From the NCBI GenBank assembly GCA_025355505.1, contig JANXZM010000079.1:1-64000 (forward strand): a stretch of 64,000 nucleotides of DNA, read 5' to 3'. The translations under genes were made by a program, and so were the position numbers. Positions 1-64,000 of the stretch are shown one piece after another. Source of the DNA: Acidobacteriaceae bacterium. Its GTDB lineage: Bacteria; Acidobacteriota; Terriglobia; Terriglobales; Acidobacteriaceae. The notes under the pieces were generated by a model, which saw nothing but the letters and a program-made list of their open reading frames with translations, ran no database searches and had not been told where the DNA came from. How positions within the stretch are numbered: the first letter of the stretch is position 1; each line of letters begins with the position of its first letter.

Positions 1-1169
1 ATCGTACTTCCGCACCCTCGACAAAGATGGTCCGACTTCGGTGCTTCAACAGCGGTGATCCAGACCTTGCCCTTGGCTTCAGTGCGACGCTGCTGAGTAA
101 GACGCGTCGGAGGAACTGAATTGCGAGTGCGTCCAGATTTAGCTCCAGCCCAGAGGGTTCGCGCTACGTATTCAGCCCACGGTGCAACCAGCTTTCCCCA
201 TGTGGAAGCTGTTTCGCCCAGCTTGGTACACATCTGGGACATGAGACGACAATTGCCTGAAGCAGTTTCGAAGAAGTCAGCCCGGCGCAACGGCTCGCTT
301 GCAATCCACCGAAGTAGCCACATTTCAACCTGAGGTCGTACTGGTTCGAGCACATCGAACGCGAGGGAGTCGCGGTTGGCGGTATCGGTATGCAAACCCA
401 GCCCCAAGCCACCATCGAGGCCCAGAGAGCTTACTGCTAGTCTGGTCTCAGCCTCCAGAAGGGCGAAAACGTAGTTTAAGATCGCGTGGACTGGCGTCAC
501 GGCAAGACGAGGTCCGCCGGTTAGAGGGGATTGCCTACTCCCGACAAATTGCCATCGCTCGGGGATTCTTTGTAGATCCCCTTTGGGCCAACTAACGGGA
601 AGATTCCGCCACTCGCGGAAATATGAAGCGGCGGCGTTTGCTTCGAGATTGCGGATCGCGTCAAAGGTTTCCGCCGAACCCAGCTCATTTCGGAAGCGAA
701 CGATTGCGTCTGCCGTCGCATGGGAATTCAGAGCTTCCCTGAGCACACCTTCCTGACCCTGCAATTTTGCATCGATCAGGCGGCGACAGATTTCGAGGCC
801 GACGCCGTTACTGATCGCAAGACCTTGAGCGCGTCTCAACTTCGCGTCGGATGATCCGACCGGACCAGTGACACACAGCGTTTTCCCATTGCGTTCCAGG
901 AAAATGAGTCCTGCATCTTGGTCTCGTAACCACCGCAATGCCGCCAGTGATACCAGTCCGTCTGAGCCGACGATTACGAGCCGCTGGAGGCGGTGTCCGA
1001 TGCGGGGAAGGCGGTAGTGGTAGCGTTCAGCTCCAATTCCGTCTTCAACGACCAGGTGTCCACGATCAACACGTACCTGAATGCCGTAGCCGACTAAGGT
1101 CAGAACGCCGTGACGTGGAACTGAATTGAGGGATTGTGCAGGTTGATGTACGGTTCTGTTAGCTGCCAT
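1..1169 (-). CDS. Cas1-family integrase (casposase) of element A, C-terminus off the left edge
   Basis: The frame is open from ATG 1169 to the window edge (389 full codons, no stop), so the gene is partial here but not broken. The protein matches the Cas1 of element B (16108-17631) along its whole visible length. Conserved blocks include GPVGSSDAKLRRAQ, FALLEAETRL with the catalytic Glu, LGLGLHTD with the catalytic His, and FDVLEPVRPQ with the acidic pair. The edge cuts into CRGCG, the start of the zinc-binding tail seen complete in element B. Cas1 proteins of this stand-alone kind act as transposon integrases rather than CRISPR adaptation enzymes; no cas2 or array is nearby. The start is fixed by GGAAGGA seven bases upstream and by an almost identical start region in element B. 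Confidence 0.9.
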   Translation of the reverse strand, partial: MAANRTVHQPAQSLNSVPRHGVLTLVGYGIQVRVDRGHLVVEDGIGAERYHYRLPRIGHRLQRLVIVGSDGLVSLAALRWLRDQDAGLIFLERNGKTLCVTGPVGSSDAKLRRAQGLAISNGVGLEICRRLIDAKLQGQEGVLREALNSHATADAIVRFRNELGSAETFDAIRNLEANAAASYFREWRNLPVSWPKGDLQRIPERWQFVGSRQSPLTGGPRLAVTPVHAILNYVFALLEAETRLAVSSLGLDGGLGLGLHTDTANRDSLAFDVLEPVRPQVEMWLLRWIASEPLRRADFFETASGNCRLMSQMCTKLGETASTWGKLVAPWAEYVARTLWAGAKSGRTRNSVPPTRLTQQRRTEAKGKVWITAVEAPKSDHLCRGCGST

Positions 1170-1194
1170 TGGAGTGTCCTTCCTTTGGTGGTCA

Positions 1195-1228
1195 GGGCTT
1201 GTCGGCTGCTGAAACAGTCGGCAGGCCC
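1195..1228 (-). promoter_or_regulatory. hairpin in the leader of element A cas1
   Basis: Read on the minus strand, two 14-nt arms pair with 11 of 14 matches around a TTTCAG loop. The structure is followed by a CACCA-rich linker and the GGAAGGA ribosome binding site of cas1. Element B has a hairpin of the same arm length at the same place (16047-16082) with a different stem sequence, while the bases between hairpin and start codon are nearly identical. This suggests a structured, possibly regulatory, mRNA leader. Confidence 0.45.
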
Positions 1229-1235
1229 GCTTTGT

Positions 1236-1757
1236 TCATGACATAAAACTACCGATGCTCACTGGAAACAAGATTTCTGCTCCGCACTTTGGGCAAGCGT
1301 GATTCTTCGAGCGCCCACAGTAGCCGCACGAACACTCGACGTAAAACTCATACCGAAGGATGCGATTAACGCTTGCTCGCTTGGCTCTTTCTTGGGCGCA
1401 GATGTCACGGGAGCGACGTGGAGTCACCACGCCCACACCGGCCAGCGAATCCGCTAGGAAGCGTTGCAGTGGCTGCGCTCTTTTGGGCAACGTGGATTCT
1501 CGTAAGACTTGAAGTGTGAGCGCCGCGAGACCAGGTACAAAATACGAATCGTATGGAGAGGCACCGTCCTGGAACGCATTTGTTACTTCGCCCTCGCTCC
1601 GTGCGTTTGACAGGAGCGGCCACAGTCGATCCCACACCTGCGCCAGAACGCCCCGCCAATGTTCAGCCCTTCCGTAAACCTCCGAGGACCGTATTTTCGG
1701 TGGGCGCCCTCGTCCTCGTTCTGAGCCGATCGACGTTTCTACGTTATTCATGGTCAT
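1236..1757 (-). CDS. AT-hook and zinc-ribbon protein of element A, function unknown
   Basis: The product is 173 residues. It begins with a GRGRPPKI AT-hook-like motif near residues 15-22, which commonly binds the minor groove of AT-rich DNA. The middle contains FLADSLAGVGVVTPRRSRDICAQ, a helical stretch I recognise from conserved hypothetical proteins but cannot name. The C-terminus has CSCGYCG and CPKC, a likely zinc ribbon. It is read in the same direction as cas1 and ends 66 bases before it, so the two are probably cotranscribed. The AT-hook is notable because the adjacent intergenic region (1758-1994) is the most AT-rich stretch in the window. Element B has no clear counterpart; its gene in a similar position (15034-16011) looks unrelated. 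Confidence 0.6.
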   Translation of the reverse strand: MTMNNVETSIGSERGRGRPPKIRSSEVYGRAEHWRGVLAQVWDRLWPLLSNARSEGEVTNAFQDGASPYDSYFVPGLAALTLQVLRESTLPKRAQPLQRFLADSLAGVGVVTPRRSRDICAQERAKRASVNRILRYEFYVECSCGYCGRSKNHACPKCGAEILFPVSIGSFMS

Positions 1758-1994
1758 TGGTCATTTCTGCGATGAATGCCCGGCTAGTAGCTTTAATTAT
1801 ACGTATAAATCTAATATATACAAGGTTAAATATGCGGAAGATGCTTAGTGATTTAGTTAAAATGTTTATTATAAATAAGTTAACAGGCTAGACATAATTT
1901 AACTGATCATCCGATTTATGCGTAAATTATGACCTAGGGAATTGGAGTGAAAGGGCATCGCCCCGTTTCCAACGAAAGAGAAAAGAGGCCAGCA
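1758..1994. promoter_or_regulatory. AT-rich divergent intergenic region of element A
   Basis: This region separates the leftward cas1 side from the rightward HTH-HNH-PolB operon, so it should hold both promoters. Roughly 1790-1925 is strongly AT-rich in an otherwise GC-rich window. It contains several GTTAA or TTAAC words (for example GGTTAAAT, AGTTAAAAT, AGTTAACA, ATTTAACT), including the palindrome GTTAAC. It could be an operator for the HTH or AT-hook protein, or an origin used by the element's PolB. The function is inferred only from position and composition. Confidence 0.4.
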
Positions 1995-2558
1995 ATGAAG
2001 CGTACACAGTCTCAACTTAAAACAAAGAGGCGGAAAAGTCCTCGCCGATCAAACAAGAGAAGATTTGTCCAGCCGCTATCTGTCGAACAGTTTTTCGCCA
2101 TGTCCGAGCAGCATCAGGACCTCTGGAGAAATGGCGTTCAGGTCGTCACGGAATTGAGGGCAGGTGCGTCGCTCCGTCAAGCCTCACTCAAGTTCGGGTT
2201 AGACCCCCGCAAAGCACCGCAGCTAGTTCGCCCGGCATTGCGGAAACTGAAAAATGGGCGTTGGAGAGCCAAGAGCTACGACCGTCTCTTGCGCGTCCTT
2301 GCACTTCCGAGCCGTAAGGGGCTGATCGAGGTCGGCACGCGGGATTCTCGGCAGGCCACAGTGATTGGGAAATACTGGAATGCAATCGATCTCTATCGCG
2401 CCACCGGAGACGCTTCGGCACTGGAGCAATTCGACGGAGAGCACGTCACCGATGCCAACGGAAATCCGGTTCCGCTTCTCACTGATCTCCACGAGTTGGG
2501 TCGGCTGGAATCGGCCGGCGTTCTATCGTTCGAGACTATTTACGCGAGGGTAGCCTGA
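1995..2558 (+). CDS. basic helix-turn-helix protein of element A
   Basis: The product is 187 residues from ATG 1995; an in-frame GTG at 1947 is less likely because AGAGG lies a suitable distance before 1995. The first 24 residues are very basic (KRRKSPRRSNKRR). Residues 52-72 look like a helix-turn-helix (ELRAGASLRQASLKFGLD). The following block, KLKNGRWRAKSYDRLLRVLALP, matches QANGKFRATKSDRYAATLYVP of the element B protein at 14257-14775, so the two are homologues. It is the first gene of the HTH-HNH-PolB operon and its stop overlaps the next ATG by one base. The likely role is regulator or origin-binding protein of the element; no named family is recognised. Confidence 0.7.
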   Translation: MKRTQSQLKTKRRKSPRRSNKRRFVQPLSVEQFFAMSEQHQDLWRNGVQVVTELRAGASLRQASLKFGLDPRKAPQLVRPALRKLKNGRWRAKSYDRLLRVLALPSRKGLIEVGTRDSRQATVIGKYWNAIDLYRATGDASALEQFDGEHVTDANGNPVPLLTDLHELGRLESAGVLSFETIYARVA

Positions 2559-3055
2559 TGACGAGGAAACCTCATCTGCGTGATCCTGAAGCCGCTTGTG
2601 TACGGAAGAACGTCGCAGCACGGCGTGTCGGAATGAACGCCAAATGTGCCTGCGGCGAGAATCGGCCGGAGGCTCTCATACCGAAGAGTAAGCCGATTCT
2701 ATGCCATCGCTGCAATCGAAAACAAGAAGGAAAAACAACTATGGACAAACATCATCCTTTTGGAAAGGCAAACAGCCCCGTCACAGTCGAAGTTCCGGTT
2801 AACGATCACCGCGCCGACCTGAACGTCGCACAATACGATTGGCCAAAGCAAACGCGGGAAAATCCGGATGGCAGCCCGCTCATCGCTGCCGCCGGTTGCG
2901 TCCGTGGTTTCATCGATACGGTTGTGCATTTGATCGAAAAGGGGTTGCACTGGATTGCGGACATGCTCGAAACAGCCGACGCGTATCTGAGAGAGAGACT
3001 TGGCGAAAAATACTGGCTCGACACCCCGCTGGAGGTGTTCGCGTCGAAGCAATAG
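2558..3055 (+). CDS. HNH-like nuclease of element A
   Basis: The product is 165 residues and its ATG shares one base with the TGA of the preceding gene (TGATG), indicating translational coupling. Cysteines 30, 32, 49 and 52 form a probable structural zinc site. MDKHHPFG (His65, His66) and VPVNDHRADLN (Asn82, Asp83, His84) resemble the two halves of an HNH active site. The C-terminal half is helical (FIDTVVHLIEKGLHWIADML) and resembles the tail of the HNH protein of element B. HNH nucleases are frequent casposon partners. The zinc cysteines differ from the classical spacing found in the element B copy, so this is a divergent member. It lies 85 bases before polB in the same direction. Confidence 0.65.
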   Translation: MTRKPHLRDPEAACVRKNVAARRVGMNAKCACGENRPEALIPKSKPILCHRCNRKQEGKTTMDKHHPFGKANSPVTVEVPVNDHRADLNVAQYDWPKQTRENPDGSPLIAAAGCVRGFIDTVVHLIEKGLHWIADMLETADAYLRERLGEKYWLDTPLEVFASKQ

Positions 3056-3140
3056 ACCCCGGTGAATTGGCGAACCCGAATGGTTACGCTGTCAATCGCA
3101 GCATCGAGTCCACAATTAGTGGGTCGGTGCGAGTTCATCC

Positions 3141-6100
3141 ATGCCCCATCGTGATCCCACGTCTTTGGTTCTCGCGGTTCGGGTCTATCCTGGCCTTGAA
3201 GATGAGAACCTGGACTCAGACAAGCGGCCACGAAAATGGAGACGCCCGGCTGCGATGTTCGTGTTTGATACGGAAACGCGAACTGATCAAACTCAGCGCC
3301 TGACGTTTGGCAGCTACCGGCTCATCGATGCTGGACAACTGGTGAAGGAGAATGTTTTCTACGGTACGACATTGCCCACCCGAGACCGGCGCATTCTAGA
3401 ACGCTACGCATCGGTGCCGAGATCCATCGTATTGACTGAGGCCACCCACAGCCTAACGCTGCTGACCCGAAACGAGTTTGCCAAGAAGCTCTTCAGCGCC
3501 GCTTACAAAGGCCGCGCCTTGCTCACGGCTTTCAACTTCCCGTTTGATATTTCCCGCATTGCTTGCAAGTCTTCGGACGCACGACGCCGATACGCCGGAG
3601 GTTTCTCTTTCGAACTTTGGTCTTATTTTAAAGGCGGCGACGAACGGCGGCATCGGTACCGGCCCTGCATTTGTATCAAACACATTGACAGCAAGCGCGC
3701 CCTCAAAGGCTTTACGGCGAGAGTGACACCTGACGAAGAGGACCGAATCCCAGAAGGCTCCATGACCGGCGATCCGGAAGAGGATTATGTCTTCCACGGT
3801 CACTTTCTCGATTTGCGGACTTTGGCATTCGCTCTTACGGATAGAGGTTTCACCCTAAAAGCGGCGTGCAATGCCTTCGGGGTGGAACACGGAAAGCAAA
3901 CCGTGAAACAGCATGGACTCGTCACAAAAAACTACATCGACTACAACCGCCGGGACGTTCTGGCAACTTCCGAGCTGGCGGTCAAACTCCTCGAAGAGTA
4001 TGACAAGCATCCAATAGACCTTCAGGCTACGAAGGCATATTCGCCCGCTTCGATCGGTAAATCGTATCTACGTGCCATGGAAATTCCACCGATTCTGGAG
4101 CGTCAGCCAGACTTCCCCAAGCAATATCTCGGATATGCCCAATCGGCGTTCTTCGGTGGACGAACCAGCGCTCATATTCGCAAGGTCCCAGTGCCCGTCG
4201 TCTACACCGATTTTCTGTCGATGTATCCGACCGTGAACAGTCTCATGGGGCTATGGAGTTTCGTCACTGCCGGTGAAATCGGAGTCGTTGAGCATTGCCA
4301 AAAGGAAATCGAAGCATTCCTAAGCCAGGTAAACATCGACACGATGTTCGACCCGGCGACGTGGAAGCGGCTGCGCGCCTTCGTTCGTGTCATCCCGGAT
4401 GGCGACATCCTGCCATCGCGCGGAGGGTACAGCAGCCAGGGCAACGATTGGCAGGTGGCTGTAAACCATCTTTACGCCGGGAGTACGAGCCCTAATGATG
4501 CGCTCTGGTTCTCCCTTCCAGACATTGTTGCATCGGTGCTTCTCTGCAAAGGAAGGGTCCCAAGAATCGTGGACGCCTTTCGCATTGAAGCGCATGGAAA
4601 GCTCAGTGGGCTTAGTTCAACGAAGCTGCGCGGTCAGATCGACGTCGATCCAGCCAAGCAAGACTTTTTCAAGGTAGTCATCGAGGAACGGAAGAACCTT
4701 CCCAAACGCGTCGACATCTCGGATCAAGAGAAGGAACGGCTCGACAAATTCCTCAAGGTTCTCGCCAACGCAGCCAGCTACGGAATCTATGCCGAGATGC
4801 ACCGTACGGAGTCTGACCATAAAACTGAGGTGACGTGCCACGGCGTCGACGCGGAACCGTTCAAATGCCGTGTGGCTCATCCGGATGAACGCGGGGACTA
4901 TTGTTTTCCCCCGCTGGCATCCCTGATTACAGGAGCAGCTCGCCTCATGTTGACGCTGGTGGAGCGGAGGGTAGCTGATCAGGGAGGGACGTATGCGATG
5001 GAGGACACGGACTCCATGGCAATTGTCGCTACAGAGAGTGGCGGAACAGTGCGCTGTTTGGCGGCCGAACCCAACACAATCAATGCTTTGTCTTGGAAAC
5101 AGGTCAGAACAATATCGGATCGCTTTATGGCCCTCAATCCGTACGAGGGCGAGGCGGGCTCCGGCTCCATTCTGAAGATCGAGGATGACAATCGCGATCC
5201 GAAAACCGAGAAACAAAGGCAGCTTCACTGCTTTGCCATCTCTGCGAAACGGTATGCCTTGTTTCTGATCAACGACGACAGAACCCCGACACTGCTGCGA
5301 GCGAGCTGCCCGTCCTGCGGACACAAGAACAAACCTAACGTGAGTCGCTGCGTAGGGTGTCTAAAATCCGTTCAACTGAACAATGTGGAAGACCGATGGT
5401 CGGAGCATGGACTTGGCCATCTTTTGAATCCCACCGACCCGGAGAGCGACGACCGGGAATGGATCGCGAAAGCGTGGCTCAGCATGGTTCGCAAGGCACT
5501 CGCTTTGCCAACCGTCCCCTTGGGTATCGAATCACTACCTGCGGTCGGTCAGATCACGGTCAGCAGTCCAGCCGTTATGAAGCCTTTGAAGAACCTCAAT
5601 GAAGGACTTCAGTATCCGGATCAAATCAAGCCTTTCAATTTCTTGCTGACGTGCCATGTGAGGCCCCTCGGCCATCCTCTGGGCGTCGATCCGGAGCGTT
5701 TTCACCTCATCTCGCCTTATGAAAAAGACTCGCGGCAATGGCTCAAGAAAGACTGGATTGACCAGTACTCGGGAAAGGACTATCGAATCACGACAACGGG
5801 TCACCACGGAGACCGCCGCACTGCTCGGGTGAAGACCTATGGAGATGTTTTGATTGAGTATGAGTACCATCCGGAATCGAAGTGCGCCGATGCAAATGGA
5901 GATACGTGCAGCAAACAAACCGTCGGCCTTTTGCAGCGCCGCCACGTTCGAATCCAGCAGCTCAAATACATCGGGAAGGAATCGAATAGCCTCGAAGAAG
6001 TGGAATCTGGTTTGATCCACTCGGAACAGAGTGTTTACACCGAATATCCAGACCCGCGACGGGATGAATGGCAGACGAAGATTCTTCCCGCGCTCAAGGA

Positions 6101-6266
6101 ATCGCCATTGGCTCTTCTCGTGAAATTAAGCGGCCTTTCCCGGAGCACCCTCATCGAAATTCGAGCAGGACGTAGTAGGCCGCACCCTAAAAATCGACGG
6201 ATGCTCCTGACAGTTCTGAAAAAGCTCGTGATAGCCCCCGGCGAAGGCAACACCAGCCGCGAGTGA
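3141..6266 (+). CDS. family B DNA polymerase of element A
   Basis: The product is 1041 residues. Exonuclease motifs are present: FDTET (Asp43, Glu45), AFNFPFD and YNRRD. Polymerase motifs follow: DFLSMYP (motif A, from residue 357), KVLANAASYG (motif B, Lys539) and EDTDS (motif C, residues 621-625). It therefore looks active in synthesis and proofreading. An inserted zinc ribbon with Cys723, 726, 737 and 740 is absent from the element B polymerase. The C-terminus carries a helix-turn-helix-like segment (LSRSTLIEIRAGRSRPHP) resembling the tail of the element B Cas1. It is the third gene of the HTH-HNH-PolB operon. Such a polymerase probably copies the element during transposition. I cannot tell from sequence alone whether it uses a protein primer. 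Confidence 0.9.
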   Translation: MPHRDPTSLVLAVRVYPGLEDENLDSDKRPRKWRRPAAMFVFDTETRTDQTQRLTFGSYRLIDAGQLVKENVFYGTTLPTRDRRILERYASVPRSIVLTEATHSLTLLTRNEFAKKLFSAAYKGRALLTAFNFPFDISRIACKSSDARRRYAGGFSFELWSYFKGGDERRHRYRPCICIKHIDSKRALKGFTARVTPDEEDRIPEGSMTGDPEEDYVFHGHFLDLRTLAFALTDRGFTLKAACNAFGVEHGKQTVKQHGLVTKNYIDYNRRDVLATSELAVKLLEEYDKHPIDLQATKAYSPASIGKSYLRAMEIPPILERQPDFPKQYLGYAQSAFFGGRTSAHIRKVPVPVVYTDFLSMYPTVNSLMGLWSFVTAGEIGVVEHCQKEIEAFLSQVNIDTMFDPATWKRLRAFVRVIPDGDILPSRGGYSSQGNDWQVAVNHLYAGSTSPNDALWFSLPDIVASVLLCKGRVPRIVDAFRIEAHGKLSGLSSTKLRGQIDVDPAKQDFFKVVIEERKNLPKRVDISDQEKERLDKFLKVLANAASYGIYAEMHRTESDHKTEVTCHGVDAEPFKCRVAHPDERGDYCFPPLASLITGAARLMLTLVERRVADQGGTYAMEDTDSMAIVATESGGTVRCLAAEPNTINALSWKQVRTISDRFMALNPYEGEAGSGSILKIEDDNRDPKTEKQRQLHCFAISAKRYALFLINDDRTPTLLRASCPSCGHKNKPNVSRCVGCLKSVQLNNVEDRWSEHGLGHLLNPTDPESDDREWIAKAWLSMVRKALALPTVPLGIESLPAVGQITVSSPAVMKPLKNLNEGLQYPDQIKPFNFLLTCHVRPLGHPLGVDPERFHLISPYEKDSRQWLKKDWIDQYSGKDYRITTTGHHGDRRTARVKTYGDVLIEYEYHPESKCADANGDTCSKQTVGLLQRRHVRIQQLKYIGKESNSLEEVESGLIHSEQSVYTEYPDPRRDEWQTKILPALKESPLALLVKLSGLSRSTLIEIRAGRSRPHPKNRRMLLTVLKKLVIAPGEGNTSRE

Positions 6267-6323
6267 GAAGGGTGTGCGGACGCTCAGTTGAGCTGCACAG
6301 CGCGGAAGCGAAGGGGTAGGTCT

Positions 6324-7007
6324 TCATCTCGGTCGGGGCGGATTTTCGTCGTCGATATACTGATTGATCCTCATGATTGCTTGGTCCTTCCAGAGTTCTA
6401 TCTTCGGATTCCAGCCTACGTTATTGAGCAGCTTCGGATGCCTCCGACTTGCTTCCTGAGAAAGGATCGTCTCTCCGGCTCCAGCTAGGTCTTGCAGCTT
6501 GGCTGCATCGTTCGCGGGGTCTCCCAAGAATACGATTCGCCTATTGTTCCTGATCCCGACACATCCGACTATAGCCAGTCCGTAGTCAATTCCGATTCCT
6601 AAGCTCAGTTGTCCTGGACTTCCCCCGAAGGCCGGACAAATAACCTTGTTGAAAACACCCTGCAACCATAGAGCGAACGTGACAGCTTCGTGGACTGGAT
6701 CATCCGAGGCGTCCCCAAGAGAACGGTGAAAGACCGACAGCACTCGGTCACCGGCGACATCCATGACTTCGCCGTTATAGTGCTTTGTAAGCCGAGTGGC
6801 TATTTCCACAAACGTATCCAGCAGCAAAAAGCTTCTGGCTTCCGGCTGCGTTGCGACCAGCTTGGTAAAACCGTGCAGATCGCTGTAAACGAAAGCTGCC
6901 CTAATCCTTCTGCCTTGAAGTCGGGCCATCTCACTTATCTCAGGCAAAACCCTGCCCGGAGCGACCATTGGCTTTCTACGAAGCAAACCTTCGACAGACG
7001 CGAGCAC
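6324..7007 (-). CDS. pycC: class III nucleotidyl cyclase, probable Pycsar PycC
   Basis: The product is 227 residues from GTG 7007. The class III cyclase core is clear: VYSDLHGFTKL with metal-binding Asp43, DVAGDRVLSVF with metal-binding Asp87, then GIGIDYGLAIVG and FLGDPANDAAKLQ. The neighbour upstream (7305-7862) is a Pycsar-type membrane effector, so the product is more likely cUMP or cCMP than cAMP; in Pycsar the cyclase is triggered by phage and its product activates the effector. The substrate is inferred from context. No ribosome binding site precedes the GTG, and a short ORF (6935-7303) overlaps the start by 73 bases in another frame, so the N-terminus may be longer and frameshifted, or the ATG near 6970 may be used. 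Confidence 0.75.
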   Translation of the reverse strand: MLASVEGLLRRKPMVAPGRVLPEISEMARLQGRRIRAAFVYSDLHGFTKLVATQPEARSFLLLDTFVEIATRLTKHYNGEVMDVAGDRVLSVFHRSLGDASDDPVHEAVTFALWLQGVFNKVICPAFGGSPGQLSLGIGIDYGLAIVGCVGIRNNRRIVFLGDPANDAAKLQDLAGAGETILSQEASRRHPKLLNNVGWNPKIELWKDQAIMRINQYIDDENPPRPR

Positions 7008-7303
7008 GACTGAATACCAAGTGGTGGAGGTGGAATCGCTAGCGGTTTTGTGATCACCGGTGGGGTATAAGAGGGAATAGGGATGCCAATCAGGGCGCTA
7101 AGAAATGAGGGGGTTACCGGTGGCCGACCGAATAAGACATCACTCGGCTTGGAATTGAAAATCGAAACAGGGTTCGCGTTCAGTAGTCCATACAGGCTTG
7201 ATTTTGCAGCCTCCTCTTCTGCGGCTTTCTTTGCGTCGGCGGCTTTCTTTGCTTCGACGACCATCCTCCAAAAAGGATAACTCTCGTACGGCCCTCTAGC
7301 CAT
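6935..7303 (-). CDS. small ORF between effector and cyclase, possible N-terminal part of the cyclase
   Basis: The ORF starts at ATG 7303, one base after the TGA of the membrane effector, and encodes 122 residues. It opens with MARGPYESYPFWRMVVEA and an alanine/lysine-rich helix (AKKAADAKKAAEEEAAK), then a proline-rich stretch (PSYTPPVITKPLAIPPPP). The last 24 residues overlap the cyclase in another frame and look non-coding. The tight spacing suggests it is translated with the effector. It is either a separate small protein or the true N-terminus of the cyclase, cut off by a one-base frame change near 7000-7025. Confidence 0.45.
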   Translation of the reverse strand: MARGPYESYPFWRMVVEAKKAADAKKAAEEEAAKSSLYGLLNANPVSIFNSKPSDVLFGRPPVTPSFLSALIGIPIPSYTPPVITKPLAIPPPPLGIQSCSRLSKVCFVESQWSLRAGFCLR

Positions 7304-7304
7304 C

Positions 7305-7862
7305 TCAGTACCTCGCAAGGAAAAGTCCACACGCAATCATCAGAACCCATGAACAAAAGCCAAGACGTACAACCCATCTATTCTTAGCCAGTGCATCCAT
7401 TTTCTCACTTGAGATGTGAGCTAGCTCGAAAATCTGATTGGTGAGGTTGCGGAGGATCAGCTCCGGTGATGCCTCACGAACTGCTGAGAAGTAGACTTCA
7501 TTGTTCTCGTGCAGAAGAACGTGCTGTTGCCACATCAGGTCTCGAACTTTTTGCGGATCGGTGTATCGAGCACCACGAGGACGCACGACACTGTGAACCA
7601 TAGAAAGGCTCAGAAGGACAGCAAATAGCAAACCTATTGCCGCGACCACAAAGACGACGCTAAGGATCGTGACACTACATGAATGAAGGGCAAGCTTGCT
7701 GATGGCATCTTTAGAGATCTGGAGAGCACTCGCAGCAAGGAACACTATCACTGTTATCGTCACTCCGGCCTTCGTGTCGGACGAGCGGATCAACGCTTGG
7801 TGGTTGTCGAAGTTGTGACGTGCGAACTGAATCTGGCTATCGAGTTCCGGTTCAGAGGCCAT
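7305..7862 (-). CDS. pycTM: Pycsar-type transmembrane effector (PycTM)
   Basis: The product is 185 residues. The N-terminal helix carries the motif RSSDTKAGVTI typical of the PycTM/DUF5706 effector family. Membrane helices lie near residues 32-48 (GVTITVIVFLAASAL) and 62-85 (VTILSVVFVVAAIGLLFAV), with another at the C-terminus (LGFCSWVLMIACGLF). A soluble helical segment lies between. In known Pycsar systems such proteins bind cUMP or cCMP made by the partner cyclase and damage the inner membrane, stopping phage growth. It is the first gene of a minus-strand operon with the small ORF and the cyclase. The family assignment is from pattern memory and was not searched. Confidence 0.75.
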   Translation of the reverse strand: MASEPELDSQIQFARHNFDNHQALIRSSDTKAGVTITVIVFLAASALQISKDAISKLALHSCSVTILSVVFVVAAIGLLFAVLLSLSMVHSVVRPRGARYTDPQKVRDLMWQQHVLLHENNEVYFSAVREASPELILRNLTNQIFELAHISSEKMDALAKNRWVVRLGFCSWVLMIACGLFLARY

Positions 7863-7913
7863 GCATCATTCTATTAACTAGCTGGAACCCAGAACAAGTC
7901 GTATTCTGCGTTC

Positions 7914-8369
7914 ATGTGCTGGCATCCGTTCCCCGGGTTCACCGGTGCTATTCTCGGACCTCTGGTCCTTGCCGGAATATATGCGATTCCTCAGCGCTCC
8001 GGAACTTACAATATCAACCCTCAAGACAAAGAAGGGGCCTTCGAGCCCATTTTGGCGAGATATATCCGAGGAGCTGAGTTCATCATCGGCATCGCATCAA
8101 CTTCGATTGTTCTCTTGGCTGGATCATCTGTCTTTCATGGACAAAGCGGACATATCCCGTGGGTCTTTGCGACGCCCCTTCTGCTGCTGGCTTGGAGCGT
8201 TGTGTTCGGCGCGGCCTTCATGATCTGGCTCAACCACTGCTACGAGGTTCACCAACATGGCGCACAATATACGGCGCAAAGTTATTCCCTCACCGAAGCC
8301 CTAGGGTTCGGTTCGCTGATCTGCTTCGTGTGTGGCTACGTGTGGCTGATTTTCCTAGTAACTCAGTAA
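7914..8369 (+). CDS. four-helix membrane protein, unknown function
   Basis: The product is 151 residues with four predicted membrane helices, near residues 9-24 (GAILGPLVLAGIYAI), 54-70 (FIIGIASTSIVLLAG), 83-106 (VFATPLLLLAWSVVFGAAF) and 128-149 (LGFGSLICFVCGYVWLIFL). It is divergent from the Pycsar effector with only 51 bases between them, so a shared promoter region is likely. The proximity and the all-membrane character suggest a defence accessory or an unrelated cargo protein. No family is recognised. Confidence 0.6.
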   Translation: MCWHPFPGFTGAILGPLVLAGIYAIPQRSGTYNINPQDKEGAFEPILARYIRGAEFIIGIASTSIVLLAGSSVFHGQSGHIPWVFATPLLLLAWSVVFGAAFMIWLNHCYEVHQHGAQYTAQSYSLTEALGFGSLICFVCGYVWLIFLVTQ

Positions 8370-8473
8370 TCGCCTTCAGATCGGTGGTGGCGGGCCTTGG
8401 CAGAACCAGCACAGGCACCTCCTTTTCAAGTTCAAATGAGAAAAGATAGAATTGTTAATTCCGAACAAGAGAT

Positions 8474-9064
8474 ATGAAAGACATATTCTCAGCATTTGGA
8501 TCAGAAGTATTTCGACCACTGGTCACAATAGTGATTCCTGGGGCCATGGCGATAACCGTCTGGTTCATCGCTTTGCTTCAAAAATTCGCACGACTTCGAG
8601 CAATTGCCGACGCCAATCATACGGAAACAATATTTCTGCTCACTCTTGCTAGTATTGCCGTCGGTCTGCTTGTGGAAGATTTTGGATCGAGGATCGAAAA
8701 GCGTTTTGACGAGTGGCTAGTGGCGAAACCTGGATTCGCGCTGCACCGTGACGAATGGAAATCATATTGGCGCGTCGTGTTTAAGGCCGAACCAATCGGA
8801 CAGCGCTATTTGAATACAATTCTGCTCAGGTTCAAGTTTGAACTCGGAACCGCTATCGCATTGTTATTTGCGGCGACGGGATTACTATTCACCACGCTGT
8901 CTCTCTGCAGCGCCTTGGCCGGAATGGGCGTGGCTTTGTTGGCTGCCTATCTCCTTATGGAGGAAGGGCGCTCTTCTCACAGACTACTAAGCGAAATTCG
9001 CCATGAAATTCTTAAGGGTGCGATACCTTACCCGGCAGACGCTCCTCCTGCGGTACAAAACTGA
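8474..9064 (+). CDS. membrane protein, unknown function
   Basis: The product is 196 residues. Hydrophobic segments lie near residues 15-36 (LVTIVIPGAMAITVWFIAL) and 51-70 (TIFLLTLASIAVGLLVEDF), with a long pair at 119-160 (GTAIALLFAATGLLF and ALAGMGVALLAAYLL). A charged amphipathic region (RIEKRFDEWLVAK, HRDEWKSYWRVVF) sits between the pairs on one side of the membrane. It follows the gene at 7914-8369 in the same direction after about 100 bases. It is the last gene before the left end of element B. No known family is recognised. Confidence 0.6.
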   Translation: MKDIFSAFGSEVFRPLVTIVIPGAMAITVWFIALLQKFARLRAIADANHTETIFLLTLASIAVGLLVEDFGSRIEKRFDEWLVAKPGFALHRDEWKSYWRVVFKAEPIGQRYLNTILLRFKFELGTAIALLFAATGLLFTTLSLCSALAGMGVALLAAYLLMEEGRSSHRLLSEIRHEILKGAIPYPADAPPAVQN

Positions 9065-9370
9065 ATTCTGGCCCACTCACGCAGTCCAAGCCTAACGAGG
9101 CGGGAATGCAGTTTGGATTTGTCGCCAAACTAAGCATTATGAACAAAGCACCTTCCGACGAAGGCGACGACGACACCGATAAGTATGTATACAAGTCCCC
9201 AACGGATATTTCCTGCAACGAAGTCTCGATTTAGGTCACTTCGTATCTTTATCACTATTCCAATCTGCGCCCACACGTCGGGTTGTTTGTCATTCTCGGG
9301 TCACCCTCCCGTCCCACCTGTTTACCACTCGGTAACGAGACCGGTTTCAAAGTGCTCCACCTCCTATCCC
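9065..9370. other. intergenic stretch left of element B, no gene seen
   Basis: No convincing coding frame. A small hairpin TTACC-ACTC-GGTAA lies near 9321-9334. The stretch ends with TATCCC directly against the 14-bp target repeat, which makes 9370 a candidate right end of element A, but no clear match to the element B terminal repeat is visible. Confidence 0.4.
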
Positions 9371-9384
9371 CGCACAAGTTTGAC
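9371..9384 (+). repeat. target-site duplication, left copy
   Basis: CGCACAAGTTTGAC lies immediately outside the left inverted repeat and recurs identically and in the same orientation at 19243-19256. Fourteen bases is within the 14-15 bp duplications known for casposons. Confidence 0.9.
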
Positions 9385-9422
9385 GGGGTACTATGACCTG
9401 AGGGGATTTTGCTACACCCCCA
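9385..9422 (+). repeat. left terminal inverted repeat of element B
   Basis: A 38-bp sequence beginning GGGGTACTATGACC and ending TTTGCTACACCCCCA. It is the exact reverse complement of 19205-19242. No mismatch was found when the two were compared base by base. Confidence 0.92.
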
Positions 9423-9562
9423 CCCCCACTGGACTTGGACGCTGGAGGGCCGGGGCGCGCGCGCGTGCGAGGCGGGGTGGGTGAAGGAGCGGACGAGCGG
9501 GGGTCAATGAGCGTAATCGCCTGGTTACGCCAGTTATCGCGCCCTGCCTTCCGCCGTGATGC

Positions 9563-9595
9563 AAAAAAAAGACCGCCCAGACATCGGGCGGCTGA
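9563..9595 (-). terminator. intrinsic terminator after the beta-helix gene
   Basis: On the minus strand the stem CCGCCCGATGTCTGGGCGG is followed by a run of eight T residues. It lies 23 bases past the stop codon of the beta-helix gene. Confidence 0.8.
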
Positions 9596-9617
9596 TATTG
9601 CTATGAACTGGCAAACC

Positions 9618-10556
9618 TTATTTCATGCTGTCTCGGGCTTGTGCAGGGCTGGCAGGCTCAACACAGTTTGTAATACCGCCCGTTCTTGCGACAAAGTGAG
9701 TAATCGTGAATTGCGGGGCGCAGTCTACGTCCAGACCACTCAAGTTACCCGTTACGGTGGCCGATTGGAAACCCGCGAAAGAGGCGTCTTCCAAGTGGAC
9801 ACCGTTCCCGCCATTGCCGGTGATTGTTGCACCATCCCGAAACACTACTATGGAGCCACCGAGCAATGTCACGCCATTACCGATGCTCCCACTGATGGTA
9901 CCGCCGTGGAGTAGCAGATTGGCCGCGGCCGCCAGAATGCCAACCCCGTTGTTGAGGAAGCTGGAATTGGAAGCTACGAAGTAAGCCCCGCCCCCAAGGG
10001 CGACTCCGAGCTCATTGCTTTGGAAGATGTCATTACTGCTGAACATTTGCGATCCATCATCGACGTTTGCACCGAGGAACCCATTGTTTTGGATCACATT
10101 GCTTTCGAGAAAGGCATGGGAGCCACGACCTACCCAGAAACCATACCCTACCGCACCCTGAATCGTGTTGCCGGTCAGGTAGCAGAGACTTGCGGTACTG
10201 CACAGGATACCCTGCGCCCCGCCGTTGATGGTGAATCCCTGCAGGCTTACACGCTGCGAATCCTCGATATCCACGACCGGCAAGGTTCCCCCGGAACGAT
10301 CCGTGATTGAGGCTCCCGTTTTGGTGATCAGAGTCAGGTGGTCCATACCTCGAATCACGAAGTTTCCCTTGCAGCTGCCCAAAACAGTAATCGTGTTCGG
10401 CCCTTGCGGATTGGTTGCTGCAAGAACTCTCAGGGCTTTACGAATGGTTTCCTTGTTGTCGCAATTCACGGTTAGGTTCGCAGCCTGAGCACACTGGCTT
10501 GCCGCCCCAATGGCCACCAACAGAAAGAATGCAAGAACCCTTGTCCTCTGCCTCAT
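9618..10556 (-). CDS. secreted right-handed beta-helix protein, passenger of element B
   Basis: The product is 312 residues from ATG 10556, which has GAGGAG at ideal spacing; the frame is open further upstream but without such a signal. Residues 1-25 are a signal peptide (RVLAFFLLVAIGAAS, cleavage after AQA). The rest consists of short repeats rich in Gly, Asn and Ser, each with a turn such as LTGNTIQGAV, LESNVIQNNG, FVASNSSFLNNG and TITGNGGNGV. This is the pattern of parallel beta-helix (pectate-lyase-like fold) proteins with right-handed coils. No catalytic motif is recognised. It is transcribed alone, with its own terminator. Its presence inside a casposon is unexplained; it may act at the surface or outside the cell. 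Confidence 0.8.
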   Translation of the reverse strand: MRQRTRVLAFFLLVAIGAASQCAQAANLTVNCDNKETIRKALRVLAATNPQGPNTITVLGSCKGNFVIRGMDHLTLITKTGASITDRSGGTLPVVDIEDSQRVSLQGFTINGGAQGILCSTASLCYLTGNTIQGAVGYGFWVGRGSHAFLESNVIQNNGFLGANVDDGSQMFSSNDIFQSNELGVALGGGAYFVASNSSFLNNGVGILAAAANLLLHGGTISGSIGNGVTLLGGSIVVFRDGATITGNGGNGVHLEDASFAGFQSATVTGNLSGLDVDCAPQFTITHFVARTGGITNCVEPASPAQARDSMK

Positions 10557-10920
10557 GATGTTCTCCTCTCTCACTTCAGTGAGTGTGGTGCTTTTTGCTG
10601 AGTTCGTTTGATCCTCCGCCAATGCGGACACGCCCACGGCGGTTCCGCCCGGCATACCCCGGCGCACAGCAGTGCATCTCATGACACACACTTAGTCAAC
10701 TTGTGCTTGCAATCCCCGATACGGGTTCGAAAAGCCAGAGCCTAGGAAGGGAAGAGAGATTGGCTAGGTATGAGGCTCCCCACAAAGTGCCTGCAACAGT
10801 GCGCCTAAACGAAGCCATTGTCAAGGTGCGCGAATTTGCGGGGTCCCCCTAACCGGTGCTGAACTCGCATAGCTGTTGTAAAATCCCGTTTACACTCATC
10901 GACGCTCATGCCGCTCAGCT
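10557..10920. other. intergenic region between polB and the beta-helix gene, no gene seen
   Basis: No coding frame is convincing. It should hold the promoter of the leftward beta-helix gene; a TTGACA hexamer occurs on the minus strand at 10824-10819 but no good -10 box follows, so it is not called. Confidence 0.4.
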
Positions 10921-13806
10921 CTAGACGATTTCATCCAATATTTTCAAACACTTAGCCAGCTTGATCGCGCGTACCGGCTCCCGATTGCAGATTTTCTCCA
11001 ATGTGTGCTGATTAATTCCGCGCCGCATGAACTCCCGCTTCGGAACCTTTGCGATGCGCGCCAATTGTTCGGGATCGGCAATGGCATTCCCTCTCCGCCT
11101 GTACTCGATGGCTTTGAAATCCAGCAAACTCGGGTCTTCCCCCACTTCCCAGTGCCGGTCGGATTCTTTCCCGATGTAAGTTGGCGGCCAGTTTGCAAGC
11201 ACGTGCGCGCGTTGCAAGAACCCTCGCGTATCGAACTCGCACGGCTTCCCGTCCGGCCCCAGGCTCTTGGCTTCAGGGTGATTCTGGTACGAGTCCAGAA
11301 GCATGAAGAAATTCTTTACCAGTGCGCGACTACCGTCGTAATCATCTGTGAGTTCGTAAACGGGAGATTCGCCATCGTGAATGTTGATGCACTTCGCGCG
11401 CATCCACTGATCCCGCTCGGATGAGAATGAAGTAATCAGCGTAAATTTGTTCGGGTCGGTATTTTGCGGATATCCAAACCGGCAAATTTGGGGCAGCATC
11501 ATGAAATTGTGCGGTCTCGTGAGCGGACATTTGGCAAGGTTTTTCAGAGCATGATGCGGGGTACTGAGGGTCAACCTCATCATTACTGGAAGATCGAACC
11601 ATGCAGGTTTTGTGCGCTCCAATCCGAGAACCCCGCGCACGATCCAGTCCCAAGCCTCAAAAATCCACTCGGGCGTTTCGTGTTTCCATCCCTCAGGCGA
11701 ATCTTTTGGAGGATAGAAATAGCCGAGCCCATGTGCCTTGGGCTCAACGATTTGAATGTCATTCTCGCTTTTCGTGTAGAGCGCGTATCTTTTTGCAGCA
11801 ATGGCGTAGCCGTACAACTGGCGCTGCTGTTTGTTTTTGTCCCAATTTAATTTCTGAATTTTCAAAATCGAGCCGTCGATGGCGTAGGGATTGAGCGACT
11901 TGAATCTGTCAGTAATTTGCTGAACTTCGACCGATGAAAGCGCCGTGATCGGCTTCGCACCGCCCGGCATTGCTATTTGTTGCCGTGTTTCCGTGGAAAC
12001 GATGGCCGCGCTATCCGTGTCGCAAAACAAATACGTCCCGCCCGCGTCAGTGATGCATTTTTCGAGCATTGCCAGAAGCAGGCGACCGCCGGACGTGATG
12101 AGTGAAGCAATGTGCGGCGCAAACCAATCCCCAGGTTCCTCTACTACGTCTGACTGCGTAGAAAATGAATCTTCTCCCGAATGGACGTGCAGTTCTGTCG
12201 CATCAGCGTCATTAGGGTTTAGCTCCACGAATAGTCCGTATGATCCGCTATTGGCGAGGATTTTCAGCCAATAATGGAGTGCCGGATTCGACTCGTTAGC
12301 AGCACGCTGCTCGATGACGTGCCTAAAGAAGCTATGTTTGCTGGCATCCACATTCACCATGCCGCGCAGGGACGTTGAACCTAGTCCGGTCTGTTTACCG
12401 TGCGGCACGACGCGAATCGCTTTTTCGATGTGCGGAACTTTCCCGGTTAGGAGAATGGATGCAATGATGTCCGGGCCTGCGAACCAGAGCGCTTCCTTGC
12501 TCGTGAGGTAATTGATTCCAATATTTTGAGTTGTGCCGTTGTACACGGTCCGTACCGGCAGGATGTCATTGTCCGGACGAACGAGCGCAAAGAACCTGAA
12601 TCGCGGCCATAACTTGCGATCAAAGCAACGGTCGAGCGTGATCCGCGCAAGAAATTTCCGCACTTCGTTTGTGGCGTCGGGAAAAGTTACATTTTGTGCT
12701 GTTAGGACACCCCAATTCCCCAGAAGCTCGTTGACGGTCGGGTACTGCGACATGAAATCGACGGGGCAGACTGGTACTTCCCAATTCCGAATACGGCACT
12801 CCGCGCGTCCGCCAAAGTAGCTCTGCATGAAAATGCCATAGGCGTAATTGGCATCCTTGACCTTTCCACTCGGATACGAAATCTTGAGTTCCTCAAGGTA
12901 CGCCTTCGCAACACTCGCCGGGCTGAACATGCGGTCGGGACCGGGGGCGATAGGGTGCTGGTCGTACTCCCGCTTTGCTGCGTTAAGAAGACCTACTGTA
13001 GATCGCACGTCGTGGCGGCAATATTCGATCTCGTCCCGATCAACGCGTCCGCTCGGCTTATGGTCCATCTTCCCTGGAACACCAAATTCCTTGCACGCTG
13101 TTTTGAGGGAATAGGATTTATTGCGAAGGGCCCAAAGTAGAGTCCGCAGGTCCAGGAACTGACCGCGTGGCCAGAGCTTCGCCTGTTTGCCTTTTGACCT
13201 GTGAAGGGTTACAGGAGCGCGTGTCGAACTGATGATGGCTGCTTTGCTATTAAGTGCCTGGATGACCACGCGAGGAAAGGATTCATCAGGTTCTAACTTT
13301 CCGCTCTCCGGGTTGCGCCATTGTTTCATTATGAGCGTCCATCCGCCGTTTTGCGCCGGGTTCCAATCCAGGGCGATACGGCTTAAATCGAATGGAAGAT
13401 TGAACCCTACGATTAGCGCCTTAGCCTGAATTGCCATCCCGAAGACCTCTCCGATAAACTTTGTACGAGCGTACAGACGCAAACGGTCGCACCCGTCGTC
13501 TGTGGTATCGGGCTTTGTGTTTCTCGCGTACTTGCGGAGCAAATCGAATTCTTTCGCGGTAAGCCCGTTGTCATCGTGAAAGATCCTCTCTTCGAGAAGG
13601 ACGTACTCTCCATTTCGCGATTCGCAGAATCGCCAGAAGCCGAACGTCAGAGTTTGGTCTGCTGTGATGCGCGATTCGCAATCGAAGACGAACGCATAGT
13701 CGGGCCATTTGAGTTCGCTGTCTTGCCACATGCTTTTGGTCTGCTTTTTCTCCAGTTGCACCGTGTGTGCTCGAACATAAATGTCTTGCTGTTTAGCTTC
13801 GGTCAT
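10921..13806 (-). CDS. family B DNA polymerase of element B
   Basis: The product is 961 residues from ATG 13806, which has GGAGG at good spacing; an upstream ATG at 13824 overlaps that signal. Proofreading motifs are FDCES (Asp42, Glu44), GFNLPFD and YCRHD. Polymerase motifs are DFMSQYP (from Asp350), KILANSGSYG (Lys515) and CDTDS (residues 595-599). All catalytic carboxylates are present. It is collinear with the element A polymerase but lacks its inserted zinc ribbon. The C-terminus has a short helical DNA-binding-like region (RRGINQHTLEKICNREP). It ends the HTH-HNH-PolB operon, seven bases after the HNH stop. It probably replicates the element before Cas1-mediated insertion. Confidence 0.9.
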   Translation of the reverse strand: MTEAKQQDIYVRAHTVQLEKKQTKSMWQDSELKWPDYAFVFDCESRITADQTLTFGFWRFCESRNGEYVLLEERIFHDDNGLTAKEFDLLRKYARNTKPDTTDDGCDRLRLYARTKFIGEVFGMAIQAKALIVGFNLPFDLSRIALDWNPAQNGGWTLIMKQWRNPESGKLEPDESFPRVVIQALNSKAAIISSTRAPVTLHRSKGKQAKLWPRGQFLDLRTLLWALRNKSYSLKTACKEFGVPGKMDHKPSGRVDRDEIEYCRHDVRSTVGLLNAAKREYDQHPIAPGPDRMFSPASVAKAYLEELKISYPSGKVKDANYAYGIFMQSYFGGRAECRIRNWEVPVCPVDFMSQYPTVNELLGNWGVLTAQNVTFPDATNEVRKFLARITLDRCFDRKLWPRFRFFALVRPDNDILPVRTVYNGTTQNIGINYLTSKEALWFAGPDIIASILLTGKVPHIEKAIRVVPHGKQTGLGSTSLRGMVNVDASKHSFFRHVIEQRAANESNPALHYWLKILANSGSYGLFVELNPNDADATELHVHSGEDSFSTQSDVVEEPGDWFAPHIASLITSGGRLLLAMLEKCITDAGGTYLFCDTDSAAIVSTETRQQIAMPGGAKPITALSSVEVQQITDRFKSLNPYAIDGSILKIQKLNWDKNKQQRQLYGYAIAAKRYALYTKSENDIQIVEPKAHGLGYFYPPKDSPEGWKHETPEWIFEAWDWIVRGVLGLERTKPAWFDLPVMMRLTLSTPHHALKNLAKCPLTRPHNFMMLPQICRFGYPQNTDPNKFTLITSFSSERDQWMRAKCINIHDGESPVYELTDDYDGSRALVKNFFMLLDSYQNHPEAKSLGPDGKPCEFDTRGFLQRAHVLANWPPTYIGKESDRHWEVGEDPSLLDFKAIEYRRRGNAIADPEQLARIAKVPKREFMRRGINQHTLEKICNREPVRAIKLAKCLKILDEIV

Positions 13807-13813
13807 TTTTTCT

Positions 13814-14260
13814 TTACCTCCCATTTGTCCGATTAGGTCTTGCTACGTCCCGCGCGGATCGGTTTTCGAGCAAAGTCGCCCACCTGCGGTATGAAGTCGC
13901 TAGCGCGTCAAAGAGCACAGCCGAACCCCTGAGCATCAGAGCTATGAGCTTGAGTAGATTTGTCTCAGGGCTCATACTGACCCCTTCGCTCGCAAGTCCC
14001 TCCGTAATCTCCCGATGGCAATTAAGGCAGAGCGTCACGATTAGGTTGGGATCATGCGCTTCCCCGACTATGTGATGGTCCTGAAGGAGACGATTTAGGC
14101 GGTCTCTCGGGATTCCTTTCGCTTCAAGCCACCGCCGCGTTACGAGAGTGAGCGATTCCAGACACGCATAGCCGCAGAAAAGACAAAAGGCATCGGTTCC
14201 AAGGCGATCTTCCCTCTGGGATTTTCGTCGCGCCGTACGGATTGGGCACGGGTCGCTCAG
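13814..14260 (-). CDS. HNH nuclease of element B, probable CTG start
   Basis: The open frame holds a classical HNH domain: Cys26-x2-Cys29, DHHIVG (Asp61, His62, His63), HDPNLIV (Asn72) and CLNCH (Cys78, Cys81, His82). The whole product would be 148 residues. No ATG, GTG or TTG precedes the domain. The first codon after an in-frame TGA is CTG at 14260-14258, which overlaps the TGA stop of the preceding HTH gene (CTGA), as expected of a coupled start. The GTG at 14038 is inside the domain and would remove the active site. The C-terminal helix (LLKLIALMLRGSAVLFDAL) resembles that of the element A HNH protein. The nuclease probably nicks or cuts DNA during element replication or excision. Confidence 0.75.
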   Translation of the reverse strand: MSDPCPIRTARRKSQREDRLGTDAFCLFCGYACLESLTLVTRRWLEAKGIPRDRLNRLLQDHHIVGEAHDPNLIVTLCLNCHREITEGLASEGVSMSPETNLLKLIALMLRGSAVLFDALATSYRRWATLLENRSARDVARPNRTNGR

Positions 14261-14775
14261 TCAGCACCGCCGTTGAATGTCCGATACAGGGAGAAATCGG
14301 ATAGCGCGGGTTCGATGGCCACGATAGCGCGTCCGGCCGTAACCAGTTCCACTCCGGCGATTCGTTTTCCGTGCCAGGGCGCAAGAGCATCGCGCTTCCC
14401 GCGCAAGTAGCGTCCCAAATCGCGAAGGTAGAGGCCAAGCTGTTCACGTTCCTTTGAGGAATGAGTTTTGACGGCAACGGAATTACCGTGTGCATCGGGA
14501 ACGTAGAGCGTTGCTGCGTAACGGTCACTCTTCGTAGCTCGGAATTTGCCATTAGCTTGTTTCAGCGCAGACGGAAAGTATTTCTTAATCGTTTCGCGTT
14601 TGACGCCTTGCAGCTTGGCGGCGTGAGTTAGCGAAAGATTTGAATCGTGGCGCATGGCCGCCAGAACGTGCATGGCACGGTCACGCGCCGCTTGACTACG
14701 CTCTGATAACTGCGAGATGGGAAACGAGCGAGGCTGGCGACGTTTCCGGCGAGAAGGAGTTTGAGATTTTGCCAT
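14257..14775 (-). CDS. basic helix-turn-helix protein of element B
   Basis: The product is 172 residues. The N-terminus is basic (SRRKRRQPR). Residues 47-66 (LSLTHAAKLQGVKRETIKKY) form a typical helix-turn-helix. The conserved block NGKFRATKSDRYAATLYVPDAHG matches the element A homologue at 1995-2558. It is first in the HTH-HNH-PolB operon; its stop overlaps the CTG start of the HNH gene. Three direct repeats lie just upstream (14826-14971) and are the natural candidates for its binding sites, either for autoregulation or for origin recognition. Confidence 0.75.
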   Translation of the reverse strand: MAKSQTPSRRKRRQPRSFPISQLSERSQAARDRAMHVLAAMRHDSNLSLTHAAKLQGVKRETIKKYFPSALKQANGKFRATKSDRYAATLYVPDAHGNSVAVKTHSSKEREQLGLYLRDLGRYLRGKRDALAPWHGKRIAGVELVTAGRAIVAIEPALSDFSLYRTFNGGAD

Positions 14776-14825
14776 GCTCGCGAGGATAGGGATTCATCTA
14801 ACCACCTTTGTAGTACTCGGCTTTG

Positions 14826-14971
14826 TTTGCGAGTATTCAGTCCCTTTTTGAGTGCGATTGCAAGCTTACGTGCTCGCATTTATTTGCGAGTAGGCTGAAC
14901 CCGTAAGCCTCAATATATCAAGGGATTCTAAGGTTCCTACCTGCATCTATTTCGCGAGTAGGCTGAAGCCC
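14826..14971. repeat. three direct repeats (iteron-like) upstream of the HTH operon
   Basis: TTTGCGAGTATTCAGTCCC at 14826, TTTGCGAGTAGGCTGAACCC at 14883 and TTTCGCGAGTAGGCTGAAGC from 14950 share the core GCGAGTA followed by CTGAA or TTCAG. A degenerate fourth copy (ACGCGGGTAGGC) lies near 15010. Copies are spaced 57 and 67 bases. They lie in the leader region of the HTH-HNH-PolB operon and resemble operator sites or plasmid-type iterons. Confidence 0.6.
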
Positions 14972-15033
14972 CCCCCGGAGCTGGTTTTAGAAGTTTTGCC
15001 GCTTTAGAGACGCGGGTAGGCAAACGAGCGACT

Positions 15034-16011
15034 TCAACTCGCCCTTTGTGCTTCTTGGCGAACCCGCCGGATTTTTCGGCGCAGGCCCATATCACTCCAG
15101 GCTTCTTTCCACGTAAGCCCGTCCCGCCATTCTCCGCTTTCTGTCCAATCCAAGAGCGGAGGTGCATGTCGCTTGTCTAACTCGGCGCAGAATTCCATTC
15201 CTTCCAAGCTGGGCTTGGCGCTTAGCACCTTCTGAATTGCGCTGTAAAGTTTGAGTCTTTGCTTCCAGCCCTTCCGCTTATTCGGCCCCCGCCCTGGCTT
15301 GTTGCCCGCCTCCACTCGAACCGCACCAGCGGCGGCAGTTTCTTCGTTCCGGACTGTTCCGATTGCAGCTCCTAAGTCCCACAAAAACGCTCGCCGCGCT
15401 CCCTTAAGCAGCAAGCGAGTGTGAGCCTCTCCCAATCTCTCTTCGGAGTCTCTTGCTGGGACGTGCTGCTCCTTTAAGGGTCCGACGCCAAGTACTGGGG
15501 AGATTGCGAAGAGCCAAGCGGGAGCGCGCCAAGATGTCGGCGGTGGAATTGGTGGAAGGCTCAGTGGTATAGGAAGCGAAACGGTCGCCCCCGGAACGAA
15601 CTTTGTTGAAGCGAGACGTCGCATACTTTGATTCTCGCCATCACAAGCCAAAATGTACCAATCACGGATCCAAACCAGCACAACGCAGACAGCAGGCCAA
15701 AGCTGTGCTTGCGCCCACTTGTCTGAATCACCCCCGGCCTGGCTCACGTGGGCCAGGGCCAGTTTGAAGTACCGGCGGTAGCTGTCGGCCAGAAGTACAA
15801 CCATGTCCCTGCGCAAAGGAAGAAAATGTCGAAAAAACGGGCTCGTTTTATTCCCAACGGGCATCCGCTCGATCTCGCCGTGGGCCATAAGTGCTTCTGT
15901 CTTACCCCAAGAGTCGAGCTGGGCGAACCCATCCTCGAATAGTTCGCCAATGGCTTTCAGAGCCGGTGTTAAGGTGTGAAGCAGGGCGCGGTTTGTGCGC
16001 GTCATTCGCAT
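15034..16011 (-). CDS. element B protein of unknown function
   Basis: The product is 325 residues from ATG 16011. No family is recognised. The N-terminal 130 residues are helical, with a hydrophobic segment (LWPAVCVVLVWIRDWYIL) that could be buried or membrane-associated. A proline-rich stretch follows (PIPLSLPPIPPP). The C-terminal third is basic (GRGPNKRKGWKQRLKLY) and ends with DMGLRRKIRRVRQEAQRAS, suggesting nucleic-acid binding. It is divergent from cas1 with 96 bases between the two starts, and leads toward the HTH operon on the same strand. Its position mirrors that of the AT-hook/zinc gene in element A but orientation and sequence differ. Confidence 0.6.
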   Translation of the reverse strand: MRMTRTNRALLHTLTPALKAIGELFEDGFAQLDSWGKTEALMAHGEIERMPVGNKTSPFFRHFLPLRRDMVVLLADSYRRYFKLALAHVSQAGGDSDKWAQAQLWPAVCVVLVWIRDWYILACDGENQSMRRLASTKFVPGATVSLPIPLSLPPIPPPTSWRAPAWLFAISPVLGVGPLKEQHVPARDSEERLGEAHTRLLLKGARRAFLWDLGAAIGTVRNEETAAAGAVRVEAGNKPGRGPNKRKGWKQRLKLYSAIQKVLSAKPSLEGMEFCAELDKRHAPPLLDWTESGEWRDGLTWKEAWSDMGLRRKIRRVRQEAQRAS

Positions 16012-16023
16012 GGCCGAATAAGA

Positions 16024-16029
16024 TATAAT
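16024..16029 (+). promoter_or_regulatory. possible -10 box of element B cas1
   Basis: A perfect TATAAT lies 84 bases upstream of the cas1 ATG and just before the leader hairpin. No convincing -35 hexamer is seen at 17 bases spacing, so this is tentative. Confidence 0.35.
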
Positions 16030-16046
16030 GAATTCAGCAACTTAGC

Positions 16047-16082
16047 GGGACGCGCGGGTGTAATCAGCACCCAACGCGCCCC
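16047..16082 (+). promoter_or_regulatory. hairpin in the leader of element B cas1
   Basis: Arms beginning GGGACGCGCGGGTG and ending CACCCAACGCGCCCC pair around a TAATCAG loop with small internal mismatches. The spacer to the start codon (CACCACCA, then GGAAGGATACTCCAATG) is nearly identical to that of the element A cas1, while the stem itself differs. The conserved arrangement points to a selected RNA structure. Confidence 0.45.
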
Positions 16083-16107
16083 TCACCACCATCGGAAGGA
16101 TACTCCA

Positions 16108-17631
16108 ATGGCAGCTTCGCACACCCTACCGCACTCGCGCGCCATCCGCAAATCTGGCGTTCTCGTATTGAACGGCTATGGCATTCGCGTCCAAGTGAAT
16201 GCCGGTCATTTGTTCTTGCATGATGGAATAGCGGACGAGCGCCGGACAATCCGCCTGGCCCGTGTAAATCATGGCCTCAAGAGGCTGGTAATGATCGGGA
16301 GCGATGGCTTCATCACCCTTGGGGCGCTCCGCTGGATTTCTGACGTGGGCGCAGCGTTCGTGATGCTTGACCGCAGAGGCAAGGTGCTCGCCGTCACTGG
16401 TCCCGTTTCTTCTTCGGATGCCAAGCTCCGCCGAGCGCAAGCGCTCGCACTCGGCAACGGAAAGGCACTCAAGATTTCCAAGGAACTCATCTCCCAGAAA
16501 CTTGCCGGGCAGGAGCTACTCGTACGGGATATGCTGCACGATGCTGCGACGGCAGACGCGATTGCTCAATTCAGAGACGAGTTACCGAGCGCGGAGAGCA
16601 TGGAGGTTGTAAGGCTGATTGAAGCCCAAGCGGCGAGGCTATACTGGCGGGCTTGGTCTGACATACCAATTTGCTGGCCCCGAAAGGACGAGCACCGCGT
16701 ACCCGAACATTGGAAGCGCTTCGGTTCGCGCATCTCACCCTTGACCCACAGCCCGCGCCTTGCCGCCAATCCGCCCAACGCCCTGCTCAATCTTCTATAC
16801 GCACTTTTGGAAAGTGAGGCGCGTCTTTCTGCCGCTGCAATGGGTCTTGATCCAGGTATTGGGTTGCTACATGTAGATGTACCTAGCAGAGATTCACTCG
16901 CTTGCGACCTGATGGAAGTCTGTCGCCCCAAGGTGGACGCGTTCGTTCTTGATTGGCTTCGGAGCGAGCCTCTTTGCAAATCGGACTTCTTGGAAGATCG
17001 CAATGGTAACTGTCGCATCGGGTCATCGTTGGCAATCAAGCTCTGCGAGACTTCCGACACCTGGCGCAAACTCGTGGCTCCGATAGCAGAATATGTTGCG
17101 CAAAAACTCTGGTCCTCGATTTCCAAACCTACATCAACGCCCGCCCGACGACTGATCGCAACTCGCCTTACTCAGCGAAACAAGCGCGAAGTAAAGGGCA
17201 GTGAGGTGCCCGGAGTAAAGCAACCGAAGCCGGAACACGTCTGTAGCGGTTGTGGAAAGACCATCAGGGCCGAGCGAAAACATTGTGCAAACTGTGCCAT
17301 TGACGGGGCAACCGAACGCCTTACGGACGCAGCGCAAATTGGGCGAGTAGCTGCGCGCAGCCCCGAAGCTCGCGCCAAACACGCGGCCTCACGGCGACGG
17401 CACGCAGAGGCGTGCTCGGAATGGGACGCATCGAAGCAACCATCTTGGCTTACGAGTGAAGTGTTCTCGCAAGAAATCCAACCGCTGCTCGCGGGCATTT
17501 CAACATCCGCCATTCGATCACGGATCGGAGTTTCCCGCTGGTACGCGGGTCGGATTCGCGAAGGCTACCGCCCGCATCCCCGGCACTGGCTGGCGCTGGC
17601 GGAACTCGTGGGTGTTTCAGAAGGTGTGTGA
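16108..17631 (+). CDS. cas1: Cas1-family integrase (casposase) of element B
   Basis: The product is 507 residues from ATG 16108, set by GGAAGGA upstream and the matching start in element A. The N-terminal beta-rich domain is followed by the helical catalytic domain with YALLESEAR (catalytic Glu235 or 237), GLLHVD (His255) and CDLMEVCRPK (Asp267, Glu270), all expected of an active Cas1. A tail beyond ordinary Cas1 contains a zinc knuckle (Cys379, 382, 393, 396) and a final helix-turn-helix near residues 460-505 (ISTSAIRSRIGVSRWYAGRI). Casposases have such tails for recognising element ends. It would join the element's inverted repeats to the 14-bp target. No cas2 or CRISPR repeat is nearby, so a role in CRISPR adaptation is unlikely. 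Confidence 0.93.
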   Translation: MAASHTLPHSRAIRKSGVLVLNGYGIRVQVNAGHLFLHDGIADERRTIRLARVNHGLKRLVMIGSDGFITLGALRWISDVGAAFVMLDRRGKVLAVTGPVSSSDAKLRRAQALALGNGKALKISKELISQKLAGQELLVRDMLHDAATADAIAQFRDELPSAESMEVVRLIEAQAARLYWRAWSDIPICWPRKDEHRVPEHWKRFGSRISPLTHSPRLAANPPNALLNLLYALLESEARLSAAAMGLDPGIGLLHVDVPSRDSLACDLMEVCRPKVDAFVLDWLRSEPLCKSDFLEDRNGNCRIGSSLAIKLCETSDTWRKLVAPIAEYVAQKLWSSISKPTSTPARRLIATRLTQRNKREVKGSEVPGVKQPKPEHVCSGCGKTIRAERKHCANCAIDGATERLTDAAQIGRVAARSPEARAKHAASRRRHAEACSEWDASKQPSWLTSEVFSQEIQPLLAGISTSAIRSRIGVSRWYAGRIREGYRPHPRHWLALAELVGVSEGV

Positions 17632-17824
17632 GCAACTGACTCTTAATTGCTTTCACGTCAGCCATTTTCGTTATTTTTCAACGGCTTAGATGTTGTCACG
17701 TGCTGTGGAATGCTGCTGTTTTTGCCTGCATCAGTGACAGATAAGTGATAGCTTTTCGAGCGAATTCTCGGCGGGAGAGCAACGGCGCAAAAGTCAGTTG
17801 CTACTTTCCCCCAGAGCCCTTCAC

Positions 17825-18220
17825 CTAACCTGACCGTTTGCACGGGAACGCTTTGTTAAGCGCCTTCATGGTGTTGATGCTCGCAGGCAAGTGGAGTTCG
17901 CTGGGATTTTCTTTCCCATAATGCAGTACTATCAGTGCCATTTGCTTTAGCGTGACCCCCTCGGGAATATCGCACAGCATCGTTCTTTCTCCTGAGCCTG
18001 TGGCCACTCCAAAAGCATAACCGTCCACTACTCCCTGAATGTAGCTCATGCACGTTGTTACACTAATCAACTCCGCCTTGCTCAATTTCTCGTAGTCCGA
18101 TTCTGCGTACCGGCACTCTTCCATGAGGTCCTCCGCTGTCTTCGCAGATGCAATTCCCGCAGCAGCGGACTTTTGAAATACAATCAGTAGCACGACAAAC
18201 AGCCACAGTCTGGTTTTCAT
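17825..18220 (-). CDS. secreted Rap1a/Tai-like protein, passenger of element B
   Basis: The product is 131 residues from ATG 18220. A signal peptide is visible (RLWLFVVLLIVFQKSAAA). The mature part has the layout of the Rap1a immunity-protein domain: MEECRYA, then CMSYIQGVVDGYAFG, then LCDIPEGVTLKQMALIVLHYG, ending KALNKAFPCK with four conserved cysteines. Founding members neutralise type VI secretion effectors in the periplasm, but the domain is widespread with unknown roles. It stands alone with no adjacent effector. Its role as casposon cargo is unknown. Confidence 0.7.
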   Translation of the reverse strand: MKTRLWLFVVLLIVFQKSAAAGIASAKTAEDLMEECRYAESDYEKLSKAELISVTTCMSYIQGVVDGYAFGVATGSGERTMLCDIPEGVTLKQMALIVLHYGKENPSELHLPASINTMKALNKAFPCKRSG

Positions 18221-18280
18221 AACTGAGATTGTGCGCCTTACTCTGAACGCTGGCAATACTTCCAACGGTGGAGGTCTGGA

Positions 18281-18518
18281 ATGGCGAAATACGATAGGCT
18301 CACGGAATGGCTGAAAAAACCGAAGCTGCCGCTCACGTTCAGCGAGATAGAAACGATTATCGGGGAAAGGCTGCCAGACTCAGCCGCACAGCACCGGCCT
18401 TGGTGGGGGAAATGAGGTGAACGCTGAATCTCGGCAGTGTCACGCTTGGCTTGATGCAGGATGGCAGGTTGATTCCGTGGACCTGAAAGGCAAGGGGGTA
18501 GTTTTCAGGAAACTGTAG
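18281..18518 (+). pseudogene. frameshifted small KYDxL...RxWW protein (likely DUF7662)
   Basis: From ATG 18281, with GGAGG upstream, the frame reads KYDRLTEWLKKPKLPLTFSE and RPWWGK, then stops. One base later in frame the protein continues as EVNAESRQCHAW, LDAGWQVDSVDL and VVFRKL to TAG at 18518. The two halves together match a small family I recall as DUF7662. The break falls in a GGGGG run near 18406-18410, so a one-base insertion or a sequencing error explains it. Function unknown. Confidence 0.65.
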
Positions 18519-18552
18519 GGGCTTCGCAGATGGCAACGCGGAGCCTCACTTC

Positions 18553-18690
18553 CTACTTAATGGGGCGCTGTTTCAGAACGCCCTGCCACATCCGGTACAC
18601 GTCCGTGACTCTTTCTGGAGTTTCCCGCTTGCCCAGAAGTTCTAAGATAGTGAGAATCGCCAGGACTGTTTCGTCGCTTGGGTTTGCCAT
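18553..18690 (-). CDS. possible small ORF, 45 residues
   Basis: From ATG 18690 with AGGAA upstream, the frame encodes a helical 45-residue product containing ETVLAILTILELLGKRE. It overlaps the end of the truncated ORF 18557-18919 in another frame and looks the better coding candidate there. No family is recognised. Confidence 0.3.
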   Translation of the reverse strand: MANPSDETVLAILTILELLGKRETPERVTDVYRMWQGVLKQRPIK

Positions 18691-18919
18691 CGTGTTTCCT
18701 TCCTGCTTTCTTTTTTACGCGGGCGAACACGAGCTGGGAAAGTTCCCATGATGCGCGAATGCGGTTCGGGTTCACTTCCCGTAGGAGTCTCGGATATTCT
18801 TCAGGAACATACTGGTGCGCCGCTTTGCCGTCACCACAGACAACTTGCCCTTCCCATCCGTACTTCTCGAATCTATTTTTTAATCGTCCGTCAACGAACT
18901 CTGTGACTGTGAGGCTGGC
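18557..18919 (-). pseudogene. 5'-truncated ORF abutting an IS remnant
   Basis: The frame reads SLTVTEFVDGRLKNRF, YGWEGQVVCGDGKAAHQYVP and REVNPNRIRASWELSQLVFA and looks coding. Upstream of about 18920 it runs antisense to the IS1595 remnant, so its natural start appears to have been replaced. The segment past VKKKAGRKHDGKPKRR is probably out of frame. No family assigned. Confidence 0.35.
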
Positions 18920-19144
18920 GTGTGCATCACAACGAACGCCATCGAAGGCCATTTTGCGACATTGAAGCGCGGGATCAATGGGGTGTACCATCATGTCGGC
19001 AAGCAGCACCTGCATCGCTACTTGAGCGAATTTGATTTCAGGTATAACTCTCGGAGAGAAAAAGACGGAGATCGCACATTGATGGCGCTCAGCAGTGTAA
19101 GCGGGAAACGGTTGATGCTGCGGAACTCAAAGCAGCCAAATTAG
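18920..19144 (+). pseudogene. IS1595-family (ISXO2-like) transposase, C-terminal fragment
   Basis: The frame encodes TTNAIEGHFATLKRGINGVY, HHVGKQHLHRYLSEFDFRYN and DGDRTLMALSSVSGKRL, the conserved end of ISXO2-like transposases (NxxEGxxxxLKRG with the catalytic Glu, then HLxRYxxEFxFRYN). The N-terminal two thirds are absent; upstream codons do not fit the family. It is a decayed insertion sequence inside element B and cannot be active on its own. Confidence 0.8.
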
Positions 19145-19174
19145 GAGCAAAGAATCTTTCCCCAAAAGCATAAA

Positions 19175-19192
19175 GCCCGCCTGCCAGCGGGC
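19175..19192 (-). terminator. hairpin inside the right end of element B
   Basis: The stem GCCCGC-loop-GCGGGC is followed on the minus strand by TTTATGCTTTT, giving a terminator-like signal. It may insulate the element from transcription entering from valS-side DNA. Confidence 0.45.
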
Positions 19193-19204
19193 CTCGTGCT
19201 TGAA

Positions 19205-19242
19205 TGGGGGTGTAGCAAAATCCCCTCAGGTCATAGTACCCC
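19205..19242 (-). repeat. right terminal inverted repeat of element B
   Basis: Exact 38-bp reverse complement of 9385-9422, ending CATAGTACCCC. It meets the right copy of the target duplication at 19243. Confidence 0.92.
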
Positions 19243-19256
19243 CGCACAAGTTTGAC
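19243..19256 (+). repeat. target-site duplication, right copy
   Basis: CGCACAAGTTTGAC, identical to 9371-9384. Host DNA of the valS upstream region starts here. Confidence 0.9.
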
Positions 19257-19329
19257 CCTTCTTTTCTCACGCCTGTAAGATCAATCATTCCCTCCTTCTG
19301 CCGGAAAATCTGCCGAGCTTGCTCGGCCT

Positions 19330-19356
19330 GGACGGCCGGGGGCGGCCGTCCCTACA
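19330..19356 (+). repeat. palindrome in the valS leader
   Basis: GGACGGCC-GGGG-GGCCGTCC followed by CTACAC, fifteen bases upstream of the valS start. Similar short palindromes ending in CCCTACA or CCCCACA occur near 22273-22301 and 42579-42650. Confidence 0.5.
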
Positions 19357-19370
19357 CGATCAGGATAACC

Positions 19371-22190
19371 ATGCCGCACGAATTGCCGAAAGCTTACGAA
19401 CCGGGCGCGATTGAAACGCGCTGGGCCGAGTATTGGGTGCGGGAAAAACTGTTTCAGGTGGAGACGCCTGCGCCTGGAGATTTGCGTCCGGTGTTTACGC
19501 TGCTGTTGCCGCCGCCGAATGTGACGGGGCGGTTGCACATGGGGCACATGCTGAACCAGACGCAGATGGACATCGTCGCGCGCTGGCATCGCATGCGCGG
19601 GTTTGTCACGCTTTGGCTGCCGGGCACGGACCATGCGGGCATCGCTACGCAGATGATGGTGGAGCGTCAGCTTGCGAGAGAAGGCAAGAAACGGCGCGAG
19701 ATGGGGCGCGAGAAATTCATGGAGCGGGTTTGGGAATGGCGGCGCGAGTATGGCGGCGCGATCCTTGAGCAGATGAAGCGGCTGGGCGCGTCGGTGGATT
19801 GGGGGCGCGAATACTTCACCATGGACGACAACCTGTCGCATGCGGTGAAGGAAGTTTTCGTGCGGCTGTATGAAGATGGGCTGATTTATCGCGGGAAGTA
19901 CATCGTGAACTGGTGCTCGGACTGCGGGACGGCGATTTCGGATCTCGAAGTGAAGCATGAGGATGTCGCGGGGAAGTTGTATGAGATCCGGTATCCCGTT
20001 GTTGGCGGGGTCAATGGGAAAGAAGAATTTATCACGGTGGCGACTACGCGGCCGGAGACGATGCTGGGCGACACGGCGATTGCGGTGAATCCGAAGGACG
20101 AGCGCTACCTGCATCTGCAGGGCAAGCATGTGCTGCTGCCGCTGATGAATCGGGAGATTCCTATTATTGCGGATGAACTGGCGCAGCCTGAATTTGGCAC
20201 GGGCGCGGTGAAGGTCACGCCGGCGCACGATCCAAATGACTTCGAGGCTGGCGTGCGGCACAACCTGCCGCAGATCGAAGTGATTGACGAGCACGCCAAG
20301 ATGAATGCAAATGCCGGCGCTTACGCGGGGCTGGATCGCTTTGCGGCGCGTGCTCGCGTGGTGGAAGACCTCTCCGAGCAGGGCTTTCTTGTGGGCACGA
20401 AGGATTACACGATTGCGCTCGGCAAGTGCGACCGCTCGGGCACGATTGTGGAGCCGCGGCTCTCGACGCAGTGGTTCGTCAAGATTGCGCCGCTGGCGAA
20501 GCGGGCAATTGAAGTCGTGGAGAAGGGATACATCCGCTTCACGCCGGAAAATTACGGGCAGATGTATTTGAACTGGATGAATAACATCCACGACTGGTGC
20601 ATCTCGCGGCAGTTGTGGTGGGGACACAGGATTCCGGCGTGGTATTGCACGAACAACGATTGCAAGGAAGTGGTGGTGGCGCGGGAGGCTCCGACGGCGT
20701 GCAAATGCGGCAGCACGAAGCTGGAGCAGGATACGGACGTGCTGGACACATGGTTTTCGTCGGGGCTGCTGCCGTTTACGACTTTGGGCTGGCCTGCGGC
20801 TGCGCGGGACCAGGAAGTGTTCTATCCCAATTCGCTGATGATTACGGGGTTCGACATTTTGTTCTTTTGGGTGGCGCGGATGATCATGCTCGGGTGCTGG
20901 TTCATGATGCCACCGCACAAGCCGGGCGGGAGTTTGGCGTCGGACGGCGATGCCAACGAAGACGCGCTGGGCGCGAGCGTTCCCTTTCGCGAGGTTTACA
21001 TCCACGCGCTGGTGCGCGATGCCGACCGGCAGAAGATGTCGAAGACGAAAGGGAACGTGCTCGATCCGATCAAGGTGATCGGGCAGTACGGGACGGACGC
21101 GACGCGCTTCACCCTGGCGGCGATGGCGGCGCCGGGGACCGATATCGCGTTCAGCGAGACCCGCACGGCGGGCTATCGGAATTTTGCCAACAAGATCTGG
21201 AATGCGGCGCGGTTTATGTTTATGCACGTGGATCGCGTGGAGCCGGGCTTGCGGCCCGGGGACCCTTCGGCTTCTCTCAGGGCAGGCTCGGGGGACGCGG
21301 GTCTCTCCAGAAGCGGCGGCATTGCCGGGTTTCAGACTGAGACGCTTGAAGACCGGTGGATTCTCTCGCGGTTCAATCGGGCGGCTAAGGACGTGAACGA
21401 GTCTCTCGGGACGTATCGTTTCGATGAGGCGGCGAATCGCATCTACGATTTTTTCTGGGCCGAGTTTTGCGACTGGTATATCGAGCTGATCAAGCCGCGA
21501 CTGAACTTCGAGGAAGGAGCGGAGACGGGACCAGCTCGAATTGCATGTGCAAATCTGGTGAATCTGTTCGAGGCATCGTTGCGGTTGCTGCATCCCGTGA
21601 TGCCGTTTATCACGGAAGAAATCTGGCACGCGATATACGATGGCAGGCCTCCGCTGAAATCGATTGCGCTGGCGGCGTATCCGGCGGCGGACGAAAAACA
21701 GATTGATCTGGGGGCGGAGACGGAGATGGCGATTCTGCAGGATTTGATCGTCAGCGTGCGCAATCTGCGGGCGGAGTTGAAAGTTGAGCCCAAGGTGAAA
21801 GTGCCGATTGAGGTGTTTGCGCATGAGCCGGCGATTCGCGCGATGCTCGAAAAGAATCTTGGTGCGGTTCTGCTTGATCGTCCGGCGAATGTGGAGAAGA
21901 TTACGTTTGTGGAAAGCTCGCTGTCGAACTTACCGGGAGGGCGCAGCACGTCGCGGTTCGATGTGCATGCGATCTACGAAAAAAAGATCGACGTAGCGGC
22001 CGAGCGCGAGCGTCTAACGAAAGAGCTGGAGAAGATTGAAAAGCAACTGGCCAGTGCGAAGCGCAGACTTGGCGACGAGCAATTTCTGGCGAAGGCGCCG
22101 GCAAAGGTGGTGGAGGGGTTGCGCAAGCAGGTAGAGGAATCGGCCACGCTGCGAGACAAGCTCCTCGCCAAATTGAAGGAGCTGAAGTAG
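19371..22190 (+). CDS. valS: valyl-tRNA synthetase
   Basis: Charges tRNA-Val with valine. The product is 939 residues from ATG 19371 (AGGA just upstream). The class I signatures are HMGH (residues 56-59) and KMSKT (from Lys555). The editing domain lies between, with TTRPETMLGDTA. The anticodon-binding domain (LEDRWILSRFN) and a C-terminal coiled coil (RERLTKELEKIEKQLASAKRR) complete a full-length enzyme. Near residues 624-656 a Pro/Gly/Arg/Ser-rich stretch containing GLRPGDPSASLRAGSGDAGL interrupts the usual sequence between the catalytic and anticodon domains; it looks like an in-frame repeat insertion. Element B lies immediately upstream, so the promoter may have been displaced. Confidence 0.96.
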   Translation: MPHELPKAYEPGAIETRWAEYWVREKLFQVETPAPGDLRPVFTLLLPPPNVTGRLHMGHMLNQTQMDIVARWHRMRGFVTLWLPGTDHAGIATQMMVERQLAREGKKRREMGREKFMERVWEWRREYGGAILEQMKRLGASVDWGREYFTMDDNLSHAVKEVFVRLYEDGLIYRGKYIVNWCSDCGTAISDLEVKHEDVAGKLYEIRYPVVGGVNGKEEFITVATTRPETMLGDTAIAVNPKDERYLHLQGKHVLLPLMNREIPIIADELAQPEFGTGAVKVTPAHDPNDFEAGVRHNLPQIEVIDEHAKMNANAGAYAGLDRFAARARVVEDLSEQGFLVGTKDYTIALGKCDRSGTIVEPRLSTQWFVKIAPLAKRAIEVVEKGYIRFTPENYGQMYLNWMNNIHDWCISRQLWWGHRIPAWYCTNNDCKEVVVAREAPTACKCGSTKLEQDTDVLDTWFSSGLLPFTTLGWPAAARDQEVFYPNSLMITGFDILFFWVARMIMLGCWFMMPPHKPGGSLASDGDANEDALGASVPFREVYIHALVRDADRQKMSKTKGNVLDPIKVIGQYGTDATRFTLAAMAAPGTDIAFSETRTAGYRNFANKIWNAARFMFMHVDRVEPGLRPGDPSASLRAGSGDAGLSRSGGIAGFQTETLEDRWILSRFNRAAKDVNESLGTYRFDEAANRIYDFFWAEFCDWYIELIKPRLNFEEGAETGPARIACANLVNLFEASLRLLHPVMPFITEEIWHAIYDGRPPLKSIALAAYPAADEKQIDLGAETEMAILQDLIVSVRNLRAELKVEPKVKVPIEVFAHEPAIRAMLEKNLGAVLLDRPANVEKITFVESSLSNLPGGRSTSRFDVHAIYEKKIDVAAERERLTKELEKIEKQLASAKRRLGDEQFLAKAPAKVVEGLRKQVEESATLRDKLLAKLKELK
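21240..21335 (+). repeat. in-frame repeat insertion within valS
   Basis: The segment contains GGCTTGCGGCCCGGGGACCC and CTTCGGCTTCTCTCAGGGCA, the kind of small dispersed repeat often found between genes in GC-rich soil bacteria. Here it adds about 30 residues (core SASLRAGSGD) without breaking the valS frame. Confidence 0.55.
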
Positions 22191-22301
22191 TCAGGTTTTA
22201 CGTGGGCCCGGACGCAATCGTCCGGACAGTCGGGCGCTCGACGCAGCATCGCAGTCGCGGCTCTTCGAGCCGCATGGACGGGCGAGGGCGCCCGTCCCCA
22301 C

Positions 22302-23195
22302 ATGAACGAAACGGACATGGACTGGAATTCACGACGCATTACGGCGATTCTTGAGAACGCGCTGAACGAAGATCGGGCGACGCGCGATGCGACCAGCTAC
22401 GCCTGCATCGATCCCAACCAGCGCGCCTCGGCGACGATTATCGCCAAGCAGGAGTGTATTCTGTCTGGGCTCGGATGCGTGCCGCGGATTCTCGACGTGT
22501 ATGCGGCGCTTGACGGGGCGGTCACTTCGCACTACGAGGTGACTAGCCATCCATCGATTTTTGACGGGATCCGCATGAACGCGGGGCAGCAGGTCGCGGT
22601 GATCCGGCATAACGCGCGGGTGATTCTGTCGTGCGAGCGGGTGATCCTGAATTTTCTGCAGCGGATGGCGGGAATCGCGACCACCACGCGAAAGTTTGTG
22701 GATGCGGTGGAGGGCACGCGGGTTCGGATTCTCGACACACGTAAAACGGCGCCCGGGCTGCGCGTGATTGACAAGTACGCGGTGCGCTGCGGTGGCGGGC
22801 AGAATCACAGGCTGGATCTTTCCGACGGTGTGTTGATCAAGGGCAATCACATAGCGCTGGCAGGGGGCGCGATCCCGGTGCTGGAACGCGCGATCCACAA
22901 CCGGCGTGGGCGGCAGCCGATCGAGATTGAAGTGCGGTCGCTGGAAGAACTGGAGCAGGCGCTGGACCACGGGGCGGAGGCGATCCTGCTCGATAATGTG
23001 AGCGTTGAGAGTGTACGCAAGGCGGTCGAGATTTGTTCGCGACAGCCGCGGCGGATTCCGCTGGAGTGCGCGGGCGGAATCAATCTGGAGAACGTGCGGG
23101 CGTACGCGGAGACGGGCGTGGATTTTATCTCGGTGGGGGCGCTGACGCATTCATCGACGGCGGTGGATATGAGTTTACGGGTGACGCCGGCGTAA
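22302..23195 (+). CDS. nadC: nicotinate-nucleotide pyrophosphorylase (carboxylating)
   Basis: Converts quinolinate and PRPP to nicotinate mononucleotide in de novo NAD synthesis. The product is 297 residues (ATG 22302; ATG 22317 is an alternative). Family motifs include ERVILNFLQRMAGIATTT, DTRKTAPGLRVIDKYAVRCG, NHRLDLSDGVLIKGNH and LECAGGINLENV, covering the PRPP and quinolinate sites. It lies about 110 bases after valS in the same direction, with a palindromic repeat in the gap. No nadA or nadB is in the window. Confidence 0.95.
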   Translation: MNETDMDWNSRRITAILENALNEDRATRDATSYACIDPNQRASATIIAKQECILSGLGCVPRILDVYAALDGAVTSHYEVTSHPSIFDGIRMNAGQQVAVIRHNARVILSCERVILNFLQRMAGIATTTRKFVDAVEGTRVRILDTRKTAPGLRVIDKYAVRCGGGQNHRLDLSDGVLIKGNHIALAGGAIPVLERAIHNRRGRQPIEIEVRSLEELEQALDHGAEAILLDNVSVESVRKAVEICSRQPRRIPLECAGGINLENVRAYAETGVDFISVGALTHSSTAVDMSLRVTPA

Positions 23196-23202
23196 AGAGC
23201 GG

Positions 23203-23316
23203 GCGTTTGTCGCTTGTCGTTTGTCGTTTGTCGTTCGTGGAACGGCACGCCATCGTTGCTTCTTTAATCTTCCCAGACTCGATTTGCCACGACTGACGAC
23301 TAACGACCAGCGACTG
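23203..23316. repeat. TTGTCG tandem repeat with a distant inverted partner
   Basis: 23205-23237 is a run of (C/T)TTGTCG units; 23288-23316 holds the complementary pattern CGACTGACGACTAACGACCA. The two could fold back over about 50 bases. It separates nadC from birA. Confidence 0.5.
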
Positions 23317-23367
23317 TTTATAATTCCCTCCATCACAGCTTCCGGGAAAACTCGCAGCCTACCGTCT

Positions 23368-24372
23368 GTGCACAAGGCCACGGATGTTCGCCTGGGCCGC
23401 ATCGTGCGCCTGCTCATGAGCCACGCTACGGTTGTCGTCAGCGGCACGAAGATTGCGGAGGAAATTGGGACGAGCCGGTCGGAAGTTTGGCGGTTGATTC
23501 AGCAATTGCGCAGGTTGGGGGTGGATGTTGCCGGACATTCGGCGACGGGATATCGACTGCGCGCGGTTCCAGACTTGCTGCTGCCCGAGATGTTGGCGCC
23601 GTGGTTGAAGGGCACGATCTTCGGCGCGGCCAAGCAGGTCCATCACTATTACAAAATCGGCTCGACCAATTCGGAGGCTATGCGATCCGCGGCGGAGGGC
23701 GCGCCGGAAGGCAGCGTTTTTCTTGCCGAGGAACAGCTGGCCGGGCGAGGACGTGGTGCGCACAAGTGGCATTCGGCGCGGGCGACGGGGATTTACTGCT
23801 CGGTGATTCTCCGTCCGGCGATGCCGCCTTCGGATGCGCTGATTTTTTCGCTGGCAGCGGGGCTGGCGGTGCGGGCGGCGGTGGCGGAGATTGCGCCGCA
23901 GCTTCCGGTGGATCTGAAATGGCCGAACGACCTGCTGCTTGGCGGCAAGAAATTCTGCGGCATTCTGACGGAGATGAATGCCGAGGCCACGCGGGTGCGC
24001 CATCTGGTGGTGGGGGTGGGGATGAACGTGAATCCGGTGAAGTTTCCAACGGAGCTGCGTGACATTGCGACTTCGTTGCGGATCGAGACGGGCACGGAGT
24101 GGTCGCGCGTCGAGCTCTGCGCCGCTTTGCTAAAATCGCTTGACCGGGAATATCGGAGCCTGGTTGAAGATGCGGGAGCGCGAGATGCGATCCTGCGCCG
24201 GTTTGAGGAAAGCTCTTCGTCGGTGCGCGGCAGAAAAGTGAGCATCGAGGAGAACGGCGACCTGGCGGGGATTACCGAGGGATTGGATGAGGGCGGATTT
24301 TTGCGTGTGAGAACAGCCGAGGGGTTGAGGACGGTGGTAAGTGGAACGGTGAGGGTCATTGATAATTTGTAA
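23368..24372 (+). CDS. birA: biotin--[acetyl-CoA-carboxylase] ligase / biotin repressor
   Basis: Attaches biotin to biotin-dependent carboxylases and may repress biotin genes. I place the start at GTG 23368, giving 334 residues; the open frame reaches further upstream through repeat DNA and is unlikely to be translated. The N-terminus has a winged helix (GTKIAEEIGTSRSEVWRLIQ), so this is the bifunctional type. Ligase motifs are STNSEAM, GRGRGAHKWHS (the biotin-binding loop) and LKWPNDLLLGGKKFCGIL. The C-terminal SH3-like domain is present. coaX follows after 79 bases; the birA-coaX pairing is common in bacteria. Confidence 0.93.
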   Translation: MHKATDVRLGRIVRLLMSHATVVVSGTKIAEEIGTSRSEVWRLIQQLRRLGVDVAGHSATGYRLRAVPDLLLPEMLAPWLKGTIFGAAKQVHHYYKIGSTNSEAMRSAAEGAPEGSVFLAEEQLAGRGRGAHKWHSARATGIYCSVILRPAMPPSDALIFSLAAGLAVRAAVAEIAPQLPVDLKWPNDLLLGGKKFCGILTEMNAEATRVRHLVVGVGMNVNPVKFPTELRDIATSLRIETGTEWSRVELCAALLKSLDREYRSLVEDAGARDAILRRFEESSSSVRGRKVSIEENGDLAGITEGLDEGGFLRVRTAEGLRTVVSGTVRVIDNL

Positions 24373-24451
24373 TAGGTAATATGCAATTCAAGAGTGGCTG
24401 CTTTTCCAATTACAAATTAGCAATTAGAAATTACAAGTTCCAAATTCCTCT

Positions 24452-25372
24452 ATGCTGCTAGTGATTGATGTCGGGAATACGAATACGGTGCTGGGCGTGT
24501 TTGAGCGTGTGGCGCACCGTCCGGGCGAGGATGTGACCACGGAAGCGGCTCGTTATGAGCGGCTGGTTGCGAACTGGCGCGTCGGTTCGCATCTGAACCG
24601 TACGGTTGACGAGTACGGAGTGATCTTCCGCAATCTTTTTTCGATGGAGAACCTGGAAGTTTCAGCGGTACATGGCATCGCGATTTCATCGGTGGTGCCG
24701 CCGCTCGATTCCGTGCTGCGGCAGGTGTGCGAGCGCTATTTCAAAATCAAGCCGCTGTTCATTGAGCCAGGTGTGAAGACGGGCATGCAGGTACTGTACG
24801 ACAATCCCGCGGAAGTGGGCGCGGACCGGATTGTGAACGCGGTGGCGGCGTTTGAGAAATATGGCGGGCCCTGCGTGATTGTGGATTTTGGCACGGCGAC
24901 GACCTTCGATTGCATTTCGAAAAAGGGCGAGTACATGGGCGGCGTGATTTGTCCGGGCATTGGAATTTCCGCGGACGCGCTGTTTCAGCGAACGGCGCGG
25001 CTGCCGCGGGTGGAGATACGCAAGCCGGCGCGAGTGATTGGATCGAATACGGTGGGCAGTTTGCAGTCGGGACTTTACTACGGGTATCTCGGGTTGGTCG
25101 ACGGAATTTTGGAGCGGCTGGTGGATGAAATGGGCTCGGAGACGCACGTGATTGCGACGGGCGGGCTCGGGTCGTTGCTTGGCACCGCTTCGCACTTCAT
25201 TAAAGATGTGGACGAGTTTCTGACCCTGGAGGGGTTGCGCATAATATGGGATCGGAATCAGTCCTTCCGCCGCGAAGCCGCGTCGAAAGCGGCAAAGTCG
25301 CCGACGCCGGCCAAGCCTTCAGATGCCGATGCGAAGCCGTGGCCTTCGCCGAAGTCTCCTAAATCGCGCTGA
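24452..25372 (+). CDS. coaX: type III pantothenate kinase
   Basis: Phosphorylates pantothenate, the first step of coenzyme A synthesis. The product is 306 residues. Motifs are DVGNTNTVLGVFE (phosphate binding), PAEVGADRIVNAVAAFEKYG, DFGTATTFDCIS and GGVICPGIGIS, as expected of the CoaX/ASKHA fold. The last 35 residues are Ala/Lys/Pro-rich (KAAKSPTPAKPSDADAKPWP) and beyond the usual family length, probably disordered. The next gene starts 17 bases after the stop. Confidence 0.95.
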   Translation: MLLVIDVGNTNTVLGVFERVAHRPGEDVTTEAARYERLVANWRVGSHLNRTVDEYGVIFRNLFSMENLEVSAVHGIAISSVVPPLDSVLRQVCERYFKIKPLFIEPGVKTGMQVLYDNPAEVGADRIVNAVAAFEKYGGPCVIVDFGTATTFDCISKKGEYMGGVICPGIGISADALFQRTARLPRVEIRKPARVIGSNTVGSLQSGLYYGYLGLVDGILERLVDEMGSETHVIATGGLGSLLGTASHFIKDVDEFLTLEGLRIIWDRNQSFRREAASKAAKSPTPAKPSDADAKPWPSPKSPKSR

Positions 25373-25389
25373 GCTTTCGCTGAACTATC

Positions 25390-26100
25390 GTGGAAAATCA
25401 CTTCAATTACTTTACGGAAATCGAAGAGCACTACCTGAAACGGCGTGGGACCCATCTGCTGCTGTCGACGCTCGATTGGGCGCTGATTGAGACCTGGAAA
25501 AGCGCGGGCGTGCCGCTGGAGGCCGTGCTCCGCGGGGTGGATGCGGCGTTTGACAAGTACGACCAGCGACCGTCGAAATCGAAGAAGGTGAACAGTCTGG
25601 CCTACTGTTCGCAGGCTGTGCTGGCGGCGGCGGAAGATATGAAAGAAGCCGCGGTGGGCGCGACCGGCAAAGAACAAATTCAGAAAGAGCCGGGATTTGA
25701 GGCGGCGGAGATCGCAGCATTCTTGCGGGGAAACGCCGAGAAGCTCGAAAAAGCAAAGCTGCCGGAGCGCGCGGGATTTGCGACTGGCGCGCTGGCGCGG
25801 GAAGAAGCTGCTTCGCTGCGTGAGATGGCGGAGGCGATCGAGTGCGCGGGCAAGCTTCCGCGGCTGGAAGATGTGGAGCGGCGGCTGACGGTGCTGGAAG
25901 AAAAACTGTTCGCGGTGTTGATGGTGGCGACTCCGGATGAGGATCTGGTGAATGTTCGCACGGAAGCGGAACGGGATATTGCTCCCTACCGGCGGAAGAT
26001 GTCGGCGGCGCAGATCGAACAACTGCACAAGCAATATGTTCATAAGCGGCTGCTGGAGCGGTGCGGCGTGCCGCGGCTGAGTTTGTTTTACATGCACTAG
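25390..26100 (+). CDS. conserved hypothetical protein downstream of coaX
   Basis: The product is 236 residues, largely helical and soluble. It begins NHFNYFTEIEEHYLKRRGTH and WALIETWKSAGVPLEAVLRG, with a central Lys/Glu/Ala-rich coiled-coil-like part (RLEDVERRLTVLEEKLFAVL). I recall similar proteins beside coaX in Acidobacteriota but know no function. It probably forms an operon with birA and coaX. Start GTG at 25390 follows the coaX stop by 17 bases. Confidence 0.75.
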   Translation: MENHFNYFTEIEEHYLKRRGTHLLLSTLDWALIETWKSAGVPLEAVLRGVDAAFDKYDQRPSKSKKVNSLAYCSQAVLAAAEDMKEAAVGATGKEQIQKEPGFEAAEIAAFLRGNAEKLEKAKLPERAGFATGALAREEAASLREMAEAIECAGKLPRLEDVERRLTVLEEKLFAVLMVATPDEDLVNVRTEAERDIAPYRRKMSAAQIEQLHKQYVHKRLLERCGVPRLSLFYMH

Positions 26101-26103
26101 ATC

Positions 26104-26224
26104 GTGTAGGGCAGGCGCTCCTGTCCGCCGCCTTTCGTCCCAACGGGCCTGCGGCTGAGCGTTTCTTAGTGTGACGTCCCAAGGCTCGCATCGTGAGGCG
26201 CGGGCAGTAGTGCCCGCGCTACAC
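26104..26224. repeat. two copies of a 26-bp palindromic intergenic repeat
   Basis: 26104-26129 (GTGTAGGGCAGGCGCTCCTG then TCCGCC) and, inverted, 26198-26224 (reverse complement GTGTAGCGCGGGCACTACTG then CCCGCG). Related copies are at 52290-52315, 58964-58991 and 59605-59632. Each can fold into a short hairpin. Confidence 0.6.
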
Positions 26225-26231
26225 TTACGAC

Positions 26232-27548
26232 TTGCTTCTATCCATAGAAAAACTGATTTACGGCGGTGATGGGCTGGCGCGGACTCCGGCTGGCGCGGAC
26301 GGGCGGAGCATGGCTGTGTTTGTGCCGTTTGTTTTGCCGGGGGAACGGGTTGAGGCCGAGATTCGGCAAGAGAAGCCTGGGTTCGCGCGCGGCTCGGTGG
26401 CGCAGTTGATCGAAGCCTCGCCAGATCGTGTCGAAGCGCGCTGTCCATATTTCCGGCAATGCGGCGGATGCCATTACCAGCACATCCCCTACGAGCGGCA
26501 CCTGGGATTTAAAGCTGAAATTTTGCGCGAGACGCTGCGGCGGATTTCGAAGATCGAGCTAAAATCCGAGATTCACCTGCATGCTTCTCCTCCGTGGAAC
26601 TACCGCAACCGGACGCGGCTGCAGGTGCGGACTGCGCCGGAGTTTGCGCTGGGGTACTTGCGGACGAGCTCGCACGAATTTCTTGCGGTGCGCGAATGCC
26701 CGATTAGCTCGCCGCTGCTCAATCGGGTGATAGCGCGGCTGCTTGAGCTCGGCGGATTGAATTGCCCGGCGGTGGTGGAAGAAATAGAGTTGTTCGCGGA
26801 GGCGGCGGATGAGCGTTTGCTGGCGTGGGCATTCTGCGGACTTGATGCTGACAAAGGAGCGCTCTTGTGCTGGGCGGAAGCGATCGAGCGCGAGTTGCCG
26901 GAAATCAGCGGCGTGACGTTTTTCTCTTCGCGGCGCCGATCTTCGGAGCGAAGTTTGGACGACGACGCGCCGATGGAGGCGAAAGAGCTGGCGCAATCGG
27001 GCGCGAAGGCAATTCGCTATCGAACAAAAGATCACGAGTATCAGGTCAGCGCCGGAGCCTTCTTCCAGGGGAACCGTTATCTGGTGGACGAGCTGGTTTC
27101 GGTCGTGGCCGGCAATGCCAGCGGGGATGGCGGACTCGACCTGTATGCCGGGGTGGGTTTGTTTTCGGTGGCGCTGGCCGGAAACTTTCATCACATATTT
27201 AGTGTAGAGGCGTCACAGACATCGTATGCCGACCTCGTGCAGAATGTCCCTGCGAACGTGAAAGCGGTTGGCGCGCGGACTGAGGACTACCTGAGAAGCC
27301 GGCCGATGCGAAAAAGTCCTGACTTGGTCGTCCTGGACCCTCCCCGCACCGGTGCCGGCAAGGCGGTGATTCGTTTTCTGGTGGAACTCGGAGCGCCCCG
27401 CGTCCGATATGTTTCGTGCGATCCGGCGACCCTGGCGAGGGATATCGGCCCGCTCCTGGTGGCCGGCTACCACATCGAGGAAGCACACTTATTCGATCTC
27501 TTCCCTGAGACGTTTCACATCGAATCGGTGATGCTGCTGGCGCGCTGA
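26232..27548 (+). CDS. rlmD: 23S rRNA (uracil-5-)-methyltransferase, RlmD/RumA type
   Basis: Methylates a uracil of rRNA (or tRNA, if TrmA-like) using S-adenosylmethionine. The product is 438 residues with a TTG start at 26232. An N-terminal TRAM domain (EKLIYGGDGLART) is followed by the iron-sulfur cysteines CPYFRQCGGCHYQH. The SAM-binding motif is LDLYAGVGLFSVALA, the catalytic base region LVVLDPPRTGAG, and the nucleophile motif YVSCDPATLARD. The exact target uracil cannot be read from sequence. It stands in the same direction as its neighbours, after a palindrome-rich gap. Confidence 0.88.
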   Translation: MLLSIEKLIYGGDGLARTPAGADGRSMAVFVPFVLPGERVEAEIRQEKPGFARGSVAQLIEASPDRVEARCPYFRQCGGCHYQHIPYERHLGFKAEILRETLRRISKIELKSEIHLHASPPWNYRNRTRLQVRTAPEFALGYLRTSSHEFLAVRECPISSPLLNRVIARLLELGGLNCPAVVEEIELFAEAADERLLAWAFCGLDADKGALLCWAEAIERELPEISGVTFFSSRRRSSERSLDDDAPMEAKELAQSGAKAIRYRTKDHEYQVSAGAFFQGNRYLVDELVSVVAGNASGDGGLDLYAGVGLFSVALAGNFHHIFSVEASQTSYADLVQNVPANVKAVGARTEDYLRSRPMRKSPDLVVLDPPRTGAGKAVIRFLVELGAPRVRYVSCDPATLARDIGPLLVAGYHIEEAHLFDLFPETFHIESVMLLAR

Positions 27549-27597
27549 CCGCTTTCACGTCGCCCAGTTCCTCCTGGAAGACGGGTGGGTTGGCCGA

Positions 27598-27632
27598 GGG
27601 CCCTGGCAAAAGCAACGCACGCGCCAGGGCCC
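27598..27632 (+). terminator. inverted repeat after rlmD
   Basis: GGGCCCTGGC and GCCAGGGCCC form a perfect 10-bp stem around a 15-base loop, 50 bases past the rlmD stop. T-rich DNA follows only loosely, so termination is probable but not certain. Confidence 0.5.
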
Positions 27633-27774
27633 CACTCGTTCTGCCGTTTGTTTCCGGCCGTTTGTTTTAAGTCTGGCCGAGATGCGCCCGCCGTTCGGGC
27701 AGGCCGCCGGCTGCCTCCCCGTAGCGCCGACGAGGGACGGACGAGGCCGATTTTCTCCACCGGAGATCAAAGCA

Positions 27775-30432
27775 ATGACGCACGACCGGAAGCCGCCGCG
27801 GCAGCCGTTGTTGTGGACGGCCTTGGTATTTTCGGCTGGTCTGTGGACGGGCGTGCGCGCCTGGCGGCCGCCCTCGTGGTGGGTAATCGCCGTAGTCGCC
27901 TTCGTTCTCGCGGCGTCATGGTTTCTTCCGAAGCGAGCCTGGCTGGCCAAGGCGCTCTCTTTGAGCGCGTGGTTTCTTCTCGGCGCTTTTCTGATTCAGA
28001 TTCGGGGTCAGCGGCCAAAAGAACTTCAGCAGGATGACGCTCGCCTTGTTGCCTTGGCGGATGGCCGTACCGTCACGCTCACGGCGCGCGTGATTCGCGA
28101 GGGATATGGACGGGCCGCGGGGCGGCGGTCGATTCGTGAATCCATTGATGTGGAGACGGAAGAAATCGCGAGTCAAGGCGAAAGCTGGCCGGTGCGGGCA
28201 GGGGTGCGGCTCACAATTTACGAGAAAGTAGAAAATTCCGAGCAGGTGGAGCGACGGGAAGAATCGGGTCATCGGGCGATCTTTGATGACCCGATTCTTC
28301 CCGTCGCTTCACTTGCTTTAACCTACGGCACGCGGCTGCGCGTTCGCGCGAAGCTGCATTCGGCGCGCAATTACCGCAATCCCGGGGCCTTTGATTATGA
28401 AGGATATCTGCGCGGCAACGGCATCAGCGTGCTGGGGTCGGCGGAGGCAAAAGATATTGCGCGGCTTCCCGGGTTTTCCGGCAGCCGCATCGAACTCTGG
28501 CGGACGCGCGTTCATTCGAGCATCGTGGCTAAGATTCACCAGCTGTGGCCCGCGCCGCAGGCCGCGCTCATGGACGCCATGGTTCTCGGCGAAGAATCAT
28601 TCCTGGGTAATGCCACACGCACCGAGTACCAACGTTCGGGCACGTATCACGTGCTGGTTGTTTCTGGAATGAACCTGAGCATTCTGGCGCTCGCCATTTT
28701 CTGGACGCTGCGCCAGTTTCGCGTGGATCCTGCGCTCGCGGCCATCGCGACGGTCGTCGTCTCGTTCGCATATGCATTCGTGGTGGGGGTCGGTCCGCCC
28801 GTGTGGCGCGCGGCACTGATGCTGGCGACCTACTTAGGCGCGCGTTTGCTGTATCGCGAACGCAACATGATGAACGCAATTGGAGCGGCGGCGCTAAGCA
28901 TTCTGATCGCCGACCCGCACGCCCTGTTTGGCGCCAGTTTTCAGTTGACGTTTCTTGCGGTCTTCATTATCGCGGGCATCGGCTCGCCGATTCTGGAACG
29001 GACGACGTTGCCCTACGCGCGGGGCTTACGGTTGTTGCATGCCGCCAGCTACGATTTGCACGTTGCTCCCGCGGTGGCGCAATTTCGGATCGATCTACGG
29101 TTGATCGCGGGGCGGCTGGCGAGATTCATCGGCAACCGCCTCAGCCTGGCACTGCCGGCGCTCGTGATGCGCGTGGCCATTGGTTTCAGCGAATTGCTTT
29201 TCATCTCGGCGCTGATGCAGACGGGACTGGCGCTGCTCATGGCGTACCACTTTCATCGCGCCACCACCATGGGAATGCCGGCCAACCTGGCGGTGATTCC
29301 GCTTACCCAGGTGCTGATGCCCGCCGCCGCCGCCGCCGTGGGCTTGGGATATATCTCGACCGCGCTGGCCAAGCCCGCGGTTTGGGTTTCCGGCCTCGCG
29401 CTCGAAGGAATTGCGGGAACGGTGCACTGGCTGGGCGGCGCCCAACTTATCGGAACATCGATCGCCGACCTGCGCGTGGCCATGCCTTCGCTTGCGATGA
29501 TCTTGGCCTCGATCGCCGCGCTGATGCTCGCGATGCTCGTGGCGCGGCGTTCGCGCCTCGCCGCCTCCGCTTCTGTGGCGTTGCTGTTCGGCGTTGCGGC
29601 CTGGATTGGGTTTGTCCCCTCGCGCCCTCACCTTCACGCCGGCGTGATGGAGATGACGGCCATCGACGTTGGACAAGGCGATTCCATTTTGCTGGTTACT
29701 CCCGAGGGCCGCGCCCTGCTCATCGATGCCGGAGGCCTGCCGCAGTGGATGCATTCGGACTTCGATCTCGGCGAACAGGTGGTCTCTTCTTATCTTTGGA
29801 ATCGGGGTATCGATCGTCTCGACGTGGTGGTAATCACGCATCCTCATGCCGACCACCTCGGCGGGATGCCCGCGGTAATAGCAAATTTCCACCCGCGAGA
29901 ACTCTGGCTGAGTATCGATAAGCCGGTGGGCGAATTGGCGCCGATCGTTGCGCAAGCCCAGAGAGCGGGGATGAAAGTCTCAATAAAAAAAGAAGGCGAT
30001 CAATTCGAATACGGCGGAGCGCATTTCCACATGCTCGCTCCCGGACGCGACCAAATCACCGGGTCGATGCGTCCGAACGATGACTGCCTGGTGTTTACGG
30101 CGACGTTTGGCGGGACGACCGCTTTGCTCGAGGGAGACGCGGAACGCGCGGTGGAGCGGCGCGTCGTGGAAGAGCATCCGGAGGCAATGCTGCTGAAGGT
30201 CGCACATCACGGAAGCGCAAGCGGAACCTCTGCCGATCTGCTCGCGGCCGTTCATCCGCGCTATGCGGTGATTTCCGTCGGCGCGCGAAATGGGTACGGA
30301 CATCCCAGGCGCGAAGTGCTGGAGCGGCTAGAGCAAGCCGGGGTGAAAACCTACCGCACCGACGAGGAGGGCGCGGTCAGTTTTTATTTGGACGGCAAGT
30401 CCGTGACTCCGGACGTCGCGCTGCTCCATTGA
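27775..30432 (+). CDS. comEC: ComEC/Rec2-family DNA uptake channel
   Basis: Forms the inner-membrane channel for single-stranded DNA in natural transformation. The product is 885 residues from ATG 27775; the frame is open upstream but MTHDRKPPRQP fits a start. The N-terminus has membrane helices and a DUF4131-type soluble part (GTRLRVRAKLHSARNYRNPG, AFDYEGYLRGNGI). The Competence domain follows (ALMDAMVLGEESFL, YHVLVVSGMNLSILAL). The C-terminus is a metallo-beta-lactamase domain with VGQGDSILL and THPHADHLGG, present in the longer ComEC class. Metal ligands appear intact. No other com genes are near. Confidence 0.93.
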   Translation: MTHDRKPPRQPLLWTALVFSAGLWTGVRAWRPPSWWVIAVVAFVLAASWFLPKRAWLAKALSLSAWFLLGAFLIQIRGQRPKELQQDDARLVALADGRTVTLTARVIREGYGRAAGRRSIRESIDVETEEIASQGESWPVRAGVRLTIYEKVENSEQVERREESGHRAIFDDPILPVASLALTYGTRLRVRAKLHSARNYRNPGAFDYEGYLRGNGISVLGSAEAKDIARLPGFSGSRIELWRTRVHSSIVAKIHQLWPAPQAALMDAMVLGEESFLGNATRTEYQRSGTYHVLVVSGMNLSILALAIFWTLRQFRVDPALAAIATVVVSFAYAFVVGVGPPVWRAALMLATYLGARLLYRERNMMNAIGAAALSILIADPHALFGASFQLTFLAVFIIAGIGSPILERTTLPYARGLRLLHAASYDLHVAPAVAQFRIDLRLIAGRLARFIGNRLSLALPALVMRVAIGFSELLFISALMQTGLALLMAYHFHRATTMGMPANLAVIPLTQVLMPAAAAAVGLGYISTALAKPAVWVSGLALEGIAGTVHWLGGAQLIGTSIADLRVAMPSLAMILASIAALMLAMLVARRSRLAASASVALLFGVAAWIGFVPSRPHLHAGVMEMTAIDVGQGDSILLVTPEGRALLIDAGGLPQWMHSDFDLGEQVVSSYLWNRGIDRLDVVVITHPHADHLGGMPAVIANFHPRELWLSIDKPVGELAPIVAQAQRAGMKVSIKKEGDQFEYGGAHFHMLAPGRDQITGSMRPNDDCLVFTATFGGTTALLEGDAERAVERRVVEEHPEAMLLKVAHHGSASGTSADLLAAVHPRYAVISVGARNGYGHPRREVLERLEQAGVKTYRTDEEGAVSFYLDGKSVTPDVALLH

Positions 30433-30489
30433 TACTAGTGATTCTCGCCTTGCACGTTGCAGACGTTTCTCCCGCATGTAGAGACGTGC

Positions 30490-30771
30490 TCACCCACTAG
30501 CCGTCTCGTCATCGAGAGGCGGCAATTTACGGTACGCTTCGATAATTTTTACCGCTTCAGGCGCGTCTTCTTCCCGCACAAGAATCAACGTTCCACCGAC
30601 GCCTGGAAACGCGTCCTGGACTGCGTCAATGGATTTCAAGTCCGAGTCGATGCCGGCGGATTCGAGCAAGCCCTGCACGACAATGGCTTCGTTTTCCTGC
30701 TCGGTGTCGAATATCTTGACGAGTTTCTCGTTAGGTTCGGGTTGAGGCGAGGCGTTAGTCGGCTCTGGCAT
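30490..30771 (-). CDS. DUF2007 family small protein
   Basis: The product is 93 residues. The core KIFDTEQENEAIVVQGLLES, AGIDSDL, then TLILVREEDAPEAVKII is the DUF2007 fold, a small alpha/beta domain often described as a putative signal-transducing protein. Both ends are Pro/Glu-rich. It is convergent with comEC, the stops lying about 58 bases apart. Function unknown. Confidence 0.75.
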   Translation of the reverse strand: MPEPTNASPQPEPNEKLVKIFDTEQENEAIVVQGLLESAGIDSDLKSIDAVQDAFPGVGGTLILVREEDAPEAVKIIEAYRKLPPLDDETASG

Positions 30772-30945
30772 GCGTCCTCCGTAAAACTGTCTGTTAACAG
30801 ATTACGGCAGTCACTGCGCCCCTGTCTTGCGGGTCACAAAGGTGTACGGCCAAGGGCAGCTTGATTCGCGGGCGGAAGCTGGCACAATGGCGAGTGGAGC
30901 GCAACGCGGGGAACGCGGCCAACATCCAATAAACACGGGGGCAGC

Positions 30946-31221
30946 ATGGTAGTTCAACCGGCCGAACCACCAGGCGGAGAACACAACGAGCGCATGGATA
31001 TGGACGAGGCCCGAAGACTGCGGCGCCTGCAGGTGATGATGAGCATGGTGATGTCGGTGATCGGCCAGGATCCCGATCTGACGCTGGAAGAAGCGGCGGA
31101 GATGGCCGCGAATACCCGCCGCACCGCCCTGAGCATGTTCCCCGACAAAGAACTTGCCTACGATCTTCTCTACCGTCCACGGCTGCAAAGGCTGATGAAT
31201 GAACGCTTCCGGCTGCAGTAG
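30946..31221 (+). CDS. small hypothetical protein
   Basis: The product is 91 residues, soluble and helical, with Met-rich RRLQVMMSMVMSVIGQDPDL followed by EEAAEMAANTRRTALSMFPD and an Arg-rich end. ATG 30946 is used. I recall similar short proteins in Acidobacteriota but no function. Confidence 0.6.
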   Translation: MVVQPAEPPGGEHNERMDMDEARRLRRLQVMMSMVMSVIGQDPDLTLEEAAEMAANTRRTALSMFPDKELAYDLLYRPRLQRLMNERFRLQ

Positions 31222-31318
31222 AAGTAATCGGAGCACCGTTGCCTTCTTACCACTTTGGTCCTAACATCCGCTTCCATCATTGACAGTTGCTTAGCAGCCC
31301 GTGGTGCAAGTATGTTTT

Positions 31319-31383
31319 GTATCAGGTGTATGCCTTCAGGCATACCGTAAGTGCCGTGTTATGAGGGCGCCTTTAGGCGCTGG
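31319..31383. repeat. paired palindromic repeat, copy 1
   Basis: GTATCAGG-TGTATGCC-TTCA-GGCATACCGTAA is followed after 12 bases by GAGGGCGCC-TTTA-GGCGCTGG. The same two-hairpin layout occurs at 54704-54772, with different stems but the same flanking words (GTATCAGG, ATACCGTAA, CTTTAG). Confidence 0.6.
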
Positions 31384-31468
31384 TTTTGGGCGCTGGAGTT
31401 TCACCACAGGCTGTTAGGGCGGGATAAGCTTGAGGACAGCTTTAAAAAATCATCGAGGTCCTTCTTAC

Positions 31469-31936
31469 ATGCGGAAACCCGTTTGCAGCAGGCCGTTCTG
31501 CGCCGCGTTGGCAGTCTTGTTTTTCTGCGCCGTGGCGCTTGCGCAAGATCCCACCAAGGTCGAGCCCGCACATTACAAGCTGGCTTTTGAGAATGAGTAT
31601 GTGCAGGTGGTGAACGTCCACTATGGACCGCACGAGAAGTCGGGCCTGCACGCGCATCCTGGAGGCGTGGTCGTCGTTCTCACTGAAGGGCATCTCCGCT
31701 TCACCGATGAAAATGGCAAGACACAAGAGGTATTTGCCAAGCCGGGAGAGTCCCGGTGGTTCCCGCCCTTCAAGCACAAAGTGGAAAACCTCGGTGGGAC
31801 TTCATACAACGCCGTCGATATCGGGATCAAATCCAAGCATTTAGCCAGCGAGGCCAGCCTGAAAGCTGGGCCATCGGAGATGGATGAGCAGACAAAGAAG
31901 ATCGTGGCAGAGGCGCTGCTGGCCGCAATGAAATGA
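31469..31936 (+). CDS. secreted cupin-domain protein
   Basis: The product is 155 residues from ATG 31469. A signal peptide covers about 25 residues (FCAALAVLFFCAVALA, cleavage before QDP). The mature part is one cupin barrel: VNVHYGPHEKSGLHAHPGGV with His ligands, then FAKPGESRWFPPFKHKVENL with the second motif. Metal binding is likely, but the His/Glu pattern is partly degenerate and no reaction can be assigned. It stands before the TPR gene in the same direction. Confidence 0.75.
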   Translation: MRKPVCSRPFCAALAVLFFCAVALAQDPTKVEPAHYKLAFENEYVQVVNVHYGPHEKSGLHAHPGGVVVVLTEGHLRFTDENGKTQEVFAKPGESRWFPPFKHKVENLGGTSYNAVDIGIKSKHLASEASLKAGPSEMDEQTKKIVAEALLAAMK

Positions 31937-32026
31937 GGATTCTCGGGTGTTGGCGATAAGATATTCTCCCCGCCTCCGCCTTGACCGCGCCTCAACTCGG
32001 CCACTAGACTCCGACTGGGGTGCTCC

Positions 32027-33649
32027 ATGCGCAAACTAATCTGGGTTCTATGTATTGCCGCTGCATTTTCCGGTGCGGCGGTTGCCGACGAAGGCCATCA
32101 TCACGAGGAACTTACGCAGGAACAACTGGGCACGGTGCATTTCCCCGTGTCTTGTACCGCGGACGCGCAAAAAACATTTGAAAAGGATATCGCGCTGCTG
32201 CATTCGTTCTGGTATGAAGAGGCGGAGAAGACTTTTCTCGATATTGAAAAACAGGATCCGAAGTGCGCGATGGCGTACTGGGGCGAGGCCGTGAGCCTGT
32301 GGCATCAGCTCTGGAATCAACCGGACGCGGCCACCATCAAGCGCGCTTCGAGGGAGTTGAAGAAGGCTGACAAGGCGAAAACAAAGACAGAGACCGAGCG
32401 CGAACGCGACTACATCCGCGCCCTGAAGGCCTTCTATTCCAACAGCAAGAAAGCGGATCATGAAGCGCGAGCGCGGGCTTACTCGGCAGCCATGGAGAAG
32501 GTGTACCAGAAGTATCCGGACGACCACGAGGCGGCTGCTTTCTATGCGCTCTCGTTGCTGGCGTCGGAGCCCGACAACGACACCACATTCGCCAACCGCA
32601 AGCAAGCGGGCGCGATTCTGGAAAAACTATTTGCGGTGGAGCCCAATCATCCGGGCATCGCGCACTACCTGATCCACACCTACGACAAACCACAGTTGGC
32701 GCAACTCGGCTTGCCTGCCGCTCGCCGATACGCACAGATCGCTCCCGCCGCTCCGCACGCGCTGCACATGCCATCGCATATCTTTGCTCGCCTCGGACTG
32801 TGGCAGGACGACATCAACTCGAACTTGGCCTCGATCGCGGCCACGCGCAAGACGGCGGCGATGCACATGGGTGGCGAAGGTCATCAGTTCCACGCCATGG
32901 ATTACCTCGTGTCCGCCTATCTGCAGAGTGGACGGGAAGCCGACGCCGTCAAAGTAATCGAAGAAGTGAAAGCCATGCCGCCGATGAAAGACATGTATGG
33001 CACGGGACACGATCCTCGTGCCTACGCTCTGGTCGCGTTTCCCGCGCGCTACGCGTTGGAGATGCACCACTGGGCCGAAGCGGCTGCCCTGACGCCCGTT
33101 CCCGATGAGCAGGGCGAGGATGCTTCCATTACTTACTGGGCGCGTGCGATCGGCGCCGCCCGCAGTGGGAACATCTCGCAGGCACGGACTGACATCGAAC
33201 ACATCGCCGCCATTCATAAAACGGTTTTGGGAAAGAAGAAGAAAGTTTCTACCGAAGCCGTGGATCAGGATCGGAAGGAAGCAGCAGCGTGGCTGGATTA
33301 TGCCGAGGGCAGGCACGACGCAGCCATCGCGGCCTTGCGCGCGCTAGCCGAAAAGCAGGAATCGTCCGGCGACGAATCCGATGGTGGAATGCCTGCGCGG
33401 GAAATGCTCGCGGACATGCTGCTCGATATGAAGCGACCGGAGCAGGCACTCGCAGAATACAAGGCTGGGCTGAAATTCTTTCCGAATCGCTTCAACAGCC
33501 TTTATGGTGCGGCCCAGGCGGCGGAGATGGCGGGGCAGGCTTCGCAGGCGACGGAGTATTACGCGGTGCTGGTCAAAAATTGTGAAGGATCGAGTTCGGC
33601 GCGTCCGGAACTTGCGCGGGCGAAGCTGGCGGTGGTGGCCCAGAAATAG
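32027..33649 (+). CDS. secreted TPR-repeat protein
   Basis: The product is 540 residues with signal peptide MRKLIWVLCIAAAFSGAAVA followed by a His/Glu-rich segment (DEGHHHEELTQE). The rest consists of helical repeats of TPR type, for example SFWYEEAEKTFLDIEKQDPK, DHEAAAFYALSLLASEPDN and ALAEYKAGLKFFPNRFNSLY. The block MAYWGEAVSLWHQLWNQPD is characteristic of a conserved acidobacterial family. It probably mediates protein contacts in the periplasm. The product is soluble apart from the leader. The convergent DUF3108 gene begins 3 bases after its stop. Confidence 0.8.
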   Translation: MRKLIWVLCIAAAFSGAAVADEGHHHEELTQEQLGTVHFPVSCTADAQKTFEKDIALLHSFWYEEAEKTFLDIEKQDPKCAMAYWGEAVSLWHQLWNQPDAATIKRASRELKKADKAKTKTETERERDYIRALKAFYSNSKKADHEARARAYSAAMEKVYQKYPDDHEAAAFYALSLLASEPDNDTTFANRKQAGAILEKLFAVEPNHPGIAHYLIHTYDKPQLAQLGLPAARRYAQIAPAAPHALHMPSHIFARLGLWQDDINSNLASIAATRKTAAMHMGGEGHQFHAMDYLVSAYLQSGREADAVKVIEEVKAMPPMKDMYGTGHDPRAYALVAFPARYALEMHHWAEAAALTPVPDEQGEDASITYWARAIGAARSGNISQARTDIEHIAAIHKTVLGKKKKVSTEAVDQDRKEAAAWLDYAEGRHDAAIAALRALAEKQESSGDESDGGMPAREMLADMLLDMKRPEQALAEYKAGLKFFPNRFNSLYGAAQAAEMAGQASQATEYYAVLVKNCEGSSSARPELARAKLAVVAQK

Positions 33650-33652
33650 GAC

Positions 33653-34534
33653 TTACTTCTCGATTCTCTGCAGGCGAAACAGCAGCGTGCCCCATCCCAG
33701 CTTGACGCGCATTTGCACCGGCGTGTGGCTTGCATCCTCCGAATACCATACCCATACTCTGCCCTTGGACTGTAGAGGGCCCGAGGTAGCTTCGGCCGTA
33801 ACCAGGAGGGTGGGGAAGGTTCCAGCCGGCACTTTGATCTGCTCGCGCTTTTCAACGGTGGCGCGAATGATCGTCGTCTTCCCGTCACTGATCGGGAACT
33901 CATATTTTTCGCCGAGTTGCAGCGGCAGCGACTGCAGATAGTAGAAGCCGGTGATGACGTCGGTGGCGCAGCCGGCAAGGTCGTTTTCGACGTGCTTGGT
34001 CTCGCCGGTTTTCAGGTTCTTTTCATCGAGGGCGCTTTTTTTGCGCGCGTAATCGAAGTGGATTGAAGTCTCGCGTTTGTGCGAGCCTTCCTCGCTGTGC
34101 TTGAAGATCGAGAGCGAGCAAAACGTCCGCGGATCGAAGTGCGACTCGAAGCGGTCGTGCACGGGAAAGATGACGTTGACAGCCCCTGAAGATTCGGCGG
34201 ACGCGGTGACCTTACGTTCGTTCCCGGCGGCTTCCATTTTCACGACCGCGGTCCCGGCGGTGATGAGATGCCACTCCGCCGAATAGACGTAGCCCCGTCC
34301 ATCGGGGAACGGATAGTTCGGACGGGGAGGCGCAATCTGCACGGGAGCGGGTCCGATCGTTGTGATTGCTGTGGGCGGGGCTTGCTGCGCCGACAACATG
34401 GCCGCGAGAATCAGGCAGCAGAGCAGCACACCAAGCGCGAGCAGACTACGGATGCTTTGAAGAGGCGCGGCCTCAGTCGCGCCGCAACTCGAACCGGAAG
34501 ATACGGGCCTTAGCCCCTGAGGTAAACGGCGCAT
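33653..34534 (-). CDS. DUF3108 domain protein, exported
   Basis: The product is 293 residues. A hydrophobic segment (LLALGVLLCCLILAAMLSAQ) near residue 30 serves as signal or anchor. The remainder has the DUF3108 pattern: FPDGRGYVYSAEWHLITAGT, DRFESHFDPRTF, RKKSALDEKNLKTGETKHVE and RVWVWYSEDASHTPVQMRVK. Such proteins are predicted outer-membrane or periplasmic beta-rich proteins of unknown role. It is the last gene on the LPS-operon strand, 26 bases after the methyltransferase gene, so it may be cotranscribed with it. Confidence 0.78.
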   Translation of the reverse strand: MRRLPQGLRPVSSGSSCGATEAAPLQSIRSLLALGVLLCCLILAAMLSAQQAPPTAITTIGPAPVQIAPPRPNYPFPDGRGYVYSAEWHLITAGTAVVKMEAAGNERKVTASAESSGAVNVIFPVHDRFESHFDPRTFCSLSIFKHSEEGSHKRETSIHFDYARKKSALDEKNLKTGETKHVENDLAGCATDVITGFYYLQSLPLQLGEKYEFPISDGKTTIIRATVEKREQIKVPAGTFPTLLVTAEATSGPLQSKGRVWVWYSEDASHTPVQMRVKLGWGTLLFRLQRIEK

Positions 34535-34560
34535 GCTCCCCGGCAGACTACCACACCCAC

Positions 34561-35148
34561 TTAACGGCGAACGATCAGCTTGACGACGAGGACGGCCAGC
34601 ACGACCACGCAGCCGATGCTTGCCTGGTATTCGCGGTGCTTCCAGTAGCGAGCGGAAGAGTACGCGCTTTGCTGGCGGCCATAGGGTGTAAGCCGCGGCA
34701 ACATGCGCGGCACATGGCGGGAATAGTCGTCATAGTCGGAAAACGTCTGACCCAGGTAACGCTCTTCGCCAGCGATGACCGGGATATAAATTACAGCGAA
34801 CATCAGGAGCATAATTCCGACGATCCACCAACAGAGCGCCGCAATGGCGAAGCCGGCGGCCAGCATCAGCGAGCCGAGATAGAGAGGGTTGCGAGTGTAG
34901 GCATAGGGGCCACTGGTGGTGAGCTGCTTGTCTTTCTGTACGTGGCCGGAAGCCAGTCCCCGCAAGACCAGCCCGGGAAGCATTATGAGTACACCAGCAA
35001 TGAGCGAGGATCTGGTTGGCCGCGCCAGCCAAAGGTAAACAATCGCAAAAACAAATCCCAAGGGCACGCGAATGCGACGTGCCACACGCGACCAGGTGGT
35101 GACGGTCGTCTGCGAAGTTTGCGATCCGGGATGTGAAACTTCACTCAC
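34561..35148 (-). CDS. isoprenylcysteine carboxylmethyltransferase-like membrane protein
   Basis: The product is 195 residues with several membrane helices (VFAIVYLWLARP, SLIAGVLIMLPGLVL, GSLMLAAGFAIAALCWWIV). LTTSGPYAYTRNPLYLGSL is the hallmark of ICMT/PEMT-like methyltransferases, and the end of the motif set (AGEERYLGQTFSDYDDYSR) is present. The substrate is unknown; location in the LPS operon hints at a lipid or envelope target. It overlaps the heptosyltransferase gene by four bases, suggesting translational coupling. Confidence 0.82.
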   Translation of the reverse strand: MSEVSHPGSQTSQTTVTTWSRVARRIRVPLGFVFAIVYLWLARPTRSSLIAGVLIMLPGLVLRGLASGHVQKDKQLTTSGPYAYTRNPLYLGSLMLAAGFAIAALCWWIVGIMLLMFAVIYIPVIAGEERYLGQTFSDYDDYSRHVPRMLPRLTPYGRQQSAYSSARYWKHREYQASIGCVVVLAVLVVKLIVRR

Positions 35149-36263
35149 TTTGGGCTAGGCAATCGAGGTTCGGCAATATGATTCTGCAACAGCTTCTGAG
35201 TTGCCGCAACGACTTCGCCGACCGTGATTTCGAGCAAACCCTGTTCTGGCTCGCGGTGCCGGGTGTGATCGGTCATACTGCTCGCGCTGCGCAGGACAAT
35301 CGATCGCGTCCCGAATGGGCCGTTGCGCGCGGGATTTGTCGGGCCAAAAATTGCCACTACCGGAATTTTCAAAGCGGCCGCCAGGTGCATCGGTCCGGTA
35401 TCGCCGCCGATAAAGAGGTGAGCTCGGCGCGTGAGCGCGATCAACTCAGAAACCGAGCAGGAGATTTTTTGCGCCGCCCCTTCGCCAGCCGCTTCTACCG
35501 CCACGGCCAGCTCTTCTTCTCCCGGCCCGTAATTTACGAGCGAACATAATCCGTCTTTTGCGAGTTCCCTGGCAACCTGTCCGTAACGTTCGGGCGGCCA
35601 CCTCTTCGCCCCCCAGCCCGCGCCAGGATTGAGGATCACGAAGTCGTTCCCATCCGCCGCGAGGCCCGCAATTTTGTTCGTTGCATCCGGGTCCACGGGA
35701 AATTCTACTTGAGCTTCCACCGCCGGTATTGGGAGGATGGCTCCCGCCAGCGCCAGCGCCTGTTGGACGACATGAGTGCCGTTCGTCTTCAAAAGCACCT
35801 TTCGTGTGTAAAACATGCTGGCAGCATTCTCACGCGGTTGTGCGCTGCCAAACACAATGGGCGCGCCCGACCAGCGAGCCAGCAATGCCGAACGCACCGC
35901 GCCCTGGAAATCAATCACCGCGTCGTATTGAATTCCGCGTAACTGACTCAAGCCCACGGCCATCTGCTGCCAGGTGTTAAACGAAAACGGCGCACGGCGC
36001 CATTCCGCGGTATTGACGGAATGGACGCGGTCGACCAGCGGGCGCTGCGCAGAGCGCCGCCCCGATCGCGGATAGCGCAGCGTGCATAGCAGTTCCGCCC
36101 AGCGCTCTTCGATAAGCCATCCCAAAGTGGCGCATGGAAAAGCCTGGCGCAGCGCGGCCACTGCCGGCAGAGTGTGAATGATGTCTCCCATGGCGCTGAG
36201 CCGCACGATGAGCAGGCTGTCGAATCGCGGAGTGCCGGCTGGGAGAGAACAAGAGTCAGTCAT
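35145..36263 (-). CDS. waaC: lipopolysaccharide heptosyltransferase, GT9 family
   Basis: Adds L-glycero-D-manno-heptose to the LPS inner core. The product is 372 residues from ATG 36263; in-frame starts up to 36293 exist. The N-terminus SLLIVRLSAMGDIIHTLPAV is the typical GT9 opening. The C-terminal donor site is FIGGDTGPMHLAAALKIPVV followed by AIFGPTNPARNGPFG. It is linked to both heptose-activation genes, which supports the substrate. Whether it is heptosyltransferase I or II cannot be told for sure; the opening sequence favours WaaC. Confidence 0.85.
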   Translation of the reverse strand: MTDSCSLPAGTPRFDSLLIVRLSAMGDIIHTLPAVAALRQAFPCATLGWLIEERWAELLCTLRYPRSGRRSAQRPLVDRVHSVNTAEWRRAPFSFNTWQQMAVGLSQLRGIQYDAVIDFQGAVRSALLARWSGAPIVFGSAQPRENAASMFYTRKVLLKTNGTHVVQQALALAGAILPIPAVEAQVEFPVDPDATNKIAGLAADGNDFVILNPGAGWGAKRWPPERYGQVARELAKDGLCSLVNYGPGEEELAVAVEAAGEGAAQKISCSVSELIALTRRAHLFIGGDTGPMHLAAALKIPVVAIFGPTNPARNGPFGTRSIVLRSASSMTDHTRHREPEQGLLEITVGEVVAATQKLLQNHIAEPRLPSPK

Positions 36264-36297
36264 GCTTGTGGCAGCCCGCATCGCCATCCGCACTGCC

Positions 36298-36792
36298 TCA
36301 CGGTTTTCGCGGTCCCAACCGCGAGCGAATCATCTCGGTAGCCGAGTGATTCTTGGGATCACCCACGATGACGACCCGGCCTCCGCAGGCTTCTACCTCG
36401 TCGCGCTCGGGGACGCTCTTGGCCGTGTAGTCGGTGCCCTTGGCATGAAAATCAGGACGGATTTCGCGAATGATGGCGCGCACGTCCTTTTCCGGAAAAA
36501 CAACGACGGCGTCCACATCCGTCAGCGACGCCAGAATTTCCGCGCGTTCTTCCGCCGGCATCACGGGCCGCCCCTCACCCTTCAACGCGTGCACGGAAGC
36601 ATCGGCGTTGACCGCGACAATCAATTTGCCTCCGAGTTCCCGTGCAGCATGCAAGTAGCGCACATGGCCAACATGCAGCAGATCGAAACACCCGTTGGCC
36701 AGCGTGACGCGATCGCCGGCGCGCCGCCAATCCGCCACGCGTTGCTGCAGCTCGTCGCGCGAAAGAATCTTCTGATGAAGTGTTGTGCGCAC
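36298..36792 (-). CDS. rfaE2: D-glycero-beta-D-manno-heptose 1-phosphate adenylyltransferase
   Basis: Makes ADP-heptose from heptose 1-phosphate and ATP. The product is 164 residues. The cytidylyltransferase-like signature is [20 protein letters not shown] with the HxGH site, followed by [20 protein letters not shown] and the closing SATEMIRSR. In E. coli this activity is the C-terminal half of HldE; here it is a separate gene, 22 bases after the stand-alone kinase gene. It belongs to the minus-strand LPS operon. Confidence 0.92.
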
Positions 36793-36814
36793 TGATCTCG
36801 GCTAATGCTCTCGG

Positions 36815-37849
36815 TTAATGCTCTCGAATGACCGGTGGCGTCTTATCCAGCGCCTCCAGCAATTCCTGCCGGCTGACGGTCGCGGTGCCGCGCTTCATGA
36901 CCACGATGCCGCCCGCGTAGTTCGCCAGTTGGGCGGCCTCTTCGGCAGTTGCGCCCGCAGCCAGGGCAGCGGTAAAAGTCGCGATGACGGTATCGCCGGC
37001 GCCAGTTACGTCGGTGACTTCATCGCCGCCGTAGATCGGAATATCCACGGGCTTGTGGCGGCGCGGGAAAATCACCATGCCGTCTTTGCCGCGGGTGATC
37101 AGCAGCGATTCCAGATTCATCTCGCCTGCGATCTGGTCTCCGGCGGCGAGAAGGCGCTCCCAGTTGTTGCCGATGCGGATGCCGAGAACTTCTTCGACCT
37201 CAGACTCGTTCGGCGTTGCGGCGGTGACGCCGGAAAATTCGAGCATGCGATGGCGGGAGTCGAGGGTCACGGGAACCTTGTCGAGGCCGCGCTTTTCCCG
37301 GATCACATTCAGGAGGGTTGGCGTTGCGGCGCCGTATCCATAATCGGAAACCAGCAGCGCATCGGAGGCGCGTGTGTATTGGCGGGCTGCCAGCACGAGC
37401 TCGCGGCGCAAATGGGAATTGGGGCCTTCGGCGGGCTCGCGATCAAGGCGGACGACCTGCTGTCCGGCGGTGTGCGCGAATCCGGCCAGAATACGCGTTT
37501 TGGTCACGGTGGTGTAGCTCTTGTCTTTGAAAATACCGTTGACCGGGATGCGCTTGTGGCGAAAGGCGCGCAGCAGGAGTCTTCCGGGTTCGTCGTCGCC
37601 CACGATGCCAATCGGCAAGACGTTCACTCCGAGGTCGGCAAGGTTGCAGATGGCATTGGCGCCGCCGCCCGGAACCACTTTGCGATCGCGGTGCTTCAAA
37701 ATCAGCACGGGCGCTTCGCGCGAGACGCGGGAAATCTCGCCAAACACAAACTCGTCGGCGACCAGATCGGCGAGGACGGTTACCGTGAGCTTGGGGAAAG
37801 ATTCGACGATCTTCCGCAGGCGGTCGTTTTCTTTAATATGCTTTGTCAT
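36815..37849 (-). CDS. rfaE1: D-glycero-beta-D-manno-heptose-7-phosphate kinase
   Basis: Phosphorylates heptose 7-phosphate at C1, the step before the adenylyltransferase. The product is 344 residues from ATG 37849; the upstream extension overlaps the operon spacer. It is a PfkB/ribokinase-family enzyme with KVVPGGGANAICNLADLGVN at the sugar site and DVTGAGDTVIATFTAALAAG carrying the catalytic Asp. It corresponds to the N-terminal half of E. coli HldE. Gene order lpxK-rfaE1-rfaE2-waaC supports the assignment. Confidence 0.92.
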   Translation of the reverse strand: MTKHIKENDRLRKIVESFPKLTVTVLADLVADEFVFGEISRVSREAPVLILKHRDRKVVPGGGANAICNLADLGVNVLPIGIVGDDEPGRLLLRAFRHKRIPVNGIFKDKSYTTVTKTRILAGFAHTAGQQVVRLDREPAEGPNSHLRRELVLAARQYTRASDALLVSDYGYGAATPTLLNVIREKRGLDKVPVTLDSRHRMLEFSGVTAATPNESEVEEVLGIRIGNNWERLLAAGDQIAGEMNLESLLITRGKDGMVIFPRRHKPVDIPIYGGDEVTDVTGAGDTVIATFTAALAAGATAEEAAQLANYAGGIVVMKRGTATVSRQELLEALDKTPPVIREH

Positions 37850-37898
37850 CAATCTGCCGTCACCCAATGCTTGGTGATCGGGTGCAACCAAGATTTTC

Positions 37899-38858
37899 TC
37901 ACGAGTGGGGCTTCAGTTTCGAAATTCTCGCTAAAATGGCATCAACCACGTCAGTGGGATTGTCCAGCGTGATCCTGAGCTCGGCAACGGCGAGTGGTTC
38001 GAGACCGTGCTGGTTGGGGGCGAGGTTGATAACGTCCTTTTCAGTTGTGAGGAACCCGCCGCCTTGCAGGTCGCGGCGCGCGCCGATAAGGGCCTGAATG
38101 TCGTCCAGGTCGTACCCATGATGGTCGCGAAAGATTACTTCTGCCGCAGGCTTGATTCCGGCGGCGCGTACCTGGGCAAAGAATTGCTGCGGCCTCGCGA
38201 TACCGCAGAACACAATCGGCGAGATGGGCGCCTCGGGAATAACGAGGTCACGCTTCATTCGCCAGATAAGTTTTCCTTGCTGGGCAAACTTTTCGGTCAT
38301 CGGGTGGAGCGCGGAAAGCCCCTGAGGTAACACGATCGCATCCGCGCGTTGCAGCGAGGACAGTGGCTCGCGCAGCCGCCCCGAAGGCAGCAACCGGTCT
38401 TCGAAGTCGCGCTCGGTCATCAGTACGATGTCGAAGTCGCGAACCAGAGAACGGTGTTGAAAGCCGTCGTCGAGAATGTGCAATTGCGGCTGAAATTTTT
38501 GCTCGGCGACTCGGCCCGCGTCATAGCGGCTTTCACCGACGATCACCGGAACGCCCAGCCGCCGGGCGATGAGCAGCGGCTCATCGCCGAAGTCGGCGGC
38601 GTTGCCATCCGTCTCAACTACCAGGACGCCGCGGGTTTTGCGGCGATATCCGCGTGTGAGCACATCGAACCGAATGCCGCGCGGCTTCAACAGCTCGCCA
38701 AGCGCGATCACGAATGGCGTCTTGCCCGAACCACCCACCGACAGATTCCCGACGCTGACCACGGGCTGCTCCAGCCGCCGCGAAGGCAGCACGCCGCGAT
38801 CGAACAGCATGTTTCGCAGAGCGGTGGCGGCGCCGTAAAGTCCAGTAAGCGGATTCAT
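37899..38858 (-). CDS. lpxK: tetraacyldisaccharide 4'-kinase
   Basis: Phosphorylates the 4' position of the lipid A precursor at the inner membrane. The product is 319 residues. The Walker A-like loop is VGNLSVGGSGKTPFVIALGE, followed by TRGYRRKTRGV, the conserved DEPLLIARR and VIVGESRYDAGR, and ILDDGFQHRSLVRDFDIVLM. All are typical of LpxK. It overlaps the stop of waaA by four bases (ATGA), indicating coupling. Confidence 0.95.
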   Translation of the reverse strand: MNPLTGLYGAATALRNMLFDRGVLPSRRLEQPVVSVGNLSVGGSGKTPFVIALGELLKPRGIRFDVLTRGYRRKTRGVLVVETDGNAADFGDEPLLIARRLGVPVIVGESRYDAGRVAEQKFQPQLHILDDGFQHRSLVRDFDIVLMTERDFEDRLLPSGRLREPLSSLQRADAIVLPQGLSALHPMTEKFAQQGKLIWRMKRDLVIPEAPISPIVFCGIARPQQFFAQVRAAGIKPAAEVIFRDHHGYDLDDIQALIGARRDLQGGGFLTTEKDVINLAPNQHGLEPLAVAELRITLDNPTDVVDAILARISKLKPHS

Positions 38859-40147
38859 GATGAAACACTCATCAGCTGGATCAGCGTCGATACGGTCCTG
38901 TCCGTGGCGCCACGCTGGGATTCGAGCGCCGCCAGTGCGTTCCGGCCAAGCGTTGTTCGCTCGCCGCCGTTTTCGATGAGCTCCATGAAGACCAGCGGCA
39001 GCTCCGCCAGTCCAACGATGCGGACCGCATTGCGACTGGCAAAGAAGTTGACGACGTCGCGAAAATTCTCGTAGTGGTTGCCGGTGACTATGGGCACGCC
39101 ATGGAGCGCGGGCTCAAGAATGTTGTGGCCGCCGCGCGGCACCAGGCTGCCACCGACGAAGGCGACGGTGGCCAGGGAATAGATCGCCGCCAACTCCCCG
39201 ATACTATCGACCAGAAACACGCCGCCAGCCAGCGGTTCGCCGCTCCACAGAGAACGCCGCCACATCCGGAAGCCGAGTTCTTCGACGAGCTCCGCGACCT
39301 CCGGAAAACGCTCCGGATGGCGTGGCGCAAGGATCATCACGGCCTTCGGATGATTGGCCAGAATGTTGCGAAACGCCGAGAGCAGCGAGTTTTCTTCGTT
39401 TTCGAGCGTGCTGCCACACACCAGAACCGGCTCCACTCCGGAGCGGTTGAAGTCCTCACGAAGGCTGGCAACAATCTCCGGCAACGGTGGTGGGGCCACA
39501 TCGAATTTCAGGTTGCCTGCCACCGCGACCTTGGTTTCGGCCGCGCCGATTTCGATAAGCCGCTTCCGGTCTTCGTCGGTTTGAGCCAGGAAACAATCGA
39601 CGTTGTCGAGCGTATTCTCCAGCAATCTTGGAAGCCACAAGCGGAATCGCTTGTAGCCGGGAAGCGAGCGGTCGGAAATGCGGCAGTTGATCACGGCGAT
39701 GCGGGCCCCGCTGCGCTTGGCAAGGCGGAGAAAATTCGGCCAAAATTCAGTTTCGGCAACAACCACGAGTTCCGGACGCAGTACGGTGAGGTAGGGCCGG
39801 ATGGCGAAGGCGAAGTCCAGGGGGAAGTAAAACACGTTCTCCGCCCCGAACCGCTGCGCCGCGAGTTTCTGCCCGGTGCTGGTGGTCGTCGAAACCAGGA
39901 CGCGATGGGATGGGAATTTCTGCTGCAGCGCCGTGACGACTGCGCTTGAAGCCACCACCTCGCCCACAGAAACAGCGTGCACCCAGATTGTGGGCATCTC
40001 GCCGCGACCAGCCAGAGCGGGCGGAACAACGCCGAATCTCTGGCGCAAGCCCGCCCGATACTTGCCGTGCCGCATCATCTGCAGCAGCCAGTAGGGCAGC
40101 GTCAGCACCAGCAAAAAAGCGAGCAGCGCACTGTAGAGCGCGTACAT
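38855..40147 (-). CDS. waaA: 3-deoxy-D-manno-octulosonic acid transferase
   Basis: Transfers Kdo from CMP-Kdo to lipid A. The product is 430 residues with an N-terminal membrane anchor (ALLAFLLVLTLPYWLLQMM). Motifs are IWVHAVSVGEVVASSAVV, STTTSTGQKLA, VVVAETEFWPNFLRLAKRSG and the donor-site LVPRGGHNILEPALHGVPIV with GNHYENF. It is the first gene of the minus-strand LPS operon and couples into lpxK. The number of Kdo residues added cannot be read from sequence. Confidence 0.95.
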   Translation of the reverse strand: MYALYSALLAFLLVLTLPYWLLQMMRHGKYRAGLRQRFGVVPPALAGRGEMPTIWVHAVSVGEVVASSAVVTALQQKFPSHRVLVSTTTSTGQKLAAQRFGAENVFYFPLDFAFAIRPYLTVLRPELVVVAETEFWPNFLRLAKRSGARIAVINCRISDRSLPGYKRFRLWLPRLLENTLDNVDCFLAQTDEDRKRLIEIGAAETKVAVAGNLKFDVAPPPLPEIVASLREDFNRSGVEPVLVCGSTLENEENSLLSAFRNILANHPKAVMILAPRHPERFPEVAELVEELGFRMWRRSLWSGEPLAGGVFLVDSIGELAAIYSLATVAFVGGSLVPRGGHNILEPALHGVPIVTGNHYENFRDVVNFFASRNAVRIVGLAELPLVFMELIENGGERTTLGRNALAALESQRGATDRTVSTLIQLMSVSS

Positions 40148-40322
40148 GAAAGCAGTCCCATTCTATGGTGATTTTAGGGAAAGTGTAGCTTGATGTGTCT
40201 GCGAGGGGGCTGCGGCAAAGCGAAAAAGCTTGAACCACGGAGGAGCAGAGAGGAAACCTTGCCGATGCCAATCGCGGGACTGTGCAGCCCGATTTGCGCT
40301 GACGGCATCCTATAATTCACGT

Positions 40323-41024
40323 ATGCATAAGGCAGGTCTGCAAGAATCATCTCGTGTGCCGATGCTGAGCGCCCCGCGGTTTGCGGCAGTTTGTGCTTTT
40401 GTGCTGCTCTGCTGTCTCTGCGCGATTGCGGCAAAGGAGTTTGTGATGCCCGCGGCGCAGCCCGCCCGCACCTACCCGGCACACGACGACCACCCCGCGG
40501 ACAAAATTGCAGTCGCGGTCGATCCGTATGACGTAGAGGATAAAGCTTCGATCTTCAGCGTCAACTACCGCAACTACGGTTACATGCCGGTTTTCTTCGT
40601 AATCACCAATGACGGCGACCAGCCGATCTCTCTGGTCGGCATGAAGGCGCAGTTGAACACCAAAGATCGCAGCAAGTTGTTTCCGGCGACCACGGACGAT
40701 CTGCTGCGCAGGCTCTCGCATCCTTCGAGGAATGACAGGCCGAATACGTTGCCGATTCCGCTTCCGCGGAAAGAGGTCAAAGGAGGCGTGAGCCTTAAGA
40801 CGTGGGACGAAATCGAGCAGGCGCAATTTGGCGCCAAGGCGGTGGAGCCGCACTCCACGGCGCGGGGCTTTCTGTTTTTCGATATCGCCGACATCTCGAA
40901 TCCGCTGCCCGGCGCCAACTTCTACCTGATGGGAGTGCTCGACGCGAAAGGCAATGAGCTGATGTATTTCGAAATCCCGATGGAGAAATACCTGAGCGCG
41001 CCGCAGGCGAAGCGGCCGTGGTAG
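40323..41024 (+). CDS. exported hypothetical protein
   Basis: The product is 233 residues from ATG 40323. A signal segment (FAAVCAFVLLCCLCAIAAKE) is followed by PAQPARTYPAHDDHPADK. The mature part contains VDPYDVEDKASIFSVNYRNY, FVITNDGDQPISLVGMKAQL and HSTARGFLFFDIADISNPLP, suggesting an immunoglobulin-like beta domain. I recall relatives in Acidobacteriota, of unknown function. It lies 61 bases before gatB in the same direction and diverges from waaA. Confidence 0.7.
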   Translation: MHKAGLQESSRVPMLSAPRFAAVCAFVLLCCLCAIAAKEFVMPAAQPARTYPAHDDHPADKIAVAVDPYDVEDKASIFSVNYRNYGYMPVFFVITNDGDQPISLVGMKAQLNTKDRSKLFPATTDDLLRRLSHPSRNDRPNTLPIPLPRKEVKGGVSLKTWDEIEQAQFGAKAVEPHSTARGFLFFDIADISNPLPGANFYLMGVLDAKGNELMYFEIPMEKYLSAPQAKRPW

Positions 41025-41085
41025 TTCTACGATGGAGCGACGGGGGTCTCGCCCGGCTCTTCACCACCAGCTATAATTTCCTGAT

Positions 41086-42564
41086 ATGGCGACCACTCCA
41101 GCCGTTTCCGAGGATCTACTCGCGAAATACGAGCCGGTCATCGGACTGGAAGTCCACATACAGCTGCTGACCGCGTCGAAAATCTTTTGCTCATGTTCGA
41201 CTCGTTTTGGTGATCCGCCGAACACGAACGTGTGCCCGGTCTGTCTGGGGCTTCCCGGAGCCTTGCCGGTGCTGAACCGGAAGGCCGTGGAATTCGCGGC
41301 TCTGGCGGCGATGGCTTTGGAGTGCCGGATCAACGAAGTTTCCATCTTTGCGCGGAAGAACTATTTTTATCCCGACCTGCCGAAGGGCTACCAGATCTCG
41401 CAGTACGACAAACCGCTGGCTGAGTTTGGATTTATCGACATCGATCTAAATGGCAGCAGGAAGAAGATCGGCATTACCCGCCTGCACCTGGAAGAAGACG
41501 CGGGCAAGAGCCTGCACGAGGGCTTCGCCGCGGCTGCCTCGAAGACTGCCATCGACTTGAACCGGACCGGCGTGCCCCTGGCCGAGATCGTCAGCGAACC
41601 CGACATGCGATCGCCAGAGGAAGCGTACGAGTACCTCACTCGGCTTAAGGAAATCATTCTCTACACTGGCGTCAGCGACTGCAACATGGAAGAGGGTTCG
41701 CTGCGCTGCGACGCCAACATCAGCGTGCGGCCTCGCGGACAAAAAGAATTCGGCACAAAAACCGAAGTCAAGAACGTCAACTCGTTTCGCTTCATCAAGC
41801 AGGCGCTGGAGTATGAGATCGAGCGCCACATCGGCGTCATCGAATCCGGTGGCAGGATCACGCAGGAAACGCGCCTCTACAACTCGAACGAAGGCAGGAC
41901 TTACGGCATGCGCTCGAAGGAGCAAGCGCACGACTACCGTTATTTTCCCGAACCCGATTTGCTTCCGCTGGTGGTGGATGAGAAATGGCAAGCCGCAATC
42001 CGCGCCAGGGTGCCCGAGCTTCCGGAAGCGCGCCGCCAGCGCATGATGAAGGACTACGGCATCACCGCGGGCGACGCCCACACGCTAACGTTGACGCGAG
42101 CGATGGCCGACCAGTTCGAGTCCGCGGCCCGCACCGCGAAAAATCCGAAGCGGGTCGCCAACCTGGTGCAGAGCGAGCTACTCGGACGCCTGAAAGCGCA
42201 GGGCCTCGAGCTTGAGCAGTCGCCAATTTCGATGGCTGGGGTTACGGCTTCGGCGGATCTGGTCGAGTCGGGCGCAATCTCGGGCAAAATGCTGAAGGAT
42301 TTTTACGACCTCTGCTTCGCGCGCAATCAGGACTTCCCTGCCGTTTACGAAGCCGAGGGGCGTCCCGAGCAGTCGCGCGACACGTCGGTGCTGGAGAAAC
42401 TCGCGGATGAGTTAATCGCAGCGAATCCGAAGCAGGTGGAGCAATATCGGGCGGGTAAGAAAACCGTGATCGGCTTCTTCGTGGGGCAGGTGATAAAAGC
42501 CTCGAAGGGGCAAGCCAATCCTCAGTTGGTGAACGAAGTCTTGACGAAAAAACTGGAAGGGTAG
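41086..42564 (+). CDS. gatB: aspartyl/glutamyl-tRNA(Asn/Gln) amidotransferase subunit B
   Basis: With GatA and GatC, converts Glu-tRNA(Gln) or Asp-tRNA(Asn) to the amidated form. The product is 492 residues. The catalytic kinase-like domain begins YEPVIGLEVHIQLLTASKIF and CSTRFGDPPNTNVCPVCLGL (zinc cysteines), then KNYFYPDLPKGYQISQYDKP and EEGSLRCDANISVRPRG. The C-terminal YqeY/tail domain ends in IGFFVGQVIKASKGQANPQL. Full length and intact. gatA and gatC are not in the window. Confidence 0.96.
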   Translation: MATTPAVSEDLLAKYEPVIGLEVHIQLLTASKIFCSCSTRFGDPPNTNVCPVCLGLPGALPVLNRKAVEFAALAAMALECRINEVSIFARKNYFYPDLPKGYQISQYDKPLAEFGFIDIDLNGSRKKIGITRLHLEEDAGKSLHEGFAAAASKTAIDLNRTGVPLAEIVSEPDMRSPEEAYEYLTRLKEIILYTGVSDCNMEEGSLRCDANISVRPRGQKEFGTKTEVKNVNSFRFIKQALEYEIERHIGVIESGGRITQETRLYNSNEGRTYGMRSKEQAHDYRYFPEPDLLPLVVDEKWQAAIRARVPELPEARRQRMMKDYGITAGDAHTLTLTRAMADQFESAARTAKNPKRVANLVQSELLGRLKAQGLELEQSPISMAGVTASADLVESGAISGKMLKDFYDLCFARNQDFPAVYEAEGRPEQSRDTSVLEKLADELIAANPKQVEQYRAGKKTVIGFFVGQVIKASKGQANPQLVNEVLTKKLEG

Positions 42565-42578
42565 GGGTTTTGATTTCC

Positions 42579-42650
42579 TGTAGAGGCGCGACTTGCCGCG
42601 TCTCGGCATTGCCGCGCGGCCGGAGACGGGGCAATGCCCGTCGCTACAGA
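42579..42650. repeat. GC-rich palindromic repeat between gatB and the PpiC gene
   Basis: TGTAGAGGCGCGACTTGCCG begins and GGGGCAATGCCCGTCGCTAC ends a foldable unit. A simpler unit of the same kind, GACGGGGCAAGCCCCGTCTC, is at 51306-51325. Located between convergent genes, it may also terminate transcription. Confidence 0.5.
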
Positions 42651-42678
42651 AGGAATTTTTTAGCCGCCGAGGGCCGCC

Positions 42679-43749
42679 CTACTTCGCCGCGCCCGCGTTC
42701 TTCAGCACTTGTTCCGCATAGTAATTGGTGACTTTGGCGTCGTCGCGGAGGCTCTCGTAGTAAGCGGCCTTCAATAACTGCTCGCGGCGGTCGCGCAATT
42801 GCTGGCGGATGGCCTGCTGCACCCGCGGATCGTTCAAGTCCCTCTGGCCGGCCGGCTCCTTCGCAATCAGCTTGACGATCATGTAGGCGTAGGGCTGATG
42901 ATTGGTCGGGTTGATCATGGGAATCATCGGCGTGTATTGCCCCGGTTTGAGCTTCATCACGGCTTCGCGGGTTGCCGGATCGGCGCTCTTGAGCGCGGAT
43001 TCAGGAGCCATTCCCAAATCGCCGCCGTTGTTGCTGGTCTCGGGGTCTTCGGAATAATTCATGGCCATGGTAGCGAAGTCGTCGCCACTATCGAGGCGGT
43101 TGGCGATCATCTGGATTTTCTTGCGCGCCTCGCCATCGTTCTGCGCCTTGCTGTTCTGCAGGTTGTGCACCTGTGCGCTTACCACTCCAGAAACCATGAT
43201 CTTGGCCAAATGGTATTGCGCCTCGATCAGGTTGAACTCGGCCTTGTGATCGTGGTAGTAGCCGGAAACATCCTGGTCGGTGATGTTGATGCGCGAGGTG
43301 ATTTCCTTGTTCAATACCTTGTCGCGGGTGAGCGAGCGCCGCAGGTCGCGCTTGAAGTCGTCGAGCGATATTTTTTTGTCCTGCAGGCGCTTGTTAAATT
43401 CCTCGGCGGTGTAGGGCGACTTGATTTCGTTCAGCTTGCGGTCCACCTCTTCGTCGGTCGCCAGCAGGCCGAGTTTTTCCGCGCGCTGCATCAAAATTTC
43501 CGTCTCGATGAGCTCATTGAGAATGCTCAGGCGAAGGCTGACCGCCTGCTCGCCCGCCGGCTGCTGATCGGAGCCCGCCGTCTGATTGGCGTAGTACTTG
43601 TCAACTTCGCTGTGATAAAGCTTCCGCCCATTGACTGAAGCCATAACGTCGCCGCTGCTGCTGTTGCGGTTACAGGCCGCCAGCCCCATCAAAAGAAGCG
43701 CGCTGATCATGACCAACCCAGCTCGCCCGAAGCAGTTACGATTTTTCAA
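42679..43749 (-). CDS. PpiC/SurA-type peptidyl-prolyl isomerase lipoprotein
   Basis: The product is 356 residues from TTG 43749, which has GGAGGG six bases upstream. The leader GLVMISALLLMGLAAC ends in a lipobox with Cys about residue 25. A SurA N-terminal domain follows (GRKLYHSEVDKYYANQ, LNELIETEILMQRAEKLGLL). The parvulin (PPIC) domain spans YHLAKIMVSGV to GGDLGMAPESALKSAD and KLKPGQYTPMI. It is probably a periplasmic chaperone for outer-membrane proteins, anchored to a membrane. The DsbA-like gene precedes it on the same strand. Confidence 0.85.
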   Translation of the reverse strand: MKNRNCFGRAGLVMISALLLMGLAACNRNSSSGDVMASVNGRKLYHSEVDKYYANQTAGSDQQPAGEQAVSLRLSILNELIETEILMQRAEKLGLLATDEEVDRKLNEIKSPYTAEEFNKRLQDKKISLDDFKRDLRRSLTRDKVLNKEITSRINITDQDVSGYYHDHKAEFNLIEAQYHLAKIMVSGVVSAQVHNLQNSKAQNDGEARKKIQMIANRLDSGDDFATMAMNYSEDPETSNNGGDLGMAPESALKSADPATREAVMKLKPGQYTPMIPMINPTNHQPYAYMIVKLIAKEPAGQRDLNDPRVQQAIRQQLRDRREQLLKAAYYESLRDDAKVTNYYAEQVLKNAGAAK

Positions 43750-43851
43750 GTTATTCCCTCCGCCACGACGGCGAGTCAATCCCACAATGTTAGTCCAGCG
43801 ACCTGCCGAGAATGCAGGCAATACAAAAGCCGGTTCAAAAACGATGACAGC

Positions 43852-44805
43852 TTACTTGGATGGCGCAGCCGACGGAGTTTTCTCGGCCGCGGCAGGCTTG
43901 TGCTCTGGAGGCGCAACGCCGGCATCCTTCAACGCCTGGTCGAACGCGAGTCGCACCTCTTCCACAGGCACGGCTCCATCCAGTTTCTGTCCATTTACAA
44001 ACATGGTCGGAGTTGCATCCACTCCAACGGTTTCAGCTTCGCGCATCGAAGCACGCACGGCCTTTTCATCCTGGGCCTTGACGCAAGCCTGCAACTTCGC
44101 AACCTCGAGATTATGCTTTTGAGCCTGCAGAGTGGCCAGCTTATCGAGTTCCGCATTCTGGCCGTCGCGCCCTTTTTCAGCGCTGATGGCGTGCTGATTG
44201 CTGTGCAGGTAATCGGCATAGTCCCAGTAGGCGTCGCTATTTTGCGCGCCCAGGCAACTGGCGTTCACTGCCGCATGCACAGCCCAAGGGTGAATTTCCT
44301 CGAGCGGGTAATCCTTGTAGATGAAAAGGACGCGGTCGCCGTATTCCTTGAAAAGCCCTGGAAAAAGTGTCTCGTGCATGCGCGAACAGAACGGACACTC
44401 AAAATCGTCATAGTTGACGACCGTTACCTTTGCATCTTTGTTGCCGCGCGTCGGCCGCCCGCTGACGTCAATTTTCTTCATGATTTCAGCGTACGGATCA
44501 CTGGTGAGATCCAGCTTGGTCATGCGGACCAGAGTCTTGTGGTCGCGGGAAAGCAGAAACTCGAACTCCTGTTTTTTGTTGAGACTGGCAAAAGTAACCG
44601 TCAGCGCGTCGTAGTTCGCAAAGTCGCTCGCCCGGAGCGGTCCCAGAACCACTTTGACGCCGGGCGGAAGGGAATAATGCGCCCGCACTTGCCGTTCGAC
44701 CAGGCGTGCAACGTCCGAAGGAGGCGACTGGGCGGAGCAGCCCAGGCAGATCAGCAGGAGAGCCAGAAACGCGCGACGCATCATCAATCGAAACCACCTG
44801 ACCAT
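43852..44805 (-). CDS. DsbA-family thioredoxin-fold lipoprotein
   Basis: The product is 317 residues. The leader (RRAFLALLLICLGC) ends in a likely lipobox. After a 130-residue N-terminal domain comes the thioredoxin fold with VNYDDFECPFCSRMHETLFP, active site CPFC, and the later GVDATPTMFVNGQKLDG with the cis-Pro (ATPT). The C-terminus is Ala/Pro/Lys-rich. It probably acts in disulfide bond formation or isomerisation in the periplasm. It is transcribed toward the PpiC-type foldase, a functionally sensible neighbour. Confidence 0.85.
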   Translation of the reverse strand: MVRWFRLMMRRAFLALLLICLGCSAQSPPSDVARLVERQVRAHYSLPPGVKVVLGPLRASDFANYDALTVTFASLNKKQEFEFLLSRDHKTLVRMTKLDLTSDPYAEIMKKIDVSGRPTRGNKDAKVTVVNYDDFECPFCSRMHETLFPGLFKEYGDRVLFIYKDYPLEEIHPWAVHAAVNASCLGAQNSDAYWDYADYLHSNQHAISAEKGRDGQNAELDKLATLQAQKHNLEVAKLQACVKAQDEKAVRASMREAETVGVDATPTMFVNGQKLDGAVPVEEVRLAFDQALKDAGVAPPEHKPAAAEKTPSAAPSK

Positions 44806-44955
44806 GAGGAAATCGGTTGATTATCTCATGGCGAGAAGACGGCTGCGTGGTTTCTCAGTATGCGGCAGTGGGCTGCATTCCGGGTTGCAGAGCCATGAGC
44901 TTCGACCGAACCGGTTGTCCCGCAGCTCGCAGCCCCCAGTATGCAGCAGGCTGTT

Positions 44956-45810
44956 TCAGATGCGCCCACGCAGCAACTCTTCGGGCGTCAGCAGTTGGTT
45001 CATCGATCCGGAGCGGAAGCCCTCCAGGTCGAGAGTGACGAATTTAAATCCAAGGCCTTTGAACACGACGGTGAATTCACGGGCCATTTCAGCGCTCAAA
45101 GCGCGGGGAAGTTCTTCGCGGGCAATCTCAATGCGCACGATTTCCCCGTGATGGCGCACGCGAAATTGCCGGAACCCCATCGCCCGCAGTGCGTCTTCGC
45201 CCCGCTCGATCACACTTAGCGCTTCGGGGGTAACCGCACGCCCATATTCCATGCGCGAGGAAAGACAGGCGGAGGCTGGCTTGTCCCACACCCGCAAATC
45301 CGCCTGGCGCGCCAGTTCGCGGATTTCAGCCTTGTTCAGACCGGCTTCGAGGAGCGGGGCCAGAACGTGATGCTGGAGCGCGGCCTGCTGTCCGGGGCGA
45401 AAATCGCCCTCGTCGTCGGCGTTGACTCCGTAGGCGATCGCTTCAAATCCACGGGCCTCGCGGTAGCGCTCGAGGACGGTGAACAATTCGTCCTTGCAGT
45501 GAAAACAGCGCATCGAATCGTTGCGCGTGTACGCGGGATTTTCCAGTTCCCGCGTTTCCACAACCTCGACCGGAATTCCGCCCTCGCGCGCAAAGGCAAG
45601 CGCGTCTTCGAGATGAGTCCGCGCCAGGCTGGCGGAATCGGCAATCACGGCAAGCATTTGACCGCCGAGAACCTGGTGCGCGGTCCAGGCAAGAAAAGCG
45701 GAGTCCACGCCACCCGAGTAGGCGACGAGCAAGCGAGCGTGGCCACCAAGGATCTGGCGTAAGCGCTCAGCTTTCGAATTGGGCATGGCCGCAGTGTTCA
45801 CGATCTCCAT
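44956..45810 (-). CDS. larE: LarE-family ATP-dependent sulfur transferase
   Basis: LarE adds sulfur to the pyridinium ring of the nickel-pincer cofactor of lactate racemase. The product is 284 residues from ATG 45810. The PP-loop is YSGGVDSAFL (residues 31-40). Cys101 and Cys104 (RCFHCKDELF) and Cys181 (SACLSSRM) are all present, which suggests the three-cysteine type that can hold an iron-sulfur cluster rather than the single sacrificial cysteine type. No larA, larB or larC is in the window, so the substrate in this organism is uncertain. The gene starts 71 bases after the lptD stop on the same strand. Confidence 0.85.
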   Translation of the reverse strand: MEIVNTAAMPNSKAERLRQILGGHARLLVAYSGGVDSAFLAWTAHQVLGGQMLAVIADSASLARTHLEDALAFAREGGIPVEVVETRELENPAYTRNDSMRCFHCKDELFTVLERYREARGFEAIAYGVNADDEGDFRPGQQAALQHHVLAPLLEAGLNKAEIRELARQADLRVWDKPASACLSSRMEYGRAVTPEALSVIERGEDALRAMGFRQFRVRHHGEIVRIEIAREELPRALSAEMAREFTVVFKGLGFKFVTLDLEGFRSGSMNQLLTPEELLRGRI

Positions 45811-45880
45811 TATCCACGATTGCTGGGGGAGGGACGGCCATCTTGCAGTTCCTCCATTGCTTGACTCATGACGCGGTCTC

Positions 45881-48418
45881 CTAGTAGAGCCGCTCCTGCC
45901 GTCTGAGGTTGCCGAAGGCTCCGACGTTCGCCAGCGTAAACGAGAAACGATATTGATTTTCGTTGCGCACCGATCCCAACGCAAAGCGGCGGTATTCCAG
46001 GCTCAGGCCGCAACAGTCCCAGTTGTAACTGGTCTGTGCGGTTGCGTATTGCAGGGAGCCGGTGTTCGCGTCAAAACCGAAGCTGCTGGCGGCGCTCAGG
46101 CCGCGTTTGTTGAGCTGGCCGTAGCCGAGCAGCACGCGGAACTGGTGGAAATCGCTCAAGGTCTTCGCTGTTCCCAGGGAATTGTCGAGCACTCGCAGGA
46201 AGGCATCTCCACCGCCTATTGTAAAAGCGCCATAGTGGTAGTTGACCAGCGCCGCGCTGTGATTGATGCGGCCAGCCTTGAGGTCGTAGTCCAAGTCCCA
46301 CTCGGTGCTGGTGCGCGGGCTGGTTTCGATGCGCAGGCGGGAAATGATGGGGGCGAAGCGCCGCGCTGAATTTAAGAACGCGATGCCCGTGAAATCGGCA
46401 GTTGACTCGAATACGTTCCGCTGGCCCGCCACCAGAGCGTTTCCAAATGTGGGATCGAAAAAATATTTTTGTGCGACCTCCCAACTCAGAATTTCGCGCG
46501 GTCCCGAGGCGCAAGGTTGGGCGTCTGGGTTTGGAGGCAGTTCCCACGGAACCGCGCCGACTAGCGGGACGCCGCCGATGGTCAGCGTGCTCATGCCGCG
46601 CAGGTCGCAACCCTTGACGTTGGGGTCAAGGTGCTTGGCGTAAAGACGATTCACCAGCGAGTACTCGATTGCATTGGTGTTGCTCAGGATGTCCGTGGCA
46701 TCGAAACGCAGAACGTTGGCGAAATTGCTTACACCGGTTACGTAGTCGTAACGCATGCGAGGCTCAATCACGTGCTTCCATTTACGGCCGAGCCAGGCAC
46801 GATCGAAGACCTTCGACAACGCCGGCGGGCGCAACTCGAATGAAGCTTCCAGAGACTTACGATTAAGAGGGTCATCGGAGGCTGTTCCCTTGGCTGCGGC
46901 CAATGCCGAATTAAAGCGCTGAGTGTAGAAAGTCTCGCGCAAAATAAGTGCGGGACGCAACGACCATCCCCGCCATTGCACCGGCATGGTCAGCGACGGC
47001 GCAAGATCGAAGCGGCCCACCAGAGGCGCGGTGCGGAACCCAGGCTGGGTCTGCTGCAAACCCTCTGGCGCCTGGCGGCGCTGCAAGCCCTCAGCCGCGC
47101 CTTCAAACGACCAATACAGAGGCGTATTTCCCAATTGCCGCTCCTCGCCAGAGAGGAAGAAACTCGGCGCATGCAGAATGCGAACCAACTCCGTCTGGGT
47201 TAGCGTGGTGCAGCCTGCGTTTAATTCGGTGTTCGGATTGCAAACTTCGAAGTTCTGGTAGCGCTCGGCCAGGGCATTGAAATGAAATCCTTTGGTCGTA
47301 TTGGAGAGAAAAATCTGCGACTTCACTTCCGAGTCGATGGCCTGGGTGTACACGTCGGTGAAGGCGATGCGGAAAACAAACGAGCTTAAATAATCGACAT
47401 TCGCGACGCCGCGGAAAGTCCCAAAGGCGCGCTCGGCAAGAAAACGGGCGTCCTCGCCGCCTTGATCCTGCCGATGCTGAGGAGTGCCGATGCCGCGATC
47501 CACAACTCCCACGTAGTTGAAGAACACGTAAGAGCTGTCGCTTGGACGAGCGCGAAATTCTCCGCGTTGCGACCAGCCGCGTTTCGAGTAGTATTCGCCG
47601 CCGATCGTGGCGTCCATGCTGCGATTGAAGACCCAGTAAACGGATTCGCCGACAATCTTTCCCTTGGTAGAGGAGTTACCGAAGCTCGGAATCAGCAGGC
47701 CGCTCTGGCGCTGCTGTTTTTGTACCGGGTGCGTCACAAATGGAAAATAGAACACCGGTATGCCCATCAGCCGGAAGTCGCTGTTATAGATTTTCGCCGT
47801 GCTGTCCACATCCACCGAAATACGCTTCGCGTAGAATTGCCACTTGGGGTGCGGCAGCTCGCAGGTGGTGACCGTTCCCTGGCGCACCAGATAGTGGTCG
47901 GGCCCGTGTTTCTCCACAATTTTTCCGGTGAAGGCAAACGGATTGGGGCTGGTAAGCATGTAGCGGGACTTTCGCATCCGAAATCCCACCGTTCCAATCA
48001 CGCTGTAGAAAGTTCCCGTCTGGGTGCGGATGTTGTAAGTGCCGTGGCTGGCCTCGACGTGCTCGTCGTAAGGGCCGCCGTCCAGAGCGACGTGGCCTTC
48101 CACTTCGCTATCCCCCGTGTCGGCGTTGTAGGTGACTTGATCGGCGCGCAGGATGTAAGTGCGATAGTCAATTTCCACCCCTCCCCGCAGGTGGTAAACG
48201 GACCCATCCTTCTCCTGTTGCACCGCCCGAATCGTGACTTCTTCTTCCGTCTGTGCGGCAGGAGCTGCCGGTGGAACAGGAACTGTCGCAGAAGCGCTCT
48301 CAGGAGCCGTGACCGTCGCGGCCGCAGGGGGCAGCGTCTGGCTGGTTACTATCCCCGGAGCGAGAAGCAGATGACAGACGAATGCTGCCGTGATAAAGAT
48401 TCGAGAGCGGGTGATCAT
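45881..48418 (-). CDS. lptD: LPS-assembly protein LptD
   Basis: Outer-membrane beta-barrel that inserts LPS into the outer leaflet. The product is 845 residues from ATG 48418. A signal peptide (IFITAAFVCHLLLAPGIVTS) is followed by a Pro/Ala-rich spacer and an OstA-type jellyroll (YHLRGGVEIDYRTYILRADQ, GDSEVEGHVALDGGPYDE). The barrel starts with VFYFPFVTHPVQKQQRQSGL, a LptD signature, and ends in aromatic YRFSFTLANVGAFGNLRRQE. Cysteines at GTVTTCEL and a few later positions might form the disulfides known from E. coli; pairing is not certain. It matches the LPS operon at 35-40 kb in function. Confidence 0.92.
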   Translation of the reverse strand: MITRSRIFITAAFVCHLLLAPGIVTSQTLPPAAATVTAPESASATVPVPPAAPAAQTEEEVTIRAVQQEKDGSVYHLRGGVEIDYRTYILRADQVTYNADTGDSEVEGHVALDGGPYDEHVEASHGTYNIRTQTGTFYSVIGTVGFRMRKSRYMLTSPNPFAFTGKIVEKHGPDHYLVRQGTVTTCELPHPKWQFYAKRISVDVDSTAKIYNSDFRLMGIPVFYFPFVTHPVQKQQRQSGLLIPSFGNSSTKGKIVGESVYWVFNRSMDATIGGEYYSKRGWSQRGEFRARPSDSSYVFFNYVGVVDRGIGTPQHRQDQGGEDARFLAERAFGTFRGVANVDYLSSFVFRIAFTDVYTQAIDSEVKSQIFLSNTTKGFHFNALAERYQNFEVCNPNTELNAGCTTLTQTELVRILHAPSFFLSGEERQLGNTPLYWSFEGAAEGLQRRQAPEGLQQTQPGFRTAPLVGRFDLAPSLTMPVQWRGWSLRPALILRETFYTQRFNSALAAAKGTASDDPLNRKSLEASFELRPPALSKVFDRAWLGRKWKHVIEPRMRYDYVTGVSNFANVLRFDATDILSNTNAIEYSLVNRLYAKHLDPNVKGCDLRGMSTLTIGGVPLVGAVPWELPPNPDAQPCASGPREILSWEVAQKYFFDPTFGNALVAGQRNVFESTADFTGIAFLNSARRFAPIISRLRIETSPRTSTEWDLDYDLKAGRINHSAALVNYHYGAFTIGGGDAFLRVLDNSLGTAKTLSDFHQFRVLLGYGQLNKRGLSAASSFGFDANTGSLQYATAQTSYNWDCCGLSLEYRRFALGSVRNENQYRFSFTLANVGAFGNLRRQERLY

Positions 48419-48620
48419 TAGCGGGTGATCGCGCGTGCGCTCCGCCAGCCGGTCTGCTAACGGGAACGAACTGACCTTAGCATGCGAGCGGCAGGCGAAG
48501 CAAAGCTGCTTATTTTTGCGGTCCTCGCTAATTCGTGCCAGGCCAGGCTCTGGCTGCCGGCATTCTTGGTGACTTGCCTGCGACGACCTGCTATACGACC
48601 ACCGGATTGATGCCGGACTG

Positions 48621-49718
48621 ATGACGACTGGACAAATGGCGAGCGGATTGACGAACTGTCCGGCCGGCGGGGATCCCGCCAGCGCAGGACACTTCTGCGC
48701 CGGCGATGCGGTCGAGCCCGCGCTCAGCACCGCCGCTGCTGAAACGGCGGCCTCGGAGCCGAACGGTTGCCCGAATGCCGATCCGAATGCCGATTCCTGG
48801 CGCGTCGAGGTTGCCGCACGCCTCGAACGCTATCGCACGCGCCGCAAACCCCGGACTCCGCACTATCCATCACTCCTCTTGCCTTTTGATGCGCCCGAGA
48901 GCTGGTCCCGTCCCGCGCCGCCAAGTGGATCGGCGGCAGTTGCGACGGCGCCAGCGCCAGCCGGGCAAGACTTTGCGTTCGATATAAAAGATGAAGCTAC
49001 GACCGTCGCCGCGCTCGGCCTCGCTGAATCCCGCTTCACATCGGAGCGGCAGACATCGGAGCAAAGCTCGCACCGATATTCGGACGATTCCCCGGAGCAA
49101 TCCGCCAAGGTGATCGAGTTCCCACGTTCCGCCGCAATTCCGGTTTTCAGCCCCAGCCAACTGGCGGATCCGATCTTCGATCGGCCGCGCATAGTGGAAG
49201 TCCCGGAAATTCTGCCACCGCCACCCGCGTTGGGTGGGATGCTGATGGAACCTGCTCAGCAAGAGCCAGCCGACAGGCGAGCCGGCGAAGACTTTCCCTC
49301 CGCATCCGCATCCATAGCCCGGCGCGCGCTGGCTGCCCTCGTGGATGGCGTTGTCTTGGCAACCGCTCTGGCCGCCTTTGCCGCAGTTTTCTTTCGCCTG
49401 AACCACGTTCGCGGACCGCTCCCCATGCTCGCCGGTGCGCTCGGCCTGGTTGCAATCCTGCTCTGGATGGCTTACGAGTTTTTGTTTGTGGTGTACACCG
49501 GCTCCACTCCCGGACTTCGCGCCGCCCGGCTGCGGCTGGCTGGGTTTGACGGCTCACCGCTTAATCGTCGCTTGCGCCGCTGGCGCGTGCTAGCGTCGTT
49601 CCTCTCCGCGTTTCCCGCTGGGCTCGGTTATCTCTGGTGTGCGCTTGACCAGGACGGATTGTGCTGGCACGACCGCATCACGCGCACCTCCGTCCAAGCG
49701 GAAAACCACGCAGAATAA
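48621..49718 (+). CDS. RDD family membrane protein
   Basis: The product is 365 residues. The first 220 residues are low-complexity, rich in Ala, Pro, Ser and Glu and probably disordered. The C-terminal RDD domain has SIARRALAALVDGVVLATAL (the Arg/Asp signature, here ARRALAALVD), two further membrane helices (MLAGALGLVAILLWMAYEFL, LASFLSAFPAGLGYLWCALD) and CWHDRITRTSV at the end. RDD proteins are poorly understood; some affect ion transport. It diverges from lptD with about 200 bases between them. Confidence 0.8.
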   Translation: MTTGQMASGLTNCPAGGDPASAGHFCAGDAVEPALSTAAAETAASEPNGCPNADPNADSWRVEVAARLERYRTRRKPRTPHYPSLLLPFDAPESWSRPAPPSGSAAVATAPAPAGQDFAFDIKDEATTVAALGLAESRFTSERQTSEQSSHRYSDDSPEQSAKVIEFPRSAAIPVFSPSQLADPIFDRPRIVEVPEILPPPPALGGMLMEPAQQEPADRRAGEDFPSASASIARRALAALVDGVVLATALAAFAAVFFRLNHVRGPLPMLAGALGLVAILLWMAYEFLFVVYTGSTPGLRAARLRLAGFDGSPLNRRLRRWRVLASFLSAFPAGLGYLWCALDQDGLCWHDRITRTSVQAENHAE

Positions 49719-49724
49719 GAAAAG

Positions 49725-49748
49725 CCCCGGCCGTTTAAGCGGCCGGGG
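49725..49748. terminator. hairpin after the RDD gene
   Basis: CCCCGGCCG-TTTAAG-CGGCCGGGG forms a perfect 9-bp stem 7 bases past the stop. The T-rich tail is on the minus-strand side (CTTTTCTTATT), the A-rich counterpart on the plus side; it may work in both directions. Confidence 0.6.
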
Positions 49749-50080
49749 TGGTGGCGGCTCGAACGGCCAACGCCATCCCACCATTTTTTAAAAACGAGGA
49801 TTCTAATGTGGCATTGCATTGATTGTGAGCTGTGGAAACAAAGCGTGGCGAGCGGGCGTCTCAGTCCCGAGACCTAGCGAGCGACCGAAGCGCGAATCGC
49901 GGAGCACGAGCGGCAAGCCGCGATTGTTCTGAAATTCGCACGGCCAATATTCCGAAACGGCGCAGAGTTGTCGTGGGGTCCGCCCAGTCCAGTTGTTCTC
50001 GGCTACATGCGCCGATGGCTCATGATCTTAAAGACGCGCTGAGTCTGCGAAGTAGTAAGGAGGCAAGGGAGCGGCGAACC
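49749..50080. other. intergenic stretch, no gene called
   Basis: A 48-codon open stretch at roughly 49890-50040 (RQAAIVLKFARPIF) has no start codon and could be a gene remnant; I do not call it. Nothing else is seen. Confidence 0.4.
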
Positions 50081-50455
50081 TTAACGTAGTCCTGCCGCAT
50101 CCTCTTGAATGAATTGTTTCAAAAGATCGGGGTGCTTCTTCAGGAAGGCTATCAGCCGAGTTTCAATTATTGAGTCAAGTATCTTTGCTAGCTCAGCATA
50201 GGGGCCGGAACCAAGCTTGTCGCCCGGCATGTACGCGGCCTCGCAAGTCCTCATCTCTTGCGTTTCATTCACAAGTTCGAGAAAGGATATCTTCGCGTCG
50301 TTGCGCAGAGTCCATTCGCCGCGTGTTCCGGTCATCAATCCCGCCCGCCACAAATTTAAATCCGCATCGCATTGGGCTTTGGTAGGTGCGTGCTCTTGTG
50401 CTTGTGTCAGTGTTGCGGCAAACAGCAGAACAATGCAGATGCTCAACGTCTTCAT
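50081..50455 (-). CDS. small exported hypothetical protein
   Basis: The product is 124 residues with signal peptide KTLSICIVLLFAATLTQAQ. The mature part has two cysteines (AQCDADLNLW and MRTCEAAYM) and is helical, ending LIAFLKKHPDLLKQFIQEDA. No family is recognised. It might pair with the next upstream gene but the gap contains only 52 bases and no clear signal. Confidence 0.6.
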   Translation of the reverse strand: MKTLSICIVLLFAATLTQAQEHAPTKAQCDADLNLWRAGLMTGTRGEWTLRNDAKISFLELVNETQEMRTCEAAYMPGDKLGSGPYAELAKILDSIIETRLIAFLKKHPDLLKQFIQEDAAGLR

Positions 50456-50507
50456 CTTGATCTCCTCATCTGCTCACAAATATAGACCGCGAAACGCGCG
50501 GGTATAT

Positions 50508-50993
50508 TCAATCCTCAAACGTGGTGATGAAATGAAAACGCTCACAGTTGTAAGTGCAGGTCGACGTATAACGATGGCCGGAGAGACTGCGATAGCTACA
50601 CTCGATCGTTGCTGTCGTCTGGTTACGTCCCATCGCGCTCGCCGCGTTATACAATGGTCTCACACCTCCAAACGGCAATTCTTCAGGCTTGTGCATCCGC
50701 ATAATCGGCAATTTCCCCTTCAACTCACCGTCCACGAGGAACCACTCAAGATTCATCGCTGGGCCATTTCCAATGTTCTCTAACTTCGGGTTGCTCTCCA
50801 AGCTGCCGCCGGAGAGCGCAACGACTGCAGGCCGAAACGTCGCCTCGACCTGTGCCTGAGCAGCGAGTCGCAACTTTTCTGTCTCTTTTAGATACCGCCA
50901 CACGAAGAGTGCGGTGACGATTAGAACGAGTACTTGGCTAACACCGGCCAATGCAGCGACCGCAGTCCAGAATGGAATCGAGGAGGTTTCAAA
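50508..50993 (-). CDS. single-helix membrane protein, hypothetical
   Basis: The product is 161 residues from ATG 50993. One N-terminal membrane helix (AALAGVSQVLVLIVTALFVW) is followed by an amphipathic helix (RYLKETEKLRLAAQAQVEAT) and a soluble beta-rich domain (RPAVVALSGGSLESNPKLEN, IGNGPAMNLEWFLVDGELKG, CSYRSLSGHRYTSTC). The layout is that of a common but uncharacterised class of bacterial membrane proteins. Function unknown. Confidence 0.6.
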   Translation of the reverse strand, partial: FETSSIPFWTAVAALAGVSQVLVLIVTALFVWRYLKETEKLRLAAQAQVEATFRPAVVALSGGSLESNPKLENIGNGPAMNLEWFLVDGELKGKLPIMRMHKPEELPFGGVRPLYNAASAMGRNQTTATIECSYRSLSGHRYTSTCTYNCERFHFITTFED

Positions 50994-51029
50994 CATGTCT
51001 GCAAGTCTACACCGCACCGGAAGGGGCAC

Positions 51030-51375
51030 TTGATCGTAGGCAAAGGCCCGGTTTTCGCGAGTTGTTGCTTCGTGCGAGCGCCGCTTTCGCTCCTATACAG
51101 CGGATTTTTGGTCAGACTCGGGAGACCGTTCGAGCGGTCTCCCGCGCGTGCGTATCAGGTTGAAATGGAAGCCCTCCCTAATAAACAGAAGGGGCAGTGC
51201 CCGGGCCCTCAGGGGCTAAAGCCCGGGTGTTTGTTGGCTCCGGGCGGCACGGCTGAAGCCGTGCCCTTCCCGTCCTTGCTCTTGCATAATTCATGAGCGA
51301 ACCGAGACGGGGCAAGCCCCGTCTCTACACGAGTTTTTCCGCAGCCGGTGAAGCCGTGCCCTTCCCCTTCTTGGA
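51030..51375. repeat. intergenic region filled with short palindromes
   Basis: No gene seen. Hairpins include GGGAGACCG-TTCGAG-CGGTCTCCC near 51119, CCCGGGCCC with GGGCTAAAGCCCGGG near 51198-51226, GGCACGGCT-GAAG-CCGTGCC near 51246-51265, and GACGGGGCAAGCCCCGTCTC near 51306-51325. The GGC..GAAGCCGTGCCC word recurs at 51347-51363. This looks like accumulated REP-type elements. Confidence 0.55.
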
Positions 51376-52269
51376 TTATGCCACCAGATTTTCAAGAGTA
51401 GTCCGCAGCTCGGGAAAGCGGAACGAATAGGCGCTCGCCCGAAGTTTTCCCGGCTCGACGCGCTGGCTGGCAAGCAACAGCTCTTCCGCGGCCATCTTGC
51501 CGAACGCCAGCCGCGCCGCGAAGGCCGGGACCGGAAACACAGCAGGCCTCCGGAGCACTGAAGCAAGCACTCGCGTGAATTCTTCGTTCCGGACCGGATT
51601 CGGCGCGACCAGATTCACCGGCCCGGAAAGCGATTCGGTGACCAGGATGTGATGGATGGCGCCCACAATGTCGTCCACATGAATCCAGCTCCACCACTGC
51701 TGCCCCGACCCAATCCGTCCGCCCAGCCCCAGTTTGAACGGCTTCAGCATATTCGCGAGCGCGCCGCCCTTCGCGCTCAGCACCAGCCCAATCCGGATGT
51801 TCACCGTGCGGATGCCTGCCTCGGCCGCAATCCGGCTGGCGTCCTCCCACTCGCGGCAAACTTCGGGCAGAAATCCCAGCCCTGCCGGACTCTCTTCGCG
51901 TAGAGTTTGGTCGCCGCGATTCCCGTAGAACCCGACCGCCGAAGCACATACCAAAACGCGCGGCTTAGCCTCACTCTGCGCCAACGCCGTCACCAGGTTG
52001 CGGGTCCCCTGTACGCGACTCTCGCGGATTGCCTTCTTCTTTGCCTCGGTCCAGCGTCCCACCACGCTCTCCCCGGCCAGGTGGACCACCGCATCGAATC
52101 CCGACACCTTAGCTGGTGACAGAGGAGCCAAAGGATCCCAGGAAACTTGCCCTCCATCCTGAGCGCGTCCCCGCACCAACCGCACAATCTGCGTCCCCTG
52201 AGGTGCGAATGAAGCCAGCAGCGCCGTCCCAATCGGCCCTGAAACCCCGCTAACAAGAATCCGGTCCAA
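51376..52269 (-). CDS. TIGR01777-family NAD-dependent epimerase/dehydratase (SDR39U1-like)
   Basis: The product is 297 residues from TTG 52269. The frame is open much further upstream, but that part runs antisense to the (p)ppGpp synthetase gene and is not coding. The Rossmann motif is ILVSGVSGPIGTALLASFAP. FDAVVHLAGESVVGRWTEAK and VCASAVGFYGNRGDQTLREE contain the family's conserved SAxGxYG. SWIHVDDIVGAIHHIL and APNPVRNEEFTRVLASVLRR complete the TIGR01777 pattern. Members are oxidoreductases of unknown substrate; the YfcH family is an equivalent name in E. coli. Confidence 0.85.
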   Translation of the reverse strand: MDRILVSGVSGPIGTALLASFAPQGTQIVRLVRGRAQDGGQVSWDPLAPLSPAKVSGFDAVVHLAGESVVGRWTEAKKKAIRESRVQGTRNLVTALAQSEAKPRVLVCASAVGFYGNRGDQTLREESPAGLGFLPEVCREWEDASRIAAEAGIRTVNIRIGLVLSAKGGALANMLKPFKLGLGGRIGSGQQWWSWIHVDDIVGAIHHILVTESLSGPVNLVAPNPVRNEEFTRVLASVLRRPAVFPVPAFAARLAFGKMAAEELLLASQRVEPGKLRASAYSFRFPELRTTLENLVA

Positions 52270-52289
52270 GCCGTTGCCTCCGTGAGCTG

Positions 52290-52315
52290 GTGTGGCGCGG
52301 GCACTCCTGCCCGTC
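52290..52315. repeat. 26-bp palindromic intergenic repeat
   Basis: GTGTGGCGCGGGCACTCCTG then CCCGTC; same family as 26104, 26198, 58964 and 59605. It lies in the divergent gap between the epimerase and the (p)ppGpp gene. Confidence 0.6.
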
Positions 52316-52437
52316 GCTGGAAAACTCAAGAACGGACGAAGCAACTCCGTCCCCCGTACTCTACCAGTCCAAATGCTCTTCTCGGCGGCCTCGGCGGCGC
52401 AAAGGTGAAATAGCTTTCGGCTAGGGTAAAATCCATC

Positions 52438-54660
52438 ATGGCGACGTTGCGTCAGCAGATTGCGACCAACGTGCTCACGGCGACCCGCTTCCGCGAGCTC
52501 ATGCGGAAGCTGCGCCAGAACCGTCCCAACGACGACCTCGACCTGGTTAAGAAAGCCTACGAATTCTCCCAGAAGCACCACGCCGGACAGACCCGGGCTT
52601 CCGGCGAGCCCTACCTCGTGCACCCGCTCGAAGTTGGCAACGTTCTGGCCGACATGAAAATGGATTTGGTCTCCATCGTCGCCGGCCTCCTCCACGACTC
52701 CGTTGAAGACACCTCGGTCACCACCGTTGAAATCCGCCAGGAATTCGGCGAACAGGTTGCCCACATCGTCGAGGGCGTTACCAAGGTCAGCAAAATCGAT
52801 TTCTCGTCCAAGGAAGAAGCGCAAGCCGAGAACCTCCGCAAAATGATGCTGGCCATGGTTGACGACATTCGCGTCGTCCTCATCAAGCTCGCCGACCGCC
52901 TGCACAACATGCGCACCCTCGAACATCTCGATCCCGAACGTCAGCAGAAAATCGCCCGCGAGACGCTCGAAATCTACGCCCCCATCGCGCACCGTCTGGG
53001 CATGGGCAAGATTCGCGGCGAACTTGAGGACCTCGGTTTCAAATACCTCGATCCCATCGGATTCGAACAGGTCCGCATAGCCGTCGAGTCGCGCCGCAAA
53101 GCCGGCGAAGCTTTCATGGCGCGTGTCGAAGGCGTCCTGCGCGACGGCCTCAAGGAAGCTGGCATCACCGGCCGCGTCGAGAGCCGCGTCAAGCGCCTCT
53201 ACAGCATCCATAGGAAATTAATCCGTCAGCGCATCAACGTCGACCAGGTCTACGATCTCTACGCCATGCGCGTCATCACCAACTCGGTGCAGGATTGCTA
53301 CGCCGTTCTAGGCATCATCCACAACCTCTGGCGCCCCGTGCCCGGCCGCATCAAGGATTTCATCGCCATGCCGCGGCCCAATCTCTACCAGTCGCTGCAC
53401 ACCTCCGTGATCACCGAGACCGGCGAGACTTTCGAAATCCAGATTCGCACCGAAGAAATGCACAAGATGTGCGAGGAAGGCATCGCCGCCCACTGGAAAT
53501 ACAAAGACGGCCCCGTCTCCGCCGAGGACGAGCAGCGGCTGGCGTGGCTAAGACAGGTTGTAGAGTGGCAGCGCGACGTTTCCGATCCCAACGAATTTCT
53601 CTCCACCCTGAAAGTCGATCTCTATCCGGAAGAGGTTTACACCTTCACGCCCAAGGGCAAGGTCCTGGTCCTGCCGCGCGAGTCCACGCCCATCGACTTC
53701 GCCTATTCCATTCACACCGAGGTCGGCCACAATTGCACCGGCGCCAAGGTCAACGGACGCATGGTCCCGCTCCGCCACAAACTCCATTCCGGCGACATCG
53801 TCGAAGTCATCACCCAGTCCGGACACAAGCCCAGCCGCGATTGGCTCGCCATCGTAAAGTCCTCGCGTGCCCGCAACAAGATTAAGCACTGGCTCAACGT
53901 CCATCAGCGCGAGCGCGCCATTGAAATCGGAAAAAAACTGATCGAAAAAGAAGCGCGCAAATACCGCATCTCGCTGAAGGAAATCAAGGAAGCCGACCTG
54001 CAAAGAGTCGCCAGCGAATACGGACTAGGCCGTCCCGACGACCTGATGGCCGGCATCGGCTACGGCAAGTACTCGGCCCGCCAGGTGCTCGCGAAGTTCG
54101 CACCCGCAGGCGCCCAGCCCATGTCCGAAACCGAAGAGCAAGCCGCGTCCCGCGGCTTCACCAGCAGCTTTTCGAGCGTCGTAAGACGCGTCTTCGGCGG
54201 CGACAGCAACGCCATCGTCGTTCGGGGACACGGCGACCTGCTCGTCTATCGCGCCCGCTGTTGCAATCCCATTCGCGGCGAGGCCATCGTCGGCTACGTC
54301 ACCCGCGGCAAAGGCGTTGCCGTCCACTCCATCAATTGTCCCAACGTCACCAATCTTCTCTACGAACCCGAGCGCCGCATCGACGTACTCTGGGCCGGAG
54401 ACAAAGACGGCCTGCCCGTTTCCTATCCCGTAAAAATCACTCTGCTCTGCGACGACCGCTTCGGCATGTTAAAACAAATCACCGCCGTTATCAGCGACAC
54501 CCACACCAACATCCGCAACATCGAAGCCCGCAGCCAGAACGGCCAAGCCAGCGTGGACGTTGTCCTCGAAATCGCCGACCTGAAACACCTGCAGAAAATC
54601 ATGGATGGCGTAAGACAGATCCCGGGCGTGCATGACGTGCAGAGATTGCAGAAAATCTAA
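52438..54660 (+). CDS. rsh: bifunctional (p)ppGpp synthetase/hydrolase (RelA/SpoT homologue)
   Basis: Makes and degrades the stringent-response alarmone. The product is 740 residues. The HD hydrolase domain has HPLEVGNVLADMKMDLVSIV and GLLHDSVED (His86, Asp87). The synthetase domain has RVKRLYSIHRKLIRQRINVD and DLYAMRVITNSVQDCY, then RPNLYQSLHTSVITETGETF. TGS (VYTFTPKGKVLVLPRESTPI) and C-terminal ACT (LLCDDRFGMLKQITAVISDT) domains follow. Because both catalytic motifs look intact, this is a two-way Rel enzyme. It stands alone on its strand. Confidence 0.95.
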   Translation: MATLRQQIATNVLTATRFRELMRKLRQNRPNDDLDLVKKAYEFSQKHHAGQTRASGEPYLVHPLEVGNVLADMKMDLVSIVAGLLHDSVEDTSVTTVEIRQEFGEQVAHIVEGVTKVSKIDFSSKEEAQAENLRKMMLAMVDDIRVVLIKLADRLHNMRTLEHLDPERQQKIARETLEIYAPIAHRLGMGKIRGELEDLGFKYLDPIGFEQVRIAVESRRKAGEAFMARVEGVLRDGLKEAGITGRVESRVKRLYSIHRKLIRQRINVDQVYDLYAMRVITNSVQDCYAVLGIIHNLWRPVPGRIKDFIAMPRPNLYQSLHTSVITETGETFEIQIRTEEMHKMCEEGIAAHWKYKDGPVSAEDEQRLAWLRQVVEWQRDVSDPNEFLSTLKVDLYPEEVYTFTPKGKVLVLPRESTPIDFAYSIHTEVGHNCTGAKVNGRMVPLRHKLHSGDIVEVITQSGHKPSRDWLAIVKSSRARNKIKHWLNVHQRERAIEIGKKLIEKEARKYRISLKEIKEADLQRVASEYGLGRPDDLMAGIGYGKYSARQVLAKFAPAGAQPMSETEEQAASRGFTSSFSSVVRRVFGGDSNAIVVRGHGDLLVYRARCCNPIRGEAIVGYVTRGKGVAVHSINCPNVTNLLYEPERRIDVLWAGDKDGLPVSYPVKITLLCDDRFGMLKQITAVISDTHTNIRNIEARSQNGQASVDVVLEIADLKHLQKIMDGVRQIPGVHDVQRLQKI

Positions 54661-54703
54661 CAGACTCAGAAGATGTAATAACCGCGGACAATCCAAGGAA
54701 TTC

Positions 54704-54772
54704 GTATCAGGGTATTGCTTTAGCAATACCGTAATTTCTTCGCAATCAGACGCCCCTTTAGGGGCCGGGCGT
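54704..54772. repeat. paired palindromic repeat, copy 2
   Basis: GTATCAGG-GTATTGC-TTTA-GCAATACCGTAA then AGACGCCCCTTTAGGGGCCG. It has the same arrangement as 31319-31383, with altered but still self-complementary stems. Confidence 0.6.
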
Positions 54773-54905
54773 CCCCAGTGTAAACGCTATAAACTAAGTC
54801 ACATCCGACATTCACCGCACATAAATGCAATCACATTATTGCATATATAGCGTTTACGAGGTAAGCTTACTTCGGGAGACGTCAACTGGAGACGCCCGAA
54901 ACCAT

Positions 54906-55370
54906 ATGCCACAAAACAGCGAATCATCCACCGTGGACATTTCTCAAAAAGAGCAGCGCGAAATCGTTGAGATCTATTCCAAGCTGCGTGAACTGGAAGC
55001 CAAGCTCATCGGACCCGATGGCAAAACCGAGATTCTGCCCAACAACCTGTACTCGTTCCTGCTTCAGTTGCTGGCCGATCTGCGCGCTGGTCATTCCGTC
55101 ACCATCCTGCAGAGCCGCCACGAAGTCACCACCGTCGAAGCCAGCAAGATTCTAGGCATGTCCCGGCAGTTCCTAATTCAATTGCTGGAAAAAGGAGAAA
55201 TGCCTTTCCACATGGTAGGCACGCATCGCCGCATGTACGTGCGGGATGTGCTGGCTTACAAATCAAGACGCGACACTTCGCGGCGGAAAACCCTCGACGA
55301 TTTGGCGAAGCGGGAGTTTGCAAAAGGGGGCTACGGCAAGGTTCCGGATGATTTTCACTCAGGAAAATGA
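54906..55370 (+). CDS. excisionase-like DNA-binding protein, probable antitoxin
   Basis: The product is 154 residues from ATG 54906. After a helical N-terminal part (SQKEQREIVEIYSKLREL) it has a MerR/excisionase-type winged helix: HEVTTVEASKILGMSRQFLI and EKGEMPFHMVGTHRRMYVRD. The C-terminus is basic. It overlaps the PIN gene by 23 bases, as antitoxin genes overlap their toxins. In known PIN modules with this DNA-binding type the first gene is the antitoxin and repressor. The role is inferred from layout. Confidence 0.75.
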   Translation: MPQNSESSTVDISQKEQREIVEIYSKLRELEAKLIGPDGKTEILPNNLYSFLLQLLADLRAGHSVTILQSRHEVTTVEASKILGMSRQFLIQLLEKGEMPFHMVGTHRRMYVRDVLAYKSRRDTSRRKTLDDLAKREFAKGGYGKVPDDFHSGK

Positions 55371-55917
55371 GTATGCGGCGGTGTTGGATGCCTGCGTTCT
55401 TGTCCCCATGGCGCTCTGCGACTTGCTGTTGCGGCTGGCGGAGGACCCAGCCATGTACCGTCCGCTATGGAGCGAGCGGATCCTGACCGAAATGGCGAAG
55501 GCCCTGAAGACGAAACTTCGCCGCTCCGCCGATGCCGTGGCCTGGAGACGGCGGCAGATGAAAGAAGCGTTTCCGGAGGCGATGGTCACTGTGCCACCCG
55601 ATCTTCTGAAGGCGGTCGAGTGTATTCCCGACAAGAACGACAGGCACGTTCTGGCCGCCGCAATCATTGCTCATGCGAACACCATCGTCACCCAAAACAC
55701 AAAGCACTTCCCGAAAGCCTGTCTCGATCAATACGGAGTGCTGTGTCAGACCGCCGATGATTTCCTGTGTCATCAGTACCATCTCTACCCGCAGTTAGTA
55801 TTGGATAAACTCGACGATCAAGCAGCCGGTATCGCGCAGAACCGAGCATTTGTTGTCGCCAGCCTGAAGAAGTCCGCGCCCAAGTTTTGCGAGTTTGTGG
55901 AGAAGCACGCCATGTAG
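55348..55917 (+). CDS. PIN-domain protein, probable toxin ribonuclease
   Basis: The product is 189 residues from ATG 55348. AAVLDACVLVPMALCDLLLR has the first acidic residue of a PIN site (Asp in LDAC). Later acidic positions are SERILTEMAKAL and NDRHVLAAAIIAHANTIVTQ, the last typical of PIN proteins, followed by TKHFPK. PIN toxins cleave RNA. It is paired with the upstream excisionase-like gene. The whole module is plausible but unproven. Confidence 0.78.
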   Translation: MIFTQENEYAAVLDACVLVPMALCDLLLRLAEDPAMYRPLWSERILTEMAKALKTKLRRSADAVAWRRRQMKEAFPEAMVTVPPDLLKAVECIPDKNDRHVLAAAIIAHANTIVTQNTKHFPKACLDQYGVLCQTADDFLCHQYHLYPQLVLDKLDDQAAGIAQNRAFVVASLKKSAPKFCEFVEKHAM

Positions 55918-56133
55918 TGACCCTGCCCGTGTGCCGGGAAGGCGAAAGTGGAAAGCAGAGTCCCGCAAGGGACGGCACTTTCCTGCTGACTGCGCTCTAC
56001 GTCTCGCGGTTTTCCACGCGGGTTCCGGCGACCGCTCCACTCATCGCAATTACACCAACAACGGGATCGTCAATGTAAACGCCTGATTACAAGAGTTATC
56101 GAATCGGCGCATAATTCTTGTGGGTGACACTGC

Positions 56134-56808
56134 ATGAACACCGCTGTCGGATTGTTGCTAGTGTTTGCGTCGTGGCAAGCGGCTGCACAAGATGCACAGC
56201 CGGAACTGTCTGCCACTGACACCTCGTATCTCGGTTGCGCGATCTGGACAGGCAAAGAATGGACGCCTCCAACCGCACGTTCGGCTCGGACACCGCTGGT
56301 TGAGTCTCCAAAGGGTTACCGTGCTTACACGGAGGTTAAGGTTCTCGTGAAGAACGGGTCGTGCGAAAACTCCACCACGCTCTATGTCGCTCGGGGAGCA
56401 GGGCGGGCATTCACAATTGCTTACGCAGAGCCTCGTTCGGGAAGCGGCGGCGGCAACGGTATTCGCTTAATTGGCTGGTCCGCGAGCGGCGACAAGCTGC
56501 TTGCTGAAATCAACTTCTGGAAATACTTTACCGATAGAGGCTTTTGGCACGTTCCCCTGATCTATGACGCTTCGACTGGGATAGCTTCGGAGATTCGTGG
56601 TTTGGACAAGGCGCTTACACGACAATTCGGGTCCGATTGCGAGTTCGAGTCTGCCATCGAGGGCTGGAGGAACAACGAGCAGATACTGGTCAAAATCTCT
56701 AGACCCCCGGAGGACGAATCATACGAACAACGCTTTTGCGTTACAGAACAACGCCTACTTGTGTACGACCTTCGGAAAGACACCGCGCAGCCTGAAACGG
56801 CCAAGTAA
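56134..56808 (+). CDS. exported hypothetical protein
   Basis: The product is 224 residues with a short signal peptide (NTAVGLLLVFASWQAAAQ). The mature part contains LGCAIWTGKEWTPP, KVLVKNGSCENSTTLYVARG and IRLIGWSASGDKLLAEINFW, and four cysteines, two of them in SDCEFES and RFCVTEQ. It might be a beta-propeller fragment or another secreted beta-rich protein. No family is recognised. Confidence 0.6.
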   Translation: MNTAVGLLLVFASWQAAAQDAQPELSATDTSYLGCAIWTGKEWTPPTARSARTPLVESPKGYRAYTEVKVLVKNGSCENSTTLYVARGAGRAFTIAYAEPRSGSGGGNGIRLIGWSASGDKLLAEINFWKYFTDRGFWHVPLIYDASTGIASEIRGLDKALTRQFGSDCEFESAIEGWRNNEQILVKISRPPEDESYEQRFCVTEQRLLVYDLRKDTAQPETAK

Positions 56809-57341
56809 TCCTGCGGTTTTGGGTCACTGTTGATAAATCGCGATTGCACCAACGACCAGTCGTGAGCGAAATCCGCTGAGAGCTGGGAGTTGACAACTTC
56901 TGGCCTTCTGCCTTTTTCATCACAAAAATCGTGTACGTGGGTCACAGACTTCGAACATCCTCGCGTGTGAAAATGTTCTTCTGATTGGGGTAGCTAGACG
57001 TGTGACCGTCTCCCAAGATGGCCACAGAATCCGTCAAAATCCCATTTTGGGGTGCTCTTCGACAACCAAGCAAGCAAAATCGCCGCTAAGTTCTTTGTTC
57101 TCAAAGACTTTATATGTAAGTCCTTTAGAATCAAAGACCATGCCTGGATTTGATCTCTAACCCGATGATTCCAATGACGAGGGGGGAGGGGGGTACCGTA
57201 GCAAACTAGTAACTGGCAGTTTTTCGGCCGAAACAATTCATGCCAACACGGCTTAAGGCGCAAGGAGTTCGCGTGGTTTCCGAACCGCGACCGACGACAC
57301 AGAATCCGGTAGAATAGAAGCACATTCTTCCCGGAGGGGTG
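56809..57341. other. intergenic region upstream of hpnH, no gene seen
   Basis: About 530 bases with no convincing frame on either strand. A G-rich run (GAGGGGGGAGGGGGGTACCG, near 57179) is the only striking feature. The hpnH promoter is presumably near the right end. Confidence 0.4.
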
Positions 57342-58484
57342 ATGGCAGTTCCTGTATCCCAGATGTGGACAGTGGCCTCCTACGTTCTGCGCCAGAAGCT
57401 GGCCGGACGCGAGCGCTATCCGCTCGTGCTTATGCTCGAGCCGCTGTTCCGCTGCAACCTGGCTTGTGCCGGATGCGGCAAGATACAGTACCCTGCCCAC
57501 ATCCTGAAAACAGATCTCTCCCCGGAAGACTGCTTCAAGGCGGTCGATGAGTGCGGAGCGCCGATGGTGTCGATCCCCGGCGGTGAGCCGCTGATGCATC
57601 CGCAGATCGACAAAATTGTTGAAGGCCTGGTCGCGCGCAAAAAATATATTTATCTCTGCACCAACGCGCTGCTTCTGAAAGAAAAGTTGCACCTGTTCAA
57701 GCCCAGCAAGTACCTGAGTTTTTCTGTTCACGTGGATGGACAGAAAGAACACCACGATTTTTCCGTCTGCCGCGAAGGTGGATACGAGATCGCCCTCGAC
57801 GGCATCCGCGCCGCCATCGAAGCCGGCTTCCGCGTGACCACTAACACGACTCTGTTCGATGGCGCCGATCCCAACAGCGTGCGCAACTTCTTCGATGAGA
57901 TGATGAAGGTTGGTGTCGAGAGCATGATGGTCTCGCCCGGATATTCCTACGACAAGGCGCCCGACCAGAAACACTTCATGGGCCGCGCCCGCACTCGGCG
58001 CCTGTTCCGCAGCATGCTTTCGAATCGCAAGAAGACGTGGCGCTTTAACCAGTCCCCGCTCTTTCTCGAGTACCTGATGGGCAAGCGCAACTACAAATGC
58101 ACGCCCTGGGGCATGCCGACCTATAACATTTTCGGATGGCAGAAACCCTGCTACCTGCTGCAGGACGGCTACGCCGAGTCTTACAAAGAGTTGATGGAAA
58201 CGACGGAGTGGGCCAGCTACGGCACCGAGTCGGGCAATCCGCAGTGCGCCAACTGCATGGTGCATTGCGGCTACGAACCTTCGTCGGTGAACGACACATT
58301 CGGATCGCTGCGCGGATTTGCCGACACGGTGAAGGCGACCTTCTCGCTCTATCCCGACAAAGATGCGCTCACCGATCTTGATCGCGATGTGCGGCCGGTG
58401 CATTCCTACAATCCGCTCGTTCAAATTGACGCGCAAATTGATATGGAGACTGCGGCTCTGCAAGCAGAAGAAAGCCACGTATGA
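57342..58484 (+). CDS. hpnH: adenosyl-hopene transferase HpnH (radical SAM)
   Basis: Joins the 5'-deoxyadenosyl group to hopene, the first step to extended hopanoids (bacteriohopanepolyols). The product is 380 residues from ATG 57342. The radical SAM cluster site is CNLACAGC (Cys38, 42, 45), preceded by [48 protein letters not shown] and [20 protein letters not shown] are HpnH features. C-terminal cysteines ([15 protein letters not shown]) are conserved in the family. The next gene overlaps its stop by four bases. No squalene-hopene cyclase gene is in the window. Confidence 0.95.
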
Positions 58485-58954
58485 GCGGGCGAGAACATGG
58501 GCACGATCCTGCGTTGCCCCACGGTGCGCAAGCTGTCGCTGCTCCGCCACGCCCCACCGACGAGCTCGAAGTTGTCCCCGGATTCGAGCGCGAAAATCTT
58601 CAGGGATGGATCCCGCAACTGGCCACCGAAGCCGACATCCGAGCGGTCATCGAAAAGGCATTTGACTATCGCGGCGACGTAACCGTCACCCGCAAAGATA
58701 AAAATGGTTCCGCGATCACCGGATATCTTTTCGACCGCCGCATCGGCCCGACCCTCGCGAACTCTGTAGTGCGTCTGATGCTCGCGACCAGCAACGAGCG
58801 CCCAGCCATCCCCTATTCCGAGATCGCCGCCATCGCCTTTACCGGACGCGACACGGCCGCCGGCAAGAGCTACGAAGCGTGGGTAAAAAAATACTGGGAA
58901 CAACGCGCAAAAGGCGAGAAGAACATTTCCATCGAGCCCGAAGCGCTGGAGTAG
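58481..58954 (+). CDS. hypothetical protein coupled to hpnH
   Basis: The product is 157 residues and its ATG overlaps the hpnH TGA (ATGA), so the two are translated together. The core contains [40 protein letters not shown] and [18 protein letters not shown], a small alpha/beta domain, followed by [21 protein letters not shown] recall such genes beside hpnH in Acidobacteriota but no function. A role in hopanoid metabolism is an inference from coupling. Confidence 0.65.
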
Positions 58955-58963
58955 CCACGGTTT

Positions 58964-58991
58964 GTGTGGCTTGGACACTCCTGTCCGCGGC
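58964..58991. repeat. palindromic intergenic repeat left of maf
   Basis: GTGTGGCTTGGACACTCCTG then TCCGCGGC. The copy at 59605-59632 is in the opposite orientation, so the two flank maf as a pair. Confidence 0.6.
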
Positions 58992-59020
58992 CTTTGTAGT
59001 CTGCCCCTTACAATAACGGA

Positions 59021-59578
59021 ATGCTAGTGCTCGCCTCCGCGTCGCCGCGTCGTCAGGAATTATTGCGCAACGCCGGCATTCGGTTCGAAGTGCAGCCCGC
59101 GGACATTCCGGAAGACCCACAGCCAGGAGAAGGCGGAACGGAATGTGCAGAACGCCTGGCACGGGAGAAGGCGCTCGCGGTGTCACGTCAACGTCCGCTT
59201 GATGTTGTTCTCGGAGCCGACACCGTCGTTGTGGTCGACAGCCAACTTCTCGGCAAGCCTTCTGATGCCGCTGACGCCGCGCGCATGTTGCGCCTGCTTT
59301 CCGGACGCAAGCATCAAGTGATCACGGGAGTCTGTTTCGCGGTCAGCGGACGGCCGTCGGTGGCGAGTGAAGCCACGCTCGTTACCGTGAGTGAGATCAC
59401 CGATAAAGAAATCGCCGACTACGTCGCCAGCGGCGAGCCGATGGACAAAGCAGGAGCCTACGCGATTCAAGGCATCGCTTCCCGCTGGATTCCCCGCATC
59501 GAAGGGGATTACAGCAACGTGGTAGGACTGCCGGTGGCGCTGGTGTGGCGCATGCTGCGGAAGGCAGCGTTTTTGTAG
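59021..59578 (+). CDS. maf: Maf-family nucleotide pyrophosphatase
   Basis: Hydrolyses non-canonical or pyrimidine nucleoside triphosphates (dTTP, UTP) to monophosphates. The product is 185 residues. LASASPRRQELLRNAGI is the SASPRR motif; DVVLGADTVVVVDSQLLGKP carries the catalytic Asp region; GAYAIQGIASRWIPRIEGDY closes the site. All are present. The sequence favours YhdE-like (dTTP/UTP) members but this is not certain. Confidence 0.93.
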   Translation: MLVLASASPRRQELLRNAGIRFEVQPADIPEDPQPGEGGTECAERLAREKALAVSRQRPLDVVLGADTVVVVDSQLLGKPSDAADAARMLRLLSGRKHQVITGVCFAVSGRPSVASEATLVTVSEITDKEIADYVASGEPMDKAGAYAIQGIASRWIPRIEGDYSNVVGLPVALVWRMLRKAAFL

Positions 59579-59604
59579 CGCAGATTTGGTGAGTGTGCCG
59601 GCAG

Positions 59605-59632
59605 TTCGCGGACAGGAGTGTCCGCGCCACAC
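59605..59632. repeat. palindromic intergenic repeat right of maf
   Basis: Reverse complement reads GTGTGGCGCGGACACTCCTG then TCCGCG; inverted relative to 58964-58991. It lies between the convergent maf and tatA genes. Confidence 0.6.
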
Positions 59633-59638
59633 TAGCTA

Positions 59639-59806
59639 CTAAGGTTTCTTCTCTTCGGGTTCTTCGCCCTCTTTTACGGCGGACTTGAAATTCTTGATGC
59701 CTTCGCCCAAGCCCTTGCCCAGGCTGGCGAGTTTGCTTGGCCCAAAGATGAGGAGCGCAACGGCAAGAATAATCAGAATCTCAGGCAATCCCAGTTTTCC
59801 CGGCAT
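59639..59806 (-). CDS. tatA: Sec-independent translocase protein TatA
   Basis: Pore-forming subunit of the twin-arginine export system. The product is 55 residues from ATG 59806, with GGAGG upstream. MPGKLGLPEILIILAVALLI is the membrane helix, FGPSKLASLGKGLGEGIKNF the conserved hinge and amphipathic helix, and the end is acidic (EGEEPEEKKP). It is too short to be picked up by most simple ORF scans. tatB and tatC are not in the window; a TatA/E-type role is likely. Confidence 0.92.
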   Translation of the reverse strand: MPGKLGLPEILIILAVALLIFGPSKLASLGKGLGEGIKNFKSAVKEGEEPEEKKP

Positions 59807-59934
59807 AGAAACCTCCAAACGGGGTTGCCCGGCGCAAGCTCACATCACTCCAAGGTCCCCGAATTGAATTCTAGGTTAGTTGGACCCTCAGGTCAAAGAG
59901 AGTCCGTATTCAGCCATCGAAGCGTGGGATTCCA

Positions 59935-61122
59935 TCACACTGCTTCGATCAGGCGGGCAAGGAGCGCGGCGCGGCGCGGCAACTCCGAGATCAGGATGTG
60001 CTCGTGCGTGGTATGCGCTCCGTCGCCTACGCCGCCGAGACCGTCAAGGGTTGGGATTCCCAGGCCCGCGGTGAAATTGCCATCGGAGCCGCCTCCCACC
60101 GCGGCTTCGCCGAGTTTCCAGCCCAGTTCGCGCGCGATCACGGAGGCCTGCGCGTACAACGCCGCGACTCCGGCGGTGCGTTCCATCGGCGGACGATTGA
60201 TGCCTCCGGTGATCTCAATTTTGCATTTGCGATTGAAGGGGCGCAGGCTGCGCATCTGCTTATCGATTCCGGCCGCGTCTTTTATGCGCGCGATGCGAAC
60301 ATCGATCTGCGCCGCCGCTTCGGCCGGGACCACATTGGTTCGCGATCCGCCGCTCACGATTCCGACGTTTACCGTCAACCCTTTCTTGAGATCGGTGAAG
60401 CGGGAAATTTTTTCGATCTGACGCGCCAGCTCAAGAATCGCGTTCACGCCTTTCTGGAAATCGAGGCCGGCATGAGAAGCCTTGCCGGTAACTTTGACGA
60501 GGTATTCGCCAACTCCTTTGCGCGCAGTTTTCACGGCGCCCTGGAACCCATAGGAAGGTTCGAGAACGAGCACGGCTGAGGCTTTCTTCGCCAGCGACTC
60601 GGTGATCGCACGCGACGAGTCGCTACCCACTTCCTCGTCGGAAACCAGAAGCACGGTCACGGGGCGCGGCAATTGGCCATGCCACGCTTGCAGAGCAGAA
60701 AGCGCATGCAGCATCAGGGCGATGCCGGATTTCATGTCGAGGACGCCGGGCCCGGTTAATTTGTTGTCCACGGCGCGGCAGGGCATGGCGGCGAGCGTGC
60801 CCAGGGGATAGACGGTGTCGTAATGGCCGAGCAGCAGCACCGGCTGGGCGGCGGACCTGCCGGGAGAGTCGAAGGCGATTTGCAGATGATTGCCAAAGTC
60901 TTTCGCACGGTGGAAGCGCACTTCGCCGCCGAGCTGGGAAAATTTAAGCGCGACGGTATCGGCAAGGCGGTCCACGGCGACTTTGTTGTGGCTGGGAGAT
61001 TCGATTTCAACCAACTCGCGGATGGTCGAGAGGATCGCGTCGCGTCGCTCGCCGAAATAAGCGAGACGGCGCTGCGCCTCGGGGCTGGAATGCGCGGGAA
61101 CTTTTTTGGAAATTGAATTCAC
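59935..61122 (-). CDS. M20-family metallopeptidase, glutamate carboxypeptidase type
   Basis: The product is 395 residues. The zinc site is formed by VLLLGHYDTVYPLGTL (His and Asp), VLDMKSGIALMLHALS, and VLLVSDEEVGSDSSRAITES (EE pair). The later LEPSYGFQGAVKTARKGVGE and SHAGLDFQKGVNAILELARQ fit the dimerisation and carboxypeptidase G2-type group. No signal peptide is evident. It probably cleaves C-terminal glutamate or similar dipeptides. The substrate is not known. Confidence 0.88.
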   Translation of the reverse strand: MNSISKKVPAHSSPEAQRRLAYFGERRDAILSTIRELVEIESPSHNKVAVDRLADTVALKFSQLGGEVRFHRAKDFGNHLQIAFDSPGRSAAQPVLLLGHYDTVYPLGTLAAMPCRAVDNKLTGPGVLDMKSGIALMLHALSALQAWHGQLPRPVTVLLVSDEEVGSDSSRAITESLAKKASAVLVLEPSYGFQGAVKTARKGVGEYLVKVTGKASHAGLDFQKGVNAILELARQIEKISRFTDLKKGLTVNVGIVSGGSRTNVVPAEAAAQIDVRIARIKDAAGIDKQMRSLRPFNRKCKIEITGGINRPPMERTAGVAALYAQASVIARELGWKLGEAAVGGGSDGNFTAGLGIPTLDGLGGVGDGAHTTHEHILISELPRRAALLARLIEAV

Positions 61123-61210
61123 GAGCGATGTTACCTCGGGGGCTGTGGCCCATTCACAAATAGAAGGTACAAGCCATCTCAGTAAATGGCGAGTACGCCG
61201 CGAAGCTCCG

Positions 61211-61683
61211 CTAACTCCTGCCCCAGATTTCGCCGATTACGCGCTGGCAGTTTGCGCCCAGGACTTTCTCGATCACCGACGAAGGCTGGCCGCGTTTTGC
61301 GAGTTCGGTGGCGATGACTTCCATGCGATCGGGGCCGTTGAGGCCGGGCACGCAGGGATAGCGATCCTCTTCGGGGGCGGCGATGCCAAGTTTCTTGCGA
61401 TGCGTCTCGTCCTCATCGAAGGTGGTTTTCTGTGCAACGGTCAAGGCCGTTTTCTGGATTGAGCCATCCGATCCGATGCCCACATGATCGCCGCATACAT
61501 TGACGGCGTGCACGAGGTGACGTCTTTATACGCGCGGCAATTTTTGCGAAGGGTGACTTCGCCTTCGGCGCCGCCATCAAGGTAGTCGAAGACGGCTCGG
61601 GGCAGGCGACTCCGGGCAAGGGCGCGGAAATCCGAGATGCTGACGACGCGGGGAGAGGCGACGGAGCGGGAGGGTCGAGTCAT
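61211..61683 (-). pseudogene. chimeric remnant: start of an LldD-like dehydrogenase joined to the end of an M19 dipeptidase
   Basis: From 61683 the frame reads ISDFRALARSRLPRAVFDYL, DGGAEGEVTLRKNCRAYKDV, the N-terminus of FMN-dependent alpha-hydroxyacid dehydrogenases (LldD/LOX). From about 61513 a different frame reads NVCGDHVGIGSDGSIQKTAL, then PGLNGPDRMEVIATELAKRG and VIEKVLGANCQRVIGEIWG, the C-terminus of a membrane-type (M19) dipeptidase. The join near 61510-61530 is out of frame. The most likely history is a deletion between the two genes. Neither half can be functional. Confidence 0.7.
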
Positions 61684-61819
61684 TCCGGGAGGCCAGTGCC
61701 GGGAGTTCGTTAAAGCAGGTTGATGGTATCACCGATGAAAAGCAGGCAAGAAAATCGCGGATTGCTTCAAGAACGCCGTCTTCATCCGCTAAACTGGTAC
61801 CGAACCGAGGGGTCTGAGC

Positions 61820-64000
61820 TTGCACAAATTCTGGTCGTGTTTAAACCGTCGTATCCATGCTTGTTTTTTTCTGATGCTCACCGTCACGGCGGTTGGCCAG
61901 CCCGTTGCACGGGAACTGGTGAATGGGCTCAAATGGCGCTTAATCGGCCCTTTCCGCGGCGGACGCGCGGTGGCGGTGGCTGGCGTGCCCGGCAACTCGG
62001 CAACTTTTTATTTTGGCTCAGTCAATGGCGGCATCTGGAAAACAACCGATGCCGGAGTTGTGTGGACGCCGATTTTCGACGGGCATCCGGTGGGCTCGAT
62101 CGGCGCGCTGGCGGTGGCTCCTTCCGATCCTGAAACTATTTATGCCGGAACCGGCGAGTCTGACATTCGCGAGGATCTTTCATCCGGCAACGGCGTCTAC
62201 AAATCCACTGACGGCGGCACAACGTGGAAACACGTGGGCTTGGAGGACACGCGGCAGATCAGCCGTATAGTGATCGATCCGCAGAACCCGAGCATCGTTT
62301 ACGCCGGCGCGCTGGGGCACGCTTACGGTCCCAACGAACAGCGTGGCGTCTACAAATCGGTCGATGGAGGAGCGCACTGGACGCGGGTTCTCGATCTGGG
62401 GTCCGAAATCGGCGTCTCCGATCTGGTGATGTCTTCCACCGCGCCGCGGCTCTTGTTCGCGGGTGCGTGGCATGTGCGGCGTCCGCCATGGAGTTCGTAT
62501 GCTCCGACGGACGGGCCTGGTGGTGGCCTTTACCGCTCGCAAGATGCGGGCAAGACCTGGTCACGTCTCGACGGAAACGGCCTGCCCGAAGGCGATTGGG
62601 GACGTGTGGGTGTTGAGGTTGCGCCGGACGGCAAGCGCGTCTACGCGCTCATCGAAGTAAAACAATCAGAGGCGAAACAATCTGGACTCTATCGCTCGGA
62701 CGATGGAGGCAACACCTGGGCGCTTACCAACGCCGATCCGCGTCTTACGAGTCGGGCATGGTACTTCAATCGCATCACCATCGATCCCGAGAATCCCGAT
62801 GTGATCTACATGCCGAATGTCGCGCTCTACCGATTTGAGGATGGCGGGAAAACAATTTCGGTTGTGCGTGGCGCGCCGGGCGGAGATGACTATCACCAGC
62901 TCTGGATCGATCCGACAAATTCCGCCAGCATGGTTCTCGGAACGGACCAGGGAACCACAATCAGCCTCAATCGTGGACAAACGTGGAGCAGTTGGTACAA
63001 CCAGCCGACGGCCCAGTTCTATCACGTCACGACCGACGACCAGTTTCCCTACCGGATTTACGGTGCCCAGCAGGACAACAGCACTGTCAGTATCGCGAGC
63101 CGGTCCGATGACGGCCGGATCGGGGTCCGGGACTTCTTCTCCGTCGCCGGTTGTGAGAACGCCCACATCGCGGTGGATCCGCGGAATCCCGCCGTGACGT
63201 ACGGTGGCTGCTACACCGGGATGCTCAACCGGTACGACAGCCGTACCCGGCAAGTGCGGGACATTGCGATTTGGCTCAGCAACTACGACGGAATTGCGGC
63301 GGCCCTGGTACCGTTCCGGTTTCAGTGGACCTTCCCGGTGCTGCTGTCGCCTCACGACCCGAAAGTGCTCTATGTGGCCAGCCAGTTCGTCCACCGCTCC
63401 ACCAACGAAGGCGCCAGCTGGGAGAAGATCTCGCCCGATCTGACGCTGCACGAACCGAAGACCCTGGTGCGGAGCGGCGGCCCGATCCACGGTGACATGA
63501 CCGGTACCGAGTGGTACGCCACGATCTATGCGCTGGCTGAGTCGCCGAAGACCAGCGGGTTGCTGTGGGCGGGCAGCGATGATGGTCTGATTCACATCCG
63601 TCAGGGTGAGAACGGCGCCTGGACGAATGTTACGCCCAGGGCGTACGGCAAATACACCCGGACGGCCGTGATCGAGCCGTCGCACTTCGACGCCGGCACG
63701 GCCTACGTCGCGGCCACCCGATACCAGCTTGACGATTTTGCTCCCTATCTCTGGAAGACCACCGACTACGGCAAGACCTGGTCGGCGATCAATGCGGGCA
63801 TTCCGACGGGCGCATACACCCGGACGATCCGTGAGGATCCGGTGCGGCGTGGCCTGCTGTACGCCGGAACCGAAGCGGGGGTCTACGTCTCGTTCGACGA
63901 CGGCGGCCACTGGGAGTCGCTCCAGCTCAATCTGCCGCGGGCCAGCGTCCGCGATCTGACCATTCACGGCAACGATCTGATTGCGGCCACCCACGGGCGG
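61820..64000 (+). CDS. secreted sialidase/VPS10-type beta-propeller protein, runs off the right edge
   Basis: From TTG 61820 (GAGGGG upstream; ATG 61874 is an alternative) the frame is open to the window edge, at least 727 residues. The first part is a signal peptide (CFFLMLTVTAVGQPVA). The rest is repeats of the BNR/VPS10 kind: GGIWKTTDAGVVWTPI, GVYKSTDGGTTWKHVG, GLYRSQDAGKTWSRLD, GLYRSDDGGNTWALTN, APYLWKTTDYGKTWSAI. These build beta-propellers of the sortilin/photosystem II assembly (Ycf48-like) and glycosidase fold. Such very large exported proteins are common in Acidobacteriota and Bacteroidota; the ligand or substrate is unknown. The end is beyond the window. Confidence 0.9.
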   Translation, partial: MHKFWSCLNRRIHACFFLMLTVTAVGQPVARELVNGLKWRLIGPFRGGRAVAVAGVPGNSATFYFGSVNGGIWKTTDAGVVWTPIFDGHPVGSIGALAVAPSDPETIYAGTGESDIREDLSSGNGVYKSTDGGTTWKHVGLEDTRQISRIVIDPQNPSIVYAGALGHAYGPNEQRGVYKSVDGGAHWTRVLDLGSEIGVSDLVMSSTAPRLLFAGAWHVRRPPWSSYAPTDGPGGGLYRSQDAGKTWSRLDGNGLPEGDWGRVGVEVAPDGKRVYALIEVKQSEAKQSGLYRSDDGGNTWALTNADPRLTSRAWYFNRITIDPENPDVIYMPNVALYRFEDGGKTISVVRGAPGGDDYHQLWIDPTNSASMVLGTDQGTTISLNRGQTWSSWYNQPTAQFYHVTTDDQFPYRIYGAQQDNSTVSIASRSDDGRIGVRDFFSVAGCENAHIAVDPRNPAVTYGGCYTGMLNRYDSRTRQVRDIAIWLSNYDGIAAALVPFRFQWTFPVLLSPHDPKVLYVASQFVHRSTNEGASWEKISPDLTLHEPKTLVRSGGPIHGDMTGTEWYATIYALAESPKTSGLLWAGSDDGLIHIRQGENGAWTNVTPRAYGKYTRTAVIEPSHFDAGTAYVAATRYQLDDFAPYLWKTTDYGKTWSAINAGIPTGAYTRTIREDPVRRGLLYAGTEAGVYVSFDDGGHWESLQLNLPRASVRDLTIHGNDLIAATHGR

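Follow-up and report, generated by a model that had tools for sequence, protein, structure and literature searches.

Casposons are mobile elements akin to the ancestor of the enzyme that inserts CRISPR spacers. The core of casposon families 2 and 3 has been described as Cas1, a family B DNA polymerase, an HNH protein and an HTH protein (Krupovic et al. 2014, PMC4046053), and the same description gives the bacterial family 3 casposon AceAut-C1 a zinc-binding domain and an HTH fused to the C-terminus of Cas1 (PMC4046053). For family 3 the published insertion sites are described as intergenic (PMC6614799), and M. mazei is known to have elements inserted in tandem at a single site (PMC10359463). 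As to what their integrases, the casposases, recognise, the published accounts state that only five terminal nucleotides matter for integration in A. boonei, so that the rest of the end must serve something else (PMC6614799), that the M. mazei casposase without its HTH gives no integration (PMC6977970), and that family 1 casposases choose their targets without an HTH (PMC6614799). A different set of mobile elements, the TnGBS, ISLre2 and ISKra4 group, is described as inserting upstream of sigmaA promoters, always at a set distance from them, which leaves the gene intact (PMC3942029).

The window analysed here is a 64,000-nucleotide stretch of an Acidobacteriaceae genome, and it contains a complete casposon, which we call element B, in tandem with a truncated one, element A (Table 1). 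The pair stands beside the promoter of a host gene that, from its translation, we take to be valS. A sequence-only reading of this DNA had proposed that the reading frame at 16108-17631 encodes a Cas1 integrase of mobile elements outside any CRISPR context, with 38-bp ends and a 14-mer as their target, and these proposals are borne out. The ends are perfectly complementary and the 14-mer CGCACAAGTTTGAC flanks element B, the two copies being identical at 14/14 positions and the only ones in the window; core casposon genes surround the frame; and each of the three Cas1 matches in the window's genome lies inside a casposon. The Cas2 family PF09827, whose coverage does not extend to E. coli-type Cas2, has no match in that genome. 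We regard it as virtually certain that the product of 16108-17631 is the integrase (casposase) of a casposon.

Table 1. Features of elements A and B and of the adjoining valS promoter, in window positions
Feature	Position	Strand	Remarks
Element A casposase, cut by contig start	3..1169	-	Glu, His, acidic pair and first CxxC kept, then cut off
Element A polymerase	3141..6266	+	C-terminal HTH homologous to Cas1 tail
Promoter-side end of element A (GGGATAGGAGGTGGAGC...)	9333..9370	-	resembles known TIRs
Promoter-distal TSD CGCACAAGTTTGAC	9371..9384	+	junction common to elements A and B
Casposon, element B, 9,858 bp	9385..19242	.	TIR, TSD, core genes
Left terminal inverted repeat (TIR), 38 bp	9385..9422	+	100% complementary to 19205-19242
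Cargo: beta-helix protein	9618..10691	-	Pfam E 4.9e-15
Family B DNA polymerase, 967 aa	10921..13824	-	phrog_1907 DNA polymerase E 9.4e-11
HNH-like nuclease gene, start codon tentative	13859..14254	-	75% identical to L051 and L072 genes
Conserved small HTH-like protein	14257..14775	-	relatives in other elements; Pfam HTH_31 E 0.012, below cut-off
Protein of no recognised family	15034..16011	-	among 19 loci searched, relative only in element C (L004)
Casposase (Cas1)	16108..17631	+	ORF 507 aa; ATG 16108, stop 17629-17631
Zinc knuckle, residues 379-396	17242..17295	+	C379, C382, C393, C396 invariant in 28/28
Predicted HTH, residues 450-501	17455..17610	+	structure models
Cargo: Rap1a-like protein	17825..18265	-	Pfam E 7.8e-18
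Right terminal inverted repeat, 38 bp	19205..19242	-	pairs with 9385-9422
Promoter-proximal TSD CGCACAAGTTTGAC	19243..19256	+	its TTGAC is part of the valS -35 box
-35 hexamer TTGACC of valS promoter	19252..19257	+	
-10 hexamer TAAGAT	19276..19281	+	spacer 18 bp
Host gene valS	19371..22190	+	outside element

The element B polymerase shows the motifs DxE, SxYP, KxxANSxSYG and DTDS, which we take to be those of family B polymerases; its Pfam match to DNA_pol_B_2 lies below the cut-off (E 0.021), and its profile has no match at E 0.01 among PDB sequences. The HNH-like gene is missing from the ORF list. It is matched by the PHROG HNH family (E 0.0026) and, below the cut-off, by Pfam HNH (E 0.11, and 0.0087 and 0.012 for its relatives in L051 and L072). 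The protein encoded at 15034..16011 has no significant family match. No transposase family was found by Pfam among the seven element B proteins scanned, and no tRNA in the window.

The 507-aa casposase matches Pfam Cas_Cas1 (E 4.6e-40) and scores above the cut-off of NCBIfam TIGR00287. When it is aligned with 27 relatives, E172, H255, D267 and E270 (the catalytic Glu, His and Asp/Glu) are invariant in 28/28 sequences, and the Glu, His and acidic pair are seen, as the earlier reading had it, in both this protein and the Cas1 of element A. The M. mazei casposase 6opm is the nearest solved relative, both by sequence (E 2.5e-21) and by fold (Foldseek E 1.7e-19). When the full model is aligned with it by VIA-align, Z is 28.9 over 310 residues (rmsd 3.2); since this alignment spans residues 15-340 only, it is silent on the tail. 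The C-x2-C...C-x2-C knuckle ascribed to the complete Cas1 is present with all four cysteines, and structure prediction of the tail, which had been put forward as a check, returns the final HTH, its identity by fold match being below significance. In the full AlphaFold model the Cas1 fold is followed by helices and an HTH, with residues 450-501 at pLDDT about 88-93, and the tail folded alone again forms the HTH helices (pLDDT >90). Foldseek matches of the tail are mostly XRE/lambda-repressor-like and none is significant (best E 0.34), Pfam matches lie below the cut-off (HTH_3 E 0.12; zinc-ribbon E 0.09-0.9), and the tail profile finds no convincing relative among PDB sequences, the best being a designed protein (E 0.23). 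As fold and Pfam matches are below significance, the predicted knuckle and HTH rest on conserved residues and structure models. The protein is not new, since a Cas1 with zinc-binding domain and HTH has already been described for a bacterial family 3 casposon, and architecture and element alike are of known kinds.

Element A extends from the contig start to 9370, its left end missing, and has the TSD at 9371-9384 in common with element B. A third element, C, lies on another contig of the same genome (L004), and at a fourth place (L041) two casposon ends enclose a TSD. Close relatives occur in 23/399 genomes sampled from the class, 45/398 from the family and 9/396 from the phylum, samples that overlap and that each include the window's genome. 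All of the 49 loci from named genomes, found by a search with two peptide patterns, carry titles of groups that we place under Acidobacteriota, and a same-genus contig, of G004, is identical to a named Acidobacteriaceae contig (L029 and L043). No casposase was found on plasmids in 72,556 records; IMG/VR holds one casposase locus.

Insertion sites were collected with a motif-free finder that looks for inverted ends with at least 15/25 bases alike and 13-15 bp direct repeats; it is blind to loci cut by contig ends or by the 20-kb limit and to elements without a 13-15 bp TSD, and an initial run gave an element in 7/20 loci only. It returned 25 distinct elements (26 rows, L039 and L087 being the same element), all of which hold at least part of a Cas1 gene. 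The 14-bp TSD ends in TTGAC in 21 of these and lacks it in four (L071, L080, L094, L118), and in L071 the insertion appears to be inside a reading frame. We then asked about the flank beyond TTGAC at 19 sites, L032 and L057 standing outside the count with another casposon end as flank, and L045 and L106 having been reversed in orientation relative to the simple rule before either motif was counted. TAnnnT follows TTGAC at 17/19 sites, after 17 bp in eight and 18 bp in nine, and at no other spacing within 10-25 bp; the two sites without it read GAGACT (L026) and AATACT (L125). The last TSD copy of L032 reads TTGACG-17-TATTAT, and L094 read in the opposite direction reads TTGCGT-17-TATACT, a post hoc observation by eye that does not enter the counts.

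In the same sequences TAnnnT stands at such spacing beside 56 of 2,222 other TTGAC sites and 13 of 157 GTTTGAC sites, and the upstream flank of the insertions, read in the same way, has it at 0/19. Because several sites belong to the same gene in different genomes, we also counted per target gene: eight of ten have the -10 motif (p 7e-12 and 9e-8 against the two control rates). Downstream lie valS (six elements), tRNA-Gln (three), rplU and a radical-SAM gene (two each), and thrS and five others (one each), names that, tRNA-Gln excepted, are our reading of the translations. The valS promoter itself, GTTTGACC-18-TAAGAT or TAGTAT, is found in 18 of the 20 relatives fetched, occupied or not, and the two without it belong to another family of the order. 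Casposon ends outside the discovery set give a further count: TTGAC is at the expected offset in six of ten strictly independent ends, off by one base in two (L110, L101) and absent from two (L064, L123). These ten were sifted by hand from 28 rows, 22 of them flagged, by dropping nine with discovery-set TSDs, four valS rows, and five rows, four from G307 and one from L049, that share their 14-mers with L126 and with the window.

TTGAC at the end of the TSD, followed by TAnnnT after 17 or 18 bp, identifies the target as a sigma70-type promoter. Judged by such consensus matches, the target of these Acidobacteriota casposons is very probably the promoter -35 region, a point on which the sequence-only reading is silent, and casposon identity and promoter target are, on the same footing, highly likely to hold together. 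Selection against insertions within genes could inflate the promoter share. At the promoter side the element ends 9 bp before TTGAC. On the target the two joints are 14 bp apart, one of them within the -35 hexamer, directly after TTGAC, and the other farther upstream; as the 14-bp duplication reaches into the -35 box, insertion restores that box and leaves the element just upstream of the promoter.

A model for such insertion would run as follows. The Cas1 core would join the termini, which end in GGG, to the target in the manner of the M. mazei enzyme. Target choice would read the -35/-10 pair; most likely, though at no better than about an even chance, the zinc-knuckle/HTH tail reads it directly, and otherwise the choice would be made via another casposon protein or RNA polymerase. 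That the tail takes part in choosing the target is plausible because the M. mazei enzyme fails without its HTH, although family 1 casposases choose targets with no HTH, and such a role would be compatible with one common target motif alongside a strongly conserved tail; no covariation ties tail to target, as the target hardly varies.

Both boxes are present and 17 or 18 bp of spacing is allowed, as for polymerase, and this would be expected if RNA polymerase or a sigma factor set the target, the casposase being tethered to it or drawn to the open complex. The characterised casposases are described as picking sites alone in vitro (PMC6614799, PMC6977970), and we consider this route possible but rather unlikely. 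A simpler account is that the casposase recognises a short motif only (GTTTGAC or TTGAC), promoters being enriched since insertions into genes are lost and -35 boxes hold the motif. TTGAC is the invariant part of the sites, and the A. boonei casposase is reported to need short motifs only (PMC6614799). However, TTGAC sites are mostly in reading frames (1,892/2,375 in a rough ORF count), so selection alone would need to remove nearly all other insertions; a -10 follows 13/157 GTTTGAC sites as against 17/19 targets; and valS is used by as many as six elements. A short motif as the whole explanation is accordingly improbable, and direct reading of the promoter by the Cas1 tail remains the account that we prefer.

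The sequence-only reading had expected the tail to confer specificity for the ends or for the target, with residues that track the different ends of elements A and B. Mantel tests bear on the ends in 15 of the 25 elements, those whose Cas1 and polymerase genes were usable (ten were left out, and the polymerase of L026 and L063 was partial or split), using an ungapped TIR score in place of a gapped one with visible artefacts; both scores point the same way. A raw correlation of TIR similarity with the Cas1 tail (r 0.32, p 0.004) favours a tail that reads the terminal repeats, but it vanishes with polymerase held constant (-0.03, p 0.59; HTH alone -0.10, p 0.83) and drops to 0.18 (p 0.06; -0.08 partial) without one near-duplicate, L029. 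TIR similarity correlates with polymerase similarity instead (Mantel r 0.74, p 0.0002; 0.71 with Cas1 held constant), and does so without L029 (0.67; 0.66 partial). For the last 8 nt of the ends, the Cas1 core gives 0.39 (p 0.001) and the polymerase 0.38 (p 0.003). The ends follow the polymerase lineage, not the Cas1 tail, and a tail that tracks the ends is not supported. This fits the A. boonei finding that no more than five terminal nucleotides matter for integration (PMC6614799), which likewise speaks against reading of the repeats by the tail, a reading that we now consider very unlikely. The inner TIR would be read for replication by the element's polymerase or a co-inherited protein, not by Cas1. 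An HTH at the polymerase C-terminus is homologous to the Cas1 HTH (hhalign probability 96.8, E 2.3e-10, 27% identity over 51 columns) in one polymerase group, which includes element A and excludes element B.

That the protein is a Cas1 left over from a lost CRISPR locus, or domesticated from one, as its Cas1 fold and TIGR00287 score might suggest, is next to inconceivable given perfect TIRs and TSD, the polymerase and HNH-like genes, related elements at many sites and a genome in which PF09827 Cas2 was not found.

Insertions recur at one and the same promoter, so that elements lie in tandem between identical 14-bp repeats. Elements A and B form such a tandem pair, and in 14 of the 21 TTGAC-targeted elements CCC, as at the end of an earlier element, stands directly upstream of the far TSD. 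Longer series exist. In L032 two units are set between three identical TSDs, the last of which is followed by a promoter; Cas1 lies in the distal unit, and the proximal unit appears to be the more decayed. In G307 three TSDs (at 2821149, 2831983 and 2845854), again identical to one another, precede the tRNA-Gln promoter; the unit near the promoter holds full-length Cas1 and PolB, the distal unit a fragment of Cas1. The intact element is thus next to the promoter in two cases (element B, G307) and the reverse holds in one, and as L032 shows the opposite order to G307, promoter-proximal growth of the arrays is only a suggestion. Casposons at the promoter of tRNA-Gln(CTG) were seen in L105, L106, L126 and G307 (L109, L102).

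Among 17 valS promoters with upstream sequence, a casposon end lies exactly at the junction in 11, a remnant 25 bp away in one and neither in five. In 10 of these 11 no second TSD copy was found in stretches of 2.3-20 kb, the short ones of which could miss a complete element. In this same-genus set (L131-L148), 11 of 17 promoters keep the junction end without a nearby Cas1 element, as if old, eroded insertions had left their promoter-side end behind. In another named genome (L049, about 3684-3697, minus strand) CGCACAAGTTTGAC lies between two other casposon ends. That casposons with a promoter-reading integrase grow arrays in this way, with the core promoter as leader, the 14-bp duplications as repeats and whole elements as units, is a tentative proposal, to which we give somewhat less than even weight.

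The cargo of these casposons is often defence-like. Element A carries a Pycsar-like anti-phage pair (6324-7007 and 7305-7862, both on the minus strand), matched in PADLOC by PycC models to E 2.9e-26 and PycTM models to E 3.3e-16, the latter protein lying below the cut-off in Pfam (E 0.0013). A cargo scan of 17 elements covered 131 of 186 reading frames, leaving out Cas1, polymerase and short frames, and its PADLOC matches were taken in two halves, as the best 25 of 96 and the best 25 of 167 models. Among the matches listed, defence-like candidates occur in L026 (11437-15390), in L004 (12484-16875) and in the cargo of L071-L094, and include PDC-M54A (E 7.7e-212), PDC-M30B/M41B, a PD-T4-6-like kinase, type IV restriction and others. 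In L023 (7578-13468; genome G001; the same stretch as L060, JAIQEY010000065.1) a type I-C CRISPR module lies inside the casposon and adjoins the casposase. PADLOC finds in it type I-C Cas5c, Cas8c, Cas7c and Cas3c, and the array, also inside the casposon, comprises five spacers of 33-36 nt between six identical 32-nt repeats. The repeat has no other copies in G001 at up to 3 mismatches, and the spacers match only themselves among the collected loci, and one 16-nt stretch of L103; no match of the CRISPR stretch was found in phages. The casposase is the only Cas1 match in G001 (listed as 99% complete with 7% contamination), in which PF09827 Cas2 has no match.

If arrays do grow as proposed, these casposons would be a present-day counterpart of the arrangement of leader and repeats that is taken to have given rise to CRISPR arrays, and a natural analogue of leader-proximal array growth. 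One relative, L023, holds both an I-C interference module and a six-repeat array, and the casposase is the sole Cas1 match of its genome. Some 25 natural insertions with one common, meaningful target make the proposal testable. Promoter targeting would also help to explain how large elements whose cargo is defence-like can lie next to essential genes, the polymerase correlation points to the polymerase, not the integrase, as the partner of the inner TIR, and an integrase that prefers bacterial promoters could serve as an insertion tool. In the open-licence literature, the published 2014 TSD table lying outside the comparison, we did not find promoter targeting by casposons.

Element B resembles family 3, as AceAut-C1 is described (PMC4046053), in its bacterial host, Cas1, family B polymerase, HNH, HTH protein, TIR and TSD, a likeness of gene content and description rather than of position in a Cas1 tree. 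It differs from family 3 as described in its Acidobacteriota host and in the uniform 14-bp TSD at the -35 box. With the available descriptions of family 2 (M. mazei, A. boonei) these casposons have in common a 14-bp TSD, a TIR starting GGG, tandem insertions and a Cas1 with C-terminal HTH, and the element A polymerase group further resembles that family in the similar HTHs at the C-termini of Cas1 and PolB (PMC4046053). Family 2, however, is described as using tRNA gene 3' ends (PMC4046053), whereas the sites here are promoters, including that of tRNA-Gln, and the target in the window is the valS promoter; unlike in family 2, a zinc knuckle lies between Cas1 core and HTH. As in CRISPR arrays built by Cas1-Cas2, Cas1 acts at a leader-adjacent site that is duplicated upon insertion, but here the units are whole transposons, the adjoining promoter reads away from them and the genome has no PF09827 Cas2. 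A parallel in target is the TnGBS, ISLre2 and ISKra4 group. Those elements are described as inserting 15-17 bp upstream of the -35 box through Mutator-like DDE transposases (PMC3942029), whereas here the distance is 9 bp, the duplication reaches into the -35 box and the integrase is Cas1. The strategy of targeting promoters therefore has a precedent, in an unrelated enzyme.
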